A stretch of 64,000 bases of DNA. Origin: Desulfatibacillum sp. (lineage in GTDB: Bacteria; Desulfobacterota; Desulfobacteria; Desulfobacterales; Desulfatibacillaceae). This document shows positions 1 through 64,000 of the stretch, piece by piece. The stretch is taken from positions 1-64,000 of the forward strand of contig JAEINP010000010.1 in assembly GCA_016342355.1 (NCBI GenBank). Reading direction: 5' to 3'. How positions within the stretch are numbered: position 1 is the first letter of the stretch; every line of letters starts with the position of its first letter. The notes under the pieces were generated by a model. That model did no database searches, was not told the origin of the DNA, and saw only the letters and a list, made by a program, of their open reading frames with translations. The translations under genes were made by a program, and so were the position numbers.

Positions 1-88
1 AACGGAACTGAAAACCTGAAAAATCCCCGCCAAGGACGTAAACAAGACCTGCGTCAAAAATCGCTCACGGATTCAGGTACTGGACAAC

Positions 89-446
89 TTGAAGGATGCA
101 AACCATCCATCATTAGTTGCAAGCAGAATTTCTTATTTTGTTTCAGATGCATTTAGCGCGGGGAAAATCAGTTTGTATGAAGCCTTTGTTGTCAATGGTG
201 AGGAACTGCGTTTTGAGAGAATTGGGGCGATTGGCTGGACTATGCCCAGGCGCTCTCCCGCCTGGAGGAAATACCTCAAAATTTTGTCCAGCTTCCTGAA
301 AACTCCCTCAGCCTGCTGGAATCCCTAAACGACAAGATAGGGTCTGCCACCGAAGAAATTTTGGCCTTGCAGGAAGAACTCGCGGGTCTTCAAAATCTGG
401 CTGCTTCCCTGGAAGTGGAAACAGGCGGGTGGCCGTGGCAGCCCTG
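89..446 (+). pseudogene. Frameshifted gene remnant, function unknown
   Basis: Two coding-like pieces lie in different frames. The first is open from about position 20 and reads through a TTG at 89 to about 220. The second starts just after a TGA near 217 and runs to a TGA at 444-446; it has a helical, Leu/Glu-rich tail typical of a coiled coil and ends in GGWPWQP. Joining them needs a frame change near 215, so this is probably the decayed 3' part of a gene. The last 20 or so bases belong to the dispersed two-hairpin repeat, so the repeat supplies the stop. I do not recognise the family. Confidence 0.3.
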
Positions 447-508
447 AAAATCAGTAGGGTGGCCCAGGGAGCGTTCTTTGCTACCTGGGTGCTTTAGCAC
501 AGTTTTTT
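425..508 (+). repeat. Two-hairpin dispersed repeat, copy A
   Basis: Starts GCGGGTGGCC. Hairpin 1 pairs CCCAGGgAGC (463-472) with GCTaCCTGGG (480-489). Hairpin 2 pairs GTGC (489-492) with GCAC (497-500) and is followed by AGTTTTTT, so on this strand it looks like a terminator. It matches the copy at 31337-31414 almost base for base through both hairpins. Confidence 0.75.
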
Positions 509-730
509 ATGGCAGGGTTTTGTTGGCAACCTGGATAATGAAATGCCCGGCAAAGGAAGGATAATGCATAGGGTTGGTAATGGTCCCGCGGGTATCACCG
601 GTGTTAACATGGAATCAGGGCCGAACCTACTGTGCGTTGCACACAGGCAAGATACTGCCTTGCCTGTGCCACCCAAAACAAAGGGAACGGCACAGGCTGA
701 ACTGACAGTCCGGGGGAGTAAATGCAGTAG

Positions 731-781
731 TGTGGCCGTGGCGGCGTCCTTTGCCGCCAGGGTGTGAAACACAGTTTTTTT
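731..781 (+). repeat. Two-hairpin dispersed repeat, copy B
   Basis: Diverged copy. Hairpin 1 is a perfect TGGCGGC (739-745) with GCCGCCA (753-759) around the same GTCCTTT-type loop. Hairpin 2 is GTGT (762-765) with ACAC (769-772), followed by AGTTTTTTT. Stem bases differ from copy A on both arms, so pairing is kept. Confidence 0.65.
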
Positions 782-850
782 AAGGCAGGACGTTATATGG
801 GAGCGGGAAGATGCCTTCTTCTGCGTCCTGAAAAAATACGAATTTCACCC

Positions 851-902
851 GCGGGTAGCCCTGGCAGCGTAGTGTGCCGCCAGGGTTGTGAAGCAACAGT
901 AA
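851..902 (+). repeat. Two-hairpin dispersed repeat, copy D
   Basis: Starts GCGGGTAGCC. Hairpin 1 pairs CCCTGGCaGC (859-868) with GCcGCCAGGG (876-885). Hairpin 2 pairs GTTG (885-888) with CAAC (894-897). The T-run after hairpin 2 is lost. The stem sequences are changed on both sides relative to copies A and B. Confidence 0.6.
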
Positions 903-1094
903 GGGCGACCCGGGCTGATTTTCGAAGCCGGGACTGCATGGCGTCCCAAACATATTACCGGAGGAGAGTCCATATCCTTCATCATCTTTTTGACTGTCTA
1001 AAAAAACCACACGACCCAAACTTCCCGCCCCCCCCTTAAGGACACTAACGACAAACACAAAACCATAAAATCACAAAATGGAAACATTTTTTGG

Positions 1095-1124
1095 TTGACA
1101 ACTGACCCATGGGTCATTTAGAAT
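1095..1124 (+). promoter_or_regulatory. Sigma-70-type promoter of the TetR/SDR/xsc operon
   Basis: TTGACA at 1095-1100, an 18-base spacer, then TAGAAT at 1119-1124. It lies about 100 bases upstream of the TetR gene. A 14-base palindrome sits inside the spacer and a 20-base one just downstream, so repressor binding would block the polymerase. Confidence 0.6.
1103..1116. promoter_or_regulatory. Palindromic operator 1 (TetR type)
   Basis: TGACCCATGGGTCA is a perfect 14-base palindrome between the -35 and -10 boxes of the operon promoter. Its half-site TGACC is shared with the larger palindrome at 1126-1145. Confidence 0.55.
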
Positions 1125-1125
1125 T

Positions 1126-1145
1126 ATGACTGACCGGTCAGTCAT
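1126..1145. promoter_or_regulatory. Palindromic operator 2 (TetR type)
   Basis: Perfect 20-base palindrome with half-site ATGACTGACC, centred at 1135/1136, covering the expected transcription start. The TGACTGACCGGTCAGTCA core resembles binding sites of TetR-family repressors. The adjacent TetR gene is the obvious ligand. Confidence 0.65.
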
Positions 1146-1225
1146 GGACCGCGTCACCCAATATTTCCTGCAAACAGGAGGTTGCCGGGCGACAGGGACA
1201 CCCTAAAAATCGCCTGCCACAAACA

Positions 1226-1903
1226 ATGCCCAAATCAACCTTTACCAATCTGCCCGAAGAAAAAAGGGAACGCATCCTGCGGGTGGCCGCCGAACTCTTC
1301 GCCCAAACCGGATACACCAAAACCGACGTGGCCCAAATCGCCCGGGAAGCCGGGGTGGCCAAGGGCTCCATGTACAATTATTTTGAAACCAAGGACGACA
1401 TCTATATTCACGTGTGCGCCCACGCCCTGGAGCTTTCCCGGACTGCTGTATACGGCAACATCGACAAAGCCTGGAACATATACAAACAGATAGATCACAT
1501 CTTCCGTCAGGGCGCGGCCTTTGCCCTGGAAAGCCCGGAATTCGTATTGCTGTACCTCAATGTATCGTCGGTGGGGATGGAACGCTTTGCCGAAGCCCTC
1601 ACCCGGGAAGTGGAGCGGTACACCGCCAAACACCTGAAAGACCTGCTTCGCAAGGGAATAGACGCGGGCATTGTCCGGCCGGACCTGAACATCAATATGA
1701 CGGCGTTTTTCATCAACAGCTTATATATTGTGCTTTTGCTTTCCCTGGTTTCGCGCCACTTTCAAATACGCTTATTGGAATACCTGGATATTGAAGGGGA
1801 CCTGGAAAACATGGACCGGGACGCCATCCTGGACCAGTTGGTGAGCATGATTACTTCCATGCTCAAACCAATCGCTCCCCTTAACAACACAGACAAGAGG
1901 TGA
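1226..1903 (+). CDS. TetR/AcrR-family transcriptional regulator
   Basis: 225 residues. An N-terminal TetR helix-turn-helix spans about residues 11-60 (ILRVAAELFAQTGY, then VAQIAREAGVAKGSMYNYF), followed by a helical ligand-binding domain with no specific signature. It is the first gene of a run of six genes in one direction and ends 4 bases before the next ATG. Two perfect palindromes lie in its promoter, so autorepression and control of the downstream operon are likely. There is no good Shine-Dalgarno sequence before the ATG, so the start is less certain than the family. The inducer is unknown; a sulfonate or acyl-CoA are guesses. Confidence 0.9.
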   Translation: MPKSTFTNLPEEKRERILRVAAELFAQTGYTKTDVAQIAREAGVAKGSMYNYFETKDDIYIHVCAHALELSRTAVYGNIDKAWNIYKQIDHIFRQGAAFALESPEFVLLYLNVSSVGMERFAEALTREVERYTAKHLKDLLRKGIDAGIVRPDLNINMTAFFINSLYIVLLLSLVSRHFQIRLLEYLDIEGDLENMDRDAILDQLVSMITSMLKPIAPLNNTDKR

Positions 1904-1907
1904 ACCC

Positions 1908-2744
1908 ATGTACGAAGAATTAAAAGGACAAACAGCCTTGGTGACCGGGGCGGGAAAAACCACGGGAATCGGTTTCGCCATTGCGGAGAAAATGGCCATG
2001 TGCGGCGCCGATGTGGTCATCACGGATCTGGGAGGCCCCGGCCCCCGCACCTCCGACCAGGCCCCGCCCACCACGGATGAAATGAACCAGGTGGCGGCGG
2101 ACCTGGCCGCCAAATACGGCGTCAAGGCCATGGCCGTGGAAATGGATGTGACCAAGCCTGAATCCGTGGAAAAGATGGTGGAGCTCGTCAAGGCTGAATT
2201 CGGCAGGATGGACGCCCTGTTCAACAACGCAGGCGCCTCCTTCGGGGTGCCCAGCGCCGTGCACACCTATGACGAAGGCGCCTGGCTGCGCACGGTGGAC
2301 GTCAACCTCCACGGAGTTTTTCGCGTGTCCAAGGCTCTCACCCCCCTGCTTATTGAAAACAAAGGCCGGATCGTCAATGTAGCCTCCAGGGCGGGCAAAT
2401 TCCCCGCGCTCTTCAACGGCGCGTATTCCGTGGCCAAGGCGGGTGTCATCATGCTGACCAAGGTCATGGCCAAGGAACTGGCGGGCGAGGGCGTCCGCGT
2501 GAACGCCATCTGTCCCGGGCAGATCATGACCGACCTGCAACGGTGGCGCTTTGGACTGGAAGCCCAGTTTTTCGCCTGCACCCCGGAGGAAAGGGAAGCG
2601 GAGATGTGCAAGACCATTCCTTTGGGATACATCGGCTCCCCGGCTGAAGCGGCTTCCCTGGCCGCCTATCTGGTTTCCAAGGAGTCTTCGTACCTTACCG
2701 GTCAGGCGATCAACGTGACCGGCGGACAATTGATGGAACTCTAA
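1908..2744 (+). CDS. Short-chain dehydrogenase/reductase (SDR)
   Basis: 278 residues, the usual size of a classical SDR. The nucleotide-binding TGxxxxxGIG motif is at residues 13-22, NNAG at 106-109, and the catalytic residues are Ser160, Tyr173 and Lys177 (YSVAK). The C-terminus ends in the usual ITGG-like INVTGGQLMEL. AGAGGTG precedes the ATG. It is four bases after the TetR gene and clearly co-transcribed. The substrate cannot be read from sequence; the xsc context allows a sulfonated alcohol or aldehyde, but a hydroxyacyl-CoA is equally possible. Confidence 0.85.
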   Translation: MYEELKGQTALVTGAGKTTGIGFAIAEKMAMCGADVVITDLGGPGPRTSDQAPPTTDEMNQVAADLAAKYGVKAMAVEMDVTKPESVEKMVELVKAEFGRMDALFNNAGASFGVPSAVHTYDEGAWLRTVDVNLHGVFRVSKALTPLLIENKGRIVNVASRAGKFPALFNGAYSVAKAGVIMLTKVMAKELAGEGVRVNAICPGQIMTDLQRWRFGLEAQFFACTPEEREAEMCKTIPLGYIGSPAEAASLAAYLVSKESSYLTGQAINVTGGQLMEL

Positions 2745-2821
2745 TCGTATTTTGTGGACCTGAACCAAAAGGTCCTCATTCACTTTAGCTTTGTTACATT
2801 TTAAAAGAGGAGTAAAATATT

Positions 2822-4528
2822 ATGGAATGCCAAGCAGAATGCAAAATGGGCGCGCAATTGGCCGCCGAAGCCCTGGTGGATCTGGGAGTGGAAGTCATCT
2901 TCACCCTGAGCGGCGGGCACATCACCCCTATCTATCAATTTCTGGAAGAAACCAACATCCGCCTTATGGACACCCGCCATGAGCAGGCCGCCGTGTTCAT
3001 GGCGGAAGCCTATGGCCGCATGACCCGCAAACCCGGCGTGGCCATGGTGACGGCGGGCCCCGGCTTCACCAACGCCCTGACCCCCATCGCCAACGCCCGT
3101 TTGTCCAATACGCCTCTGGTGCTTATTTCCGGCTGCGTGGGACTGGAATCCGTGGACAGGCTGGACCTGCAGGACATGCGCCAGGCGCCGGTCATCGAGC
3201 CCATGGTGAAAAAGGCCCTGGTTTGTCATCATTCCGAAAGGGTTTACGAGTATATTGACATGGCCATGCGCATCGCCTCCACGGGCAGGCCCGGCCCTGT
3301 GTATCTGGAACTCCCCGTGGACGTGCTCAACTGCAAGCCCGAAGTCGCCAAAGTAAAACGCCTGACCACCCAGGTGGATTCCAGTCCTGCGGACCTGACC
3401 AAGGCCCCCACGATCCTGGAAATGATCGAACAAGCCAACAATCCCATGATCATCGCCGGTTCCGGCGCATGGTATTCCGACGCGGGCGACGAGTTGACCA
3501 AGTTCGTGGAAATGACCGGCATTCCGGTTTTCACCTCCACCCAGGGCCGCGGCATCATCTCTGACGAGCATCCCCTGTGCTTCGAAGGCTCCATAGCGAT
3601 CCGCCCGGGCGCAGCCATGTTCGCAAGTTTTAGCACCGACCTGCTTATTATGCTGGGAAGCCGGTTTAGCCTGTACTACATTTTCGGCGATATTTTCCCG
3701 GCCACCTGCAAGATCGTCCAGGTGGACATCGAGCCCACGGAACTGGGCCACAATCGCAATGTGGACCTGCCCGTGACCAGCGACATCAAGCCCCTGCTGG
3801 CTGAAATGATCCGTCTGGTGGAAGCAAACGGCACAGGACCCAAGTGCAAGGAAAAATTCTCAGGATGGGTCAAGTCCCTGGAGCAGGCCAATATTGACGG
3901 CCGCGTGGAAGCCAACGCCCAGTGGGAAAGCCCGGAAAGCCCCATTCATCCCATGCGTCTCGCCAGGGAAGTTGACTCCTTCATGAACCTGGAATCCGAC
4001 ATCGTATGCGCCGACGGCGGCGACACCTCCGTGTGGATGGGCATGACCCGCACCGTGAAAAAAGGCGGCACCTACCTGGATTCCGGCCTGTACGGGTGTC
4101 TGGGCGTGGGCCTCCCTTACGCCAACGCAGCCAAATTTCACAACCCCGACAGCCGCGTTTGCGTCATCACCGGCGACGGCTCCACAGGATTCAACTTCAT
4201 GGAGTTCGAAACCTCCATCCGCAAGGGCCTGCCCATTGTAGTGGTTATCTCCAACGACCTGGGTTGGGGCATGATCCGCCACAGCCAGGAACTGCGCCTG
4301 GGCCACGCCATTCCCGACGGCACCTGGATCGGCAGAGTGGATTACCACAAAATGATCGAACCTTTGGGCGGCGTGGGCTTTTTTGTGGACAAGCCCGAAG
4401 ACATTCGCCCGACCCTGGAAGCAGCCTTCGCCACCGGCAAGACCTGCTGCATCAATGTGATGACGGATCCCACGACCATCAGCCCGGGCAGCACCGCCTT
4501 GGCCAATCTGGGCGCCTATTCCGTATAA
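2822..4528 (+). CDS. ThDP-dependent enzyme, acetolactate-synthase-like
   Basis: 568 residues with the three-domain layout of the pyruvate-oxidase/acetolactate-synthase superfamily. The catalytic Glu is Glu54 (TRHEQAA). The central domain is a degenerate FAD/CoA-type fold. The ThDP/Mg motif starts GDGS near residue 451 and ends with ND about 27 residues later. GAGGAG precedes the ATG. No regulatory (small) subunit gene is nearby, which argues against a biosynthetic acetolactate synthase. Candidates are an acyloin- or C-C-bond-forming or -cleaving enzyme, or a 2-hydroxyacyl-CoA lyase type. The neighbouring xsc is a second, clearly distinct member of the superfamily. Product assignment stays open. 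Confidence 0.75.
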   Translation: MECQAECKMGAQLAAEALVDLGVEVIFTLSGGHITPIYQFLEETNIRLMDTRHEQAAVFMAEAYGRMTRKPGVAMVTAGPGFTNALTPIANARLSNTPLVLISGCVGLESVDRLDLQDMRQAPVIEPMVKKALVCHHSERVYEYIDMAMRIASTGRPGPVYLELPVDVLNCKPEVAKVKRLTTQVDSSPADLTKAPTILEMIEQANNPMIIAGSGAWYSDAGDELTKFVEMTGIPVFTSTQGRGIISDEHPLCFEGSIAIRPGAAMFASFSTDLLIMLGSRFSLYYIFGDIFPATCKIVQVDIEPTELGHNRNVDLPVTSDIKPLLAEMIRLVEANGTGPKCKEKFSGWVKSLEQANIDGRVEANAQWESPESPIHPMRLAREVDSFMNLESDIVCADGGDTSVWMGMTRTVKKGGTYLDSGLYGCLGVGLPYANAAKFHNPDSRVCVITGDGSTGFNFMEFETSIRKGLPIVVVISNDLGWGMIRHSQELRLGHAIPDGTWIGRVDYHKMIEPLGGVGFFVDKPEDIRPTLEAAFATGKTCCINVMTDPTTISPGSTALANLGAYSV

Positions 4529-4576
4529 GGTGTCGCCAGTGATCGTTAAACCCATACGAAAGAAGGGGGGAAGCAT

Positions 4577-5530
4577 ATGGACCCGGCGGTAATCGACCAA
4601 ATACAATTGAACTTCAACGCAAAAAGCCTCTTAGGCATCAATGCGGCTATCGGCCTTATGATGTTGGGCGTATCCCTGGACCTGAAGCTGGATGACTTCA
4701 AACGCATAATTGAATCGCCCAAGGCTCCGGCTATTGGTCTGTTCGCCCAGTTCATATTGCTTCCCGCTTTCACGTTTTTGCTCACCATGATCCTGCCGAA
4801 ATCCATGCTCATTCCGTCCATGGCCATGGGCATGATTTTGGTGGCCTCTTGTCCGGGCGGCAACCTGTCCAACATTGTCACCTATCTGGCGAAAGGCAAT
4901 TGCGCGGTTTCCATCAGCATGACCGCCATTTCAAGCTGCGCAGCCATCATCATGACGCCCCTGAATCTTCAAATCTGGGGAAACCTGAATCCTGATACGG
5001 CGCCTATCTTCCAAAAGGTCAGCCTCAGCCCCGTGGACGTGTTTGTTACGGTGTTCATCATCCTGGGCATCCCCATGGCGGTGGGCATCACCCTGTCCAG
5101 AATCTTCCCCAATCTTGCGGATAAGGTCCGTAAACCATTTAAAATATTCTCTCTGGTGGTTTTCATGGCCATTGTCTTGGGGGCTTTGCTGGCCAACTGG
5201 AAAAACTTCATCAACGTGGTGGGGCTGGTGGCCCTCATAGTGCTCATCCATAACGCCCTGGCCTTGAGCCTGGGGTATGGAAGCGCCCACCTGGCTGATT
5301 TACCGGTAAGGGATAAGCGGGCGGTCGCCATTGAAGTGGGAATCCAAAACTCGGCCCTGGGCCTGGTTCTGGTCTTCAACTTCTTCGGAGGCCTGGGAGG
5401 CATGGCGATTGTGGTGGCGTGGTGGGGCGTGTGGCACATTATTTCCGGACTTATTGTGTCCCAAATTTTCTCACGCCAGGCCCTGCCCCCCGGGGAAGAG
5501 GACACTGCAACTTGCACTGTGAAGTCTTAA
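4577..5530 (+). CDS. Bile acid:sodium symporter (BASS) family transporter
   Basis: 317 residues and nearly all hydrophobic, with about nine to ten membrane spans. The PGGNLSNIVTYLAKGN stretch near residue 95 matches the BASS-family signature around the substrate/sodium site, and IEVGIQNSALGLVL near residue 255 matches the second family motif. AAGGGGGG precedes the ATG. It sits between the ThDP enzyme and an SDR, so it probably imports the substrate of the operon. Family members carry bile acids, pantoate, pyruvate or other organic anions; a sulfonate would fit xsc but is not shown. Confidence 0.82.
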   Translation: MDPAVIDQIQLNFNAKSLLGINAAIGLMMLGVSLDLKLDDFKRIIESPKAPAIGLFAQFILLPAFTFLLTMILPKSMLIPSMAMGMILVASCPGGNLSNIVTYLAKGNCAVSISMTAISSCAAIIMTPLNLQIWGNLNPDTAPIFQKVSLSPVDVFVTVFIILGIPMAVGITLSRIFPNLADKVRKPFKIFSLVVFMAIVLGALLANWKNFINVVGLVALIVLIHNALALSLGYGSAHLADLPVRDKRAVAIEVGIQNSALGLVLVFNFFGGLGGMAIVVAWWGVWHIISGLIVSQIFSRQALPPGEEDTATCTVKS

Positions 5531-5574
5531 CATCAGAAAGCGGCGCTTAGTTAGACCGGCGCTCAAAGGTTGAC

Positions 5575-6384
5575 ATGAGAAATTTCAAGGACAAGGTAGT
5601 GGTGATCACCGGAGCGGCCGGAGGACTGGGCAAAGCCCTGTGCAAACAATTCGGCATGGCCGGCGCCCGGATTGCGGCCACGGACATGGACCCGGCCCAG
5701 GTCGAGGCGTTGGTTGAGGAACTCACTAACGCAGGATTCGCTTGTAACGGATACGCACTGGACGTCACGGACGAAAAGGCTTGCTGGGATGTTATGAAAT
5801 CCATAACCAAGGATATGGGCCGCATAGATGTCCTGGTGAACAACGCGGGCATCACCCACCGCAGTTCCTTTGAGCAAACCCAGGCCAAGGTGTTCCGCAA
5901 GGTCATGGACGTGAATTTTTTCGGGTCCCTGTATTGCACCATGGCCGCCATTGAACAGCTTAAGAAAAACAAAGGCGCAATCGTGGTGACCAGTTCCATT
6001 GCCGGGCTCACCCCCCTGCTGGGACGCACGGGTTATTCGGCCAGCAAGCACGCCCTCCACGGATTGTTTGAATCGTTGCGGTCCGAAATGGCGGATAAGG
6101 GCGTGGACGTGACCATCGCCTGCCCTGGATTCACAAAAACCAACATCGACAAGGCGGCCCTGGACTTTGACGGCCAGCCCACCAAGCACCCCCAATCCAC
6201 GGTGGGCAAGGTGTCCACCCCCGAGGAAACCGCGGAGCACATCTTCTTTGCCGCGGCAAGAAGCAAGCCCCTGGCGGTTCTTTCCCTGGTGGGAAAGCTG
6301 TCGTGGATCATCCAGCGGCTGCATCCGCCCCTGTTCGAGCGGATCATGACCAACTCGGTCAAGCACGAACTGGAGGGGAGATAG
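5575..6384 (+). CDS. Short-chain dehydrogenase/reductase (SDR)
   Basis: 269 residues. TGAAGGLG at residues 12-19 binds the cofactor, NNAG is at 89-92, a Ser lies near 140, and Tyr154/Lys158 form YSASK. The Asp after the second beta strand (TDMD, about residue 37) suggests NAD(H) preference. It follows the transporter by 44 bases, with a weak AAAGG ribosome site. The C-terminal part (LVGKLSWIIQRLHPPLFERIM) is hydrophobic and resembles lipid-acting SDRs. The substrate is unknown. Confidence 0.83.
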   Translation: MRNFKDKVVVITGAAGGLGKALCKQFGMAGARIAATDMDPAQVEALVEELTNAGFACNGYALDVTDEKACWDVMKSITKDMGRIDVLVNNAGITHRSSFEQTQAKVFRKVMDVNFFGSLYCTMAAIEQLKKNKGAIVVTSSIAGLTPLLGRTGYSASKHALHGLFESLRSEMADKGVDVTIACPGFTKTNIDKAALDFDGQPTKHPQSTVGKVSTPEETAEHIFFAAARSKPLAVLSLVGKLSWIIQRLHPPLFERIMTNSVKHELEGR

Positions 6385-6396
6385 AGCATAATTGAC

Positions 6397-6434
6397 GCCG
6401 GGGCCTCCAGGGATTTTTCCTGAGGGGCTCCGGC
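6397..6434 (+). other. Intergenic GC-rich hairpin upstream of xsc
   Basis: GCCGGGGCCTC pairs with GAGGGGCTCCGGC across a short loop. There is no U-run, so it may act as a processing or partial-termination site between the SDR and xsc rather than a full terminator. Confidence 0.35.
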
Positions 6435-6547
6435 TATGAAAACAGCAAGTCTTTTTGCTTCCGAACAAACTTTGTTTCCAGCGCTAAAAGACATATAAAA
6501 AACATATAAGACCAAACTTTTAAGTCATACAACAGGAGGAATTCATA

Positions 6548-8278
6548 ATGGCCAAAGTAAAAATGACCCCCAGCGAAGCTCTGGTGGAAACCATGGTGGC
6601 TGAAGGCGTGAAAAACGTCTTCGGTATTGTGGGGTCCGCTTACATGGACGCCCTGGACCTTTTCCCCACGGCTGGCATCCGCTTCATCTCCGTGGCTCAC
6701 GAACAAGCCGCCTGCCATGCCGCCGACGGCCTGGCCCGCGTCACCGGCAAGCCCCAGGCTTGCATCGCCCAAAACGGTCCCGGCATCGCCAACTTTGTGT
6801 CCGCCATGACCGCCGCCTACTGGGCCCATTCTCCGGTGGTGGCCCTCACCCCTGAAGCGGGCACCCTGGGGATCGGCACCGGCGGATTCCAGGAACTGGA
6901 CCAGATGCCCATGTTCCACGAGCAAACCGTGTACCAGGTGCGTGTGAACGCCGCCCAGCGCATGGCAGAACTGGCCCGCCGCTGCTTCTACATGGCCAAA
7001 ACCTATCATGGCCCCACCCAGTTGAACATCCCCCGGGACCTTTTTTACGGCGTGTGCGAAGACGAAATCTATTGCACCCACGAAATCACCTATGGTTCCG
7101 GTCCCAAGCAATCCCTGGAAGAAGCCGCCAAGCTCCTGGCCGGGGCGAAGTATCCCGTGATCCTGGCTGGCGGCGGTGTTTCCCAGGCCGACGCCATTGC
7201 CGAAGTCAAGGCATTGGCCGAATACCTGAGCGCCCCCGTGGTCAATTCGTACCTGCACAACGACACCTTCCCGGCTTCCCATAAGCTGTGTGTGGGTCCC
7301 ATAGGCTACTGCGGCTCCAAGGCCGCCATGCGCACCATCGCCAAGGCCGACGTGGTTCTGGCCCTGGGGTCGCGTCTTGGGCCTTTCGGCACCCTGCCCC
7401 AATACGACATGACCTATTGGCCGGCAGATGCAAAAATCATCCAGGTGGACGTCAACGCCTCGGTTTTGGGTCTGTCCAAAAAGGTGGAGTTGGCCGTGCT
7501 GGCCGACTGCCGCGAATTCGCCAAAGAGGTTTTCGGGATGGTCAAAGCCGCCAAGCCCGGACTGGCTGAAAACAAGGAACGCCTGGCCGACGTGGCGGCG
7601 GAAAAGAAAACCTGGGGCGACGAACTGGAAAAATGGTCCAGCTCCACCAACAAGCTCATGCATCCCCGCCGCTTTTTGTGGGAAATCTCCCGGGCCGTGC
7701 CCGAGAACTCCATTGTGGCCACGGACATCGGCAACAACTCGTCCATGTGCAACTCCTACTTCCAGTTCTCCGGGGCTCGTCAGCACATTTCAGCCCTCTC
7801 GTGGGGCAACTGCGGCTTTGCCTACGGCGCCGCCATGGGTGCAAAACTGGGATGCCCCGACGCTCCGGTCTTCGCCTTCCAGGGCGACGGCGCTTACGGA
7901 ATCAGCGGCATCGCCGAAGTCATGACCGCTGTCCGCGAGAATATTCCCATCATCGCCATCGTGGCCAACAACTACGAATGGGGCGCGGAAAAGAAAAACC
8001 AGATCGACTACTACGACAACCGCTTTATCGGCGCAAACCTGAGGGAAAACCCCAACTACGCCCAGCTTGCCGAAGACATGGGCGCCAAGGGTTACCGGGT
8101 GGAAAATTACGACGAAGTGGGCGATGTCATCAAGGACGCCGTGGCTTCCGGCAGGCCTTGCGTCATCGAAGGCATCATCCAGGGCGGCGAGGAAGTCCTG
8201 GCCGAACCTTTCCGCAGGGACGCCCTTAAAAAGGCGTACCGCATGCTGCCCAAGTACGAGCACCTGAACGTCAAATAG
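6548..8278 (+). CDS. xsc: Sulfoacetaldehyde acetyltransferase
   Basis: 576 residues, about the family length. Xsc is a ThDP enzyme that turns sulfoacetaldehyde and phosphate into acetyl phosphate and sulfite. Conserved Xsc stretches are easy to see: FGIVGSAYMDALDLFP near the start, the catalytic Glu52 in VAHEQAA, IAQNGPGIANF, AYWAHSPVV, GGFQELDQM, the HNDTFP and GYCGSKAAM blocks, the ThDP motif beginning GDGAYG near residue 446, NNYEWGAEKKNQ, and EPFRRDALKKAYR at the end. AGGAGGAA precedes the ATG. A strong terminator follows. In a sulfate reducer the released sulfite could be respired. No phosphotransacetylase or acetate kinase gene is adjacent, which is unusual. Confidence 0.9.
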   Translation: MAKVKMTPSEALVETMVAEGVKNVFGIVGSAYMDALDLFPTAGIRFISVAHEQAACHAADGLARVTGKPQACIAQNGPGIANFVSAMTAAYWAHSPVVALTPEAGTLGIGTGGFQELDQMPMFHEQTVYQVRVNAAQRMAELARRCFYMAKTYHGPTQLNIPRDLFYGVCEDEIYCTHEITYGSGPKQSLEEAAKLLAGAKYPVILAGGGVSQADAIAEVKALAEYLSAPVVNSYLHNDTFPASHKLCVGPIGYCGSKAAMRTIAKADVVLALGSRLGPFGTLPQYDMTYWPADAKIIQVDVNASVLGLSKKVELAVLADCREFAKEVFGMVKAAKPGLAENKERLADVAAEKKTWGDELEKWSSSTNKLMHPRRFLWEISRAVPENSIVATDIGNNSSMCNSYFQFSGARQHISALSWGNCGFAYGAAMGAKLGCPDAPVFAFQGDGAYGISGIAEVMTAVRENIPIIAIVANNYEWGAEKKNQIDYYDNRFIGANLRENPNYAQLAEDMGAKGYRVENYDEVGDVIKDAVASGRPCVIEGIIQGGEEVLAEPFRRDALKKAYRMLPKYEHLNVK

Positions 8279-8301
8279 ATTCAACCCTTCCTTCTTGATC
8301 C

Positions 8302-8341
8302 GGGGGGAAACCCAATGCCAGGGTTTCCCCCCAAATTTTTC
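8302..8341 (+). terminator. Intrinsic terminator after xsc
   Basis: A perfect 12-base stem, GGGGGGAAACCC (8302-8313) with GGGTTTCCCCCC (8321-8332), with a 7-base loop, followed by AAATTTTT. Confidence 0.85.
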
Positions 8342-8391
8342 AATTGACAGAAATTTTCCCTGGTCATTTTTCCCTGACTGCCCACCCCACT

Positions 8392-8422
8392 TGCACAAGA
8401 CGATAAAAAGCATTATTATAAT
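8392..8422 (+). promoter_or_regulatory. Candidate promoter of the men operon
   Basis: TTGCAC at 8392-8397 and TATAAT at 8417-8422, spacing 19. The -10 box is perfect but the spacing is long. The hairpin at 8433-8474 begins only about ten bases after the -10, at or near the expected start of transcription. Confidence 0.4.
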
Positions 8423-8432
8423 TGAGTTAGTT

Positions 8433-8474
8433 AAGGCTCTTGGCGCCTGAAACCATGGCGCAGGGGCTTTTTTT
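8433..8474 (+). terminator. Terminator-like hairpin in the men leader
   Basis: The left arm 8433-8447 (starting AAGGCTCTTGG) pairs with 8457-8469 (GGCGCAGGGGCTT) with one bulged G and two G-U pairs, followed by a T-run at 8468-8474. It is either a second terminator for the xsc operon or an attenuator ahead of menF. Confidence 0.5.
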
Positions 8475-8590
8475 GCCCGTTTGGGCGGGAATATATTTTC
8501 ATGTTTTGTTATGGGCCGCAGGCCCATGCAAGTTGATACGACGCATTCATCCCGTTGGATGAAGCAATATAGACTGTTGGTAACCAAATA

Positions 8591-9973
8591 ATGCTGTCAT
8601 GGGATTTACTATCAATACGGAGAAGGAGCCGAAAGGTTCCGGGGCCTGAACCCGCAGGGGACGCCCCGCGCCTTATGCGCCGGGTTTTCTCCTGGGAGCC
8701 CCTTAGCCCGGAATCCGTCCTTGGCTGGCTGGCCTCCTTTGACGTGGGGGAGCAATTTTATTTTTCCGGCAAGGACGGCGACTACGAGTTTGCGGGCCTG
8801 GGGAGCGCCCTTACCATTACCGGCGTCTCGCCTGAAGATGCCTCAAATGTTCTTTCAGGCCTGTGGTCCCGGCACCCCCTTGCCCTGGTTTTTGGGGGGA
8901 CTGCTTTTAATCCGGACAATCCCGCCTTGGAAGAATGGGCGGACTTCGGCGGACTTCGTTTTACCCTTCCCTTGGTGGAACTTCGCCGGGATGGCCAGTC
9001 CATGCAAATCGCCTTTAATTTTTTAAGCACACAGGGCCTTTCTGCTAAGGAATCAGACAAAGCCCTCATCGATCTTGTGGAAGAGCTGGAAAAAACCCGG
9101 ACAACTCCCATCCACAATAAAGAAAACACCCTGTGCGGGGACGAGCAGATTCCTTCCAGAAGCGGCTGGAACACCATGATTACCCGGGCTCTGGAGGAAA
9201 TCGAACACGGTGCTATCGACAAGGTGGTTTTGTCCCGAAAACGCATTCTCACGGCCCGGAATTCCTGGAACGCTTTGGACATTCTTGGCAAGCTGGCCAG
9301 TGTCCGGGACGATTCCTTTGTCTTCCTATACAAAATCGCCCGGGACAGAGCTTTTGTAGGCCGAACCCCGGAACGCCTCCTCAGACTGGAGGGCCGGTCC
9401 ATCTCCGTGGACGCCATTGCAGGCACCCGGCCAAGGGGACGGGATGCAGCCGAAGATAAATCCCTGGAAAATGAGCTTTTGGACTCCCCCAAGGAACTGG
9501 AGGAGCACCGGATTGTCTCCCGGTATGTGGAGGAGCAGATAGGCAAAATCGCCCGGGACTTGCAAACCAGCCCCCTGGAGTCTATTCTCAAGCTGAAAAA
9601 TCTCCAGCATATCTTTACCCAGCATTGCGGAACCCTGCGTAACGGCCACAGTATTTTGGACACCTTGGGATGCTTTCACCCCACGCCCGCCGTGGGAGGA
9701 TATCCGGCCAAAACGGCCCGGGACCTTATCCTGCAATGGGAGCCCCACCAGCGGGGCTGGTATGCGGGACCCATCGGGTGGATGACCGGCCAAGGCGCGG
9801 AGTTCGCCGTAGGCATCCGGTCTGCTTTGGTGCATGGAAAGCAGCTCCATATTTTCGCCGGGGCGGGCATAGTGGAACATTCAGACCCGGACGCCGAATG
9901 GCGGGAAACCGAGCAGAAAATGCAAACCATAGCCCGGGTTTCGGAAGACGCCGGGCAAGCGGGGGAATGCTGA
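8591..9973 (+). CDS. menF: Isochorismate synthase
   Basis: Up to 460 residues; converts chorismate to isochorismate, the first step to menaquinone. The C-terminal chorismate-binding domain is clear: VGRTPERLLRLEG, DAIAGTRPRG, the DSPKELEEHRIV helix, HPTPAVGGYP, and GWYAGPIGWM near the end. Gene order with menD confirms menF over pabB or trpE. Start is uncertain: the ATG at 8591 has no Shine-Dalgarno sequence, and the first ~27 residues are Arg-rich and unlike the family. An ATG at 8672 (MRRVFSW) is an alternative. The stop TGA is directly followed by the menD ATG. Confidence 0.88.
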   Translation: MLSWDLLSIRRRSRKVPGPEPAGDAPRLMRRVFSWEPLSPESVLGWLASFDVGEQFYFSGKDGDYEFAGLGSALTITGVSPEDASNVLSGLWSRHPLALVFGGTAFNPDNPALEEWADFGGLRFTLPLVELRRDGQSMQIAFNFLSTQGLSAKESDKALIDLVEELEKTRTTPIHNKENTLCGDEQIPSRSGWNTMITRALEEIEHGAIDKVVLSRKRILTARNSWNALDILGKLASVRDDSFVFLYKIARDRAFVGRTPERLLRLEGRSISVDAIAGTRPRGRDAAEDKSLENELLDSPKELEEHRIVSRYVEEQIGKIARDLQTSPLESILKLKNLQHIFTQHCGTLRNGHSILDTLGCFHPTPAVGGYPAKTARDLILQWEPHQRGWYAGPIGWMTGQGAEFAVGIRSALVHGKQLHIFAGAGIVEHSDPDAEWRETEQKMQTIARVSEDAGQAGEC

Positions 9974-11695
9974 ATGGCGGCGTGGCTGAACCAAAACATG
10001 AACGTCCTGTGGGCTTCGGTGCTGGTGGAAGAACTGTGCCGGAACGGACTGGATACCTTTTTTGTTTCCCCGGGCAACCGCAACGCTCCCCTGGCGGCGG
10101 CCCTGGCCCATAACGCACAGGCCAAAATCTTTTCGTGCATGGACGAACGGGGCGCGGCGTACCGGGCTTTGGGGTTCGCCAAGGCAACAGGAAAGCCGGG
10201 GGTGGTGGTTTGCACTTCGGGCACGGCCCTGGCCAATTATTATCCTGCGGTGATCGAGGCCTTTCGCGACACCCTGCCCCTGGTGGTGCTCAGCGCAGAC
10301 CGCCCGCCCGAACTGGCGGGGAGCGACGCCAACCAAACCATCATGCAGGAGGGGATTTATGCCCATTATTGCCTGGAAAGTTTGAATTTGCCGTGCCCCG
10401 ATCCCGCCTATCCCCTGGTCGCCCTGGCCGCCAAAATCTGCCACATCGCCCGGGTTAAGGAAGGCCCGGCCCACATCAACTGCCGGTTTCGGGACCCCCT
10501 GATTCCCGCGCAGGCTCCGTCCGGTCCTGTCCAGGAATCGGTTCTTTCTGAGGCCGGACACTATTTCGAAAAAACCGGGCCAGCCACCGTTCATGCGCCC
10601 GTATCCCGAACCTGCCCTGATCTGGCCGCGATTAAAGATATCCTAAAAAAAACCCGGCGGGGATTGCTGGTTATAGGCCGGTTGGAAAATTCGGAGGATC
10701 GGGAAGGCGCAAAAACCCTGGCTTCCATGCTTGGGTGGCCCGTATTCTGCGACGTGGCCTCTGCGTTGAAAGGGACGGCGGGGGACCTGGAACTTTTTGC
10801 ATTGGACCATCCCCGGTGTGTATCTCTCATCAAGGATTACAATCCGGACACCATCCTGCAACTGGGAACCGGGCTGGTTTCCAAACATTATTACGCCGCC
10901 ATCCTCCAGGGCGATGCACAGCACGTCATCCAGGTAAGCCCCCGGCAGGGCCACCGGGACCCTTCGTTCCGGGTGAGCATGAAGGTCAAGGCTGGCGCGG
11001 GCGATTTTTTCCGGTCATTGGGTGATTCATCCAGGATTTCCCAGGACAAAAGCGCGGCCCTTGTACTTATAGACAGCTTACAGCAGGTGGAATCAGATAT
11101 TAAGCAAGCCACGCCCAAGGACGTGCTTAGCTTTCCCCTGATTGCGGATATAATCAATCGCCGCATTCCAGCAGGCGAAGCCCTGTTCCCGGGCAATTCG
11201 AATACCATCCGGGCCTTTGATATGGCCGAGCCGCCCGCCAACAGGGGCGTGCAAGTGGTGACCAACCGGGGCGTGAGCGGCATCGAGGGCAATGTCGCCA
11301 CCAGCCTGGGATTTTCCGAAGGCTTGGGACGCCGGGTGACGGCGGTGATGGGGGATGTTTCCCTGCTCCATGATCTCAATTCCCTGGCCATGCTTGCCGA
11401 TAGCCGGGCAAGTGTGATCGTGGTGGTTGTGAATAACCAGGGAGGCCGGATTTTCGAACGCCTGCCTATCCAGGATTTTCCAGAAATCGCCAATCCTATG
11501 ATGACCACGCCCCATGGCTTTGCTTTTTATCATGCGGCCCACATGTTTAATCTGCCCTATGCCAAAGCAGCAACGCCCGGGGAACTGGAGACGGCCTATG
11601 GGGAAGCCCTTGGGCGGGATGGCAGTCAGATCATCGAGGCGGCGTTGGATCCTGAAAAGGATCTGGAAATTTTCAAAATTCGTAGAAACATTTGA
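9974..11695 (+). CDS. menD: 2-succinyl-5-enolpyruvyl-6-hydroxy-3-cyclohexene-1-carboxylate synthase
   Basis: 573 residues. A ThDP enzyme that adds a succinyl semialdehyde unit from 2-oxoglutarate to isochorismate. The N-terminal block VSPGNRNAPLAAAL corresponds to the SPGSRSTPL motif of MenD. Catalytic Glu58 is in MDERGAAYRALGFA, followed by the CTSGTALANYYPAV motif. The C-terminal ThDP site has GDVSLLHDLNSLA and VVNNQGGRIFERLP, a hallmark of MenD. It begins on the base after the menF stop, so translation is coupled. Confidence 0.95.
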   Translation: MAAWLNQNMNVLWASVLVEELCRNGLDTFFVSPGNRNAPLAAALAHNAQAKIFSCMDERGAAYRALGFAKATGKPGVVVCTSGTALANYYPAVIEAFRDTLPLVVLSADRPPELAGSDANQTIMQEGIYAHYCLESLNLPCPDPAYPLVALAAKICHIARVKEGPAHINCRFRDPLIPAQAPSGPVQESVLSEAGHYFEKTGPATVHAPVSRTCPDLAAIKDILKKTRRGLLVIGRLENSEDREGAKTLASMLGWPVFCDVASALKGTAGDLELFALDHPRCVSLIKDYNPDTILQLGTGLVSKHYYAAILQGDAQHVIQVSPRQGHRDPSFRVSMKVKAGAGDFFRSLGDSSRISQDKSAALVLIDSLQQVESDIKQATPKDVLSFPLIADIINRRIPAGEALFPGNSNTIRAFDMAEPPANRGVQVVTNRGVSGIEGNVATSLGFSEGLGRRVTAVMGDVSLLHDLNSLAMLADSRASVIVVVVNNQGGRIFERLPIQDFPEIANPMMTTPHGFAFYHAAHMFNLPYAKAATPGELETAYGEALGRDGSQIIEAALDPEKDLEIFKIRRNI

Positions 11696-11726
11696 TTATA
11701 TAGATATTCAACCAAGGGAGGACAAC

Positions 11727-12617
11727 GTGGTTTCTGAAATTTTCAACCCGGAACTGTGGGACCAAGTCCCGGGATTTGACTTCAAGGACATTACTTATCA
11801 CCGGGCCAAGGACCAGGGAACGGTACGGATTGCTTTTAACCGGCCCGAAGTGCGGAACGCATTCCGGCCTCCCACGGTGGACGAATTGTTTATAGCCCTG
11901 GACCATGCCCGCATGACCACGGACGTGGGCGTGGTGCTGCTGACAGGCAACGGCCCCTCTCCCAAGGACGGAGGATGGGCGTTTTGCTCGGGCGGAGACC
12001 AGCGGATTCGCGGCAAGGACGGGTACAAGTACGAAGGCGCCCAAGGGATCGACCCGGGGCGTTTGGGACGGCTCCATATCCTGGAATGCCAGCGGCTGAT
12101 CCGGTTTATGCCAAAAATTGTGGTGGCCGTGGTGCCCGGCTGGGCCGTAGGCGGCGGGCACAGCCTGCACGTGGTGTGCGATTTGACCATCGCCTCCAAG
12201 GAACACGCGATCTTCAAGCAGACCGACCCGGACGTCGCCAGCTTTGACAGCGGATACGGCTCGGCTTATCTCGCCAAGCAGATCGGGCAAAAACGGGCCA
12301 GGGAGATTTTTTTCCTGGGCCTGGATTATTCCGCCCGGGAAGCCTTTGACATGGGCATGGTCAACAAGGTGGTTCCCCACGAACAACTGGAAGACGTGGC
12401 CCTGGAATGGGCGAAAATCATGAACTCCAAGTCACCCACAGCCATGCGTATGCTTAAATACGGATTCAACCTGCCCGACGACGGGCTGGTGGGCCAGCAA
12501 CTTTTCGCCGGAGAAGCCACCCGTCTGGCCTACGGTACGGAAGAAGCGGCCGAAGGCCGGGACGCCTTTGTGGAAAAGCGTCCCAAAGATTTCTCCAAAT
12601 TCCCCTGGCATTATTAG
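11727..12617 (+). CDS. menB: 1,4-dihydroxy-2-naphthoyl-CoA synthase
   Basis: 296 residues from the GTG at 11727, which has AAGGGAGGA five bases upstream. The open frame extends further upstream, but only inside menD. It closes the second ring of naphthoate from o-succinylbenzoyl-CoA. Crotonase fold: FNRPEVRNAFRPPTVDEL, the oxyanion block FCSGGDQRIRG, the GWAVGGGHSLHVVCDLTIAS helix, DVASFDSGYGSAYLA, and a C-terminal end DFSKFPWHY. These are close to textbook MenB. Confidence 0.95.
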   Translation: MVSEIFNPELWDQVPGFDFKDITYHRAKDQGTVRIAFNRPEVRNAFRPPTVDELFIALDHARMTTDVGVVLLTGNGPSPKDGGWAFCSGGDQRIRGKDGYKYEGAQGIDPGRLGRLHILECQRLIRFMPKIVVAVVPGWAVGGGHSLHVVCDLTIASKEHAIFKQTDPDVASFDSGYGSAYLAKQIGQKRAREIFFLGLDYSAREAFDMGMVNKVVPHEQLEDVALEWAKIMNSKSPTAMRMLKYGFNLPDDGLVGQQLFAGEATRLAYGTEEAAEGRDAFVEKRPKDFSKFPWHY

Positions 12618-12626
12618 AAAGAGACC

Positions 12627-13505
12627 ATGAACGAACAAATAAAAACCTGGATGATGGCCATTCGCCCAAAAACCCTGCCTGCAGGGGCGGCTCCCGTAAT
12701 CCTGGGCCTTGCCCTGGCCTGGGAAAATGGGCTTTGCTGGTGGGCGGCCCTGGCCACCCTTGCCTGCTGCATGCTGTTGCAGATCGGGGCTAATCTGGTG
12801 AACGATTATTTTGACTTTGCTCACGGGGTGGACGACAAAGACCGCCTGGGGCCGGACAGGGTCACCCAGAAAGGCCTGCTTGCCCCCGGCAGGGTAAGGG
12901 CCGCCTTTATGTTTTGCTTTGGCTTGGCGTTCCTCCTGGGCGTCCTGTTGGCGTTCCGGGGCGGATGGGTGATTGTTTGCATCGGCCTGGCCTCCATCGC
13001 CACAGCCTATCTATACACCGGAGGCCCCAAGCCCTTGTCCTACCTGGGCCTGGGAGAAATCTTTGCCTTTATCTTCTTTGGACCCGTGGCAGTGGGCGGA
13101 ACCTATTATCTGCAAACCCTGACCATATCCAAAACCGTTCTGGTGGCGGCCATGGGACCGGGCTTTTTAGCGGCCATGCTTATGTCGGTGAACAACCTGC
13201 GAGACATGGCGTCGGACACCCGCACAGGCAAGCGCACCCTGGCCATCATGCTGGGAAACCGGCGCACCAGAATTTTTTCCCTGAGCCTGCTGCTCATGTC
13301 GTGGCTCATACCCCTTATCTACCTGGGAGACCATCCCGGCAAATGGATTGTGATTGCCGCCCCGTTATCGGCGCAACTTTTCAGACACCATTGGACGGAG
13401 CTTTCCCGGGCGCCCATTGGCCCGGGCATGAACGATATTCTGGCCGCCGTGGGCCAGTTCACCTTTGTCTATGCCCTGCTTTTCGCCGTGGGGATTATTG
13501 TATGA
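12627..13505 (+). CDS. menA: 1,4-dihydroxy-2-naphthoate prenyltransferase
   Basis: 292 residues; an integral membrane UbiA-family enzyme attaching the polyprenyl tail. The first Asp-rich motif is NDYFDFAHGVDDKDR (about residues 59-73). The second is NLRDMASDTRTGKRTLA near residue 190. Eight or nine hydrophobic spans follow the family pattern, starting with a WMMAIRPKTLPAG cytosolic N-terminus typical of MenA. It overlaps menC by an ATGA. Confidence 0.93.
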   Translation: MNEQIKTWMMAIRPKTLPAGAAPVILGLALAWENGLCWWAALATLACCMLLQIGANLVNDYFDFAHGVDDKDRLGPDRVTQKGLLAPGRVRAAFMFCFGLAFLLGVLLAFRGGWVIVCIGLASIATAYLYTGGPKPLSYLGLGEIFAFIFFGPVAVGGTYYLQTLTISKTVLVAAMGPGFLAAMLMSVNNLRDMASDTRTGKRTLAIMLGNRRTRIFSLSLLLMSWLIPLIYLGDHPGKWIVIAAPLSAQLFRHHWTELSRAPIGPGMNDILAAVGQFTFVYALLFAVGIIV

Positions 13506-14593
13506 AAATCATTGGCGTCCGGCTTTTCCAGTTCCGCATTCCCTTTGCAAGCCCCATCCAGGTAGGCGGGATGCAACTGGATAAACGGGAAGGCTTGCTG
13601 GTCGCCATCGAAGATGACCAGGGCCATGTGGGATGGGGAGAGACAGCCCCCCTGCCCGGCCTGGACACCATACAAATGGAACAATGCCTGGAGGAACTGC
13701 GCGCAGCAAAAAACACTCTTGCAGGCCAGCCCCTGGACTGGAATGCCTTTACAATATCCAGCCCCATGATGGGATTGTTCCCCAAAATGGACACCATCCA
13801 CTCCCTGACGGCTTTTGGATTGGAAAGCGCCCTGTTGTGGCTGTGGGTGGGCAGGGATAAAAAACATCCTTGGCCCAAAGGCGATGCTCTGTCCGTCCCT
13901 GTAAACGGCCTTTTTGTGCCCTCATCCGATCCCAAGGAATTTAAAAAACAGTCTGAACGCCTCAAGGCCAGGGGATTTTCCGCCGTTAAAGTGAAAATCG
14001 GCAGGCTCAACCCGGACGAGGAAGTCCGGCAAATATTGGAACTGGATTCCTTCTTCGATCATGCAATCACCCTGCGTCCGGACGCCAACCAATCCCTGAA
14101 TCCGGACCAATATCAGACCTATTATGAAGCACTGAAGGCAACCAACGTGGAATATGTGGAAGAACCTTTAAGGCCGGAGTTTGACTTTTTTGAGGCGGCC
14201 CAGGTTCCCTGGCCCCTGGCCCTGGACGAATCCCTGGATAAATTCGCCGAACAAAAAGACTTGCTTCCAAAATCATTGGGCGCTGTCATCCTCAAGCCAG
14301 GCTCGTTTGACGGGATTCACGGCATGGCCCGGGCCATGACGTCTTTTCATGACCAGGGAATCAAAACTGTGTTGAGTTCCTCTTTCAATTCCGGCATAGG
14401 AGTGACGAATATAGCGGTTCTGGCGGCCCTCAAGGGGAAGGAAACCGCCCACGGCCTGGACACTTTATATTATTTCAACCAGGATGTACTTGCGGCCCCC
14501 CTTATCATAGACAAGGGCTTGCTTAACATTCCCATGTCCCTGTTCACCCAAAAAGCCCCATTCCAACCCGGACTATTGGAAGAAATATCCTGA
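13502..14593 (+). CDS. menC: o-Succinylbenzoate synthase
   Basis: 363 residues from an ATG that overlaps the menA stop (ATGA). The open frame continues upstream only through menA. Enolase-superfamily dehydratase: the catalytic Lys pair is in AVKVKIG (about residue 163), metal ligands are the Asp in RPDANQ (~194), Glu in VEEPL (~220) and Asp in LALDES (~241), and the second base Lys is in VILKPGSFDG (~263). It makes the aromatic ring of o-succinylbenzoate. Confidence 0.93.
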   Translation: MKIIGVRLFQFRIPFASPIQVGGMQLDKREGLLVAIEDDQGHVGWGETAPLPGLDTIQMEQCLEELRAAKNTLAGQPLDWNAFTISSPMMGLFPKMDTIHSLTAFGLESALLWLWVGRDKKHPWPKGDALSVPVNGLFVPSSDPKEFKKQSERLKARGFSAVKVKIGRLNPDEEVRQILELDSFFDHAITLRPDANQSLNPDQYQTYYEALKATNVEYVEEPLRPEFDFFEAAQVPWPLALDESLDKFAEQKDLLPKSLGAVILKPGSFDGIHGMARAMTSFHDQGIKTVLSSSFNSGIGVTNIAVLAALKGKETAHGLDTLYYFNQDVLAAPLIIDKGLLNIPMSLFTQKAPFQPGLLEEIS

Positions 14594-16020
14594 TGCCGCC
14601 ATACCTGGACCATAACAACAGGCTAAACCTTGCCAGCCTCTTTTCAGCGAATCAGGACCGCCCCGCCCTGGCAGCGGGTTCGCAAATTCTGACCTATGGG
14701 GACGTGCAAAATGGTCTGGAGCGTGTAGTCCACAACCTGGAACGCCCGGGTGTGCAAAAAAATCATGTGCTGGCCATCCACGCCCCCAACTCCGTGGATC
14801 ACATTTTCCTGTTCCTGGCCTCCTGGGTCATGGGGTTCACCTATGCGGCCCTGGACCCCAAAGGTCCTCCGGGAAAGGTTTTGGCTGGTCTCCAGCCGGA
14901 TTACATCGTCACGCCCGGAGATCCCGCGCCCTGGAAAGGCCGTGTGATTTCCCCGGACAGCCTCCATGAACAGGCCGGTAAGTCCATCCATTTCATGGAC
15001 AGCATCCCCCTGAGCCAGGAATGTTCCGTCATTTTTACATCCGGTACCACGGGCGAACCCAAGGGCGTGGCGCACACGGTGGGCGCCTTTTATTATAGCG
15101 CCATGGGCACGGTGGAATATTTCAGCCTGACGCCTGATGACAAATGGCTGGTGAGCCTGCCCCTGTTTCATGTGGGGGGCATGCTGATTTTTATCCGCAC
15201 ATTGCTATGCGGCGGTATGTCCATTGTGCACGGCGACCCCGGCGACCTGGCCCCGGCCATTTCAAAATGGCGGCCCACTGTCCTTTCCCTGGTGCCCACC
15301 CAGTTGCAACGGCTCATGGATATTCCGGAAATGAACGCCCCCCTTGCCGCGTGCAAAGCCATCCTCCTGGGAGGCGCGCCCTGCCCCGGACCGCTCATTG
15401 AAAAAGCCCTGGACGCGGGCGTTCCCATCGCCCCCACTTACGGTTCCACCGAGGCGTGCGCCATGGTGACGGCGGTCAAACCCGAGTCTTTGCGGCAGGA
15501 ATATTTTACCGCAGGCAGGGTTTTACCATACCGGGAAGTGACCTTAGACCGGGACGGCTGCGTGATCCTTGGCGGCGAAACCCTGTTCAAGCATTATATT
15601 GCGGATGGACAGGTGGAGGAGGCCCTGAAAAACGGGAAATTCCGTACCTCCGACCTGGGGGAATGGGACTCCAAGGGCAACCTGAAAATATTGGGCAGAC
15701 GAGACCTGGTGTTTATTTCCGGCGGGGAAAACATCAATCCCCTTGAAATCGAAAAAGCCCTGGTGGAAACCGGGCTGGTGCAGGAGGCCGTGGTGGCGCC
15801 GGTGGACGACGCAGTTTTTGGCCAGGTTCCCTGGGCCTTTGTCCTGACCCAAGGGCCTTTGGATGAACTAAAAATCCGGGCCGCCCTAAAAAAAATCCTG
15901 CCGCCTTATAAGGTTCCAAAAAGAATCCTGCCGTTAAAGGCGAGCATGGGGGGAAAAGGCGTCAAACGGGACCGGAAAGCCCTGGAAAAAATCGCCCGGG
16001 CCATGGCGCAATCATTATGA
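14593..16020 (+). CDS. menE: o-Succinylbenzoate-CoA ligase
   Basis: 475 residues, an AMP-forming acyl-CoA ligase. The P-loop is FTSGTTGEPKGVAHT near residue 147, followed by PLFHVGGM, the YGSTEACAM motif near 280, RTSDLGEWD near 353, and the C-terminal catalytic Lys region GGKGVKRDRK. The ATG shares a base with the menC TGA. Position in the operon fixes the substrate as o-succinylbenzoate. Confidence 0.92.
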   Translation: MPPYLDHNNRLNLASLFSANQDRPALAAGSQILTYGDVQNGLERVVHNLERPGVQKNHVLAIHAPNSVDHIFLFLASWVMGFTYAALDPKGPPGKVLAGLQPDYIVTPGDPAPWKGRVISPDSLHEQAGKSIHFMDSIPLSQECSVIFTSGTTGEPKGVAHTVGAFYYSAMGTVEYFSLTPDDKWLVSLPLFHVGGMLIFIRTLLCGGMSIVHGDPGDLAPAISKWRPTVLSLVPTQLQRLMDIPEMNAPLAACKAILLGGAPCPGPLIEKALDAGVPIAPTYGSTEACAMVTAVKPESLRQEYFTAGRVLPYREVTLDRDGCVILGGETLFKHYIADGQVEEALKNGKFRTSDLGEWDSKGNLKILGRRDLVFISGGENINPLEIEKALVETGLVQEAVVAPVDDAVFGQVPWAFVLTQGPLDELKIRAALKKILPPYKVPKRILPLKASMGGKGVKRDRKALEKIARAMAQSL

Positions 16021-16823
16021 AAAATGACCTCCATACCCAAACATATGGCGATCCCGCCAATCCCCCCTTGGTCCTGCTCCATGGATTCATGGGCCGGGGC
16101 GAGTCGTTTTCACCGGTCATTCCCATGCTTGGGGAACGGTATTTTGTCGTGACCGTGGATCTTCCCGGCCACGGACGATCTCTCTTTTCAAGCATGTCGA
16201 AATCCCAACAGCCCCAAAATTTACCGCAAGCGGCGTCAATGGTTCTCCAAAGCCTGGATGTTTTGGGCATGGATTCCTTTTATCTCTATGGGTACTCCAT
16301 GGGCGGACGCGTCGCCCAACAGGTTTGCCTTCTATCCCCGGAACGCATCAAACATCTTTTTTTGGAGTCCGCTGGCCAGGGCATAAAAAATTCTGAGGAA
16401 AGAAACGCCCGCCGCACCAAGGATGAAGCTCTTTTGGAGAACATCCGCACCAAGGAGGATTTCAGGCAATTCCTGATTGCATGGCACCGGCTGCCCCTGT
16501 TCCGCACCCTGGCCCAATCGCCCTTGTTGCCCGGCCTTTTGGAATCCAAATTAAAAAACAACGTGAGGGAACTCCAACAGGCCCTGCGGGTCATGGGCGT
16601 GGGAACCCATCCGTGGTTCGGCCAGAATCTGGCCGGTCGCAGTGTTCCCATCACCTATTTTTTTGGGGAACAGGACGCCAAGTATAAAATGGAAGCTGCG
16701 GAAGCCTTTAAAATCATTCCAAGGATGCGGATTATCCCTTTCCCACGGGCTTCCCACAACATGCACATCCAGTTTCCCCAAGAAGTCGTGCAGGCTGTCT
16801 TTAAAGCAGCCGCCCTGGTCTGA
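16017..16823 (+). CDS. menH: Alpha/beta hydrolase, probable MenH
   Basis: 268 residues. Alpha/beta-hydrolase fold with LLHGFMGRGESF, DLPGHGRS, the nucleophile elbow GYSMGGR (Ser about 94), Asp in FGEQDAKYK (~222) and His in RASHNMHI (~244). The HGFxG and SMGGR motifs match 2-succinyl-6-hydroxy-2,4-cyclohexadiene-1-carboxylate synthase. It overlaps menE by ATGA and completes the set. The DHNA-CoA thioesterase is not in this window unless this hydrolase also serves that role. Confidence 0.82.
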   Translation: MKNDLHTQTYGDPANPPLVLLHGFMGRGESFSPVIPMLGERYFVVTVDLPGHGRSLFSSMSKSQQPQNLPQAASMVLQSLDVLGMDSFYLYGYSMGGRVAQQVCLLSPERIKHLFLESAGQGIKNSEERNARRTKDEALLENIRTKEDFRQFLIAWHRLPLFRTLAQSPLLPGLLESKLKNNVRELQQALRVMGVGTHPWFGQNLAGRSVPITYFFGEQDAKYKMEAAEAFKIIPRMRIIPFPRASHNMHIQFPQEVVQAVFKAAALV

Positions 16824-16973
16824 AAAGCACTCCGGCCATGGACATAATCCCGCCTATAGTCTATCCTGATTTTTATGGAATCGCCCCGGTGAACCCATAA
16901 AATGCTTTGCGAATGCCGTGGGAAGTGGTACAATTTTTCACAAACTAGCGCACTATCCCCCCCTCGGAGTATT

Positions 16974-17723
16974 ATGAACGATCTGTACGAAAGAATTCGG
17001 CGACGCGCCCGGGAAATCGGTAATAAATATCCTGAGCAGGCTTTTTATGTGGATCATGCGGAGCAGCTTGAGCTTTCCCAAAAAGCCCTGAAAACAACCC
17101 CTGTGTTACAAAAACTGCATAACCTGGTAGCCAGTGTGGTGGATGATGACCTGGGCCATGGCCTGGACCATGCCCTCAAGGTAACCATCGACGCAGGAGT
17201 GCTCTTCCTTGTCCATGCCCGCCAGGAAAAGCTGAGAGAAATGGAAAGGGAACGGGGCCTGCTGTTGGTTCAGACCGCGGGGCTTCTCCACGACATCAGC
17301 CGTAAAGAAAAGCGCCACGCCCACGCCGGCGCCTTAGCCGCCGAGGAGATCCTGGAGGATTTCCCCTTTTCCAAGAATGAAATAGGCTCCATTTGCCTGG
17401 CCATTCGAAACCACGAGGCCTTCCAAACGCCAGACCCTTGCGAGTCGGAAATAGGCCAGGCGATTTCCGACTGCCTGTACGATGCGGATAAATTCCGGTG
17501 GGGACCTGACAATTTCACGGACACAGTGTGGTATATGGTGTCTTTTTATAAGTCCCCCATTTCCGTGTTTCTGGACCGCTATGCCGAAGGCATCAAGGGC
17601 GTCATCAAAATCAAGGAGACCTTCCGCACCTCCACGGGTCAGGCTTACGGCCCCGAATTTGTCAACACGGGCCTGGAAATCGGTGAGGAAATCCGCCAGA
17701 TGCTCAAGGACGAATTTTTATAA
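16974..17723 (+). CDS. HD-domain phosphohydrolase
   Basis: 249 residues from the ATG at 16974, which has CTCGGAG just upstream; the frame is open for 24 more codons with no ribosome site. HD metal-binding residues are visible: His62 and His66 in GHGLDHALKV, His106-Asp107 in LLHDIS, His115/His117, an AIRNHEAF helix near 140, and DADKFRWG near 175. The layout fits small HD hydrolases acting on nucleotides, such as the YedJ type. Not obviously linked to menaquinone synthesis. Confidence 0.8.
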   Translation: MNDLYERIRRRAREIGNKYPEQAFYVDHAEQLELSQKALKTTPVLQKLHNLVASVVDDDLGHGLDHALKVTIDAGVLFLVHARQEKLREMERERGLLLVQTAGLLHDISRKEKRHAHAGALAAEEILEDFPFSKNEIGSICLAIRNHEAFQTPDPCESEIGQAISDCLYDADKFRWGPDNFTDTVWYMVSFYKSPISVFLDRYAEGIKGVIKIKETFRTSTGQAYGPEFVNTGLEIGEEIRQMLKDEFL

Positions 17724-17789
17724 TGTAGGAGTCATATAGTAACGAATGTCCCCAACTTTCCTAAATTGTCACATGGCTGGAGAAAATCC

Positions 17790-18086
17790 ATGGACAAGGT
17801 ATGCGGCGTGTACGTCTTAGCCAGCAGAAGGAATGGAACCTAGTATACCGGGGTGACCTCCAACTTGAAAAAACGGGCCTATGAGCATAAAACAGGGATG
17901 AATGGAGGGTTTTCCAGTCGGTATCAAACAACAGTGTTGGTTTACTACGAAGCCCATAGGGATATTAATTCCGCTATTGCCCGGGAAAAGCAGATAAAAA
18001 ACTGGCGTCGTGCCTGGAAAATCCGCCTGATTGAGGAGAAGAATCCCTACTGGAATGACTGTATAGGTCAATTTGAGATAAAATGA
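17790..18086 (+). pseudogene. GIY-YIG nuclease domain protein with in-frame amber codon
   Basis: From the ATG at 17790 the frame reads MDKVCGVYVLASRRNGT, then TAG at 17841-17843, then YTGVTSNLKKRAYEHK and on to a normal C-terminus. The full product would be about 98 residues, the usual size of single-domain GIY-YIG (YhbQ-like) proteins. Family members have Leu at the TAG position (NGTLYTGVTSNL), so a TTG-to-TAG change is the simple explanation. The downstream part has Arg-26 and Glu-66-type conserved residues and no other damage, so the event is recent or suppressed. No alternative start gives a complete domain. Confidence 0.75.
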
Positions 18087-18472
18087 CGCGGCGACTAGAC
18101 TAACATATTGAAAATATTACATATTGATTTGCAAATCCCGATGTAGTGACCCAAATTAAAAAATATTGGCAGGGCCTTCTGCTCTTGGTATACAAGCGCC
18201 AAGTGTATCAAAAAAATACGCAAATCCAATCGAAACTCCGACAAAGTAAGCGTTCAAGGGGGGTAAAGAAAGCACTACTTAGGAATCATTATCACTATAC
18301 ATCAACCTTTATGTAAAAATTTGCGTCCGTCGCATTCTCTCCTTGGCTGCCCCGGGCGTGTAAACGCGGCGCGATGTGCAAGAGGCAGGGCTTGCAAGAC
18401 CATGGATCATGCTTACCATTTGGCTGCATATGCCTGCATGGCAGGCGGGAATATTATAGGAGGTAGGAATCC
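18087..18472. other. Gene-free region upstream of htpX
   Basis: AT-rich in its first half and without a convincing ORF. AGGAGG at 18461-18466 is the htpX ribosome site. I see no tRNA, terminator or repeat here. Confidence 0.5.
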
Positions 18473-19396
18473 ATGGGCAACCAGATCAAAAGCGTAATGC
18501 TGTTAACGGCCATGACGGCCTTTTTGCTAATTGTGGGAAATCTCCTGGGCGGCAGGGCGGGGATGACCTTGGCCCTTATTATGGCCATGGGGATGAATTT
18601 TTTCAGCTACTGGTTTTCGGATAAAATCGTCCTGCGCATGTACCGGGCTAAGGAAGTGGGGCCGTCCCAATCCTCGGAGTTATTCGGGATTGTCCAGCAT
18701 TTGGCTTCCAATGCAGGGCTCCCCATGCCCAAAGTCTATATCATTCCCCAGCAGGCCCCCAATGCCTTTGCAACCGGTCGTAACCCGGATCACGCCGTGG
18801 TGGCCGTCACCGAAGGCTTGCTAAACCTCATGAACCGGGAGGAACTCGCCGGGGTCCTGGCCCACGAACTGGCCCACGTCAAAAACCGCGATATCCTTAT
18901 CGGCACGATCGCCGCCACCATGGCAGGCGCCATCATGTTCCTGGCTTCCATGGCAAAATGGGGCGCCATATTCGGCGGATTCGGCGGCAATGACGACGAC
19001 AGCCCCCTGGGTTTTGTAGGCATGATTCTTATGGCTATCCTGGCTCCCATTGGCGCGGCCCTTATCCAGATGACCATCTCCCGCACCCGGGAATACCAGG
19101 CGGACGCCACAGGCGCTCAAATTTCTGGCAATCCCCGGGGCTTGGCCAATGCCCTGGCCAAACTCGGAGCCTATTCCGGCCGCATACCCATGGACGCCCA
19201 GCCCGCCACAGCCCATATGTTTATCGTGAACCCCCTGTCCGGCAAGAATCTGGCCAGCCTGTTTTCCACCCATCCCCCGCTGGAAGAACGGATCGCCCGG
19301 CTGACGGGAATGCGTCCTGACACACCCCCCAGCCAGGGCGGCGGAACGCGCAACGCCCAGGACAGCGCAAAGGATTTTTGGGATTCCCTCAAATAA
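18473..19396 (+). CDS. htpX: HtpX-type membrane zinc metalloprotease
   Basis: 307 residues; an inner-membrane M48 protease for quality control of membrane proteins. The zinc motif HELAH is at residues 131-135, and the third ligand Glu is in SRTREYQAD (~207). Two N-terminal spans (about 8-25 and 27-45) precede the catalytic domain, and two more flank the region between the zinc motif and EYQAD. The C-terminus has THPPLEERIARL, conserved in HtpX. AGGAGGTAGG precedes the ATG. Confidence 0.95.
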   Translation: MGNQIKSVMLLTAMTAFLLIVGNLLGGRAGMTLALIMAMGMNFFSYWFSDKIVLRMYRAKEVGPSQSSELFGIVQHLASNAGLPMPKVYIIPQQAPNAFATGRNPDHAVVAVTEGLLNLMNREELAGVLAHELAHVKNRDILIGTIAATMAGAIMFLASMAKWGAIFGGFGGNDDDSPLGFVGMILMAILAPIGAALIQMTISRTREYQADATGAQISGNPRGLANALAKLGAYSGRIPMDAQPATAHMFIVNPLSGKNLASLFSTHPPLEERIARLTGMRPDTPPSQGGGTRNAQDSAKDFWDSLK

Positions 19397-19795
19397 TTTT
19401 TCATCAAGCATATTCATTCTTTGTGCGGCAACCATCCTGACTTAGGGGGGCCAGTATCAATGAGTTGCTTGAAAAAGCAAAAGCCAACGGCAAAGCCATA
19501 GATCATGAAACTCTGCTTGGTGTAGTCGAAACAAATGCGTAACCATCCAATTAACCGTATCTTCACGGCGCAGTCGGGGTGTGGCATACTGTGGGATAGG
19601 AGGGCATGATTGCCTGCGCGCCTCGGTGTATAAAAGGCAGCGACGGCGAGAGGGATGCGGCCTTCGCTTCCGACGTCGGGAATCTATCTCCCCGAAGATC
19701 CGGGCCGGGTAAACGCTCTCATAAAATGGAGACTCATAGCTTAAACCAGCCCCGGATCTGTCCAAGCCCCGGGGGCCGCCGCACAAAAAGCCCGC
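19397..19795. other. Convergent intergenic region with gene debris and an inverted repeat
   Basis: Between convergent htpX and the methyltransferase. A short frame ending TAA at about 19542 encodes a gene-like tail (INELLEKAKANGKAIDHETL and on), cut off upstream by a stop. AGATCCGGG (19696-19704) and CCCGGATCT (19751-19759) form a 9-base inverted repeat. No intact gene. Confidence 0.4.
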
Positions 19796-20548
19796 CTAAT
19801 CTTGTTCTGATTCTGATTTTGAAAAGCGGCGTTCCGTGTACCAGTCCACTTGGCGGCATATGCCACGGACAATTTTAGCATCCCGGGCTGTGAGGGGGTG
19901 ACGGGAAAAAAACCGGCGGACGTTGTCCATCCAATGTTCCGGATTTTCCGGGTTGATGAAGTTAACACGCACCAGAAGGTCGGAAAGCTGTTCGTACATG
20001 GCGTCCAGGTCATACCGGTTTGCCAGGCGGGGGATGTTTTCCTTGGGGGTGTCCTGGGTGGCCTTGAAGACTTCGTAGCAAACAATGAGTACGGCCTGAG
20101 CCAGGTTGAGGGAGGAAAACCCGGCGGTGCGGATGTTCACCAGTTGGTGGCAAAGTCGGACATCTTCCGTGCTCAGACCTCTGTCCTCCCTGCCAAAAAC
20201 CAGGGCCACCTTGTTTTCTTTGGAGAGGGAAATGAGTTTGACGGCCATGTTTTCCAGGGTTATGGCCTTGCGGTGACTGCCCATCCTGGCCGTGGTTCCC
20301 ACCACATAGTTGAATTCCTTGAGGGCGGTTTGCAGGTCGTCCACCACTTCCATGGACTCGATGAGATGCCGCGCCCCCATGGTGGCCATGGGATAAATCT
20401 TTTCCATGTCCAGGTTTTTGGGGTCCACGACAATCAGCCTGCTCAGGCCCATATTGGCCATGGCCCTGGCCACGCCCCCTATGTTTTGGGGAATCTGGGG
20501 CTGGCACAGGACAATGGCCACATTATTGAAATCAACACTATGGGGCAT
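19796..20548 (-). CDS. tRNA/rRNA methyltransferase, TrmH family (TrmJ-like)
   Basis: 250 residues. SPOUT methyltransferase with the three TrmH motifs: NIGGVARAMANMGLSRL near residue 22, FGREDRGLSTEDV near 122, and FSSLNLAQAVLIVCYE near 146, which forms the knotted SAM site. The N-terminal VLCQPQIPQNIGG and the overall size match TrmJ, which 2'-O-methylates position 32 of tRNA. Its ATG overlaps the ndk stop (TAATG), so the two are translated together. Confidence 0.85.
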   Translation of the reverse strand: MPHSVDFNNVAIVLCQPQIPQNIGGVARAMANMGLSRLIVVDPKNLDMEKIYPMATMGARHLIESMEVVDDLQTALKEFNYVVGTTARMGSHRKAITLENMAVKLISLSKENKVALVFGREDRGLSTEDVRLCHQLVNIRTAGFSSLNLAQAVLIVCYEVFKATQDTPKENIPRLANRYDLDAMYEQLSDLLVRVNFINPENPEHWMDNVRRFFSRHPLTARDAKIVRGICRQVDWYTERRFSKSESEQD

Positions 20549-20964
20549 TAACCTGCCAATTCGTAGGGAGTGAAGAAAAATCCAATTTCCTGGACAGCGG
20601 TTTCCGGGGCATCGGAGCCATGGACGCTGTTTTTCTCTTTATCCAGGGCCAAGTCTGCGCGAATGGTTCCGGCTGCAGCTTGCTTGGGATCGGTGGCGCC
20701 CATGATTTCACGGTTCTTGAGGATCACACCTTCGCCTTCCAGGATCATGGGAACGCAGGGTCCGGAAGACATGTAGTCGGTGAGTTCTCCGTAAAAGGGG
20801 CGTTCCTTATGCACGGCGTAAAAGGCTTCGGCCTGGGCCTTGCTGAGCTTGAGGGTTTTCATGGCCACAATCCTGATGCCGGCGTCTTCAAAGCGTTTTA
20901 CGATATTGCCTATGAGATTTCTTTCCACAGCATCGGGTTTGATGATGGACAGGGTTCTTTCCAT
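20548..20964 (-). CDS. ndk: Nucleoside diphosphate kinase
   Basis: 138 residues, the normal length. It transfers phosphate from ATP to NDPs through phospho-His115 in NSVHGSD. Lys9 in IIKPDAV and the [14 protein letters not shown] helix are present. GAAAGGA lies upstream of the ATG. First gene of a two-gene unit with the methyltransferase. Confidence 0.96.
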
Positions 20965-21181
20965 GGTTGATGTCCTTTCATGTTAAAGGATAGAGTCTTG
21001 GTTGCGACATAAAATGTGTCTGGCGAGGCCTTACCAGAACAGACCCGGCAAGTCAATAAGCGCAAGATTTCCGTTTTTTTGGTTACAGAGTACATTCAGG
21101 GCAAAATCCGGTTGTAAAAACCGAAAAATGGGTTTAAGAAATAAGATTATTTTACTTCTTTCAGTCCCTAAGGAGGAGACG

Positions 21182-22246
21182 ATGGCACTAAAGGTCACAA
21201 AGGCATCCACACTGAAACCCCACCCGGCAGATGACAAGCTGGGATTCGGGCAGATTTTCACTGATCACATGTTCAACATGGACTATGCCCCGGAAAAGGG
21301 CTGGCATGATCCCCGGATCGATCCCTACGCGCCCATTTCCGCCGACCCCGCCATGCTGGTATTTCACTATGGACAGACCATTTTTGAGGGACTGAAGGCT
21401 TACAGAACACCAGAAGGCAAGATTCAGCTTTTCAGGCCCCAGGCCAATCTCAGTCGATTCAACCGGTCTGCGGAAATGCTGTGCATCCCGCATTTTGACG
21501 AGGCGGAGGCCCTGGAGCACCTGAAACAACTGATCGCGGTGGAAAAGGATTGGGTACCCAGTTCTCTGGGAACCAGTTTGTATATCCGGCCGACCATTAT
21601 CGCCACGGACATATATTTGGGTGTAACAGCGTCCAAGACATACCGTTTTTTCACCATCCTGTCACCCGTGGGCGCCTACTATGCAGAAGGCTTTGCACCC
21701 ATCAAGATTCTGGTGACCACCGAGCATGTGCGGGCTTCCCGCCAGGGTATTGGCGAGGCCAAGACAGCGGCCAATTACGCCGCCAGCATTTTAGCGGGCG
21801 CCAAGGCGGCCAAGGCCGGATATACCCAGGTGCTTTGGCTGGACGCAGTGGAAAGGAAATATGTGGAGGAAGTGGGCTCCATGAACATATTCTTTGTCAT
21901 TGACGGAGAACTGGTCACACCCGCGCTGAACGGAAGCATCCTTCCTGGCATCACCAGGGACTCAGTCCTCAGCATGGCAAGGCACTGGGGCATGCCTGTT
22001 TCGGAACGGAATATTTCCATTGACGAAATTTTCGAGGCCAATGAAGCAGGCAAGCTGGACGAAGTGTTCGGAACAGGAACCGCCGCGGTTATTTCCCCGG
22101 TGGGAGAACTCCGGTATGATGAAAAGGTCATCCATATCCGGAAGAATGAGGTAGGCCCCATATCCCAGAAGCTCTACGACGCCATTACCGGCATCCAGTT
22201 CGGACAGGCCGAAGATCCCTTTGGATGGATCGTGCCTGTGGACTGA
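21182..22246 (+). CDS. ilvE: Branched-chain amino acid aminotransferase
   Basis: 354 residues from the ATG at 21182, which has AAGGAGGAG upstream; the frame is open 60 codons further but unrelated to the family. Group II fold-type IV enzyme: FHYGQTIFEGLKAYR near residue 62, SLYIRPTIIATD near 135, the PLP Lys226 in ERKYVEEVGSMNIFF, LPGITRDS near 257, and GTGTAAVISPVG near 305. It transaminates Leu, Ile and Val. A strong terminator follows, so it is a single-gene unit. Confidence 0.95.
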   Translation: MALKVTKASTLKPHPADDKLGFGQIFTDHMFNMDYAPEKGWHDPRIDPYAPISADPAMLVFHYGQTIFEGLKAYRTPEGKIQLFRPQANLSRFNRSAEMLCIPHFDEAEALEHLKQLIAVEKDWVPSSLGTSLYIRPTIIATDIYLGVTASKTYRFFTILSPVGAYYAEGFAPIKILVTTEHVRASRQGIGEAKTAANYAASILAGAKAAKAGYTQVLWLDAVERKYVEEVGSMNIFFVIDGELVTPALNGSILPGITRDSVLSMARHWGMPVSERNISIDEIFEANEAGKLDEVFGTGTAAVISPVGELRYDEKVIHIRKNEVGPISQKLYDAITGIQFGQAEDPFGWIVPVD

Positions 22247-22277
22247 TGCTCATTTAGGTTTTAGCTGATTTAAAATT

Positions 22278-22319
22278 CGGGGAAAGCCTGCACACGTTAA
22301 AGGCTTTCCCCGTTTTTTT
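22278..22319 (+). terminator. Intrinsic terminator after ilvE
   Basis: CGGGGAAAGCCT (22278-22289) pairs perfectly with AGGCTTTCCCCG (22301-22312), followed by seven T. Confidence 0.9.
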
Positions 22320-22409
22320 CCGGCGTTCCCCATAAACTGCGCCTCAGGAATTCAAACCCAAAGCGTCCGTGAACAGGCGGATCACTAACCGGATGGACAC
22401 TGGAACTTG

Positions 22410-23429
22410 ATGGTTGACCTGCAAACCTACTTGAACACACCTCTTGCCATTGGCAACCGGACCATAGCGAACCGCCTGGTTTTGGCGCCCATGGCCGAGC
22501 TGACCCATATTGCTTTCCGGGAGGTGATGGCTCAATACGGAGGATACGGGCTCCTGTATACAGGCATGGCCGGGGCTACCAGTGTACCCGACGAAAACCC
22601 CAAGGCCTCCACGGTTTTTTCGTGGAGACCGGAAGAACTGGACCATACCGTGTGCCAGATATTCGGATCAGACCCGGAAATCATGGCGCGGGCCGCCGTA
22701 CGCATTGAAGCGGAAGGCTTTTTCGGGGTGGACATCAATTGCGGTTGTGCAGCTGGGGCCATTTGCAGGCGCGGGTTTGGAGCGGCCCTTTTGTCAGATC
22801 CTGAACAAGCAGCCCGGGTCGTGCGGGCCGTGCGTAAGGCTGTCAAAATCCCCCTGATCATAAAATTCCGCACAGGATGGGAAGACAATCCGGAGCACGC
22901 CGTGTCCATGGCCAGGCTTTTTTGCGACGAAGGCGCCGACGCCCTGATTTTTCACCCCCGGGTGGCCCCGGACATGCGAACCCGCCCGCCAAAATGGGAA
23001 TACATCGGCATAGTCAAGGAGGCCGTAACCATCCCTGTGTTTGGCAACGGCAATGTGGCCAGTCGGGTGGATGCGGAAAAAATGATTTCCCTGACGGGCT
23101 GCGACGGAATCGCCCTGGGCCGCGTTGCCCTGGCCCGGCCTTGGATCATGGCCGAGTGGACTCTGGGCCGAACTCCATCATTCCAGGATTACCGGGATGC
23201 GGGTCTGGCCATGGCGGAATTTTGCGCCAAACATTTTCAGGCCAGGACAGCTTTTTTACGATTTATGAAGTTTTCTCCTTATTATTGCGGCAATTTTCAG
23301 TTCGGGCACGCGCTTAATAAAAAACTCGCCAGATCCGGAGATATAGACAGTTTAATCAAGGTATTAAAAGATTTTCTTGACACAGCCCCCAGTATCAACT
23401 CCCGGCCCACCCCTAATCTTTTCGGATAA
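22410..23429 (+). CDS. tRNA-dihydrouridine synthase family flavoprotein
   Basis: 339 residues from the ATG at 22410 (a TTG codon directly precedes it). TIM-barrel FMN enzyme: VLAPMAELTHIAFRE near residue 25, DINCGCAAGAICRRGFGAAL around 108-127 with the catalytic Cys (113), IKFRTGW near 150, FHPR near 185, and FGNGNVASRVDAEKM near 210. The catalytic motif is NCGCA where most Dus proteins have NxGCP, so a specialised subgroup is possible. No strong Shine-Dalgarno sequence. Confidence 0.82.
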   Translation: MVDLQTYLNTPLAIGNRTIANRLVLAPMAELTHIAFREVMAQYGGYGLLYTGMAGATSVPDENPKASTVFSWRPEELDHTVCQIFGSDPEIMARAAVRIEAEGFFGVDINCGCAAGAICRRGFGAALLSDPEQAARVVRAVRKAVKIPLIIKFRTGWEDNPEHAVSMARLFCDEGADALIFHPRVAPDMRTRPPKWEYIGIVKEAVTIPVFGNGNVASRVDAEKMISLTGCDGIALGRVALARPWIMAEWTLGRTPSFQDYRDAGLAMAEFCAKHFQARTAFLRFMKFSPYYCGNFQFGHALNKKLARSGDIDSLIKVLKDFLDTAPSINSRPTPNLFG

Positions 23430-23503
23430 AATCCAATGCCATAAGTCCGGCGGCGGCGTGAGCCGAACTTGACAAGGCCTCCCCATTGCTGTCATTTTGT
23501 GTA

Positions 23504-23533
23504 TTGCAATTTTCAACCACATGGCTATATTAT
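23504..23533 (+). promoter_or_regulatory. Candidate promoter upstream of hypA
   Basis: TTGCAA at 23504-23509 and TATTAT at 23528-23533, 18 bases apart (TATATT at 23526 is an alternative -10). It is about 105 bases before the hypA ATG. Confidence 0.35.
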
Positions 23534-23639
23534 AGAGCAAACGTTCGTTTTTCCATCCCCAACCTGCCCTGGAAACGCGGGGGACCGAGCAGGCGCGGGA
23601 CCTTTCCCCTCACCCCAGTCCCCGCACGGATAACTCACT

Positions 23640-24029
23640 ATGCATGAAATGGGTATTGCCCTACAGATTGCCGAAATCGCCAAGTCTGCCATTCCCAAGA
23701 CTCCCGAGGATCTGAAGATCAAGGCTGTCAATCTCCGGGTAGGGAAGCTCACGGCCATTGTGCCCGACAGTTTGCGGTTCTGTTTTGAAATTGTGGTCAA
23801 AAACACGCCCCTGGATGGGGCCGCGCTTAACATTGAGGAAGTGCCTATCGTGGCGGTCTGCAAGGAGTGTTATGCGGAGACCATCATCACGGATGCGGAT
23901 TTTTCGTGCGGGAAATGCAAAAGCGGAAAACTGGACATTATTTCGGGACGGGAATTGACTGTGAGCTCCATTGAAGTGGCGGACCCTGAAGAATCGGAAA
24001 CAAACAAAAAGAAATCCAAAAAGAAATAG
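23640..24029 (+). CDS. hypA: Hydrogenase nickel incorporation protein HypA
   Basis: 129 residues. Starts MHEMGIA with the nickel-binding His2. The zinc site is two Cys pairs, CKEC (~78) and CGKC (~93). The Lys-rich tail (NKKKSKKK) after residue 120 is an extension beyond most HypA proteins. It hands nickel to [NiFe]-hydrogenase precursors with HypB, whose gene follows 14 bases later. The other hyp genes are not in this window. Confidence 0.94.
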   Translation: MHEMGIALQIAEIAKSAIPKTPEDLKIKAVNLRVGKLTAIVPDSLRFCFEIVVKNTPLDGAALNIEEVPIVAVCKECYAETIITDADFSCGKCKSGKLDIISGRELTVSSIEVADPEESETNKKKSKKK

Positions 24030-24043
24030 CAAAAGGAGCAACC

Positions 24044-24718
24044 ATGGAAATATCAGTCGTGCGTCAGGTCCTGGATGTCAATGACACCATGTCCGAGGAA
24101 AACAGGCAATATTTCACACAGCAGGGGGTGTATGTCTTTAATCTCATGAGTTCTCCGGGTTCGGGCAAAACCACCCTCCTGACCAAAATTCTCATGCGGC
24201 TTAAGCCGGAAATCCGGGCGGCGGTCATTGTGGGGGATGTGTGCACCACCAATGACGCGGACCGTTTGGCGGTGACGGGGGTGCCCGTGGTCCAGATCAC
24301 CACCGATGATTTCGGAGGGGACTGTCACCTGGCCGCCCATGTGATCCGTAAAGCCGCCAAGGAACTGGATCTCACGGACATTGACCTGCTGATCGTGGAG
24401 AACATCGGGAATCTGGTCTGCCCCGCAGAGTTTAGCATAGGCGAAGATTCCAAGGGCGTGGTCCTTTCCATTACCGAGGGCGAAGACAAACCCCTCAAAT
24501 ACCCCCTTATGTTCCGGGTTTGCGATGTGGCCATCCTCAACAAAATGGACCTTGTGCCCTATCTGGATGCGGACCCGGACCTTGCCGTGAAAAATATGTT
24601 GACCGTACACCCTGAAATGCCGGTATTTAAAACCAGCGCCACCAAGGAAACAGGGTTGGACGAATTCATAGACTGGTTGAAAGCCCAGATGGCCAAGAAG
24701 GCCCAGGCAGCCAAATAA
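24044..24718 (+). CDS. hypB: Hydrogenase nickel incorporation GTPase HypB
   Basis: 224 residues. SIMIBI GTPase with Walker A SPGSGKTTLL near residue 37, GDVCTTNDADRL near 66, the metal-site residues in GGDCHLAAH near 94, ENIGNLVCPAEF near 118, and NKMDLVPYL near 163. It lacks the N-terminal CCxxC motif and His-rich stretch found in many HypB, so nickel storage is not expected. AAAAGGAG precedes the ATG. Confidence 0.94.
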   Translation: MEISVVRQVLDVNDTMSEENRQYFTQQGVYVFNLMSSPGSGKTTLLTKILMRLKPEIRAAVIVGDVCTTNDADRLAVTGVPVVQITTDDFGGDCHLAAHVIRKAAKELDLTDIDLLIVENIGNLVCPAEFSIGEDSKGVVLSITEGEDKPLKYPLMFRVCDVAILNKMDLVPYLDADPDLAVKNMLTVHPEMPVFKTSATKETGLDEFIDWLKAQMAKKAQAAK

Positions 24719-24774
24719 ATCATTGGTTAACAGGCTCATGTAGTTATAATTACAACGAATCCACAGGAGGATTT

Positions 24775-25767
24775 ATGGGAACCGTCTACGATCAATTCGC
24801 CGAAAAAATCATGATCCCCGGTTCGGTGATCATCCCCCAGTTAATCGCCATGATGGCCACGGAGCAGGAAGCGCAAATGCTCGTTTCCATGCCCGCCACG
24901 GCCCAGGCCCTGGCAGACAAGTTTTCCATGGAGCTTTCCGACGTGGAAGCCAAAATGGTGGATTTCTTTAAAAAAGGTTTGGTGTTCAAGTCCATCAAGC
25001 CCGACGGGATTGTTTATCGTATGCCCCGGGAGGTGATGCAGTTCCACGACGCCACCATCCTGTGGCACGGCGCCACTCGGGAGTATTACGACCTGTGGCA
25101 GAAATTCATGGAAGAGGAGTGGCCGGAGTACACCAAGATGGTGGAGCAGGTCATGCCCAAGCCCTTCACCCGGATCATCCCGGTGGAGGAATCCTTAAAT
25201 CCCAAGTCCCAGATCCTGGCTTACGAAAGCTGCAAGGAACTTATAGAGTCCGCCGACACCATTGCGGTGACCAAATGCACCTGCCGCCTCATCGCCCACA
25301 AATGCGACCGGCCTGTCGAGGTCTGCCTCCAGTTGGGCAAATCCGCCCGATATGCCCTGGAGAGGGAGACCGGCAGAGAGGTCAGCAAGCAGGAAGCCAT
25401 GGATATCATAAAGAAATCCGAAGAAGAAGGCCTCATGCATGTGACCATGAACAAGACCGATAACATGCACTTTATCTGCAATTGCTGCGGTTGCTGCTGC
25501 ATGGCCATGCCCATGATGATCCAATACGGCCGGAATATGAACGATCCCAGCCGTTTTTGCGCCGTGGTGGAAGAAGAAAAATGTGAGTCCTGCGGAGAAT
25601 GCGTGGAGCGTTGCTACTTCAGCGCCATTGTCCTGGACGAAGCAAAAGACGTGGCCGTGGTGGACGCTGACCAATGCATGGGCTGCGGCATCTGCCAGGT
25701 CACCTGTCCCACGGACGCCATCCGTCTGGACGAGGTCAGGCCAAAGGAATTCATACCCGTGGGATAA
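24775..25767 (+). CDS. Cys-rich [4Fe-4S] protein, paralog 1
   Basis: 330 residues. The N-terminal ~100 residues look like a winged-helix fold (IPQLIAMMATEQEAQ, then ALADKFSMELSDVEAKMVDFFKKGLVF). A central block has TKCTCRLIAHKCDRP and CLQLGK, then CNCCGCCC near residue 237. Two ferredoxin sites follow: CESCGECVERC near 265 and CMGCGICQVTCP near 299. This is the same architecture as the proteins at 44248 and 47325. AGGAGG precedes the ATG. It lies 56 bases after hypB and could share its transcript. The role is unknown; an electron-transfer partner of a CoA-linked oxidoreductase is a reasonable guess. Confidence 0.8.
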   Translation: MGTVYDQFAEKIMIPGSVIIPQLIAMMATEQEAQMLVSMPATAQALADKFSMELSDVEAKMVDFFKKGLVFKSIKPDGIVYRMPREVMQFHDATILWHGATREYYDLWQKFMEEEWPEYTKMVEQVMPKPFTRIIPVEESLNPKSQILAYESCKELIESADTIAVTKCTCRLIAHKCDRPVEVCLQLGKSARYALERETGREVSKQEAMDIIKKSEEEGLMHVTMNKTDNMHFICNCCGCCCMAMPMMIQYGRNMNDPSRFCAVVEEEKCESCGECVERCYFSAIVLDEAKDVAVVDADQCMGCGICQVTCPTDAIRLDEVRPKEFIPVG

Positions 25768-25833
25768 CGGGTTTTAACCTGCCGAAATTTATTCCAGCCA
25801 TGCAGGGTCTTTTTACGTTTTTACAGAATCAAG

Positions 25834-25868
25834 AAGGGGAAAGCCATATGCAAAGGCTTTCCCCTTTT
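25834..25868 (+). terminator. Intrinsic terminator
   Basis: AAGGGGAAAGCC (25834-25845) pairs with GGCTTTCCCCTT (25855-25866), followed by TT. It lies 66 bases after the ferredoxin-like gene. Confidence 0.85.
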
Positions 25869-25924
25869 GTTTGGTTTTCGCATAGCCAGGGCTTTATAAA
25901 AAATGCCATCAGGCCGGTTTTTCC

Positions 25925-25953
25925 TTGGTGACGATTTCCGAAATCGTCACCAA
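25925..25953. repeat. Perfect 29-base palindrome at a gene truncation point
   Basis: TTGGTGACGATTTC and GAAATCGTCACCAA flank a single central C (25939). It lies exactly where homology of the AAA fragment ends. Confidence 0.7.
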
Positions 25954-26100
25954 CAGCGGTTGCCTGACGCATTATGCGTTCCAATTCCCCCACAAGGGAG
26001 TTTTTCAATCCTCCGATGTCCAGTCTTATGAGAGGCCATCCAAACATTGATGCGCTCGCATTACATGATAATGATTTTCCAGTTCCTGGGAGCCCGACTA

Positions 26101-27152
26101 TCAGGATGCCATTGGGACGAGGCAAATCTTCGTTTTCGGGCATGCAAGCTCGGGCCCGGTTTTGAATGAACGCTTTGAGATTGCCAAGCCCTCCGACGTC
26201 CTGAATCTTGCGTGGTCCCCAGAAGCATCCCTTGTCATCTTCCGGGGTGGATGGGTCGGCATGTTGCGGAAGATATCCTGCCAGAACCACGTTTTAGGCC
26301 GGACCGGCCCGTCCTCACCCGGCCAATGGACAAACACATTGTGCTTGTATCCATCGCCGTTCCACCATGTTCCGGCAGGGATCATGCTCTTATCCCGCTC
26401 CTGGGCCGGGAACATCCGCAAAAGGGCCTCCTGGCCTTTCCTGAGCAATACCAATACCGGCTTGGATATTTCCCGCTCCACCCTCCTGGCTATGGTTTTT
26501 TGGGAAGGAATTTCCCACCCGTGTTCCTCAGCCAGTTTTTCCAGGCGCACATAACAGGCCGATAACGTCGGCTGTTCCTGCCTCAAATAGTCCGCCTTAA
26601 AAACCTCCCAGGCCTGGGGGTCAGTTCTGCTTCCTGCCTGCATCCCACATATCCGGGCACAAGGGCGGCTTCCCAATCCGTCTTGGACAGGCTTTCAACC
26701 TCACGGCCCCAACGGTAAATGGAAAGCGCAGAGAACCCCATCTGCTTGCCTACCAGCTCCCGGGCCTCAGTCAGCTTGGCCCCCGTGGAAATCAGGCTTT
26801 CCACCGCCAATAAAGCCTTTAAACGCTCCTGGGCTTTTTTCTTTTGCTTGCCCGATTTCCGGTCATACACGGCGTGCAATGTCTCGGACTGGCAATCGTT
26901 TTTCCGGCATTTCTTAACGGGAGCCTTTGGCGCATGGGCCTGCAACAAAGCCGCCTGCACAGCCACCGGCAAACCCGAATGACCGGAATCGGACAGACTT
27001 TTCTGGTATTCCTCCTCCACATAGGCCCAAGGAACCATGGAGGCCAGCCTGACCCATCGGTTGCCGGGGGACAATTTCCCGCCAAAGGGCATGGTGAATT
27101 CCACGAAGGTCAATTGTTTTTCGTTATGGGTGTACACGCGATCTCCTGACAA
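26101..27152 (-). pseudogene. Mu-type transposase remnant with an IS-transposase N-terminus
   Basis: The minus-strand frame starting at 27152 opens with about 65 residues like the N-terminus of IS5/IS1182-type transposases (GNRWVRLASMVPWAYVEEEY). It then changes into a MuA-type DNA-binding region (KLTEARELVGKQMGFSALSIYRWGR). Near 26600 the reading shifts frame and continues as MuA (AWEVFKADYLRQEQPTLSAC, then the KTIARRVEREI helix and the WWNGDGYKHNVFVHWP core start). It breaks off near 26270 before most catalytic acidic residues. So it is a chimera of two mobile elements with one frameshift and a 3' deletion. Confidence 0.7.
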
Positions 27153-27474
27153 GGTGCAAGTTTTTTGACAAAAATCACCTGAATTTCTTGCATCATTGGC
27201 AGAAGAAATAGCATGTTTACAATTAAAATCAATGGTTTATTAATTTTTCAGCAGGCTCCACATAAGTTATAGAAATATGCTGCAATGGGCAGCCAGGCCT
27301 GAGAATCCCTTCCCAATTGCAGGAACTGAATTGACGGAGTGGAGGGCGGATGATACTATCCGGCGAGGTCAGGGCCGAAAAAACCCGGCTTTCCGGCGGG
27401 AGTCGGCGCCAGGGCCTTCATGAACCGCCTGACAGGCGAGATCCTTGGTGAGAATCACTATTCCGGAGGTTGCC
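27153..27474. other. Intergenic region between mobile debris and DUF4124 gene
   Basis: AT-rich first half, then a GC-rich stretch (27340-27440) with several short complementary runs such as CCGGCGAGG and CGCCTG/CAGGCG. I see no ORF or clear terminator. CCGGAGGT at 27463-27470 is the ribosome site of the next gene. Confidence 0.4.
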
Positions 27475-28059
27475 ATGCGAAAGATCGTGCCAAGTATTTT
27501 TGCTGCCGTGCTATTGTTTTCCTGGACACAGACCGGGCTTGCCGAGATTTATTCTTACAAGGATGAAAACGGGGTCCTGGTTTTTACGGACACCCCGCCG
27601 GACGCGGCCCAGGTTGCCCCCGGGGAAGTGGAAATTACTAAGGAAGCCCCCCTTTCCCCCCAGTCCCAATCCCGTTCGACCGCCTCTCAACAGAAAATGC
27701 CGCCCAAGCCTGCCCCGGCTGGCCAGCAAGATCCCTCTGTCCAGGACAAGGACCAGGGTCCCAGTGATCAGGAGATCCTGGAGTACTTGCAGGGATTGCA
27801 GGTTTTTCGGGAGGACGCCAAAAAGCTCAAAGAGGAAAAGGCCGCTTTGCAGGAAGAGGCGGACGCCCTGGCTGAGGCGGCAAAAAGCATAAGGAAAAGA
27901 AGCGCCATGCGTGTCCACAACAGCAAGGTCCAGGAAATGAATGACAAAATCCAGGAACTGGCCGCCAGGGCGAAAAAGCATGACGAAAGGCGACAAGCCT
28001 ATGAGAGTGCACACGAAGAACTAAGGGAGGCGGCCGCCAGGGGAAATCCGGCTCCCTGA
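27475..28059 (+). CDS. DUF4124-domain exported protein
   Basis: 194 residues from the ATG at 27475, preceded by GGAGGT. A signal peptide covers residues 1-22 (hydrophobic, ending GLA before EIYSY). The DUF4124 domain follows at once: IYSYKDENGVLVFTDTPP. Residues 55-95 are Pro/Gln/Ser-rich. Residues 100-190 are a Lys/Glu/Ala-rich coiled coil. Such proteins act in the periplasm; no function is established. Confidence 0.75.
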   Translation: MRKIVPSIFAAVLLFSWTQTGLAEIYSYKDENGVLVFTDTPPDAAQVAPGEVEITKEAPLSPQSQSRSTASQQKMPPKPAPAGQQDPSVQDKDQGPSDQEILEYLQGLQVFREDAKKLKEEKAALQEEADALAEAAKSIRKRSAMRVHNSKVQEMNDKIQELAARAKKHDERRQAYESAHEELREAAARGNPAP

Positions 28060-28117
28060 ATGAAGGTGAACCTTCCCATTCCGGCTCGTGGCCATGCCCC
28101 GGGCTAGTGAGGTATTT

Positions 28118-29041
28118 ATGCAATTTGAAAGTGTGGAAGATGTAAGAATCCGGCTGGAGGAAGCCGACTACATATGCTCCAAGCTGGCTGCCACGGTGGT
28201 TTTTCTGGCCGGGGCCACCAACAAGCCCATTCTGGTGGAAGGGCCGGCAGGCGTTGGCAAGACCGAGCTTGCCAAGGCCGTATCCCGGTGCCTGGGAAGA
28301 GACATGATCCGTTTGCAATGTTACGAGGGCCTGGACGAGGCCAAGGCATTGTATGAATGGGAATACGCCAAGCAGTTGCTTTATACCCAAATGGTCAAAG
28401 ACAAGATTTATGATGTGATTGAGAAATCCACCTCTTTAACCGAAGCCGTGGACATCATCGCAGCCCAGGAGGACGCTTTTTTCTCCGAGCGTTTTATCCA
28501 GCCAAGGCCTTTGCTGTCGGCTATTATGTCCAAGGAGCCGGTGGTTTTGCTGGTGGACGAGGTGGACAAGTCCGACCCGGAATTCGAGGCGTTTTTACTG
28601 GAAATTTTGTCTGATTTTCAGGTGACCATTCCCGAGTTGGGCACCATGAAGGCCGTGGCCATCCCCTTTGTTTTCCTCACATCCAACAATTACCGGGATA
28701 TGTCCGACGCCTTAAAGCGCCGGTGCATCCACCTGTATATCGATTACCCGGAGAGGGAGTTGGAAGCCCGCATCGTCAGGCTCAAGCAGCCTGGCATCGA
28801 CGAAACCCTGGTGTATCAGCTGGTGGACGCCATCCGGGAAATCCGCAACCTGGATTTGAAGAAAAAGCCCTGTATTTCCGAAACCCTGGACTGGGCACAG
28901 TCCCTGATGGTGCTCCAGGTTGGGGAATTGAGCCAGGACATTATCCGCGAGACCCTGAGCGTGATCACCAAATACCGGTCTGACACGGAAAAGGTCATCA
29001 AATACATGGAAGACATGTCCAAAAAGGCCGGCATACAATGA
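28118..29041 (+). CDS. MoxR-type AAA+ ATPase
   Basis: 307 residues from the ATG at 28118, with GTGAGG upstream; the frame is open ten codons further. Walker A GPAGVGKTELAK is near residue 41, CYEGLDEAKALYEWEYAKQL near 67, Walker B VVLLVDEVDKSD near 144, sensor 1 FLTSNNYRDMSDALKRRC near 187. The two blocks CYEGLD and LKRRCIHLYIDYPE are typical of the CoxD/MoxR branch. It overlaps the VWA gene by ATGA, the standard MoxR-VWA pair that assembles or activates a metalloenzyme or protein complex. Confidence 0.88.
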   Translation: MQFESVEDVRIRLEEADYICSKLAATVVFLAGATNKPILVEGPAGVGKTELAKAVSRCLGRDMIRLQCYEGLDEAKALYEWEYAKQLLYTQMVKDKIYDVIEKSTSLTEAVDIIAAQEDAFFSERFIQPRPLLSAIMSKEPVVLLVDEVDKSDPEFEAFLLEILSDFQVTIPELGTMKAVAIPFVFLTSNNYRDMSDALKRRCIHLYIDYPERELEARIVRLKQPGIDETLVYQLVDAIREIRNLDLKKKPCISETLDWAQSLMVLQVGELSQDIIRETLSVITKYRSDTEKVIKYMEDMSKKAGIQ

Positions 29042-30435
29042 TGCAACTTGTCCTCAAATTCGCCTCCTGCACCCGCGCAGCGGGATTGAGGGTGTCCACC
29101 TCCGAAGTGCTGGACTGCCTGGACCAGTTGCAGCATGTCAACCCGGTGGACGAGGAGGAGTTCAAGATCCTTATGCGGGCTAATTTTGCAAAAAGCCGCA
29201 GGGATCAGGCCAAGTTCGATTATCTGTATGATTTGTTTTTCCACGAAATGCAGACAGACCTGGACTTCAAGTCCGAGTCCATGGGCCAGTATTTGCAGGA
29301 AATCCTGAAAATGCTGGGGGAAAATCTTCCTCAGGACCAGGAAAGCCAAGCGGTTCTGGATCTCATGGCGGGCAATCCCATGGCCTATCTGGAACTCCTG
29401 CAGCAAATCCAGTCGGACGACAACGCCGCGCCCGGCATCAAGGGTTCCAACCTGGGCCAGCTTGCCAAACGGCTTCAGATCATGCTGGGATTCAACGACG
29501 TCCGGGAACTCATCGCCCAGTTTTTGGAGGGCCGCACCCCCTCCCCCGGCGTCACCGAAACCATTGATTATCAAATCCGCCAGCAGTTGCGGGCTTATTT
29601 TGATGAGCGGCTTGAGGTGGCGCGGGAGCTTTTGACCAGCGAATCCAGGCCCAACAATGAGTCCCTGAAAACGTCCTCCTCTCATGACAAACACCTGGCC
29701 CAGTTGGGGGACAAGCCCTTTGTTTCCCTCAACCGCAAGGAAGTGGAGGAAATGCGGGAGATCATCAACCATTTGGTGGCCAAGCTCAAGGACACCATTG
29801 GCAGACGATACGCCCGCAAGACTTCCGGCATTCTGGACGTAAAGAAAACCCTTCGCCAGTCCTCCAAGTACCAGGGGGTGCCGGTGGAGCTTGTTTACAA
29901 AACCAAGCAACCCAAAAAGGGCAAGATTGTCACCATATGCGATGTTTCCGGATCGGTATGGTCTGCGGCCCGATTCATGCTCAATCTCCTGTATTCCGTG
30001 TCCGAACGTTTTAACGGTGTGCGTTCGTTCATTTTTGTCAACAACCTGGCGGAAGTGAGCGACACCTTTGACAAATACGAAATCAACCAGGCCATAGAAA
30101 ACGTCCTGAGAAACCACGAGGTGGAGTTTCAGGCCCGGACCGACTACGGCGCCATGCTGCGCCATTTCCGGCGGGAGTACATGGATATCCTGAACAAAAA
30201 AACCACCCTCATCATCATTGGGGACGGGCGGTCCAATTATTCCAACCCGGAAGCGGACATCCTGGACCAGATGCGGGATAAATGCCGCCGGGTGATCTGG
30301 CTCAACCCCGAGGCCGAGGTTTTCTGGTACTCCGGCGACAGCGAAATGCGCACCTACGAAAGATATTGCCACGAATTCCGGCAGGTGCAAAATTTAAATC
30401 AGTTGATGGAGTTTATCAAGGATTTGGTTTTGTAG
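29038..30435 (+). CDS. VWA-domain protein, CoxE-like
   Basis: 465 residues. The N-terminal half is helical with a STSEVLDCLDQL start typical of CoxE. The C-terminal von Willebrand A domain has the metal-ion site DVSGS at residue 302, a Thr/Asp pair in RTDYGAML near 380, and IIGDGRSNY near 400. The first codons overlap the MoxR gene. Partner of the ATPase; the target enzyme is not adjacent. Confidence 0.87.
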   Translation: MMQLVLKFASCTRAAGLRVSTSEVLDCLDQLQHVNPVDEEEFKILMRANFAKSRRDQAKFDYLYDLFFHEMQTDLDFKSESMGQYLQEILKMLGENLPQDQESQAVLDLMAGNPMAYLELLQQIQSDDNAAPGIKGSNLGQLAKRLQIMLGFNDVRELIAQFLEGRTPSPGVTETIDYQIRQQLRAYFDERLEVARELLTSESRPNNESLKTSSSHDKHLAQLGDKPFVSLNRKEVEEMREIINHLVAKLKDTIGRRYARKTSGILDVKKTLRQSSKYQGVPVELVYKTKQPKKGKIVTICDVSGSVWSAARFMLNLLYSVSERFNGVRSFIFVNNLAEVSDTFDKYEINQAIENVLRNHEVEFQARTDYGAMLRHFRREYMDILNKKTTLIIIGDGRSNYSNPEADILDQMRDKCRRVIWLNPEAEVFWYSGDSEMRTYERYCHEFRQVQNLNQLMEFIKDLVL

Positions 30436-30605
30436 AATCAAGGACTGGGACTTGCCGAATCAGAACCCGGGCTTGGTAACAATCCCGGAGGAAACATGCA
30501 TGGTAACGGGCTGCCCGGGCAGGATGAATATGCCTCGATCAGATGGGCTTCCGCTTCTGCTCAGTCTATATCGCCTGACCCAATCCTTCAGAGGGTTACC
30601 CGTCC

Positions 30606-31169
30606 ATGAGACCTATTGATTCGTTTGTTTATGTATTCCTGGCTGTTACATTGTTTTCAGGATTCATGTTCGTCAAGTCCATGAGCAGGCAGCGCCAGTT
30701 GATCCGGTCCCTGGGGGATTTGTCGTCAAGAAAATCCTATTCGCTCAAGCAGACAGGGGCCTTTTCCACAGGCTTGTGGCTTTTATTCTTCCTGGCCAGC
30801 GGGTGTTGGACCGCCACCAATTACGCCATTACCTATTACCAGAATAAAGGTTTTGAGCAGCACCGGGCGGAAGCGCCCGTATATCCGGGAGCAACGCCCA
30901 CAAACGTTATCAGAATGCCGTCAAGGGACGGTTCTTCCAAGGACACCCTTACCTATGGAAATTATGAAGCTCCCGCCACCCCGGAAATGGTTGTGGAGTA
31001 TTTTCGGAATAATACCCTGGAAGGGGGATGGCGCTACGAGGAGGATAAGCAGAATATCCTGGTTGTCCTGGCCAAGGAAGACGGAACCCGCCTGAAAATC
31101 GTCATCCAGGCATTACCGCCGGAAGGTGCACAGCCTGTATGCCGCCTCATGTATCTGCAAAATGGGTAA
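30606..31169 (+). CDS. Hypothetical membrane-anchored protein
   Basis: 187 residues. Two hydrophobic spans at about 7-24 and 51-70, then a soluble domain with VYPGATPTNVIRMP and ATPEMVVEYFRNNTLEGGW. That block resembles domains that follow a lipid- or membrane-attached stalk in deltaproteobacterial proteins, but I cannot name the family. AGAGGG lies upstream of the ATG. It follows the MoxR/VWA pair by 170 bases. Confidence 0.6.
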   Translation: MRPIDSFVYVFLAVTLFSGFMFVKSMSRQRQLIRSLGDLSSRKSYSLKQTGAFSTGLWLLFFLASGCWTATNYAITYYQNKGFEQHRAEAPVYPGATPTNVIRMPSRDGSSKDTLTYGNYEAPATPEMVVEYFRNNTLEGGWRYEEDKQNILVVLAKEDGTRLKIVIQALPPEGAQPVCRLMYLQNG

Positions 31170-31336
31170 AACAACCCGGGATTACCAAACGCAGGTTACC
31201 AAATTCTTCTTGCCGTGGGTGACCGCCTCATGGATCGATTCCGGCGCCCCCTGAAAAAAAATTGCCACGACTGCCCGCCTTTTTAGGATTCCCTTGCTGC
31301 CATGGTAATTCCTGGTAATTATGTAACCCGGGCCAG

Positions 31337-31414
31337 AAAAACTGTGCTAACACACCCAGGTAGCAAAGGACGCTCCCTGGGCCACCCTCATCCGGGAGTG
31401 TCAGGGCCACCCGC
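31337..31414 (-). repeat. Two-hairpin dispersed repeat, copy C
   Basis: Read on the minus strand it starts GCGGGTGGCC at 31414 and ends in ACAGTTTTT at 31337. It matches copy A (425-508) closely through both hairpins. It sits between a hypothetical gene and an AT-rich membrane protein gene. Confidence 0.75.
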
Positions 31415-31467
31415 GAATTATGAAGTTATTAAATTTTTGATGGATGTCCCCCGAGAGAGTATTGACG

Positions 31468-31884
31468 ATGGAAGGTAATGAAACAAGCTCAATATGGTTA
31501 ATCTACATATTCGTATTCGTATTGTTGTTTGCTAAGGGTTATTATCACTTTATTGTCAATCGAGATGTTAACAAGAGGCGAATACTACAGGATAAGGTAT
31601 GCCCTTTTTGTAGCACAGTGTATCCAAGTGCTTTGAGAACTTGTGGTTCTTGCCATAAAGGGGTTGAATCTGCGCAGAAAAATCTAATCTGTTTGAACTG
31701 TGGATTCATTGGTGAGATGGACAAGTATCGAAAAAATTCTGAATTTACCATAACGACGATGCTACTATGTGCATTTATCTTCCCTGCATTGATATACTTC
31801 TTTTCATACCGAAACAGGAGGATATGCAAAAATTGCGGTAGAATGACCAGACGAAGCGATTACGCGGGTGGCGCTGGCACTTGA
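31468..31884 (+). CDS. Zinc-ribbon membrane protein, hypothetical
   Basis: 138 residues from the ATG at 31468 (the frame is open 8 more codons). Two membrane spans, about 9-29 and 94-113. Four CxxC pairs at 45/48, 59/62, 75/78 and 120/123 suggest zinc-ribbon knuckles. Base composition is clearly more AT-rich than its neighbours and codon use differs (many TTA, ATA, AGA codons), so recent transfer is likely. It lies just after a dispersed repeat. Confidence 0.6.
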   Translation: MEGNETSSIWLIYIFVFVLLFAKGYYHFIVNRDVNKRRILQDKVCPFCSTVYPSALRTCGSCHKGVESAQKNLICLNCGFIGEMDKYRKNSEFTITTMLLCAFIFPALIYFFSYRNRRICKNCGRMTRRSDYAGGAGT

Positions 31885-32147
31885 CCGACGGAGTACTTTC
31901 TTTGTGTTTTGGGGTCACATCCCGCAGGTTGGGGGTTGGGACTCAATCCAGGGTCTTTGCCGGGTGTTTTTGAATATTAGCTGAATTGAAAAAAAGTCGA
32001 TCCTGAAAAACATTTAAAACATGATATTGCTTGAGCAGCGTCTTTTGCCGCCGCCCGCCATGAGATCAATGAATCACTGCGCCTCTGGCGTCTGACATAA
32101 AAACAGGCTGACACAGACTTATGAACACTACACCATGTGGTGATATC
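31885..32147. other. Gene-free stretch
   Basis: No ORF of interest. Its right end holds the hairpin that follows the acyl-CoA dehydrogenase gene. Confidence 0.4.
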
Positions 32148-32183
32148 GAGGCGCCGGGCCAATCCTTGATCGCCCGGCGCCTC
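32148..32183 (-). terminator. Hairpin after the acyl-CoA dehydrogenase gene
   Basis: GAGGCGCCGGGC (32148-32159) and GCCCGGCGCCTC (32172-32183) pair perfectly over 12 bases. It begins 13 bases after the gene's stop. There is no U-run, so it may rely on Rho or act as an RNA 3'-end stabiliser. Confidence 0.6.
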
Positions 32184-32196
32184 AATAATAATTCGA

Positions 32197-34041
32197 TTAG
32201 CCCATGAAGCAGGCTTCTGGCATGGTCACCACGGCGTCGTTGGTGATTGCAATGGCGTTCATCTTACCCATGGTTCCGGGCAGGATGGAGTTGATAAAGT
32301 ACTCGGCGGTCTTTAACTGGCTCAGGTAGAAAGCGGCTTCCTTGTTTTTGGCCACCAGCTCGTTGACATCCTTGTCGCCCGCAATCTTGTCCAGTTTGGG
32401 AGCGGCGACGACGGCGCGCCACAAGAGCATCCAACCCATGATCACGTCGCCCATGACTTCCTGGAACGGCGTGGCGAACGCAAAGGCTTCCTTGATTTTG
32501 CCGGAGGCGGCTGTGCCGCCCAGGTGCATGGCCACTTCGCTCAGACGGGTGACCGCTTCTTCCAGCTTGGAGGCATCTTCGTCCAGGGCCGGGTTTTGCT
32601 TGGCGAGAGCCACGGTCTTTCCGATTTCGGAAAGCAGGTTGATGAAGTAAGCGCCCTTTTTCATGCCCATTTTCCGGCCTAAAAGGTCCATGGCCTGGAT
32701 ACCGTTGGTGCCTTCGTAGATGGAGTTGATCTTGGAATCGCGCATGATCTGCTCCACCGGGAATTCCTGGGTATATCCGTAGCCGCCATAGCACTGAATG
32801 GCCTCGCCGCAGACCTGAAAGCCCCGATCCGTGCAGTAGGACTTGACGATGGGCGTGAGTATTTCAATCAGTCCCTGAAGGTAGTCCTTCTTAGCCTCGT
32901 CCTGTTCCAGTTTGATTTTGTCGAACAGGTTCGCGGCGAAGTAACACAGGCTGCGCATACCGTCCACATGGGCCTTCATCCACAGGAGCATGCGGCGCAC
33001 GTCCGGGTGTTTGATAATGGTCACGGGCGCGGCGTCGTGGTTGAACATGTCGTTCAGGTCCCGGCCCTGGACCCGTTCCTTGCAGTAATTGACGGCGTAC
33101 AGGTAGGCTGCGCTGGCGTTGCATGCGCCGATAGTTCCCACCAGCAGGCGGGCTTCGTTCATCATATGGAACATGACCTGCATGCCCTTGTTGACTTCGC
33201 CCAAAAGCACGCCCTTGCATTTGCCCTGGCCGCCAAAGGTCAGGCTGCATGTGGACGAGCCTTTGAGGCCCATTTTATGTTCGATGCCTGTGCAGACCAC
33301 ATCGTTGGGCTCGCCCAGGGAACCGTCATCGTTCACCAGGATTTTGGGCACGATGAACAGGGAGATGCCCTTGGTGCCTTTGGGGGCGCCTTCGATGCGG
33401 GCCAGGACCGGATGGATGATGTTTGGGGTTAGATCCTGTTCCGCGCCGGTGATGAAAATCTTGTTGCCGGTAATGGTGTAGGTGCCGTCGTCATTGGGCA
33501 CGGCGGTGGTGGTCAGGTTACCCACGTCAGACCCGGCTTCGGGCTCGGTGAGGACCATGGTGCCGCCCCATTCGGCGGAGTAGAGTTTTTTCAGGTAGAG
33601 TTCCTTTTGCTTGTCCGTACCGAAGATTTCGATCATCTTGGCGGTGCCGTGGCCTGCGTAGCCATAGGCGGCGAAGGCGAAATTCGCGCCGATGATATAT
33701 TCGATCACAGACTGGCCGATAGTCAGGGGAAAGCCCTGGCCGCCCACTTCCGGTTTTTCCGTCATGCCGACCCATTCGCCTTCCACCAATAGTTTGTAGG
33801 GCTTGCGATAGCATGCGGGAACTGTCACCTTGCCAGCGTCGAACACAGCCCCTTCCCGGTCGCCTTCGGCCAGGGTGGGCAGGACTTCCTTGACGGCGAA
33901 GGTCCTTGCCTCGTTGATGAGCAGGTCAAAGGTTTTTTTATTGAATTCAGCGTATTTTTCGTGTTTGCACAAACTTTCCGCATCCAGTTGTTCGTACAAA
34001 ACAAAATCGATATCCCTGCGGTCTGCGATATACTGAGCCAT
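32197..34041 (-). CDS. Acyl-CoA dehydrogenase (large, FadE/DmdC type)
   Basis: 614 residues, longer than the usual 380 because of a C-terminal domain after residue 460. Acyl-CoA dehydrogenase motifs: MVLTEPEAGSDVGNL near 160, ITGNKIFITGAEQDL near 190, GYGYTQEFPVEQIMRDSKINSIYEGTNGIQ with the catalytic Glu near 445. This long type oxidises acyl-CoA to enoyl-CoA in many deltaproteobacteria. AGGAGG precedes the ATG. It is 82 bases after the dienoyl-CoA-reductase-like gene and the last gene of a TetR-led unit. Confidence 0.92.
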   Translation of the reverse strand: MAQYIADRRDIDFVLYEQLDAESLCKHEKYAEFNKKTFDLLINEARTFAVKEVLPTLAEGDREGAVFDAGKVTVPACYRKPYKLLVEGEWVGMTEKPEVGGQGFPLTIGQSVIEYIIGANFAFAAYGYAGHGTAKMIEIFGTDKQKELYLKKLYSAEWGGTMVLTEPEAGSDVGNLTTTAVPNDDGTYTITGNKIFITGAEQDLTPNIIHPVLARIEGAPKGTKGISLFIVPKILVNDDGSLGEPNDVVCTGIEHKMGLKGSSTCSLTFGGQGKCKGVLLGEVNKGMQVMFHMMNEARLLVGTIGACNASAAYLYAVNYCKERVQGRDLNDMFNHDAAPVTIIKHPDVRRMLLWMKAHVDGMRSLCYFAANLFDKIKLEQDEAKKDYLQGLIEILTPIVKSYCTDRGFQVCGEAIQCYGGYGYTQEFPVEQIMRDSKINSIYEGTNGIQAMDLLGRKMGMKKGAYFINLLSEIGKTVALAKQNPALDEDASKLEEAVTRLSEVAMHLGGTAASGKIKEAFAFATPFQEVMGDVIMGWMLLWRAVVAAPKLDKIAGDKDVNELVAKNKEAAFYLSQLKTAEYFINSILPGTMGKMNAIAITNDAVVTMPEACFMG

Positions 34042-34123
34042 GCCTGTGTCCTCCTGTTAGTTATAAAAAATAAATATGATAAGGCCTGTTATGAAGGGAA
34101 AATTGGATTTCCCGGGTTCACGA

Positions 34124-36130
34124 TTATACCGCCAAAGCGGATTCGTATCCTTCGCGTACGGCGTCGCCCAGGTTTCGGGTGGCTTTGGCGTCGCCCAAAA
34201 GCAGGACTTCCATGCCCTGATCCTTGAATTCATTGAACAAAGCGTTTACAGGAGCTGCGCCCACAGCCATGACCACGGTATCGGCGGGGATGGTTTCCTG
34301 GCCGTCCGGGGTTTCCACCACCACGCAGTCGTCCTTGATCTCCAGCAGTTTTGTCTGGGGCTTGAGGGTGATGCCGGATAGCTTGAGGCTTTTCATCAAA
34401 GACCATTTGCTGGTGCGGCCCACGTTGGTGGCCATTCTGTCCAACACGTCGATGACGGTGATTTTCCGAAGAGACTTATGGGACAGGGTTGCGAGAAAAT
34501 CCGGAGTTTCGGCCTGATGGTAAGTCAAGAAAGCCATGGCGGCCTCGTCCGGGGTGTCCATGCAGGCGATGGTATGGGCAGTTTCGCAGCCTGTGGCGCT
34601 GCCTCCGACAACCACCACGTTTTTGCCTATGTTGGCCACCTTGTCCTGGAGCAAATCCCAGGCTTCCACCACATGGGGCTTGTCAACGCCGGGGATGGGG
34701 ATGGAAATTGGTTTTGCGCCGGAAGCCACGGCAAGGACGTCGGGTTTTTGCTCCCGGATCATATCCGGGGTCAGCTCGGTATTGAGCAGCACCTTCACGC
34801 CATAATGGGCGATGCGGTCCGTGAGGCTTTGGAGAATCCTGCCGAATTCCTCTTTGCCCGTGGGCGCCATTGCCAGGATCAACTGGCCGCCCAGGCGGTC
34901 GCTCTTTTCATACAGGGTGACATCGTGACCCCGTTTCGCCGCAGTGAGGGCGAACTGCATGCCCGCCACGCCGCCCCCGGCCACCAGGATTTTTTTCGGG
35001 CTGTCCGTGGGGGTTTCCACCAATTGTTCTTCCAGCCCGCAACGGGGGTTGAGTATGCAACGCACAGGCTGGCCCCCGAACAGGATGTCAAAGCATCCCT
35101 GGTTGCAGGCAATGCAGGGGATGATCTCCCAGGTGCGTTTTTCCTTGATCTTGTTAGGAAGCTCCGGGTCGGCCAGCATGGGACGGCCCCAACAGATCAT
35201 GTCGCAGGCCCCGGAACGGAGCGCCTTTTCCGCCACGTCGGGATCGCCCAAACGGTTGGAGGCGATAACCGGTATGCCGACTTTTTCCTTAACGCCCCGG
35301 GCAAGGTACACATACGCGCCCGAAGGCACATTGGAGGTGAGCTGGGGGATGTTGGTTTCGTGCCAGCCGCCAGTGACGTTGATGTAGTCCACGCTTTCCT
35401 TTTCCGCCAAGGCGGCAAAGTCGGAAGACTCGACATTGGTGTGGCTGGCGGGCATAAAATCATTGCCCGAAATCCGGATGCCCACCACGAAGTCGTCGCC
35501 CACGGCCTTGCGGACTGCCTGAATGACTTCCCGGCCAAAGCGGGTGCGATTTTCAAAGGGGCCGCCGTATTCGTCCGTCCTCTTGTTGGTAAGGGGAGAA
35601 AGAAACTGGTTGATCAGGTATCCGGTGCAGGCCAGAATTTCCACGGCGTCGTAGTGGGCCGCCTTGACCCGGGCCGCGGAGTCGGCATAGGCCTTTATGG
35701 TGTTCTTGATGTCTTCCCTGGTCATCTCCCTGGGGGTTTCCCGGGTGATGTTGCTGGCGATGGGGGAAGGGGCGATGCTTGGCTGGCCTGTAAACATGGA
35801 ATGGGCGTAACGGCCCTGATGAAGCAGCTGACCCACGGTTTTGGTCTTGGTTTCAGCGTGGATCTGGTCGTTAAGCTCCCGCAGGGCGGGCACGTTGGAG
35901 TCGTCGTACAACCCCACCATAAAAGGAACGGACCCGGCGGGCTCCACGCCCAGAGGGCCAATGGTCATAAGGCCGATGCCGCCCCTGGCCCTTTCCAGGT
36001 AAAAGGCCTTCAGCCGGTCGTTCATGGTGTAATCCATGGTGTATAAAAGGCCCATGGCCGGCATCATGGTTCTGTTGCTGATTTCCAAGCCCTTGATAGT
36101 GATGGGCTCGAATAGTTTGATGTGCTCCAT
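34124..36130 (-). CDS. FAD/FMN/[4Fe-4S] enoate reductase, 2,4-dienoyl-CoA reductase-like
   Basis: 668 residues. The N-terminal TIM barrel is an old-yellow-enzyme domain (MPAMGLLYTMDY, LHQGRYAHS, GYLINQFLSPLTNKRTDEYGG). The [4Fe-4S] Cys cluster CIACNQGC followed by CILNPRC is near residue 340-365. The C-terminal half is an FAD/NAD fold with VAGGGVAGMQFALTAAKRG near 385 and VVVVGGSATGCETAH near 500. The whole plan is that of FadH. With the acyl-CoA dehydrogenase downstream, a role in unsaturated acyl-CoA metabolism is likely. GAGGGGTGA precedes the ATG. Confidence 0.9.
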   Translation of the reverse strand: MEHIKLFEPITIKGLEISNRTMMPAMGLLYTMDYTMNDRLKAFYLERARGGIGLMTIGPLGVEPAGSVPFMVGLYDDSNVPALRELNDQIHAETKTKTVGQLLHQGRYAHSMFTGQPSIAPSPIASNITRETPREMTREDIKNTIKAYADSAARVKAAHYDAVEILACTGYLINQFLSPLTNKRTDEYGGPFENRTRFGREVIQAVRKAVGDDFVVGIRISGNDFMPASHTNVESSDFAALAEKESVDYINVTGGWHETNIPQLTSNVPSGAYVYLARGVKEKVGIPVIASNRLGDPDVAEKALRSGACDMICWGRPMLADPELPNKIKEKRTWEIIPCIACNQGCFDILFGGQPVRCILNPRCGLEEQLVETPTDSPKKILVAGGGVAGMQFALTAAKRGHDVTLYEKSDRLGGQLILAMAPTGKEEFGRILQSLTDRIAHYGVKVLLNTELTPDMIREQKPDVLAVASGAKPISIPIPGVDKPHVVEAWDLLQDKVANIGKNVVVVGGSATGCETAHTIACMDTPDEAAMAFLTYHQAETPDFLATLSHKSLRKITVIDVLDRMATNVGRTSKWSLMKSLKLSGITLKPQTKLLEIKDDCVVVETPDGQETIPADTVVMAVGAAPVNALFNEFKDQGMEVLLLGDAKATRNLGDAVREGYESALAV

Positions 36131-36202
36131 GATATATCACCCCTCTGCTTGTGGTTGGAAAGCTCAAACCGGTACTGCTGGTCTGTCCTTTAAATGCATG
36201 AT

Positions 36203-36817
36203 TTAGGCTGGCATGGCATCCGCCGTGATGCCAAAACCCCTGAAAATAAACTCCTCCATGACCCCCGCGATTTCATCCACCGAAAGCTGCCCGCTGGGGG
36301 AATACCACATGGGTATCCAGTTCATGGTTCCCAAAGCGGCAAAGGCGGATATGCGCCAGTCCTTGCAATGGATAAGCCCCGCTTCCATGCCTTCCTTGAT
36401 GAGCCTCTGTACGCAGTCCAGAATCTGGTCCCGTTTTTCCATGACCTGGGGCCGCATTTTCTTGGGCAAAAAGCGGGTTTCCATCCGGTAGGACGCCAGA
36501 ACTTCATCCCGGGTGGCTATGACCACCAGGTTTCGGATGGCCTTTTTCAGTTTTTCCAAAGCCGAATCCCCGGAGGCCAGGACCTTTTCCAAGGCGTCCA
36601 CGGCCTGGGTCATGGCCTCCATATGCAACTGAAAAAGGATGTCGTCCTTGCTTTTTATGTAATGATACAGGCTGGCTTTGGACAATTGGAGTTTGGAGGC
36701 GATTTCTTCCAGGGACACTTGTCCGAAGCCCTTTTGGGCGAACAGTTTGGCTGCGTTTTCAAGAATTTGTTTTTGTTTATCGTTGTATCTCTGTTGTCTG
36801 TAGGAAATTTCTGTCAT
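36203..36817 (-). CDS. TetR/AcrR-family transcriptional regulator
   Basis: 204 residues from the ATG at 36817; a GTG at 36832 is an alternative start. The helix-turn-helix covers about residues 14-60 (KQILENAAKLFAQKGF, VSLEEIASKLQLSKASLYHYIKSKDDI). The C-terminal half is a typical helical effector domain, with MNWIPMWYSPSGQL as in fatty-acid responsive repressors. It is 72 bases upstream of the dienoyl-CoA reductase gene on the same strand. A promoter with a palindrome lies just upstream. Confidence 0.88.
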   Translation of the reverse strand: MTEISYRQQRYNDKQKQILENAAKLFAQKGFGQVSLEEIASKLQLSKASLYHYIKSKDDILFQLHMEAMTQAVDALEKVLASGDSALEKLKKAIRNLVVIATRDEVLASYRMETRFLPKKMRPQVMEKRDQILDCVQRLIKEGMEAGLIHCKDWRISAFAALGTMNWIPMWYSPSGQLSVDEIAGVMEEFIFRGFGITADAMPA

Positions 36818-36832
36818 GCAGGCATTTTCCAC

Positions 36833-37210
36833 CTCTGTTTGATTTTCGACTCTGGTTCGAAACTCTAAAGAAAACCGGATCGCCTGTCAAGTGCTGAAGG
36901 GGCTGAAAATGAAAAGGCCGAGGAATTTTTCATCTTTAAAAACCCGCCCCTTTTCTATATGCTTGGTTGAGATTTTTTCCAATTCCGCCATTTTGTGGTA
37001 ATCTATCTTTGAGGTCCTGCGGGATGGGCGTAAGAATTTCGCCCGGTTGCGCCATAGATGGGGCTGTTGTGCGATGCGGCTAACTTTTCAGGGACAGTTG
37101 AAAAAAATCAGCCGTATTTTCCGCAAACAATCATTCCGCAAGGGCACCCTTCGCCTTGCTGGCGTTTCCTGATGAAAACAATCCTCTAACCCATTGGCAA
37201 AGGGGGACGT
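36833..37210. other. Divergent intergenic region
   Basis: Contains the minus-strand promoter above and about 300 bases ahead of the DUF2339 gene, where I see no ORF or strong promoter. AAAGGGGGA at 37199-37207 is the ribosome site for the GTG at 37211. Confidence 0.4.
36862..36890 (-). promoter_or_regulatory. Promoter of the TetR / dienoyl-CoA reductase / ACAD operon
   Basis: On the minus strand TTGACA (36885-36890), a 17-base spacer and TAGAGT (36862-36867). A TTTCGA-N7-TCGAAA inverted repeat at 36844-36862 covers the start site and is a candidate operator. Confidence 0.5.
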
Positions 37211-40123
37211 GTGGTAATTTTTCTGGGTCTTTTTTTAGGCATCCTGTTCATGGCGACCGGTGGCGTCCTGGGATATTTCATAGGCATGGAAATTTTTCGG
37301 GCCGGCCCTGGCCTTGCCATCCTGGGCGGCATGGCCGGCTTTGGATTGGGAGCCTATGTGGGAACGGCCATCGGTCGGGTGTCCGGGCTGATGGACAAAG
37401 TCAAAAACCTGGAAGCCAGGATAAGCCGGATGCAGGCCAAACTGGATTCCCTTCCCTCGGGGGAAGCAAAGGAAGCCCCTGCCATGGGCGCCAAGGCTTC
37501 GATCTACACGGCCCGGCCCCAGGAAAAACCCTCGCCTTATGAAAAGGCCGATGACACACAAGCCAAGCAGGAAAGAATTATCCCCTCGCCAGTTACCGGC
37601 TCTTCAGCCCATGATAATTCTCAGGCTGAAGCACACACGGGACCGGTTCCGGCAAAAACGCCCGAGCATACGACCACCCCACCGCCTTTGCCGCCCAGGC
37701 CTCCGGTTTACCAAAGACCTATTTCCCCCAATGCCCGGCCAAACCCGGTAGAGCAGGGCATGGAGTTCGCGGGGACGTTTATCAGGAATTTTTTCACCAC
37801 AGGGAATGTGGTGGCCCGGATCGGTGTGATTGTCCTGTTTTTCGGGGTGGCCTTTTTGTTGAAATACGCCTCAACCCAGTATCATGTAAGCATTGAATAC
37901 CGTTTCATTGGAGTGGCGATTTTCGCCATGGTCCTGACCGGGCTGGGTTTTCGGCTGCGTGAAAGCAAAAGGGTTTTTGCTCTGCTTCTCCAGGGCGGCG
38001 GCATAGGCATCCTGTATATGACCGTATATTTTGCAGCCAAGCCATACAACCTGATTCCATTGGTAATGGCATTCGGGCTCATGGTTTTGCTGGTGGGCCT
38101 TTCCGGGGCGGTGGCGGTTTTCCAGAATGCCCGGGCCACGGCATTCATGGGGATGGTGGGCGGATTTCTGGCGCCGGTGCTTACGTCTTCGGGCGCGGGA
38201 CAGCATGTCATTTTATTTTCCTATTACGCCATTCTTGGAGTGGGTATTTTAGGTGTGTCCTGGTATAAATCGTGGCGAGAGTTGAACCTGTTGGGCTTTA
38301 TTTTCACCTTTGGAGTGGCCAGCCTGTGGGGGGCCAACAACTACCGTCCCGAGCTTTTTGCCTCCACCGAGCCCTTTTTGATTTTGTTTTTCGTATTTTA
38401 CGAAACCATCGCCGTGTTGTACGCCTTGCGTCAGCCCCTACATTTAAAGGGCTTTGTGGACGGCACCCTGGTGTTTGGCACGCCCATTGTGGTTTTCGCA
38501 TTCCAGGCCGTGATGGTGAAGCATATTGAATATGGTCTGGCCTATTCGGCCCTGGGCGCCAGCATTTTTTACCTGATTCTCACCAAAGCCCTGTGGCGCA
38601 AACAAATACCGGGGATGCAGGTGCTTACGGAATCCTTTTTGTCTTTGTGCGTGGTGTTTGTGAGCCTTGCCATTCCTTTGGGATTGAGCGGCAAATGGAC
38701 TTCGGCCATATACGCATTTGAAGGGGCCGGGCTGATTTGGATCGGCCTTAGGCAAAACCGGCTGCTGGCCCGGAGTTTCGGGTTGCTGCTCCAACTGGGA
38801 GCGGGTATATTTTTCATTAATTCCCTCGGTCATATCAGGGATATAACGCCGGTGTTCAACAGCAACTTTTTGGGTTTTGTGTTTATTGCCCTTGGCGGGC
38901 TTTTTGCGTCCTACTTCCACTATAAAAGCCGAAAAAAAGTTTATGCGTCCGAAAAGCCCCTGCATTTTCTTTTCCTGGCATGGGGTGTTATTTGGTGGCT
39001 GGCCGGAGGATTGAGGGAGGCGGAGCTTGCCATACCCCACTCGGTGGATTACTGGGAGGCCGCTTCCTATGTAGCCAATATCAGCCTGCTGTTTGTTACA
39101 GTGACTGCCCTGACCATGCATTTTCTGATTAAAAAACTGGATTGGAAAGCCATGGGTTACGCCCTGGTTGGTTTTGTTCCTGCCCTGGCCTTGTTTTTCT
39201 GGAACGGGCTTGGCAACGGTTTTTATGACGGCAGCCCCCTGGAGAAACTGGGGTGGGCTGCATGGCCTGCAAGCCTTGCGGCTGCATATTTCATTTTAAA
39301 GCAGCACGAAAAACAGGCGCCGGAAAAAGCCGCCAAGCTATGGCATGCCATGGGCTTTTGGATTGTGGCGGCCCTGGCCGCCGCCCAGATATCCTGGGGC
39401 CTGGATGCGCTGGTGGATGGAAGCAAGGTGTGGCCGTTCATTGCATGGGGTTTGATCCCCGCCCTGTTTGCAGGGCTTTTATTGCAAAAAGGCGACAGCT
39501 TGGGCTGGCCTGTGGCGTGGGACCGGAAGTTTTACAAGGGCGTTGTGTTGGGGCCGGTGTTGGCGTTCTGCCTGCTGTGGTGCATCGTTGCAATTGTGCA
39601 TCCTGGAGACCCCGCCCCCCTGCCCTATCTGCCCCTGATCAACCCTTTGGAAATCATCCAGGGTTTTGTGCTGCTTGTTTTGATGAAAGCGGCTTATGAT
39701 GTGAAAAAGGCCCCTGGAAAAATAGCGGACGACGCGTCTTTCAGAATGCTTGTGTTCGGCCTGTTATGGTTGCTGGTTTTTATGGTCAGTAATGCGGTCC
39801 TGGCCCGGGCTGTCCATTATTACGCCCACATTCCATTTTCCCGATTGGGTTCCTCCATGCTGTTCCAGATGGCCTTGTCCCTGTTCTGGACATTATGGGC
39901 AATGGCGGTAACGGGAATCGCAAGCAAAAAAAGCTGGCGGCCTGTTTGGTTTGCAGGAGCCGCATTGATAGGTATTGTGACCCTAAAACTCCTGTTTGTG
40001 GACCTCTCCCACTCCGGCGCGCTGTGGAGGGTGGGCTCCTTTATTGGAACGGGAATTCTCATGTTGGTTATTGGCTATACTGCGCCGTTGCCTCCCCAAA
40101 GAGTAGAAGAAGGATCTCCATGA
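37211..40123 (+). CDS. DUF2339 multi-span membrane protein
   Basis: 970 residues from a GTG with AAAGGGGGA upstream. One N-terminal glycine-rich hydrophobic stretch, then a soluble linker (about 60-185) with a short coiled coil and a Pro-rich part. More than twenty membrane spans follow, with the DUF2339 hallmark TGNVVARIGVIVLFFGVAFLLKYA near 195 and LLQGGGIGILYMTVYFA near 257. It overlaps the next gene by ATGA; DUF2339 and DUF3999 genes are commonly paired. Function is unknown; an envelope role is inferred. Confidence 0.85.
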   Translation: MVIFLGLFLGILFMATGGVLGYFIGMEIFRAGPGLAILGGMAGFGLGAYVGTAIGRVSGLMDKVKNLEARISRMQAKLDSLPSGEAKEAPAMGAKASIYTARPQEKPSPYEKADDTQAKQERIIPSPVTGSSAHDNSQAEAHTGPVPAKTPEHTTTPPPLPPRPPVYQRPISPNARPNPVEQGMEFAGTFIRNFFTTGNVVARIGVIVLFFGVAFLLKYASTQYHVSIEYRFIGVAIFAMVLTGLGFRLRESKRVFALLLQGGGIGILYMTVYFAAKPYNLIPLVMAFGLMVLLVGLSGAVAVFQNARATAFMGMVGGFLAPVLTSSGAGQHVILFSYYAILGVGILGVSWYKSWRELNLLGFIFTFGVASLWGANNYRPELFASTEPFLILFFVFYETIAVLYALRQPLHLKGFVDGTLVFGTPIVVFAFQAVMVKHIEYGLAYSALGASIFYLILTKALWRKQIPGMQVLTESFLSLCVVFVSLAIPLGLSGKWTSAIYAFEGAGLIWIGLRQNRLLARSFGLLLQLGAGIFFINSLGHIRDITPVFNSNFLGFVFIALGGLFASYFHYKSRKKVYASEKPLHFLFLAWGVIWWLAGGLREAELAIPHSVDYWEAASYVANISLLFVTVTALTMHFLIKKLDWKAMGYALVGFVPALALFFWNGLGNGFYDGSPLEKLGWAAWPASLAAAYFILKQHEKQAPEKAAKLWHAMGFWIVAALAAAQISWGLDALVDGSKVWPFIAWGLIPALFAGLLLQKGDSLGWPVAWDRKFYKGVVLGPVLAFCLLWCIVAIVHPGDPAPLPYLPLINPLEIIQGFVLLVLMKAAYDVKKAPGKIADDASFRMLVFGLLWLLVFMVSNAVLARAVHYYAHIPFSRLGSSMLFQMALSLFWTLWAMAVTGIASKKSWRPVWFAGAALIGIVTLKLLFVDLSHSGALWRVGSFIGTGILMLVIGYTAPLPPQRVEEGSP

Positions 40124-41505
40124 AAAAAATATTTGCGATAGCAGCGGTATTCCTGCTGGCCCTGGCCGCCAATGGCTTATGCCAGCCCAAACCAGATGAC
40201 TTTGCTTACGGGATCGCCCTCACCACCCCGGGCGATTCTGCCATCTACCGGTTTGAGATTCCTGAAATGGTTTATAAGTGGGTGATCAGTCCTTCCCTCA
40301 AAGACGTCAGGGTGTTTAACGGCGGCGGCCAAGTGGTTCCCCATACCTTATTAAACAGCCCTCCCCTGATAAAAAGTTTGAAACCTGTGTACACGGAGAA
40401 AAACGCGCCCATGTTTCCCGTGTTCGCCGCATCGGATGGCCGGGAGGGTTCCATGAACATCCATATTGAAACCAGCGCCACAGGGGCGGTGGTGGACATC
40501 GCCGGAGCTGCGCCGGAAGACGGGGACACCTATGTGTCCTACTACATTCTGGACATGTCCTCCTTCAGGGAGAACCTGGAGTTATTGGCGCTGGACTGGT
40601 CTCACGGAGAAAACGGGTTTGTCACCAAGGTGGATGTGTTCGCCAGCTCCAACCTGTCGGACTGGCGCAGGATCGCCAGGGATGCAGCCCTGACAGACAT
40701 GAGCTTTGGGGAGCATAAATTGTTTCGCAACACAATTGAATTGCCGGGAAGAAGGGACAAGTACCTGAAAATCACATGGCCCAAGGGCCGGGACGGGGCT
40801 GTCCTGAAAAAGGTTACGGCAAGGTTTCGCAAGGAACGTAAAACCGTGACCAAAGCCCCCCGGTCAAGAACCATGGATCTTCAGGCCGCCTTGGGGGAAC
40901 CCCGGGAATATTTATTCCGCAGCCCCGGATTGTTGCCGGTGAATAAAATCCAGGTGATCCTTCCCCAGAAAAACACGCTGGTAAAGGCCAGCCTGTATAA
41001 TCGGTCTTCAGAAAAAGATCCCTGGAGCCAGGTCTATTCCGGCCTGATTTACGACCTCACGGTGGATGGAACCCGGCTGGCAAACGACGACATTGTGTTC
41101 CTTCCCCAAAGTAAGCCCTATTGGAGGCTTGTGGTGGATCAGGGAGAAGGGGGAATGGGCCCCGGGCTGCCGGTTTTTAAAATCGGGTACAGCCCCCATA
41201 CCCTGTGTTTTGTGGCCCAGGGCGAGCCGCCTTTTGTTCTGGCCTTTGGCAGCGCCACGCACAACCAGGGCGACGCCCTGGTTGACCCGCTGCTGTCGGG
41301 CCTGTCCCTGGATAAAATGCCTGACCTCATCAAGCCTGCCCAGCTTGGCCCGAAGCATGAACTGGGTGGAGAAAACGCCCTGAAGGCCCCCAAGAAGCCC
41401 CTGCCTTTAAAACGCATCGCCTTGTGGGCGATCCTGTGTCTGGGGGTTTTCGCCGTGGGATTCATGGCCTGGAGGCTGTTCCGTCAACTGCCGGAACAAA
41501 AATAG
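40120..41505 (+). CDS. DUF3999-family exported protein
   Basis: 461 residues from the ATG at 40120, which overlaps the DUF2339 stop; the frame is open upstream only through that gene. Signal peptide 1-21 (ends NGLCQ). The DUF3999 domain follows with DFAYGIALTTPGDSAIYRFEIP and VSYYILDMSS, and GYSPHTLCFVAQGEPPFVLAFGSA near 365. A single C-terminal span (about 435-452) ends in a basic tail, so the bulk is periplasmic. It probably works with the DUF2339 protein. Confidence 0.83.
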   Translation: MKKIFAIAAVFLLALAANGLCQPKPDDFAYGIALTTPGDSAIYRFEIPEMVYKWVISPSLKDVRVFNGGGQVVPHTLLNSPPLIKSLKPVYTEKNAPMFPVFAASDGREGSMNIHIETSATGAVVDIAGAAPEDGDTYVSYYILDMSSFRENLELLALDWSHGENGFVTKVDVFASSNLSDWRRIARDAALTDMSFGEHKLFRNTIELPGRRDKYLKITWPKGRDGAVLKKVTARFRKERKTVTKAPRSRTMDLQAALGEPREYLFRSPGLLPVNKIQVILPQKNTLVKASLYNRSSEKDPWSQVYSGLIYDLTVDGTRLANDDIVFLPQSKPYWRLVVDQGEGGMGPGLPVFKIGYSPHTLCFVAQGEPPFVLAFGSATHNQGDALVDPLLSGLSLDKMPDLIKPAQLGPKHELGGENALKAPKKPLPLKRIALWAILCLGVFAVGFMAWRLFRQLPEQK

Positions 41506-41539
41506 TTTGAAGTTTAAAGACAAATAAGGAGACATTGTC

Positions 41540-42667
41540 TTGAAAGATAAAAATGCAACCGCCCATTTAGAGGAAACAACCGCCCAATTTGCGACAAAGA
41601 ATATTGCTCCCGCCCTGGTGTACAAGGCCCCGGAGTTTCCCCGGAGCCTGTGGCGGGACATGGGAAAAGCCGGGATTCTTGGCGTGGGCCTTCCCAAGGA
41701 GTTCGGGGGCCAGGGAGGCGGGTATCCGGAAATTGCCCAATGCGGCAGGGCGCTGGTGGCGTCCGGCCATTGTTTGGGCTTGGCGGTTTCCTGGATGCTG
41801 CACCTTGTGTCGGCCAGATATTTGATTTGGGGCATGGGTTCTGACGAGCAAAAAGCGGAGCTGCTTCCCAAAATGGCCCGGGGGGAGTTCACCATGTCCC
41901 TTTCCATTTCCGAACCCAAGACCGGCGCCCATCCCAAGCACATGAAAACCAAGGCTATCCCCGCAGATGGGGGATATTCCATTACCGGGGAAAAGGCCTA
42001 TCTCACCAACGGCCCCATTGCGGACATGTACGCGGTCATCGCCGTTACCGAAGAATTGGACGACAAAAAGCAGTTCACCGCTTTTCTAACTCCCCGGGAA
42101 ACCCCGGGCTTGGTGGCGGGGGAAAGCATGGACCTGGGTTTTTTCAGGCCGTCCCCCCACGGGGGCATCACCCTGGACCAGTGTTTGGTTTCCTCGCATG
42201 CGGTTTTGGGCCCCTTCAACGAGGCCTATCCAAAAATCGTGAAGGCCTTCCGGGATACGGAGGACATTCTCATGATGGGGCCGGTTTGCGGTGGGCTGGA
42301 ACGCATCGGGTCGCTCCTTGCCATGCATTTGGAGGAGGCCGGGAATGCTTCGGACAAAAAACTGGAAGCCCTGGGGCTTTTTCTGTCACTGACCAAGGGA
42401 CTCTACACACTGGCTTTGCATGGGGCGGAAAAGCTGGAAGCGGAGTCCAAGGACCCGGACCTTGCCATGATACCTGTCGCGTTTCGTTATATGTCCAGGC
42501 AGGCATTGGAGACCGCCCAATCCATATTGGACGGCATTGCAGTGGCGGAAGACAGCGAACTGGCCATATTGCTCAATGACCTGATTTTTTCAGGCCGCAT
42601 TGCAGGCAATGTTTCTAAAATCAAACAAAAAATGATGGGAAAGGCGGCTTTGAACAAACAGCCATAA
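41540..42667 (+). CDS. Acyl-CoA dehydrogenase-like protein, divergent
   Basis: 375 residues from a TTG with AAGGAGA seven bases upstream. The N-terminal and middle domains are recognisable: LGVGLPKEFGGQGGGYPE near 49, MSLSISEPKTGAHPKH near 115, ITGEKAYLTNGPIADMYAV near 146. The C-terminal domain lacks the YEGT-type catalytic Glu motif and the GGxG block. So it may be inactive as a dehydrogenase, or use another base. It stands alone after the DUF3999 gene. Confidence 0.75.
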   Translation: MKDKNATAHLEETTAQFATKNIAPALVYKAPEFPRSLWRDMGKAGILGVGLPKEFGGQGGGYPEIAQCGRALVASGHCLGLAVSWMLHLVSARYLIWGMGSDEQKAELLPKMARGEFTMSLSISEPKTGAHPKHMKTKAIPADGGYSITGEKAYLTNGPIADMYAVIAVTEELDDKKQFTAFLTPRETPGLVAGESMDLGFFRPSPHGGITLDQCLVSSHAVLGPFNEAYPKIVKAFRDTEDILMMGPVCGGLERIGSLLAMHLEEAGNASDKKLEALGLFLSLTKGLYTLALHGAEKLEAESKDPDLAMIPVAFRYMSRQALETAQSILDGIAVAEDSELAILLNDLIFSGRIAGNVSKIKQKMMGKAALNKQP

Positions 42668-42709
42668 AGGCGGAATATTCAAAAATCCAGCGAACTCGGA
42701 GGGGGAATA

Positions 42710-43108
42710 ATGCAGACGCACAAGGCCTTGGCAGTACTGCAGATCATGACCGGAGTGGGGATCATCCTGTTTTGGATCGCTTTTTTCACCGTGGGGCTTG
42801 CCCCGGCAAACCCGCCGGACGGCTATTTTGCCTTTGAACACTCTTTTCCCTTGCCGGACGGGGTGCTTTGTTTGTGCCTGATCGCCTCGGGGGTGATGCT
42901 GTTGAAAGGCGCCCGGTCAGGCAGGGTCCTGGGGCTCATGGGGGCGGGGGGACTCATGTTTTTGGGCCTGCTGGATTTTTCCTTCAACATCCAAAACGGA
43001 ATGTACGCCATGGGCCTGTCCGAATCCCTGCCCAATATGCTCATCAACGGCTGGTGCGTTGGCTTGGGCGCCGTCTTGGCTTTGCGGCTGGGAAGGGAGA
43101 CCGCATAA
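42710..43108 (+). CDS. Small four-span membrane protein
   Basis: 132 residues with four hydrophobic segments (about 8-30, 50-66, 72-92 and 107-126). GGAGGGGG precedes the ATG. No motif that I recognise. It follows the divergent acyl-CoA dehydrogenase by 42 bases and may be co-transcribed. Confidence 0.6.
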   Translation: MQTHKALAVLQIMTGVGIILFWIAFFTVGLAPANPPDGYFAFEHSFPLPDGVLCLCLIASGVMLLKGARSGRVLGLMGAGGLMFLGLLDFSFNIQNGMYAMGLSESLPNMLINGWCVGLGAVLALRLGRETA

Positions 43109-43243
43109 ATCCGGAAATTTCTCTTTCCAAGGCAAAAAATCAGGGTTTTTGAGTCTTTTGGCAACGTCCCGCATTTTTTTTGGATTTACAGAAAAACAAA
43201 TAGACTATCCTGTGATACCAAGTTGCGTTCACAAAAGTAGATT

Positions 43244-43336
43244 CGAATTAGGGGGACACGACTCTTATCTCTTGAAGTAGCGATAATAGTTAATAAAATT
43301 AAGTGGTTGAGATAAAGATCGTGTCCCCCCAATTCG
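43244..43336. mobile_element. MITE-like inverted-repeat element
   Basis: Arms 43244-43271 and 43309-43336 match at 24 of 28 positions when inverted; each contains GGGGGACACGA. The 37-base centre is AT-rich. The GGGGGACACG/CGTGTCCCCC termini are of the type seen next to Y1/IS200-like transposases. No transposase is inside. The rest of the 43109-43473 gap holds nothing else that I recognise. Confidence 0.55.
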
Positions 43337-43473
43337 TGGAACTTACTCAGTTAATAGCAATTTTGTATAAAACAGCAATGGGGCTGTTGGAATGGTTTTT
43401 CCGGCAGCCCCATTTATATTGTTTCGTCCGGCCAGGACCAATACACGCAGTCCTGAACTTGGCTGATAGCCTT

Positions 43474-43950
43474 TTAGTTGTAAATTCCAGCCAGCACAGC
43501 GTAAGGCTGATTGGGAACCTTCAACACATAGGCCACCTTGGAGGAAGCAGTTTGTTCCCCGGGCTTGGGCCACATATAACTTACCCATCCCTCGCCCTTA
43601 TTGAAGGCTACGCTGATAAATTCGGCAAAAAACATCTTTCCGTTCACGTCTTTGGCCGTCATCAGGTTTTTGCCCACCAGGGCAGGACTGACAGGATGGG
43701 CCGCATTGCATTGTCTTTCAAGGTCCAGGCAAAACACATAGGTGTCTTTCCAGACAAAGGGACCGTTTTTGTCGCCGATGATTTTCAAGGCCTCGTCAAC
43801 ACCCTCATTGACCATAAGGTCTGCGGCCTGGCGGCATTTTTCCATGCATTCCTGGCGGGTGGCCTGTTCTTCGGCATAGACGGGAACTGCCAGCAAACCC
43901 AAAACCACCACTGCGACCGCAATAGGCAGCCATCCAAAATTTTTTCTCAT
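43474..43950 (-). CDS. Exported cache-domain protein
   Basis: 158 residues from the ATG at 43950, which has AAAAGGAGGGGG upstream; the frame extends further upstream without support. A signal peptide covers residues 1-27 (hydrophobic, ends VYAEE). The mature part has CMEKCRQAADLMVNEG, then the cache-like KNGPFVWKDTYVFCLDLE, VGKNLMTAKDVNGKMFF and GEGWVSYMWPKPGEQ. Stand-alone periplasmic cache proteins bind small organic ligands; no kinase or receptor is fused. Confidence 0.75.
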   Translation of the reverse strand: MRKNFGWLPIAVAVVVLGLLAVPVYAEEQATRQECMEKCRQAADLMVNEGVDEALKIIGDKNGPFVWKDTYVFCLDLERQCNAAHPVSPALVGKNLMTAKDVNGKMFFAEFISVAFNKGEGWVSYMWPKPGEQTASSKVAYVLKVPNQPYAVLAGIYN

Positions 43951-44247
43951 TACCCCCTCCTTTTGTCTTGAGACAAAAATTGCGGACCGATCAGATGCTG
44001 AATCGAGTCCGTGGCGCATTATAAACCATACAAATGCCAATGATGGAAGTAAAGAAAAAAAGTCAGACATCACCAACAATACAAATATAAAACCAAAACA
44101 ATTCAATCATTTAAAATCAGAAAGAAACCGGCAGTGAGATGCAAATGCCCTAACAATGTAACTATTATACAGGCAGTTTTTTCATTTTTAATGGCGCTTG
44201 ATAAATTTCAATCCATGCCTATTGCAATCCCCATTGCCCGTCCCTGC
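43951..44247. other. AT-rich leader region of the cache gene
   Basis: No ORF with support. On the minus strand TATAAT occurs at about 44021-44026, but no matching -35 is evident. Confidence 0.3.
43961..43978. promoter_or_regulatory. 18-base palindrome at the ribosome site of the cache gene
   Basis: TTTTGTCT and AGACAAAA flank a 2-base centre. In the minus-strand transcript the hairpin ends directly at the GGAGGGGG ribosome site, so it could act as an operator or a translational switch. Confidence 0.4.
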
Positions 44248-45459
44248 TCAGGACTTGGGCGGCTTGTACCTGGGGCCGCTCAGTTGCTTCGGTGAAAGCT
44301 GATACAAAAGGCTTCCGGCCCCCAGCGATAACCTGGGCAGGAGGGATTTTTGCATGCCCTGGAGTTCCTCAATCCGCTCGGCGGCATAGGACAGGACATC
44401 CTTGGACGGAGGCTTGTGCCCGTAGCGCTCCTTGAGCGTGATGGCCTTGGCCTTTGTGCATTTGGGCACGCACAGGCCGCACCCGATGCACTTGGTATGG
44501 TCGATGACGGCTGTTTCCGCTACCATGGAGATGGCCTCCATGGGGCAGATCTCCACACATTTTTTGCAACCAATGCAGGTGTCCCCGTCCACCCACGCTT
44601 CGAAATGACTTTTTGCGATGATGGTGGGAATGTTGTAATCCTTAAGAATCCGCAGGGCGCCGCAACAGCAGGTGCAGCAGGAACACACCTGCATGGGGTC
44701 TTCCAGATTGTCCACCATGTTCACCAGGCCTGCTTCCATGGCGGCTGTTTTAGCCTCCATGAATTCCTCCCGGGAGACACGCCGGGCGATTCCCTTGTCT
44801 ATGGCCATATCCGCCAACCAGCCCATGGCGGAACAGGCGTGCATGGCCCGGCCGCATCCCTGGCCCAGAAACTCCTGATGGGTCCGGCAGGCGCAGACAT
44901 CCACCAGGCAGAAACTTTTATTGCGTTCCACGATTTCAGAATACCTGTCCGTGGCCAGGGGCATGATGCCCGTGGAGGCGTCGATGGATTTTTCCACGGG
45001 GACAATCCGGCCAAAACGCAGGTCCTTGCCTTCGGCCTTGGGTTTGAAGTAGGTCAGGTACTCGTGGTACACATCCTCGAAAAGGCGGGCGAATTCCCTG
45101 TAAAAAGGAACATTGTCAGGGTCGTCCTTGCTCTTGATCATCTGAAACTCAAATATGCCGGGGGCCAGGGGAATCAGGCCGTAAACAGGAACTCCCGCCA
45201 TGGTCAGGCGAAGGATAAAACACTTTTCCCCCAGGGCATCCAAAACAGGCCGGACCACTTCCACAGGCAGGTTTACGAACCGGGCAATGGTCTTGGCGGG
45301 CTTGGGAACAAAGGTCAGGGCATTGACGATATGCGCCTCCTGCTCATCAAAAAGAAATTGAACCAGGGCCACCAGGGAGTCGCTCACCAGCATGTCGGGA
45401 AAACTATTCTTAAAGACAAATTTTTCAGCCAGGGTCCTGTATAGTTGAACGGGTTTCAT
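44248..45459 (-). CDS. Cys-rich [4Fe-4S] protein, paralog 2
   Basis: 403 residues, the longest of the three paralogs. A winged-helix-like N-terminal region (about 40-105) is followed by CLVDVCACR near 188 and CGRAMHAC near 203. Then CSCCTCCC near 255 and two ferredoxin sites, CIGCKKCVEICP near 295 and CIGCGLCVPKC near 324. A ~70-residue basic tail ends in SPKQLSGPRYKPPKS. It overlaps the DUF362 gene by ATGA, so the two are translationally coupled and probably form a redox pair. Confidence 0.82.
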   Translation of the reverse strand: MKPVQLYRTLAEKFVFKNSFPDMLVSDSLVALVQFLFDEQEAHIVNALTFVPKPAKTIARFVNLPVEVVRPVLDALGEKCFILRLTMAGVPVYGLIPLAPGIFEFQMIKSKDDPDNVPFYREFARLFEDVYHEYLTYFKPKAEGKDLRFGRIVPVEKSIDASTGIMPLATDRYSEIVERNKSFCLVDVCACRTHQEFLGQGCGRAMHACSAMGWLADMAIDKGIARRVSREEFMEAKTAAMEAGLVNMVDNLEDPMQVCSCCTCCCGALRILKDYNIPTIIAKSHFEAWVDGDTCIGCKKCVEICPMEAISMVAETAVIDHTKCIGCGLCVPKCTKAKAITLKERYGHKPPSKDVLSYAAERIEELQGMQKSLLPRLSLGAGSLLYQLSPKQLSGPRYKPPKS

Positions 45460-46622
45460 TTCGCCTCCTGTTTAAATGAAAATATCCACTGAAGAGCCCC
45501 TTGCTTGAGGCCAATGGCGGCTTCAGGGCAAATCTCCATGCAGCAAAAACACCGGATGCACTTCCGGTAATCAAAGGCCGGAACCTTTTTTCCCTCCGGC
45601 GCCTTGGCGATGGCTTGGGCTGGGCAGGTTTTCATGCACTGATAGCACAGGATACATTTTTCCGGGTTCGGGGCCGGTTTTTCCACCAGCCAGTTTTTAA
45701 CGGTCTTGGACGTCAGGGGCCAAACCACCCCGCCGTAAATGGTGTTCTTGGGCGGAGTAAACTGGCACGCAAGGTCCTGGATGCTTTCCCCCACCACCTG
45801 GATGTCTTCAGAGGAATTGGGGCCGAAATCCCTTTTAAACCCCTGGCCAATGGTGAAGACCTTGGCCGGGTCCAGACCTGCGGTTTTCACCGCCACCCAG
45901 TCCACGGCGATGGCGTCCTCCCCGGCAAGAACCACGCCCCAATCCCTGGGAGACCCCGTGGGGCCAGGCCCCTCCCCTTCCATGGAACGGACCCCATCCA
46001 CCAAATGGAACAACTGCCTGTCTGGCCCCATGCCGTACTTCAGCCCCCCGTAAAGGTCCAGCAAATAATCGGCGAAATCCGCTTGATCCGGCACCCGCAT
46101 ATGCATGCGGGACTTTTTCAAACCTGGAATAACCCCAAACAAATGCTTGACTGCACCGGTCACATAGGTGAAGGAATGGGTCTTGAATTTCACCAGATTC
46201 AGGATGATGTCCGCATCAAAATAGGCGGCGGAAATATCGATGGTCCGGTACAGTTTTCCGTGCTCCCACCTTAAAGGACGAGTAGGGACCGGGTCCGGTA
46301 CTTGGATTCCCAATTCCTCCATGATGGGGCCGTAGCCCACCTTTTTGAGGGTGTTTTCCAGGGAAAAGAAATTGGGATTCTCCACCAGGATTGGCGTTCC
46401 CCCGTACTCCAAAACCACCATGGCCGCAGCCCGGAAAAACTCGGGATGGGTGACCACGGCTTTGTCCGGATGAGTGGGCATGAGAAGGTTGGGCTTGAGG
46501 ATCACCCTGGCGCCCATTAGGGACTCCATGTCAAAGCCAGCCGCCGCCATTCCCCTGGCGATCACGTCCGTCAATAGATCGTTCCTGTATTCCTTGCACC
46601 GCATCAAGGCCACACGGGTCAT
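45456..46622 (-). CDS. DUF362-domain [4Fe-4S] protein
   Basis: 388 residues from the ATG at 46622, which has AAAGGAGA upstream; the frame is open 27 codons further without a ribosome site. The DUF362 domain covers about 1-290 (VILKPNLLMPTHPDKAVVTHP, ILVENPNFFS, LNLVKFKTHSFTYVTGAVKHLFG). Two C-terminal ferredoxin sites are CILCYQCMKTCP near 326 and CIRCFCCMEICP near 355. DUF362 proteins are iron-sulfur proteins of unclear role. The end overlaps paralog 2. Confidence 0.87.
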   Translation of the reverse strand: MTRVALMRCKEYRNDLLTDVIARGMAAAGFDMESLMGARVILKPNLLMPTHPDKAVVTHPEFFRAAAMVVLEYGGTPILVENPNFFSLENTLKKVGYGPIMEELGIQVPDPVPTRPLRWEHGKLYRTIDISAAYFDADIILNLVKFKTHSFTYVTGAVKHLFGVIPGLKKSRMHMRVPDQADFADYLLDLYGGLKYGMGPDRQLFHLVDGVRSMEGEGPGPTGSPRDWGVVLAGEDAIAVDWVAVKTAGLDPAKVFTIGQGFKRDFGPNSSEDIQVVGESIQDLACQFTPPKNTIYGGVVWPLTSKTVKNWLVEKPAPNPEKCILCYQCMKTCPAQAIAKAPEGKKVPAFDYRKCIRCFCCMEICPEAAIGLKQGALQWIFSFKQEAK

Positions 46623-46647
46623 GCGAATCTCCTTTCCCTCCTGCACG

Positions 46648-47277
46648 TCAATCCTTTTTAAAAAGGATGTGCATGGTGTCGTCCAACACACGGTCAAAAT
46701 CAAACCCGGACTGGTTGCCCCTGGGGGAAGTCAGGGTGAGTTCCGCCACGCCTGTCATAATACTCCACATCACCGGAATGGCCCGGGACGCTTCCAGTCC
46801 CTTCAGGATAGGGGCCATGGCCGGGTTTTCCAGCACAACCTGGGTTTTTGCCAGAACGCTCGCCAGAAGGGTTTCCAGGTCATTCAAAAGAGTGGGATTG
46901 ATTTCCCCGGCCTGGTTTCTTTGCTCGTAAAGATAGCCGATGACATTGATATGCCTGCCGCAGGCAAGGTAGTAATCCTTATAGTCATTGGCCATGGCCT
47001 TCAATACCTGAAGGGCGTCCTCGCCCTGGATGCGCGAAGCAAAAGCCTTGTCCAATTTTTCAAGATGCCCTAAAAGCATGCACAAAAACAGCTCTTCCTT
47101 GTTCTTGAAATACATGTAAATGGAACCCACGGAAAGGCCCGCAGCCTTTGCCACGGACCGGATGGTCACCGCATCAATGCCTTTGGTAGTGAGAATCTCC
47201 TCGGCCACCTCCACTATGGTCTGCCGCCGGTTCTCCTTTTGAGCTTTTCGTAATTCCATGAATCTTTTGATAGTCAC
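46648..47277 (-). CDS. TetR/AcrR-family transcriptional regulator
   Basis: 209 residues from a GTG at 47277; an ATG at 47259 is the likely alternative. The helix-turn-helix is about residues 19-65 (QTIVEVAEEILTTKGIDAVTIRSVAKAAGLSVGSIYMYFKNKEEL). The effector half has a MWSIMTGVAELTL stretch. It lies inside the operon between ferredoxin paralog 3 and the DUF362 gene. The palindromic operator at 48503-48527 is its most likely target, which would give autoregulation and control of the divergent LuxE/LuxC operon. Confidence 0.88.
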   Translation of the reverse strand: MTIKRFMELRKAQKENRRQTIVEVAEEILTTKGIDAVTIRSVAKAAGLSVGSIYMYFKNKEELFLCMLLGHLEKLDKAFASRIQGEDALQVLKAMANDYKDYYLACGRHINVIGYLYEQRNQAGEINPTLLNDLETLLASVLAKTQVVLENPAMAPILKGLEASRAIPVMWSIMTGVAELTLTSPRGNQSGFDFDRVLDDTMHILFKKD

Positions 47278-47324
47278 AACAACTCTCCGGCCATCTTTGC
47301 GGCAATGGCCCTGCCCGTATTAAT

Positions 47325-48413
47325 CTATACCCCCAGGCCTACGATGAAATCCGGCCTTTGGGGTGGTTCTTTGTCTGTCCTGCGTTTCATGGATAAAGCC
47401 GCGCTGGGACAGGCAGTCACGCAATTGCCGCAGCCCGTGCAATATTCCTCTGCAATGCGGGCCATATCTTCATCCAGGGAAATGGCCTCCAACTGGCACC
47501 GCTCCAGACAATCGCCGCAGCCGATGCAGGCCTCCCCATCCACAACCGCCATAAAATTGGAAGGGTAGACCATTTGAATACCGCGATATTTCTTCATCTT
47601 GACCATGAAATCGCAACAGCAACCGCAGCAATTGCATAAAACAATATTTTCCCCCTGGAAATTGTTCACGTTATGCACCAAGCCCGCCTTTTCACTGTCC
47701 TTCAAGGTCTCAAAACAGGTCTCCTTGGTGATCCTGCCGGCAAAACCCCGGTCTATCATAAAGTCCGCCACCTTACCAAAATACAGGCACGAATGGGTGG
47801 GCGCGCCAGCCACCTTGCAGGGATTGCCCGTGAGCTTGGCCTGCTGCCTGCAATGACACACCGCAGCAGCAAAGGAGGTTTCTTTTTCCAATACCAGGGC
47901 AACCCGTTCGTAGGACTGGACCCCGGACTCCAGGGGCAGTTCCTGCTCCACAGTCAGGGTGCGCATGGCTGGTTTGATCACTTTCCGAGCCTTTTCCGGC
48001 ATTTCATAAAGGCCTTTAACTGCCTCTTCCACGCCGTCCATCATTTTCTTGAGCAAACGGGCCTGCTGAGCTTCTCGGGAATCCTCCGCGCCGCGCATGA
48101 GTTGAAACTCCACCAGACCCGGCATAAAGGGGGTGAGGGAGTATTCCCTTTCCCCGGTAGCAGCATCCTTGGAAAAAACCAGCCCTTTGTCCGCCATTTC
48201 CTCCAGCATAGGCCTTAGCGTTTCCAGATCCCGGCCCATCAATTCCGACAATTTTTCGGCGGAATGGGAACCCAGGGGAAAATCCGCCCCCAACAAAGCC
48301 TCTTCCTCAGAAAAAATGGACCTGAGAAAATCCAAAACCGGCGCCACCAAAGGAAATCTTGCCGGGTTTTTGTTCAGCCTCTCGCCTAACCGGTTGTAAA
48401 CATCTTGGTCCAT
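47325..48413 (-). CDS. Cys-rich [4Fe-4S] protein, paralog 3
   Basis: 362 residues. Winged-helix-like region about 45-100 (LGSHSAEKLSELMGRDLETL, then MADKGLVF). The central block has AAAVCHCRQQAK near 187 and HSCLYFGK near 210. CNCCGCCC is near 263, and two ferredoxin sites, CIGCGDCLERC near 300 and CTGCGNCVTACP near 328, close the protein. AGGGGG precedes the ATG. It heads a four-gene minus-strand operon opposite the LuxE/LuxC genes. It is closer to paralog 1 in the CNCCGCCC motif than to paralog 2. Confidence 0.83.
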   Translation of the reverse strand: MDQDVYNRLGERLNKNPARFPLVAPVLDFLRSIFSEEEALLGADFPLGSHSAEKLSELMGRDLETLRPMLEEMADKGLVFSKDAATGEREYSLTPFMPGLVEFQLMRGAEDSREAQQARLLKKMMDGVEEAVKGLYEMPEKARKVIKPAMRTLTVEQELPLESGVQSYERVALVLEKETSFAAAVCHCRQQAKLTGNPCKVAGAPTHSCLYFGKVADFMIDRGFAGRITKETCFETLKDSEKAGLVHNVNNFQGENIVLCNCCGCCCDFMVKMKKYRGIQMVYPSNFMAVVDGEACIGCGDCLERCQLEAISLDEDMARIAEEYCTGCGNCVTACPSAALSMKRRTDKEPPQRPDFIVGLGV

Positions 48414-48494
48414 AAATCCCCCTGCCTGCTTTGCTGGTTCGATGGTTATTGGGTTGAAAAAGAGAATTCCCTGCGATTTCTTTTAAAAATCCTG

Positions 48495-48523
48495 TTGACA
48501 ACATGAACCATGTTCATTATTAT
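48495..48523 (+). promoter_or_regulatory. Strong promoter of the LuxE/LuxC operon
   Basis: TTGACA (48495-48500), an exact 17-base spacer and TATTAT (48518-48523). It is about 50 bases before the LuxE-like ATG. Confidence 0.75.
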
Positions 48524-48527
48524 GAAC
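48503..48527. promoter_or_regulatory. Compound palindromic operator in the LuxE/LuxC promoter
   Basis: ATGAAC-CAT-GTTCAT (48503-48517) fits exactly between the -35 and -10 boxes. The second half-site is reused in GTTCAT-TATT-ATGAAC (48512-48527), giving three ATGAAC half-sites. A TetR dimer or two dimers could bind here. It also lies in the upstream region of the divergent ferredoxin operon. Confidence 0.65.
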
Positions 48528-48575
48528 GAAATTCAACGGCATGGCAAGAAAAAACTCCTCACAAGGAAATAACCC

Positions 48576-50003
48576 ATGACTCCACACCCTGAAAAATCCC
48601 TCAAAATCGCCCAGGATGGCCTGAAAACAATCCTGGTCCAGTGGGCCGCCACAAAATCCTATGACCAAAACCAGGCCAGAAAACTCCGGGAACAAGCCGC
48701 GGCAGCCAATTATCTCCGATACCGGGATCACATCCCCTATTTCGCCAAAGTCGCCGACATGGCGGGCTTGAACGGAGACGCCCCGGGCATGGAACAAATC
48801 CTGGAACATTGCATGATCCCGGACGATATTTTCAAGTCCTATCCCCAGAACTACCTGGACGAAAAGGATTTCCAAGGCATGAATCACTGGCTTTCGCAAG
48901 TGAGCTCAGTGCGCCCGTCCAAAAATTCAGCCAAGGCGCAGGGCCTGGACCAGTGGATGGAAGCCCTAAGCCGGGAAGGCATCCATCTGGTTTTTTCCTC
49001 CGGCACGTCAGGCAACATGTCCTTTGTTCCCCGAGACCCCGACACCTGGTTTCATTTTCTCAAAAACGCCATCTTGTACCTACCGGTGGTCGTGGCAAGC
49101 CAGGGTTTGACGCCCAAGTGGAAAAGCAGTTTGCTCAAAATAATTTCCCGGGCCATGGAGCCTGGCGCATTCCTGAATCTGGCCGACAAATACGGCCGCC
49201 TGATCTTTCGGGAATTCGACGGATATTTCTGCAATTTTTCCGGCGGCAACCAGGGCATACAGCTTGTGGGCCAGGAACTGGCGAAATATTGCGGTTCCTC
49301 TTTTTTCCTTTACGACATGCCCCTATCCCCCGAAGCGGTAAGGGGCATTGTGCGGGGGGCGAAGAATCCTGAGGAACAGGCCCTTATTGAAGCGTTTTTA
49401 AAAACCACTGTTCACGACAAGAAAGCCAATTACGACCGCATGCTCAGGGCATTGGAAAAATCCGTCAGGCGCGGCCGCAAGGTTATCATTTTCGGGACTC
49501 CCTACTTATTGATGGAAATATGCCAGGAGGTCAAGGCCCGAAACATGACCCTGCGTTTAAAAAAAGGCAGCAATGTGTTTTTCGGAGGGGGCTGGAAATC
49601 CTTTGACGGCCAGCGCATTCCCGAACAGGAGCTTGTGGCTCTCATGAGCGAAAGCCTTGGCGTTGAGCCCCGGTACATTTCCGAAGGGTATTCCATGACC
49701 GAAATCCAGGGGCTGATGATCCGGTGCCCTGAAAAAAGGTATCATATCCCTCCCCATTTTGAAACCGTGATCATGGACGCGGAACTAAGGCCCATGGAGG
49801 GGGAGGATCTTTCGGGTACTCTGGGCATTGTGGACCCCTTTGCCGAAAGCTACCCCGGATTCCTGATTACCGGGGACCATGTCCGGCGCCTCAACACACC
49901 CTGCCCTTGCGGCCGCCAAGGACCCACCATTGTTTCCATTGCACGCAGCCCGGGCAGAGAGATTAAGGGGTGCGGCGGAATCATGGCGAAAATCAACGCA
50001 TGA
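48576..50003 (+). CDS. LuxE-like acyl-protein synthetase / PaaK-type acyl-activating enzyme
   Basis: 475 residues. The LuxE family activates a fatty acid as acyl-AMP and passes it to a Cys for reduction by LuxC. Visible signatures: DDIFKSYP near 88, the adenylate loop VFSSGTSGNMSFVPRD near 146, a FFGGGWKSFDG stretch near 332, EGYSMTEIQG near 366, and a C-terminal CPCGRQGPTI near 447 typical of LuxE/PaaK proteins. The gene is 24 bases upstream of the LuxC-like gene. Assignment to LuxE over plain PaaK rests on this pairing and on the SSGTSG form of the loop. Confidence 0.8.
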   Translation: MTPHPEKSLKIAQDGLKTILVQWAATKSYDQNQARKLREQAAAANYLRYRDHIPYFAKVADMAGLNGDAPGMEQILEHCMIPDDIFKSYPQNYLDEKDFQGMNHWLSQVSSVRPSKNSAKAQGLDQWMEALSREGIHLVFSSGTSGNMSFVPRDPDTWFHFLKNAILYLPVVVASQGLTPKWKSSLLKIISRAMEPGAFLNLADKYGRLIFREFDGYFCNFSGGNQGIQLVGQELAKYCGSSFFLYDMPLSPEAVRGIVRGAKNPEEQALIEAFLKTTVHDKKANYDRMLRALEKSVRRGRKVIIFGTPYLLMEICQEVKARNMTLRLKKGSNVFFGGGWKSFDGQRIPEQELVALMSESLGVEPRYISEGYSMTEIQGLMIRCPEKRYHIPPHFETVIMDAELRPMEGEDLSGTLGIVDPFAESYPGFLITGDHVRRLNTPCPCGRQGPTIVSIARSPGREIKGCGGIMAKINA

Positions 50004-50027
50004 CAGTCGGAAATCAGGAGGGGACAA

Positions 50028-51704
50028 ATGCAAACATACATAACCGGAATGGCCACATCGGATTATCTGTCCGGCGCCCTGGGGACGCTGTGCCGTCAAC
50101 ATCGACTAATGCAGCCGGACGAGGACAACATCATGCGGCTGCCATTCCTTATAAAGGGGGAGCTGCGTGTTCCTGTCCCTGTGGAGCCAGAGGTCATTTT
50201 CCTGGCCTTTGTGGATGCGGAACGGGAAGCCCTGCCCGGGGTGGTTCCCACCCATGTGAACCTGGGGCGGGCTCAGGTATTGCGGGAGCCCGTGATTGAC
50301 CGCGAAACCATGCGGAACACCGGAGAATTCCTGTACACGGTCATGCCGGTGTTCACACCCGAAGAAGTCATTGAAACGGACATCCCGGCCCTGTGCAAAG
50401 ACTTATACAATATGCCCTTTTCCAGGGTGACGGAGCTTCTGGGGGATCTGTCTCAGACCTTTTCGCAAAACCGTCTGCTTTTGGATTATGTGCGGGATGT
50501 GACCGTGCAGACCGCCATGCTGCCGGACCTATGGCACGACATGGGTTTTGAAGCCCTGGCCATGATGCTGGACCCGGAATCTGCCCAACAAATGGTGGAC
50601 AGGGACTTGTGCGCCTGGGGAGTGGACGGCTCCCGACTGTTGGACGATTGGGTGGAGCTGGAACAGGCCAAGGTCCTGCCCGCCCCGGTCCATGTCATTG
50701 CAGCTCAGGCCTTGGGAGGAAAAGCTCCGCCATGGGAGACGCGCACACCTGCCTTGCGGGCCATGCCCACCCGGCAATTGCACATCACGGCAGGCAACGC
50801 CCCACAGATCCCTTTTATATCAGCCTTGCGGGCCATTCTCACCAAATCGGCGGCTGTGGTCAAATCCCCATATGGGGCGACCCTGCCAGGAGCTTTGCTG
50901 GCCCTGGCTCTGGTGGCGACAGCCCCGGACCACCCCATCACCCGGCATCTTTCCATAGTATATTGGCCGGGCGGCGACGGTTCGGTGGAAGACGCCTTTT
51001 TTATGCCGGGCAGCTTTGACCGGATTGTGGTGTGGGGAGCCCCTGGCGCGGTGGAATCGGTAAAGAAAAGAGCCTTGTTCACCAAGGTCCTGACCTTCAA
51101 TCCCCGATACGGGGTCTCCCTGATCGCCAGGGAATCCCTGGAGGGCGACATGGATTCCCTGGCGTCCAGGGCGGTGACAGACTCTCTGGTGGCTAACCAA
51201 AAGGCCTGCATCGCCTCCCAAATCCATTATGTGGAAGGAGACAGGGATAGGGTTAAAGCCTATGCCCTGGCCCTACAAAAAGCCCTGGCAGCCTTTGACC
51301 GCATAGCGCCCAATTATGTGGAGCCTCACTTTGTGGGGGAGCTCAAACGGGTCATGCGGGGCGTCCTTATCGACGGAGAATGGTTCGTCAACCAGAAAAA
51401 CGGATTCTGGCGCTCTGGCGTAGTCGTGATGGACCGGGAGGTTCCCCTTTCCGCAGTGACCATGCAACGGATGATCATCGTCCGCAGGGTGGATGACATT
51501 TCCCGGGCCCTTGCCCATCTGCACCCGGGAGTTTCCACGGTCAGCGTGTCAACCCCCTCCCTAAAAAATAAAATCCGGGACATTGCGGCAGCCTCCGGGG
51601 TGAGCAATGTGGTGGACCTGGGCCACAGCGGTACCATGTTTCCCGGCATGAGCCATGACGGCATGATGGTCCTCAGCGAACTGGTGGACTGGAAAAACGG
51701 TTGA
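50028..51704 (+). CDS. LuxC-like acyl-CoA (fatty acyl) reductase
   Basis: 558 residues. LuxC-family aldehyde dehydrogenase fold that reduces acyl-AMP, acyl-enzyme or acyl-CoA to the aldehyde with NADPH. Key parts: ITAGNAPQIPFISALRAILTKSAAVVKSPYG near 252 for the cofactor site, the gap region YWPGGDGSVEDAFF near 308, and the nucleophile Cys394 in ANQKACIASQIHYV. AGGAGGGG precedes the ATG. No luxA, luxB or luxD gene is in the window, so the product is a free or channelled fatty aldehyde, not light. Confidence 0.88.
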   Translation: MQTYITGMATSDYLSGALGTLCRQHRLMQPDEDNIMRLPFLIKGELRVPVPVEPEVIFLAFVDAEREALPGVVPTHVNLGRAQVLREPVIDRETMRNTGEFLYTVMPVFTPEEVIETDIPALCKDLYNMPFSRVTELLGDLSQTFSQNRLLLDYVRDVTVQTAMLPDLWHDMGFEALAMMLDPESAQQMVDRDLCAWGVDGSRLLDDWVELEQAKVLPAPVHVIAAQALGGKAPPWETRTPALRAMPTRQLHITAGNAPQIPFISALRAILTKSAAVVKSPYGATLPGALLALALVATAPDHPITRHLSIVYWPGGDGSVEDAFFMPGSFDRIVVWGAPGAVESVKKRALFTKVLTFNPRYGVSLIARESLEGDMDSLASRAVTDSLVANQKACIASQIHYVEGDRDRVKAYALALQKALAAFDRIAPNYVEPHFVGELKRVMRGVLIDGEWFVNQKNGFWRSGVVVMDREVPLSAVTMQRMIIVRRVDDISRALAHLHPGVSTVSVSTPSLKNKIRDIAAASGVSNVVDLGHSGTMFPGMSHDGMMVLSELVDWKNG

Positions 51705-51727
51705 TAACAGCGAAAAGGAAACTCCCT

Positions 51728-52993
51728 ATGAACGAAAAACCCTCCTCTATCCTTGTCCAGCCTTTGCAAATCGGACCTTTGACGGCTAACGGGCGCGTAT
51801 TCAAAACCGCCACTTCCGAAACCCGGGCCACGGAAGACGGTTTTGTCTCTGACGAACTCCTGGATTTTTACAGGCCCATTGTCCAGGCGGGCACGCCTCT
51901 CATTGTTACCGGAAACCTTTATGTGACCGAAGAAGGCAAATCCACCTACCGCATGTGCGGGGCTGACAAAATGGACAAAGCCCAAGGCCTGGCCCGTTGG
52001 GCGGACCTTGCTCATGAGCATGGCAGGCTTTTGTTCGGGCAGATCAACCACTGTGGAAGACAGGTCCTGGCCCGGGCCATGGGGCTGGAATCCGCAGTGT
52101 CTGCCTCGGATATTGGAGAAAAGGTCATGGGAACCCGGCCCCGACCCCTTTCCAGGGATGAGGTGGGACAGGTTGTGGAAGCCTATGTAGCTTCGGCGGA
52201 AGTGTGTGAACAAGCAGGATTTGACGGGGTCCAAATCCATGCCGGGCACGGATACCTCATCAACCAGTTCCTCACCCCCTACACCAACCGGAGGGAGGAC
52301 GAATACGGAGGCAGCTTTGTAAAACGCATGCGCCTGTTGCTGGAAATTTTCTGGGGAATCAGGGAGCGGACCAACCTGGCGGTGATCATGAAGATCAACG
52401 GCGCGGATTACCTGCCAGGCAGGCATGGGCTTTCCACGGCGCAACTGGTGGAGGTGGCCAGGATTCTCCAAAACGAAGGGCTGGACGCTGTGGAGGTTAC
52501 GGTGGGCCATTACGAGTCAGGCTTTCCCATGATCCGGGGCAATTTCGGCCCCTTTTTCAAGGGATTGATGGAGGAAGGCATAGGGGATCAACTGCCCTGG
52601 TTCCGAAGATGGGGAGTGACTTGGTTCCGGCATCCGCTGGCGTTCATGTTTGACCAACTCTGGCCCGCCCGGGAGGGTTTCAACCTGGGTTACGCCCGGG
52701 CGTTCAAGGCAAAACTGTCCATACCGGTCATATGCGTGGGCGGATTCCTGACCCGGGAAAAAATGGAGCAAGGGGTAAAGGATGGCGTGTGCGATGCGGT
52801 TTCCGTGGGCCGGTCCATGATTGCCGATCCGTTTTTGTTCCAACACCTGATGACCGGGCAAAAGGGACCCAAATGCACCTTTTGCAACGCCTGCATCGCC
52901 AGAGCCGGACGCCTGCCAGTGGATTGCTATGACCCTGAAATCAAAAAAGAGAAAGACGCCATGATGGAAAATATGGCCCTGGTCTCAAAATAA
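51728..52993 (+). CDS. NADH:flavin oxidoreductase (old yellow enzyme family)
   Basis: 421 residues from the ATG at 51728 with AAGGAAA upstream; the frame extends nine codons back to a TTG that overlaps the LuxC stop. TIM-barrel FMN domain: FKTATSETRATEDGFVSDEL near 30, FGQINHCGRQ near 103, HAGHGYLINQFLTPYTNRREDEYGG near 178, VGGFLTREKMEQGV near 337. A C-terminal Cys set (CTFCNACIARAGRLPVDC) can hold a [4Fe-4S] cluster, as in FadH. It lacks the second FAD domain. It probably accepts electrons from a partner protein; the divergent ferredoxins are candidates. Confidence 0.87.
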   Translation: MNEKPSSILVQPLQIGPLTANGRVFKTATSETRATEDGFVSDELLDFYRPIVQAGTPLIVTGNLYVTEEGKSTYRMCGADKMDKAQGLARWADLAHEHGRLLFGQINHCGRQVLARAMGLESAVSASDIGEKVMGTRPRPLSRDEVGQVVEAYVASAEVCEQAGFDGVQIHAGHGYLINQFLTPYTNRREDEYGGSFVKRMRLLLEIFWGIRERTNLAVIMKINGADYLPGRHGLSTAQLVEVARILQNEGLDAVEVTVGHYESGFPMIRGNFGPFFKGLMEEGIGDQLPWFRRWGVTWFRHPLAFMFDQLWPAREGFNLGYARAFKAKLSIPVICVGGFLTREKMEQGVKDGVCDAVSVGRSMIADPFLFQHLMTGQKGPKCTFCNACIARAGRLPVDCYDPEIKKEKDAMMENMALVSK

Positions 52994-53085
52994 CAAACCA
53001 GACAACAGTAAAAAGCTGGTTAATACATTAACATTTAGCCGTTGCCACTGCTTTGAACAGAATCAATAATATGTATTAATAAAAA

Positions 53086-53101
53086 ATTAGTGGTCACTAA
53101 T
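53086..53101. promoter_or_regulatory. Operator upstream of the TetR gene at 53211
   Basis: ATTAGTG-GT-CACTAAT, with 7-base perfect arms. It lies directly upstream of TTGACA (53110-53115) and TAAGGT (53134-53139). The same motif recurs at 53895-53910. Confidence 0.6.
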
Positions 53102-53109
53102 ATTTTTTC

Positions 53110-53139
53110 TTGACACGCTTTCAAAAGATGGTCTAAGGT
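53110..53139 (+). promoter_or_regulatory. Promoter of the TetR gene
   Basis: TTGACA and TAAGGT with an 18-base spacer. Transcription would start about 53146, which makes the ATG at 53148 nearly leaderless and favours the GTG at 53211 as the start. Confidence 0.45.
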
Positions 53140-53210
53140 CTGGATCAATGGGTGACCCTTGGAACAAATTCCGGGACCATTGCCGGACCCAATCAATTAA
53201 GGAAAAAACT

Positions 53211-53834
53211 GTGGTGCAAAGCAGCATAAAAATCGTGGAAAAAACCCGCCGGAAATACCTGGAGTATGAACAAAGGGAAAAGGAAATTTTGGCCTGCTCC
53301 ATCCGATTGTTCAACGAGAAGGGATATAAGGACGCCACGACAGCCGCCATCGCCAGGGAATCAGGCATATCCGAGCCCATTTTGTACAAGCACTTCGAAA
53401 ACAAAAAAGAGCTGTTTCTTTGCTGCTTCCACGCCATTGCCGACGAACTAATGGCACGCTACAAGGCGATTTTTAAAAACTGCCGGGACGACGAGTTGGG
53501 CTACATCAAGGGGGTTGTCCGGGCTTATGTGGATTTTGTGGTGAAGAACCCTGATAAGTCCATGTTCCTGGTTCATCTCATGAGTTATAAGAGCGACCCG
53601 GACTTTGCTGACACCTTCACCCAGTTCATGGAAGATAGCATAGGTGCCATAGAACGGGTTCTGAACCGGGCCAAAGCCAAGGGAAAAATCAAGGAGTCTG
53701 CCGATACCCGGTTTTTGGCGGCCATGTTTGTGAGCCAGTATTTTACGGTGGTAGCCATGCAGGACTTCATAGAACCCGGTTGCTTTACCGGAGACACCCA
53801 TTTTGACATTATGGAAAGTTTAATGGGCTCCTGA
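53211..53834 (+). CDS. TetR/AcrR-family transcriptional regulator
   Basis: 207 residues from the GTG at 53211, which has AAGGA seven bases upstream. An ATG at 53148 would add 21 residues but sits at the predicted transcription start. The helix-turn-helix covers about 25-70 (EILACSIRLFNEKGY, AIARESGISEPILYKHFENKKELF). The effector domain is typical for acyl-CoA-responsive members. Matching operators lie upstream of this gene and of the acyl-CoA operon that follows, so it likely controls both. Confidence 0.87.
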   Translation: MVQSSIKIVEKTRRKYLEYEQREKEILACSIRLFNEKGYKDATTAAIARESGISEPILYKHFENKKELFLCCFHAIADELMARYKAIFKNCRDDELGYIKGVVRAYVDFVVKNPDKSMFLVHLMSYKSDPDFADTFTQFMEDSIGAIERVLNRAKAKGKIKESADTRFLAAMFVSQYFTVVAMQDFIEPGCFTGDTHFDIMESLMGS

Positions 53835-53894
53835 TCCGGGCGCATGCCTCCCGGACCCAGGACAGGGCTGATGAGGCTATTTTTTTATCCAATG

Positions 53895-53910
53895 GTTAGT
53901 GATTACTAAC
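53895..53910. promoter_or_regulatory. Operator upstream of the acyl-CoA operon
   Basis: GTTAGT-GATT-ACTAAC, the same TTAGTG...ACTAA pattern as at 53086-53101. It overlaps a likely -35 (TTACTA at 53903-53908) with TATAAA at 53925-53930, 16 bases away. Confidence 0.6.
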
Positions 53911-53958
53911 AGATAGTTTTCAACTATAAATATTTACTTTGGGGGGATTACAGTTATT

Positions 53959-55743
53959 ATGAAAGGCACTATTCAAGCAGTTTTCAATAAAAATATCAGT
54001 CAGATCCCGGACAAACCCGCCCTGCTGTCCAAAGCGCAAGGCCAATGGATCACCCAAACCTGGGGCGATTACGGAAAAGCTGTGTTGGAGTTTTCCAAAT
54101 GCCTGCTTGCCCTGGGGGTGGAAAAGGGCACCAAGGTGGCCCTCATGGGTAAAAACTCGGCCCACTGGTTTGTGGCGGACATGGCCATCATGACCATGGG
54201 TGCGGTTTCGGTACCCATATACGAAACCAACAGCGGGCCGCAGATCGCCCATATATTAAACCATGCGGGATGCAAGGTGTTTTTGATAGACAGCCTGGAA
54301 TATTTTCTCCGCATGGAATCCCATAGGGAGGGCCTGGACCAACCCTGCAAGGCGGCTTTTTTCATGCCCCAGGACCAAGCCCATCCCCTGGTTATGAGGT
54401 ATGAAGTATTGCAGCAGTTTGGGCGGGCCGTGCCTGACAAGGAGGTGGAACAAGCCCGGAATCAGGTAACGCCGGAAACCGTCTGCACCTTTATTTATAC
54501 ATCGGGGACAACCGGGCCTCCCAAGGCGGTGATGCTCACCCACAAAAATTGCCTTGCAGCGGCTGAAAATGTCCACCTGACCCTTTCGGTAAAGGCTGCC
54601 GCCAGCAGTTCCTGTTCCTACCTTCCCCTTTCCCATGTGGCGGAACGCACCGTGAACCTGTTTTCGCCCCTGTTTGACGGCAAGGCCGTGTACTTTATGG
54701 GCGGGTGGGACCAGTTCCAGGAATACCTGGCTGAAATCCGGCCTACGATTTGGGCGGGTGTTCCCAGGGTGTGGGAAAAACTCCACGAGGCTGTGGCCGG
54801 GTATTTGGCGGCGCAGCCGCCTTTGAAGCAAAAAGCAGCCAAATGGGCCTTGGCTACGGGCCTTAGGTTTAACCGGCACCTATACGACAAAAAGGCTGTC
54901 CCTCCCGGGCTGAGGATTTCCCACAAAATCGCCAGAATGCTTGTACTGAAAAAGCTCCTGAGGGCGCTGGGAATGGATCGGGTGGAAACCGCCGTGACTG
55001 GGGGCGCTGTTCTTTCCAGGGAAGTGCTGGAATTTTTCTTTGCCCTGGGTATCTGGCTCCAGGATGTCTACGGCCAGACAGAAGGCCATGGAACCACCAG
55101 TTTCGCCACCAGAGACGCCGTTCGATTTGGTTCGGCGGGAAAGCCTTACCCTTTGGTCAAGGTGCGCATTGCCGAGGATGGGGAAATCCTTGTCAAGGGG
55201 GACAATGTTTCTCCCGGGTATTTCCGGGAGCCGGAGTTGACCCGGGAAACTTTCCGGGACGGGTGGCTGTATTCCGGGGACCTGGGACGGATCGACGAGG
55301 ATGGGTTCCTGTGGGTTACGGGCCGGAAAAAGGACATCATTATCACATCAGGGGGCAAGAACATCACACCCGCCAAGATTGAATCCTCCCTCATGAGTTC
55401 CCCCTTGGTGGAGCATGCGGTGGTGGTCGGGGAAGGCAGGAAATTCCTCACCGCGCTCCTGACCATCTCGCCGGAAGCCGGGGCAAAATTCCTGGGCATG
55501 GATTCCACCCCCCCCCTGGATATCAAAAAAATTATTTCCAATCCCAAAATATTGGAAGCTGTTGACGCCCATGTCAGGGAGATCAACTCCCAGTTTTCCA
55601 GGGTGGAGCAGATCAAGAAACATACGGTCCTGGACCAGACATTTTCACCGGACACCGGAGAGCTCACCCACCTGCAAAAGCTCAAACGCAATGTGGTGGT
55701 GGAGAAATACAGGGATTCGGTGGAGAAAATGTACCAAGCGTAA
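53959..55743 (+). CDS. Long-chain acyl-CoA synthetase (AMP-forming)
   Basis: 594 residues. Adenylate-forming ligase with P-loop YTSGTTGPPKAVMLTH near 179, LPLSHVAERTVN near 222, the VYGQTEGHGTT motif near 374, YSGDLGRIDEDGFLWVTGRKKD near 437 and a C-terminal GELTHLQKLKR. The large size and ITSGGKNITPAKIE block place it with long-chain or steroid-type acyl ligases. It is the first gene of a six-gene operon. The ATG is preceded by a GGGGGGA at a longer than usual distance. Confidence 0.9.
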   Translation: MKGTIQAVFNKNISQIPDKPALLSKAQGQWITQTWGDYGKAVLEFSKCLLALGVEKGTKVALMGKNSAHWFVADMAIMTMGAVSVPIYETNSGPQIAHILNHAGCKVFLIDSLEYFLRMESHREGLDQPCKAAFFMPQDQAHPLVMRYEVLQQFGRAVPDKEVEQARNQVTPETVCTFIYTSGTTGPPKAVMLTHKNCLAAAENVHLTLSVKAAASSSCSYLPLSHVAERTVNLFSPLFDGKAVYFMGGWDQFQEYLAEIRPTIWAGVPRVWEKLHEAVAGYLAAQPPLKQKAAKWALATGLRFNRHLYDKKAVPPGLRISHKIARMLVLKKLLRALGMDRVETAVTGGAVLSREVLEFFFALGIWLQDVYGQTEGHGTTSFATRDAVRFGSAGKPYPLVKVRIAEDGEILVKGDNVSPGYFREPELTRETFRDGWLYSGDLGRIDEDGFLWVTGRKKDIIITSGGKNITPAKIESSLMSSPLVEHAVVVGEGRKFLTALLTISPEAGAKFLGMDSTPPLDIKKIISNPKILEAVDAHVREINSQFSRVEQIKKHTVLDQTFSPDTGELTHLQKLKRNVVVEKYRDSVEKMYQA

Positions 55744-55764
55744 CTATTGCAAAGGAGAGAAACC

Positions 55765-56229
55765 ATGATTGACAAAAATATGGCCGGAAAAAGTCTGGGG
55801 GTTTTCGAGTTTCCGGTGGAGCGGGGCAAGATAAAGGAATTCGCCCAAGCCACCGGAAATACCAACCCAATGCACCGGAACCCGGATCACGCCAGGGAAG
55901 CCGGTTTCGGCAACGTGCTGATGCCGCTCACCTTTCCCGGCACATTCACCTTTCACATGCCTTCGGAAGACGCGGTCATGGACGCCATGAACGATCTGGG
56001 CATGGACCCTGCACGGTCTGTCCACGGGGAAACGGAGTTCATCCAGCATCGGCCGGTGTTTGCGGGGGAGATACTCACCGTGAAAATGAGCGTGGGCGAC
56101 ATTACGGAAAAGGCAGGGACTCGGGGGGGTACCATGGCCTTTGTGGAATTGCTGATGCGCTTTTTTGATTCGAACAACGAACCGGCCCTGGAAATGCGCA
56201 ATGTTTTCATTGAACGGGGAGCCTTTTAG
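55765..56229 (+). CDS. MaoC-like dehydratase/hydratase subunit (FAS1-type N-terminal domain)
   Basis: 154 residues from the ATG at 55765 with AAAGGAGAG upstream. Hotdog fold with VERGKIKEFAQATGNTNPMHRNPDHA near 22 and GNVLMPLTFPGTF near 52, the pattern of the N-terminal, non-catalytic half of the MaoC/HadA type. The catalytic subunit is the next gene. Together they would form a heteromeric (R)-hydratase or dehydratase acting on enoyl-CoA. Confidence 0.82.
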   Translation: MIDKNMAGKSLGVFEFPVERGKIKEFAQATGNTNPMHRNPDHAREAGFGNVLMPLTFPGTFTFHMPSEDAVMDAMNDLGMDPARSVHGETEFIQHRPVFAGEILTVKMSVGDITEKAGTRGGTMAFVELLMRFFDSNNEPALEMRNVFIERGAF

Positions 56230-56279
56230 ATAGTCCATCAAGCGTAAAATCAAAGCATTATAAATTGAAAGGAACGGCC

Positions 56280-56708
56280 ATGAAAAATACGGGCCTTTAT
56301 TGCGAGGACGTGAGCCCTGGGGATGCCCTCCCCACTTTTGAGCTGAAGGTAACCCGGACCCACATTGTCAAGTTTGCCGGAGCCGGGGGCGACTTCAACC
56401 CCATCCATCATGACGAGGAGTATGCCAAAGCCCTTGGCCTGCCTTCGGTGTTCGCCATGGGCCTTATGTCGGCGGGTTATCTCTCCAGGGTGATTACGGA
56501 CTGGGCCGGGGTGGAAAATGTAAAACGATACAAGGTGCGTTATTCCGGCATTGTGTGGCCCGGGGATATCCTGACCTTTGGGGGCCAGGTTGGGGGCAAG
56601 GCCGGAGACCGGGGAATTGTCAGTTGCGAACTGCATGCGTCCAATCAAAATGGCGAAAAGGTTATTGAGGCTGAGGCCGAGGTTCTTTTACCAAGGCGGA
56701 ACGCCTAA
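56280..56708 (+). CDS. MaoC-like hydratase catalytic subunit
   Basis: 142 residues from the ATG at 56280, with AAAGGAA upstream. The hydratase-2 motif is complete: AGAGGDFNPIHHDEEYAKALGLPSVFAMG, with the catalytic Asp near residue 38 and His near 43. It follows the FAS1-type subunit by 51 bases. The pair matches two-subunit hydratases such as HadA/HadB or the ChsH1/ChsH2 type of steroid side-chain breakdown. Confidence 0.85.
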   Translation: MKNTGLYCEDVSPGDALPTFELKVTRTHIVKFAGAGGDFNPIHHDEEYAKALGLPSVFAMGLMSAGYLSRVITDWAGVENVKRYKVRYSGIVWPGDILTFGGQVGGKAGDRGIVSCELHASNQNGEKVIEAEAEVLLPRRNA

Positions 56709-56718
56709 CAAGGAGAAA

Positions 56719-57870
56719 ATGTACATGGATTTCAGTTTAACCAACGAACAGAAAATGTTTGAAAAATCCGTGGAGGAATTTGCCCGGAAGGAAATTGCTC
56801 CCGGGGTGGACGAAAGGGAATATGGCTTGGGTTTTTGCCAGGAGACCTGGAACAAGCTGGCCCGGGTGGACCTGACCGGACTTTGCCTGCCGGAAAAATA
56901 TGGCGGAGCGGGCGCGGACGCACTCACCACGGTCATTGCGTCCATTGCCTTTGCCAGGGGAGGCTTTGACGGCTCCCTATGCACGGTTTGGGGTTCGCAT
57001 CTTTTTTTGGGGGCAATGTCCATTTGCGACCTGGGAACCGAGGAGCAAAAGGAACAGTACCTGCCCAAAATGGCCACAGGAGAATGGATTGGGGCTTTGG
57101 CCCTTACCGAGTCCGACGCCGGTACTGACGCCACCTCCCTGGCCACCACCGCAACACGGGACGGGGATTACTACATTCTTAACGGCAGCAAAACTTTTAT
57201 TTCCAACGCGCCTATTGCCGACGTCTTTGTAACATACGCCACCGTGGACCCTTCAAAGAGAGCGGGCGGGATTACGGGTTTCATTGTGGACCGGGACACT
57301 CCCGGCCTGACTTGCAGCCCTCCCATGCAGAAACTTTTCGGCAAGTCCACTCCCACGGGAGAGATGTTTTTTGACAACGCACGGGTTCCTGCCAAAAACC
57401 TTTTGGGCAAGGAAGGGGAAGGCTTTACAGCTATGATCGCCTCCCTTGGCTGGGAACGCTTGGCCTTTGCGCCCATTGTAGGCCTCATGGAGGCGGAACT
57501 GGCCATTTGCATTGATTACGCCAGGACCCGCAAGCAATTTGGCAAGCCCATCGCCAAATTTCAACTTGTGCAGGCCATGCTTGCCGAAATGAAAATGGAT
57601 CTGGAAGCCAGCCGGTATCTTGCTCTTTCCCTGGCCTGGAAAAAGGATCAGGGTATATTCAACCCCATTGACGCAGCCATCGCCAAAACCTTCATATCCG
57701 AGGCCGGGGAGCGCAATTCCCGGAAGGCCGTGCAGATACACGGCGGGGCGGGCTGCATGCAGGAATGCAAGGCAGGGCGCAACTTCTGGGGAGCCAAGAT
57801 GACCACCATAGGCGGCGGCACTTCCCAGATTCAACGGGTACTCATAGGACGGATGCTCACTGGTATTTGA
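56719..57870 (+). CDS. Acyl-CoA dehydrogenase
   Basis: 383 residues from the ATG at 56719 (a second ATG at 56725 fits the AAGGAG ribosome site too). Standard acyl-CoA dehydrogenase: LTNEQKMFEKSVEEFARKEIAP at the start, ALTESDAGTDATSLATTA near 135, LNGSKTFISNAPIADVFV near 155, and HGGAGCMQECKAGRNFWGAKMTTIGGGTSQIQR at the end. The usual catalytic Glu position in YEGT reads IGGGT here, as in enzymes whose base lies elsewhere. Introduces the double bond before the MaoC hydratase. Confidence 0.9.
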   Translation: MYMDFSLTNEQKMFEKSVEEFARKEIAPGVDEREYGLGFCQETWNKLARVDLTGLCLPEKYGGAGADALTTVIASIAFARGGFDGSLCTVWGSHLFLGAMSICDLGTEEQKEQYLPKMATGEWIGALALTESDAGTDATSLATTATRDGDYYILNGSKTFISNAPIADVFVTYATVDPSKRAGGITGFIVDRDTPGLTCSPPMQKLFGKSTPTGEMFFDNARVPAKNLLGKEGEGFTAMIASLGWERLAFAPIVGLMEAELAICIDYARTRKQFGKPIAKFQLVQAMLAEMKMDLEASRYLALSLAWKKDQGIFNPIDAAIAKTFISEAGERNSRKAVQIHGGAGCMQECKAGRNFWGAKMTTIGGGTSQIQRVLIGRMLTGI

Positions 57871-57891
57871 GCCATAACAAGGAGGAAGACA

Positions 57892-59076
57892 ATGCATCCA
57901 ATTCGCGGAAAAGCAGCCATTGTGGGTATCGGAGAGGTTCCCACAGGGCATTATCCTGAAAGATCGTTCATCGACGCGGCGGTAAGAGTGGGAACCATGG
58001 CCATTCGGGACGCGGGCATTCCCAAGGAGGATATAGACACCATCATACCCATTGGAGCGGTGGCCAATCCATTGGACAACGCCAATCTGGTATGCTCGTG
58101 TCTGGTGGAGGAAATGGGGCTGGGCAAAACAGCTAAGTCCAACTTCCAGGTCATGAGCGGGGGCTCCAGTTCCGCCAATTCCCTGAAGACGGCTGTTGCC
58201 CTGGTGAACTCAGGATTGTCCAAGGCGGTGCTGGTGCTCCATTGTGATAGGTTGGGCACAGGCATTGACTTTGAAGCGGCTATCACGACGTTTTCCAAGT
58301 CCTCCATCAGCCAGGAATATGAAAGCCCTTACGGATTTTCACAGCTTGCCCTGGCCGGTCTGCTCCAGCAACGATACATGCATGACACAGGAACCACGGA
58401 GCGGCAGGTTGCAGCGGTGGTGGAATCCCTGAGAAAATGGGCCGGACTCAACCCTAACGCCATGTTGCGCAAACCCCGGACAGCGGACGAGGTTCTGGAC
58501 TCCAAGGTCATCAGCAGCCCGGTCCGCAAGCGCATGATGAACATCCTGGCAGACGGGGCCGCAGCGTTCATTGTCACAAGCGCTGAAAGAGCCGGGGATT
58601 TGACAGACACCCCGGCCTATGTGCTTGGCATGGGGAGCAGGTGTACAAATTTTACCTGCACGGCCCAACCCCAGGATCTTTTTAAAGCCTGGGGGCCTGC
58701 CTGTATGGAAGCCTATGATATGGCTGAAATCAAACCAACAGACGTGAGGGTGGCGGAAATTTATGACGCCTTTCCCACGTTCATCCTCATATCCATGGAG
58801 TTATTGGGCCTTTGCCCCCGGGGTACAGCCGGACAAATTGTGGAAGCGGGTCACACCTCGCCCGGCGGCAAGCTGCCGGTTTCCACTAACGGGGCCATGA
58901 TGGCCCAGGGCCACACCGGGGCCGGAGGCGGCATGGCCATTCTGGTGGAGGCTGCCCGGCAGGTTATGGGCAAGGCCGGGGACCGGCAGGTGAAAAACAC
59001 GGACATTGTGGTTGAAACCGCCTCGGGCGGTGTGGGCATGGATTTTCATGTGGGCGTTCTGGGAAGGGAGGTTTGA
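57892..59076 (+). CDS. Thiolase-like protein of the SCP-x / Ltp2 type, catalytic Cys absent
   Basis: 394 residues. SCP2-type thiolase fold: AAIVGIGEVPTG, DIDTIIPIG, GLSKAVLVLHCD, VAEIYDAFP near 284, and a late GHTGAGGGMAILVEAARQ with the conserved His. Where thiolases carry the nucleophilic Cys the sequence reads FQVMSGGSSSANS, with no Cys. The same loss is known for Ltp2-type steroid aldolases, which cleave beta-hydroxyacyl-CoA by retro-aldol chemistry and need a DUF35 partner. The next gene is a DUF35 protein. GGAGG precedes the ATG. A true thiolase of the BbsAB kind is less likely without the Cys. Confidence 0.82.
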   Translation: MHPIRGKAAIVGIGEVPTGHYPERSFIDAAVRVGTMAIRDAGIPKEDIDTIIPIGAVANPLDNANLVCSCLVEEMGLGKTAKSNFQVMSGGSSSANSLKTAVALVNSGLSKAVLVLHCDRLGTGIDFEAAITTFSKSSISQEYESPYGFSQLALAGLLQQRYMHDTGTTERQVAAVVESLRKWAGLNPNAMLRKPRTADEVLDSKVISSPVRKRMMNILADGAAAFIVTSAERAGDLTDTPAYVLGMGSRCTNFTCTAQPQDLFKAWGPACMEAYDMAEIKPTDVRVAEIYDAFPTFILISMELLGLCPRGTAGQIVEAGHTSPGGKLPVSTNGAMMAQGHTGAGGGMAILVEAARQVMGKAGDRQVKNTDIVVETASGGVGMDFHVGVLGREV

Positions 59077-59078
59077 TC

Positions 59079-59495
59079 ATGGCCGAATACAAAAAACCGC
59101 TTCCGCTCATCACGAGTTTGAGCAAAGTGTTCTATGACGGATGCAAGGAAAACAAGCTGCTTTACCAACAATGCAAGGATTGCGGGGAGGTGATTTTTTT
59201 CCCGAAAATCGTCTGCCCCGGCTGCATGGGCGAAAACCTGGAATGGAAGGAATCCGCGGGCAAGGGGAAGATATTCAGTTTTACCGTGGCCTACGACTAT
59301 GCCCCGCCCGAGTTTGCCGGGGACACCCCTTACGCCCTGGCCGTGGTGAACCTGGACGAAGGATTTTCCTTGCTCACCAATATTGTGAATTGTGATTTTG
59401 AGAAAATTTCCTGCGACATGCCGGTGGAGGTGATGTTCGACCCGGTAACACCGGAGATCTCCCTGCCCAAGTTCAGGCCCGTGGCCGGAGTATAG
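59079..59495 (+). CDS. DUF35 OB-fold zinc-ribbon protein, partner of the thiolase-like protein
   Basis: 138 residues from the ATG at 59079, with GGGAGG upstream; the frame opens two codons earlier. The zinc ribbon has Cys32, Cys35, Cys46 and Cys49 (CKDC...CPGC), followed by an OB-fold with GKIFSFTVAYDYAPPEF. DUF35 proteins bind thiolase-like partners and complete their active site or CoA site. It starts 2 bases after the thiolase-like gene stop and ends the operon. Confidence 0.9.
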   Translation: MAEYKKPLPLITSLSKVFYDGCKENKLLYQQCKDCGEVIFFPKIVCPGCMGENLEWKESAGKGKIFSFTVAYDYAPPEFAGDTPYALAVVNLDEGFSLLTNIVNCDFEKISCDMPVEVMFDPVTPEISLPKFRPVAGV

Positions 59496-59505
59496 TGGAA
59501 GCCAT

Positions 59506-59544
59506 GCTGGCGGATCAGGGGGATTTGCATCCGGTTCCGCCAGC
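59506..59544 (+). terminator. Hairpin between convergent units
   Basis: GCTGGCGGA (59506-59514) pairs perfectly with TCCGCCAGC (59536-59544). No U-run. It separates the acyl-CoA operon from the convergent sensor kinase gene. Confidence 0.55.
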
Positions 59545-59567
59545 CTATTCCGTAAACATAGAGCGGT

Positions 59568-61553
59568 TTAGCCTTTACAACCGTCCAGGGCCTGACGGAT
59601 GGTCGAGGCCAGGGTTTTGGTGGACAGGGGTTTTTTAAGGAGTTTGAAGGCCCCCAGTTCCGAGGCTTGGGCGTCACTGAGTTTCCGGGAATACCCGGTG
59701 CAGAGTACAAATTTTACATCAGGCCGGATTTGCTTCATGTGGTGAGCCAAGACATCGCCGGTCATGAATGGCATGGTCATGTCCACCACGGCCAAGTCAT
59801 AATTATCAGGATGTTTCCGAAAGGCTTCCAGGGCGTCCAGGCTGTTGTCGAAGGCGTGAACCTGGTATCCCAGGCGCTCCAGCGCCATGCCCAGCATTTT
59901 AATAATGGAGACCTCGTCATCCACCAACAAAATCCGTTCGTTGCCCCGAATGTTTTGAACAGCTTCAATCCGTTTGGAGAATGACCCCTTCATTTCCAAT
60001 AAGGGGAAATACAAAGTAAAGGTGGTTCCCTGGCCAAAGTTGGTGTCCACCAAAATGTCGCCGCCATGTTTGCCCATAATGGAGTGGACCATGGCCAGCC
60101 CCATACCAGAACCCTCACCTTGGGGTTTGGTGGTGAAATATGGCTCAAAAATCCGGGAAGCCACATGGGGTTCCATTCCGGTCCCTGTGTCGGTAATCTG
60201 CAGTTGAAGGTATTGGCCGGGCGCCATACGAGATGAGGGCGGGAGATCGTCTGAATCCAGGATTTTCTTCTCCAGGGAGACCCGGAGAACCCCCCCTGAG
60301 TCTTTCATGGCATGATAGGAATTGGTACACAAGTTCATGAGCACCTGATGGACTTGGGTTGCATTACCTATTATAAGACCTGTACCGGCCTGGATATCTT
60401 CCTGAATCTCAATGGTGGATGGCAGGGTAGCCCTGATAAGATGGAGGGCTTCATCCACGATTGCAGGAAGTTTTATAGGCCTTTGTTTTTCTTCGCTGGG
60501 CTTGCTGAAACTAAGAATTTGAGCCACCAGACTTTTTGCCCGTTCCGTGGCATGGACGATTTCCCGCACATACTCGGCAGCGGGATTGTGTGGATGAATG
60601 TCTTCCAGGGCCAGCTCTGCATATCCCATGATAGGATAGAGAATATTGTTGAAATCATGGGCGATTCCGCCAGCAAGTGTTCCGATGGCCTCCATTTTCT
60701 GGGATTGGCGTAGACATTCCTCCATACGAAGTTGCTCGGTAATGTCCTGGGCGATAGCCAATATGGCTGTGGGCTGGCCTTTATCATCCTTAATGATGGA
60801 TGTACTCATACGGGTGGGGAACTGTTCACCATTTTGCCGGATATGAAAAATCCTCAGATTACTGGCCCCGTCGTTTTCAGGATCCAACATGGCCGGTAAA
60901 ACCAGCTTTTCGTATTGATCCCGGGAATGGAAAACCCCTATCTTTTTCCCAATCAGTTCATCTGTCGTTTCATATCCATGCATTTCGGCCCAGGCCTGAT
61001 TGATGAATATGGCCTCGTCCTCCCTGGAAAAAAGGGCGATGCCGTCAAAGCTCTGTTCCAGGGCCATGGCCTGGCATCGCAAGGTTTTTTGGGTGTTCCA
61101 TTCAGCCGTAATATCCCGGATAATGACGGTGGCCCCCACAGGGATTCCGTCCTTGTATAAAAACTGGTTATTGAGCAGGCACACCAGTTCCTGACCATCC
61201 TTTCTTCGGATGGTGTAACACACGGTAGGAGTGATTTGTTTTCCGGAAAAAAAATCGCGTACTCGTTGTTCGTACAAGGCCTGGCTTTCAGGCGTCAGAA
61301 GGTCTTGCGGGGATAGCCCCTTAAACTCTTCCCGGGAATACCCGCAATAGCCGCACATGGCTTCGTTGACGTTGGAAAACTTCCCGGTGGTGAAATCTAT
61401 CTCATAAATACCAGCAGGAAAGCTCGCAAAAGCATGATTTAACTTTGCCTCGGCCTCCTGAAGAGCTGTCTCGGCTTTCACCCTTTTACGGGTTTCCAGC
61501 TCCAGATTCCCCAGAAGTGCATGATAGTCGTTTTCGGTTGGTTTGCCTTCCAT
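59568..61553 (-). CDS. Hybrid sensor histidine kinase with PAS domains and receiver
   Basis: 661 residues from the ATG at 61553, which has a weak AGGCAGGG upstream; the frame extends 20 codons to a TTG. Two PAS domains (about 30-150 and 155-275), then the HisKA phosphosite His in GTLAGGIAHDFNNILYP near 305, the ATPase domain with GSGMGLAMVHSIMGKHGGDI near 468, and a receiver domain near 525-645 with ILLVDDE, the phospho-Asp in LAVVDMTMP and a Lys in LLKKPLS. No membrane span, so it senses an internal signal. No partner regulator is adjacent. Confidence 0.92.
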   Translation of the reverse strand: MEGKPTENDYHALLGNLELETRKRVKAETALQEAEAKLNHAFASFPAGIYEIDFTTGKFSNVNEAMCGYCGYSREEFKGLSPQDLLTPESQALYEQRVRDFFSGKQITPTVCYTIRRKDGQELVCLLNNQFLYKDGIPVGATVIIRDITAEWNTQKTLRCQAMALEQSFDGIALFSREDEAIFINQAWAEMHGYETTDELIGKKIGVFHSRDQYEKLVLPAMLDPENDGASNLRIFHIRQNGEQFPTRMSTSIIKDDKGQPTAILAIAQDITEQLRMEECLRQSQKMEAIGTLAGGIAHDFNNILYPIMGYAELALEDIHPHNPAAEYVREIVHATERAKSLVAQILSFSKPSEEKQRPIKLPAIVDEALHLIRATLPSTIEIQEDIQAGTGLIIGNATQVHQVLMNLCTNSYHAMKDSGGVLRVSLEKKILDSDDLPPSSRMAPGQYLQLQITDTGTGMEPHVASRIFEPYFTTKPQGEGSGMGLAMVHSIMGKHGGDILVDTNFGQGTTFTLYFPLLEMKGSFSKRIEAVQNIRGNERILLVDDEVSIIKMLGMALERLGYQVHAFDNSLDALEAFRKHPDNYDLAVVDMTMPFMTGDVLAHHMKQIRPDVKFVLCTGYSRKLSDAQASELGAFKLLKKPLSTKTLASTIRQALDGCKG

Positions 61554-61924
61554 CGCCCTGCCTTTAGAATCGCTCAGTACCCTATTCCATAGCATCAATT
61601 CGGAAATTGGCAAAGTCGCAAATACACAGTTCCTTTCATGGGGATACCCGGACTCGTGTCCGCACCATGGGGATTAGGGGAAGAAACGAAAAGGTTCAGG
61701 AAGCAATCCGAATAACTACAAACAAATAGATAAAAAAACGAAAATACTGTTCATGAGTTCCGATCGGTCTCAAGTTGATTCCCGGAAAAAAGATTCTGAG
61801 TCCCGAGCGCCCCTTGGAAACCAGCCTCGTGTTCGGGATTTCCAATTAAAATCCATGCCTGCAAATCTGAATCCCATCTGACAGCCCCGCCACCCATTGG
61901 AGGCGCCTGCCAACGCAGCCGGTT
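61554..61924. other. Gene-free region between two signalling genes
   Basis: The left end (to about 61620) can be upstream coding sequence of the kinase. The rest has short AT-rich runs and no ORF or clear promoter. The chemoreceptor stop is at 61925. Confidence 0.4.
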
Positions 61925-64000
61925 TTACAGTTTTTGGGAGGCCATTTCCAATCTTTTCTGATCCCCGTGACTGCCAAGCATTTTCTGGGACGATGTTTTG
62001 CCTGAAGGCCTGGACTGTAACAATTTCCCGGAATTTCCTCCCACCAGAGCCACCAGTTCGTCCACAATTTCTTTCATTTGTTCTGCCTGGGCGTTCAATT
62101 CTTCGGAGGCGCTGGCCGATTCCTCAGAATTGGCCGCATTGCTTTGGGTAACCTTGTCCATTTCAGAGATAGCTTTATTTATCTGTTCAATGCCTTGGGT
62201 TTGTTCGTTGGAAGCAGCGGCAATTTCGCCCACGATCTCCCCCACCTTAACCGTGCTGCCCGCCACTTCGCCAAAGGCCTGGCTGGTGGAGTTTACCAGT
62301 TGGGTGCCGTCCGTGACTCTTTTAACCGTCCCTTCAATAAGTTCGGTAGTGTTCCTGGCTGCTTCCGCAGCCCGCACCGCCAAATTGCGCACCTCGTCCG
62401 CCACTACGGCAAAGCCCGCGCCAGCCTCCCCTGCCCTGGCGGCTTCCACGGCGGCATTGAGGGCAAGCAGGTTGGTTTGAAAAGCTATTTCATCAATGGT
62501 TTTTATAATTTTTGAGGTTTCGGCGCTGGCGCGGGAAATCCCATCCATGGATGCTGTCAATTCCGCCATGGAATCGTTGGCGCGCTGCACAACTTCCCGA
62601 GCCCGTTGCATAAGGGTGTCTGCCTCATTGGCATTTTCAGCGTTGCGTTGGGTCATGGAAGCCATTTGTTCCATGGATGAAGAGGTTTCCTCCAGGGAGG
62701 CTGCCTGTTGTGAGGCGCCTTCAGCCAGGGATTGGCTGGAGGAGGCCACCTGTTCCGAGGCGGATGCCACCTGTCCCGCCCCCTCCCCCAGGTCGATGCT
62801 GATTCTTGAAAGAACACTTACTATTCCCCTGGCGATGAAGATGGCCAGAAAAAGACCAATCAACACAGCCGCTGAACCCAGCACAGTCACATTGCGCTTG
62901 GTTACCCTGGCTGCGTCGAGCATGGCAACATCGGTCATAATATTGCTTTTGGCTTCTTTCCGAAGCTCTCCCAGCAAGCCTTGGGTAGTTTTGAGGGAAG
63001 GCAGGGTTTGAGTGGCATAGACCTTATTGGCTTCCCGCTGGCCGGACTGCAGAATCACAGCCTCTTCCCGAACACTGTTCATGGCCTCCTGAGTAAGAGA
63101 CAGGGCAGGGAGTGTTAGTGTCTTATAGGTGTCCATGGCCTGATTGCGCCCAACCATGAGGTTATCCTCAACCTCCATAGCTTGCTCAAATAATTTGCTA
63201 ATTTCGCGAAGATCCGGAAGGGAAACCATTGTAAACACATCCCTGGCGGAAGTCGTGTCCCAGGTTTCCAAATACGACTCAATATCCTTGGCGGACTTAT
63301 GCAGGCCGTCATGGGGCGCCACACAGGCTTCCAGGGCCTCTTTGATAGCTGGGAAGGATTGCATATATTCCCTGGCTTGCGCCGATGCCAAAAACTTGCC
63401 AAAGGCGCATTTTTGGGGATCAATTTCCACATCCAGGCTGGATTTTCCTTCCAGGATTGTCTGGGACACTGAGGCCGACCACCTGCGAATGTCGTTCAGT
63501 TGATCCTTAAGCGTAGACAACAGGCCAGGGTGGATCTGTTTATATTCGTTCTGGATTTGGATGGCGGATTCATGGAGCTTTCTGTGAGGTTCTTTAAGGG
63601 CTTCCAACAGAGGTCCCAGGGTAGGATTCCGTTTCACGGCTTTTTGAGCTTCCTCCCCGTAAAGCCATTTGCCCAGTGCGCATTGATGATCATCGGTGAT
63701 GATATCCAGCGTGCCTCGGTTTTCCAGAAATAAATCATTGATTGTCGCCGCCCATTTGAGATGATCCACCTCCCTGGCGGAGATATACCCGGGCAGGTTG
63801 GTATCCGCAGGCTGAAAAACCTTGGAAATGGCAATGGCGGATTCATGGAGCTTGGCATGGGGTTCTTCTATTCTCTTGAGCATGGGCGCCAGGGAAGGCA
63901 CCAGAGCTTCAGCCTGTTTCCGCCCTTCGCCATAAAGCCATTGGCCAAAGCCGCACTTGTGGGGATCGGTTTCCACAGTCAATTCCGTGACATGCTCGTC
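61925..64000 (-). CDS. Methyl-accepting chemotaxis protein with tandem CZB-like domains (5' end beyond window)
   Basis: At least 691 residues; the frame is still open at the right edge. The visible N-terminal part has three repeats of about 110 residues with the pattern CxxGxWLYG then EPHxKLHESA: [18 protein letters not shown] and CAFGKFLAS, each followed about 30 residues later by PHxxLHxSA. This matches CZB (Cys/His zinc-binding) domains. A helical stretch and one membrane span ([22 protein letters not shown]) follow. The cytoplasmic signalling part has the hairpin [24 protein letters not shown]. The third repeat has Ile where the second has the first zinc-ligand His. Confidence 0.88.

Follow-up and report, generated by a model that had tools for sequence, protein, structure and literature searches.

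The window analysed here, a 64,000-nucleotide stretch of Desulfatibacillum sp. DNA (contig JAEINP010000010.1, positions 1 to 64,000), carries on its forward strand the genes for a long-form LuxE relative (475 aa; 48576..50003), a long-form LuxC relative (558 aa; 50028..51704), and a single-domain old yellow enzyme (OYE), a proposed ene-reductase (51728..52993). The three open reading frames of the original prediction are therefore found at the positions assigned to them and on one strand. For the OYE gene, we prefer the start at ATG 51728 over TTG 51701, which leaves intergenic gaps of 24 and 23 bases. The earlier claim that they form one operon agrees with the common strand and the close spacing, from which we infer co-transcription. 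The source genome belongs to the same genus as Desulfatibacillum alkenivorans, which carries the same three genes and is described as an anaerobic sulfate reducer in the consulted part of PMC11150832. The host of this LuxE/LuxC pair is probably an anaerobe as well.

The product of the first gene matches the LuxE profile PF04443 with 76.8 bits (cut-off 24.9), as expected for the LuxE-like acyl-activating enzyme that had been predicted, with the match confined to residues 287-471 and the N-terminal part uncovered. At E ≤ 0.01, this protein and the LuxC relative each gave a single match in the PDB, in both cases a chain of the LuxC/LuxE entry 7xc6 (E values of 3.7e-20 and 1.9e-18). Cys466 aligns with a cysteine of 7xc6_E, and the aligned pieces of the N-terminal part are insignificant. 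There is also an SSGTSG stretch at residues 141-146. The C-terminal cysteine and the SSGT-type motif have recognised roles in LuxE, and both are present in all eight members of the long-form clade described below. Judging from these sequence features, we propose that this protein would be the ATP-dependent, acid-activating and acyl-transferring subunit. A single scan of viral contigs confirmed no LuxE relative there.

The second gene encodes a protein that falls within the LuxC family (PF05893, 128.6 bits versus a cut-off of 21, covering residues 250-555 only), in agreement with the predicted LuxC-like reductase. Since PF05893 passes its cut-off in 7 of the 14 control genomes too, this match alone is weak evidence. 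The position of the predicted nucleophile Cys394 was also borne out: the residue lies within NQKACIASQ and aligns with a cysteine of 7xc6_A, and the NQKACIAS stretch is kept in 8/8 long-form clade members. Enzymes of the aldehyde dehydrogenase superfamily, LuxC among them, can catalyse reversible reactions, and this relative is proposed to act as an NADPH-dependent acyl-enzyme reductase. Structure models of the LuxE and LuxC relatives, built on two-sequence alignments, had a mean pLDDT of 37.2 and 37.8, too low to be used.

The OYE gene encodes a protein of 420 aa that matches PF00724 with 155 bits. It shares with the iron-sulfur flavoenzymes of the FadH/OYE type (2,4-dienoyl-CoA reductase, mycofactocin OYE, BaiCD) the PF00724 barrel, a four-cysteine motif and an HAGHGY stretch, and its scores fall well short of the NCBIfam cut-offs for the models matched. 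The four-cysteine motif is conserved in all 12 family members compared (all 12 matched places were used for the tree and the motif comparison), but its spacing, C-x2-C-x2-C-x10-C, is tighter than the C-x2-C-x3-C-x11-C of the FadH-type OYE encoded at 34124-36130 of the window. Pfam found no FAD/NAD domain in it, whereas the FadH-type protein shows one. The earlier description as an iron-sulfur OYE stands for the barrel and the cysteines; the cysteine spacing departs from the FadH type, and the lack of the FAD/NAD domain places the protein outside that class. In the absence of this domain, the enzyme may draw electrons from neighbouring iron-sulfur proteins.

Such proteins are encoded in a divergent block on the reverse strand. 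Its first gene encodes a cysteine-rich 4Fe-4S protein (Fer4_21; 47325..48413), a possible electron carrier that is 72% identical in D. alkenivorans. Relatives of this protein (42 and 44%) are encoded 5-6 kb downstream of the LuxC gene of genome G365, and a further relative (30%) immediately follows that gene. The block also encodes a TetR-type regulator (PF00440; 46648..47277), the proposed repressor of the three genes, a DUF362 plus 4Fe-4S protein (PF04015, 155.7 bits; 45456..46703; 82% identical in D. alkenivorans and 58% in G138), and a 4Fe-4S dicluster domain protein (PF14697/PF00037; 44248..45459; 80% identical in the same block of D. alkenivorans and 59% in G138). Relatives of the TetR protein are encoded near LuxE in D. 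alkenivorans (63% identical), G138 (45%), and G022 (39%).

Upstream of luxE, there is a sigma-70-type promoter match on the forward strand (48495..48523), TTGACA-17-TATTAT, with 11 of 12 positions matched, which was the best of six found when both strands of 48350-53300 were scanned (shuffle mean 2.8). Its spacer contains the palindrome TGAACCATGTTCA (48504..48516), exact in three of the four loci that share the TetR (here, D. alkenivorans, and G138) and with one mismatch in G022. A promoter with the palindrome in its spacer is common to all four. A second, imperfect palindrome, TGAACGAAATTCA (48523..48535), has one mismatch to TGAACNNNGTTCA, and D. alkenivorans, G138 and G022 each have an imperfect second site as well, likewise offset by 19 bases. 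It is plausible that TGAACCATGTTCA is the operator of the TetR protein, a putative assignment that does not extend to finding a regulon. Genome-wide, TGAACNNNGTTCA occurs exactly at two places in 5.26 Mb, one being the luxE promoter spacer and the other lying upstream of an open reading frame cut by a contig end, hydrophobic by eye and with no Pfam match. The palindrome is not enriched here (2 versus 3 for the reversed control) or in D. alkenivorans (2 versus 2). Four other genomes hold nine exact sites. Two fall in the LuxE promoters of D. alkenivorans and G138; among the remaining seven, two are located at other TetR genes or upstream of them, one lies upstream of an acyl-CoA-dehydrogenase-like open reading frame, and the last four lie in or beside open reading frames without a clear promoter position. 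The palindrome was therefore rejected as a regulon marker.

The LuxE and LuxC relatives both fall into a separate long-form clade, represented in eight sampled genomes of the phylum, in all of which LuxE adjoins LuxC (8/8). A comparison also took in L047 and L048, which lie on the same contig beyond the window. The two trees give the same groups, with the long forms in a clade of their own (100/99 and 100/100). Within the class, only 6 of 389 genomes proved to carry the clade, which extends to other families. An SDR gene is present in the locus in five of the eight members; the closest SDRs found in this window lie more than 40 kb off, and the D. alkenivorans locus showed none. Shorter pairs also occur. 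The search of the class sample matched 32 places in 31 genomes, and among the best 14 of these 32, whose neighbourhoods were compared (E up to 1.7e-9), at least eight further members of the 291-genome sample combine a short LuxE-like gene with a LuxC gene in one locus. They share this arrangement with the long forms, but their LuxE-like proteins (348-379 aa) form a separate group in the LuxE tree, and alignment of the long to the short LuxE covers 181 C-terminal columns only. Because of these short-form pairs, LuxE/LuxC pairs without luciferase are not rare, and the finding is less surprising than the original prediction implied.

The nearest group in both trees consists of LuxE/LuxC pairs carried on plasmids of Novosphingobium, Sphingobium, Paraburkholderia, Caballeronia, Pseudonocardia, and M. 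avium, all aerobic hosts, with the one lux-type reference outside. LuxE matched 39 plasmid records and LuxC 28, from which seven long-form stretches and two more were read. In these pairs the genes are likewise adjacent, and profile alignment to ours runs over 392 LuxE and 445 LuxC columns. Their neighbours differ, encoding P450s, GMC and FAD oxidases, SDRs, and polyketide synthases, with a 30% relative of the OYE in one only. In three aerobic relatives examined, genes for an SDR, an alcohol dehydrogenase or an OYE lie close by. The open-licence literature searched yielded no activity or substrate for any long-form clade member and nothing linking Desulfatibacillum with LuxE/LuxC. In the same literature, LuxC, LuxE and sulfate-reducing come together in work that is, by title, on microbial alkane production.

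In the Lux enzymes, an acid is converted into an acyl-adenylate, then into an acyl-enzyme, and finally into an aldehyde. Like the luminous LuxE/LuxC fatty acid reductase (7xc6), the system described here comprises two proteins with aligned cysteines that exceed the PF04443 and PF05893 cut-offs, but they are longer (475 and 558 aa versus chains of 373 and 477). Unlike luminous bacteria, this genome has no luciferase-family gene (PF00296 had no match, whereas 10 of 14 control genomes match it), so that the predicted absence of luxA and luxB was confirmed; the luxD profile PF02273 matched neither this genome nor any control genome. Moreover, the proteins stay below the luminous-type cut-offs of the NCBIfam equivalog models NF052244/NF052251 (67.6 versus 550 for LuxE and 103 versus 750 for LuxC) and fall apart from the lux-type reference in the trees. 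On the reference plasmid, the cysteine and SSGT patterns had no match in LuxC and LuxE except for KGCAL in LuxE. Lux-like genes have been described elsewhere outside light operons and luminous bacteria. The accessible text of PMC7874193 names luxE and luxC together in flagellin glycosylation islands of Aeromonas, in another context, and that of PMC1793995 reports for the mel2 locus of Mycobacterium marinum a LuxA-related protein and, according to its authors, no clear LuxE; both likenesses are by description only.

Taken together, we consider it somewhat probable that the operon encodes a TetR-repressed, two-protein, ATP- and NADPH-dependent carboxylic acid reductase together with an ene-reductase, a prediction drawn from homology and gene context. 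LuxE would use ATP to convert a hydrophobic carboxylic acid into an acyl-adenylate and load the acyl group onto Cys466. The group would then pass to Cys394 of LuxC, where NADPH would reduce the thioester and release the aldehyde. The OYE would reduce the conjugated C=C bond of an unsaturated aldehyde or a linked intermediate, with electrons that may come from the iron-sulfur proteins encoded alongside, and in the relatives a nearby SDR would probably turn the aldehyde into an alcohol. TetR, bound to the spacer palindrome, would keep the operon off until a ligand appears. Since the pair sits in a probable anaerobe without luciferase, the aldehyde likely serves a role other than light, as originally predicted; the chain may be fatty, as that prediction assumed, and the aerobic relatives examined lie beside genes for P450, FAD/GMC oxidase, SDR or polyketide synthase. 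We favour the conversion of a hydrophobic acid for a specialised lipid or in catabolism, and neither for glycerol ether lipids nor for light. A more specific version, which we regard as doubtful, is a TetR-switched anaerobic cassette in which LuxE/LuxC and a new subfamily of single-domain, ferredoxin-fed iron-sulfur OYEs would yield a saturated aldehyde or alcohol from an alpha,beta-unsaturated or long-chain acid, for a lipid or metabolite undescribed in sulfate reducers.

The association of the OYE with LuxE/LuxC bears on whether the three proteins share a pathway. OYE copies 67-82% identical lie beside the pair in four other genomes, and such an OYE adjoins it in five of the six class genomes with the pair, G105 having the pair without it. 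However, 6 of the 11 class genomes carrying the OYE have it without a long LuxE, and on the OYE tree the copies linked to LuxE/LuxC are scattered (as much clustering arose in 116 of 500 shuffles), so that a common pathway is not forced. In G176, a carboxylic acid reductase was suspected beside the OYE, but the candidate proved to be a ligase/carrier/alpha-oxoamine synthase fusion. The OYE and TetR could instead form a defence cassette that detoxifies enals and enones, comparable to NemR-NemA, which is of the TetR-OYE type, with LuxE/LuxC handling toxic acids or running towards acyl products. In G034, and for the second OYE copy of G138, the gene lies directly beside a TetR gene, and the stretch read shows no LuxE/LuxC; the OYE is also the best-conserved operon protein in four genomes (67-82%, versus 49-75 and 52-67% for the LuxE/LuxC proteins). 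But an ATP-spending LuxE, as homology indicates, points to acid reduction, which makes aldehydes rather than removing them, and we judge defence unlikely.

Quite improbable, in our view, is a role in hydrocarbon or alkene catabolism, in which LuxC would oxidise aldehydes from alkene hydration to acyl thioesters. The reversibility of its superfamily would allow this, and D. alkenivorans is n-alkene-degrading according to a title in the reference list of PMC11150832, but LuxE would need to run backwards, the clade occurs in other families, and its aerobic kin have other neighbours. We think just as little of the idea that the block downstream on the same strand (53148-59495), which encodes a ligase, two MaoC proteins, an acyl-CoA dehydrogenase, a thiolase-like protein and an OB-fold protein, belongs to the same pathway as a side-chain-type degradation cluster. 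It adjoins the operon, and its families recall what we take to be side-chain thiolysis or aldol cleavage. However, it has its own TetR, and in D. alkenivorans the OYE gene directly precedes a sensor kinase gene that lies beyond the block here, so that the block is not kept with LuxE/LuxC there, and we excluded it from the system.

A role in supplying fatty aldehydes for glycerol ether lipids, one of the purposes originally suggested, is very improbable: mono- and dialkyl glycerol ethers are abundant products of the genus, but, as far as the consulted part of PMC11150832 tells, the ester reductase Ger, which acts on ester bonds in D. alkenivorans, gave mono- and diethers alone in E. coli, this genome has two PF09989 matches on other contigs, whose open frames (1465 and 1418 aa) make them candidates by size for Ger and Ger2 (159 and 153 kDa; PMC11150832), and the long-form clade turned up in just six of the 389 class genomes. 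The same part of the paper leaves room for enzymes other than Ger. The wax ester WS/DGAT profile PF03007 had no match in this genome, nor in any control genome.

These results indicate that LuxE/LuxC, a pair known mainly for its part in bioluminescence, also forms a branch apart, spread over an anaerobic phylum and aerobes and equipped with partner enzymes of its own. As a candidate for the ether-lipid question, it is weakened. If the pair makes aldehydes in a cultured sulfate reducer such as D. alkenivorans, the locus would tie a defined set of genes, with a probable operator, to a product that is still uncharacterised.

The three genes encode a LuxE relative of 475 aa (48576-50003, +), a LuxC relative of 558 aa (50028-51704, +) and an old yellow enzyme (OYE) running from its preferred start, the ATG at 51728, to 52993 (+). 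All of them match Pfam families above the cut-offs, i.e., LuxE with 76.8 bits in a match limited to residues 287-471, LuxC with 128.6 bits in a match limited to residues 250-555, and OYE with 155 bits to Oxidored_FMN, placing 50028-51704 inside the LuxC family. The three reading frames of the original prediction are confirmed. LuxE and LuxC have one PDB match each, a chain of 7xc6 (E <= 0.01), with whose cysteines Cys394 of LuxC (NQKACIASQ) and Cys466 of LuxE (KGCGGIM) are aligned; we take these two residues to be the acyl acceptors. The genome-wide search yielded a single LuxC match, a single LuxE match and no match to the luciferase family, in agreement with the proposed absence of luxA and luxB. 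LuxD was not matched in the genome either, and control genomes gave no LuxD match.

The only named record matched by LuxE (75% identity) belongs to Desulfatibacillum alkenivorans DSM 16219, a species described in the available text of PMC11150832 as an anaerobic, mesophilic sulfate reducer. A six-row LuxE profile matched 6 of 389 genomes of the class at E 1e-30 or better. In the phylum sample, 10 of 395 genomes matched at 1e-15, these ten being the window genome and G001, which is of the same genus, the long-form genomes G330 and G365 from another family, and six with C-terminal matches only. Both samples together contain eight genomes with the long form, all with LuxE directly upstream of LuxC and all conserving NQKACIAS (LuxC) and GCGG[IV]M (LuxE). 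In a search of 291 class genomes, the eight next-best LuxE matches were short proteins (348-379 aa), called LuxE-like by their match to the window LuxE. Each has a PF05893 gene in its locus, adjacent in seven cases and about 2.5 kb away in the other. LuxE/LuxC pairs outside the long form are therefore not rare in the class. Two 869-aa proteins (L041, 9830-12436; L043, 10070-12676) adjoin short LuxE-like genes; LuxC occupies their first half, and Pfam (E 1e-6) matched nothing in the second.

Among 72,556 plasmids searched by tblastn (E <= 1e-5), 39 records contained relatives of LuxE and 28 contained relatives of LuxC. In the seven stretches opened from these records, a protein of about 450-480 aa always adjoins LuxC; six of these proteins are matched directly by the window LuxE, and the Pseudonocardia one was connected through alignment and tree only. 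The genes around these pairs encode, among others, SDRs, P450s and FAD/GMC oxidases, as well as a polyketide synthase and an alcohol dehydrogenase; the Paraburkholderia stretch also has an OYE. In profile comparisons, 392 columns of LuxE aligned with six proteins of this aerobic group, and 445 columns of LuxC, versus only 181 C-terminal columns with five short-form LuxE. In maximum-likelihood trees (25 LuxE and 24 LuxC rows), the eight long-form members are a single group (100/99 for LuxE, 100/100 for LuxC), and the aerobic group (100/99 and 97/96) is its nearest relative, the fork joining both in the long-branched LuxC tree standing at 94/92, below the starred level. The genes of a laboratory plasmid used as reference, which we take to be lux-type in view of their order, its annotation naming only reductase, transferase and ligase, fall outside both groups. 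The Paraburkholderia sprentiae plasmid carries a second LuxE-like protein (L060, 14219-15583) near the first pair, with an SDR-like gene between. In a stretch of a Priestia megaterium plasmid (L087), where no LuxC is annotated, a gene annotated as LuxE lies close to genes for a fatty acyl-AMP ligase, a carrier protein and iron-sulfur assembly.

The region's top promoter match, TTGACA-17-TATTAT (48495-48523; 11/12), lies upstream of luxE, and its spacer contains the palindrome TGAACCATGTTCA (48504-48516). The genome has 2 exact copies of TGAACNNNGTTCA, versus 3 of the reversed control. From 2 sites per 5.26 Mb, the chance of an exact site in the 162-base gap is about 6 in 100,000, but the four loci with this layout are related. 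These are the loci of the window, D. alkenivorans and G138 (the latter two both exact) and G022 (one mismatch), and they coincide with the loci sharing recognisably the same TetR (39-63% identity to 46648-47277, -). The loci of G050, G105, G365 and G330 have TetR-type genes of other kinds, and no such motif was found in the stretches read. The palindrome is a probable operator of the neighbouring TetR, as judged from sequence. The G365 locus (L070) has a perfect 24-base palindrome, ATGAGAATGACATGTCATTCTCAT, where its TetR-like gene starts (6440-6520).

A similar OYE (67-82% identity) lies beside LuxEC in 5 of 6 class genomes; in G105 none was found on its 37.7 kb contig nor in the genome at E 1e-70. 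G365 and G330 have a longer FadH-type OYE and an SDR, divergent to LuxEC, and SDRs occur in the locus of five of the eight long-form genomes. At E 1e-70 or better, the OYE was detected in 11 of 291 class genomes, five with long LuxE and six without. In G235, the contig breaks off within an SDR that shares 70% identity with the one in G022, so that LuxEC may simply lie beyond the contig end. The OYE gene of G176 directly adjoins one for a fusion of fatty acyl-AMP ligase, carrier and alpha-oxoamine synthase (L102, 9735-13130). The OYE members linked to LuxEC are scattered over their tree (3 changes, a value as low as this arising in 116 of 500 shuffles), and the pairing has probably been both gained and lost. 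The motif CxxCNxCIARxGxxPxxC is kept in all 12 OYE members compared. No FAD/NAD domain was seen in the OYE, and we infer that it would draw electrons from Fe-S proteins encoded next door. A membrane-protein-like family (43-46% identity) is found near OYE in three genomes (L035, 4924-5805; L097, 6030-6932; L098, 9555-10418), without Pfam match in the one member scanned.

Elsewhere in the window, a cassette resembling those for side-chain degradation (53148-59495: TetR, acyl-CoA ligase, two MaoC, acyl-CoA dehydrogenase, thiolase-like and OB-fold proteins) is missing at the corresponding place in D. alkenivorans. There is also a menaquinone-type cluster (8591-16820: chorismate-binding, MenD-like TPP enzyme, ECH, UbiA, MenC-like, AMP ligase and hydrolase), preceded by two more TPP enzymes, an SBF transporter and two SDRs.

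Regarding the purpose of the aldehyde, wax esters had been one proposal; no wax-ester acyltransferase was matched in the genome, nor in the control genomes. Ether lipids, another proposal, are unlikely, because the Ger route needs no aldehyde step: according to the available text of PMC11150832, Ger of D. alkenivorans expressed alone in E. coli gave mono- and diethers, and Ger and Ger2 are proteins of 159 and 153 kDa. On other contigs, the genome has two open frames matched by PF09989 that are about that size, at 1465 and 1418 aa. Among the open-licence papers listed by our searches, we saw none describing the long-form branch, the OYE that accompanies it or the probable operator; the acid-to-aldehyde chemistry itself is familiar. 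The original observation is confirmed and its interpretation supported in part, aldehyde formation being probable and ether lipids an unlikely purpose, and the operon is best read, from its predicted products, as a putative regulated acid-to-aldehyde reductase plus ene-reductase.
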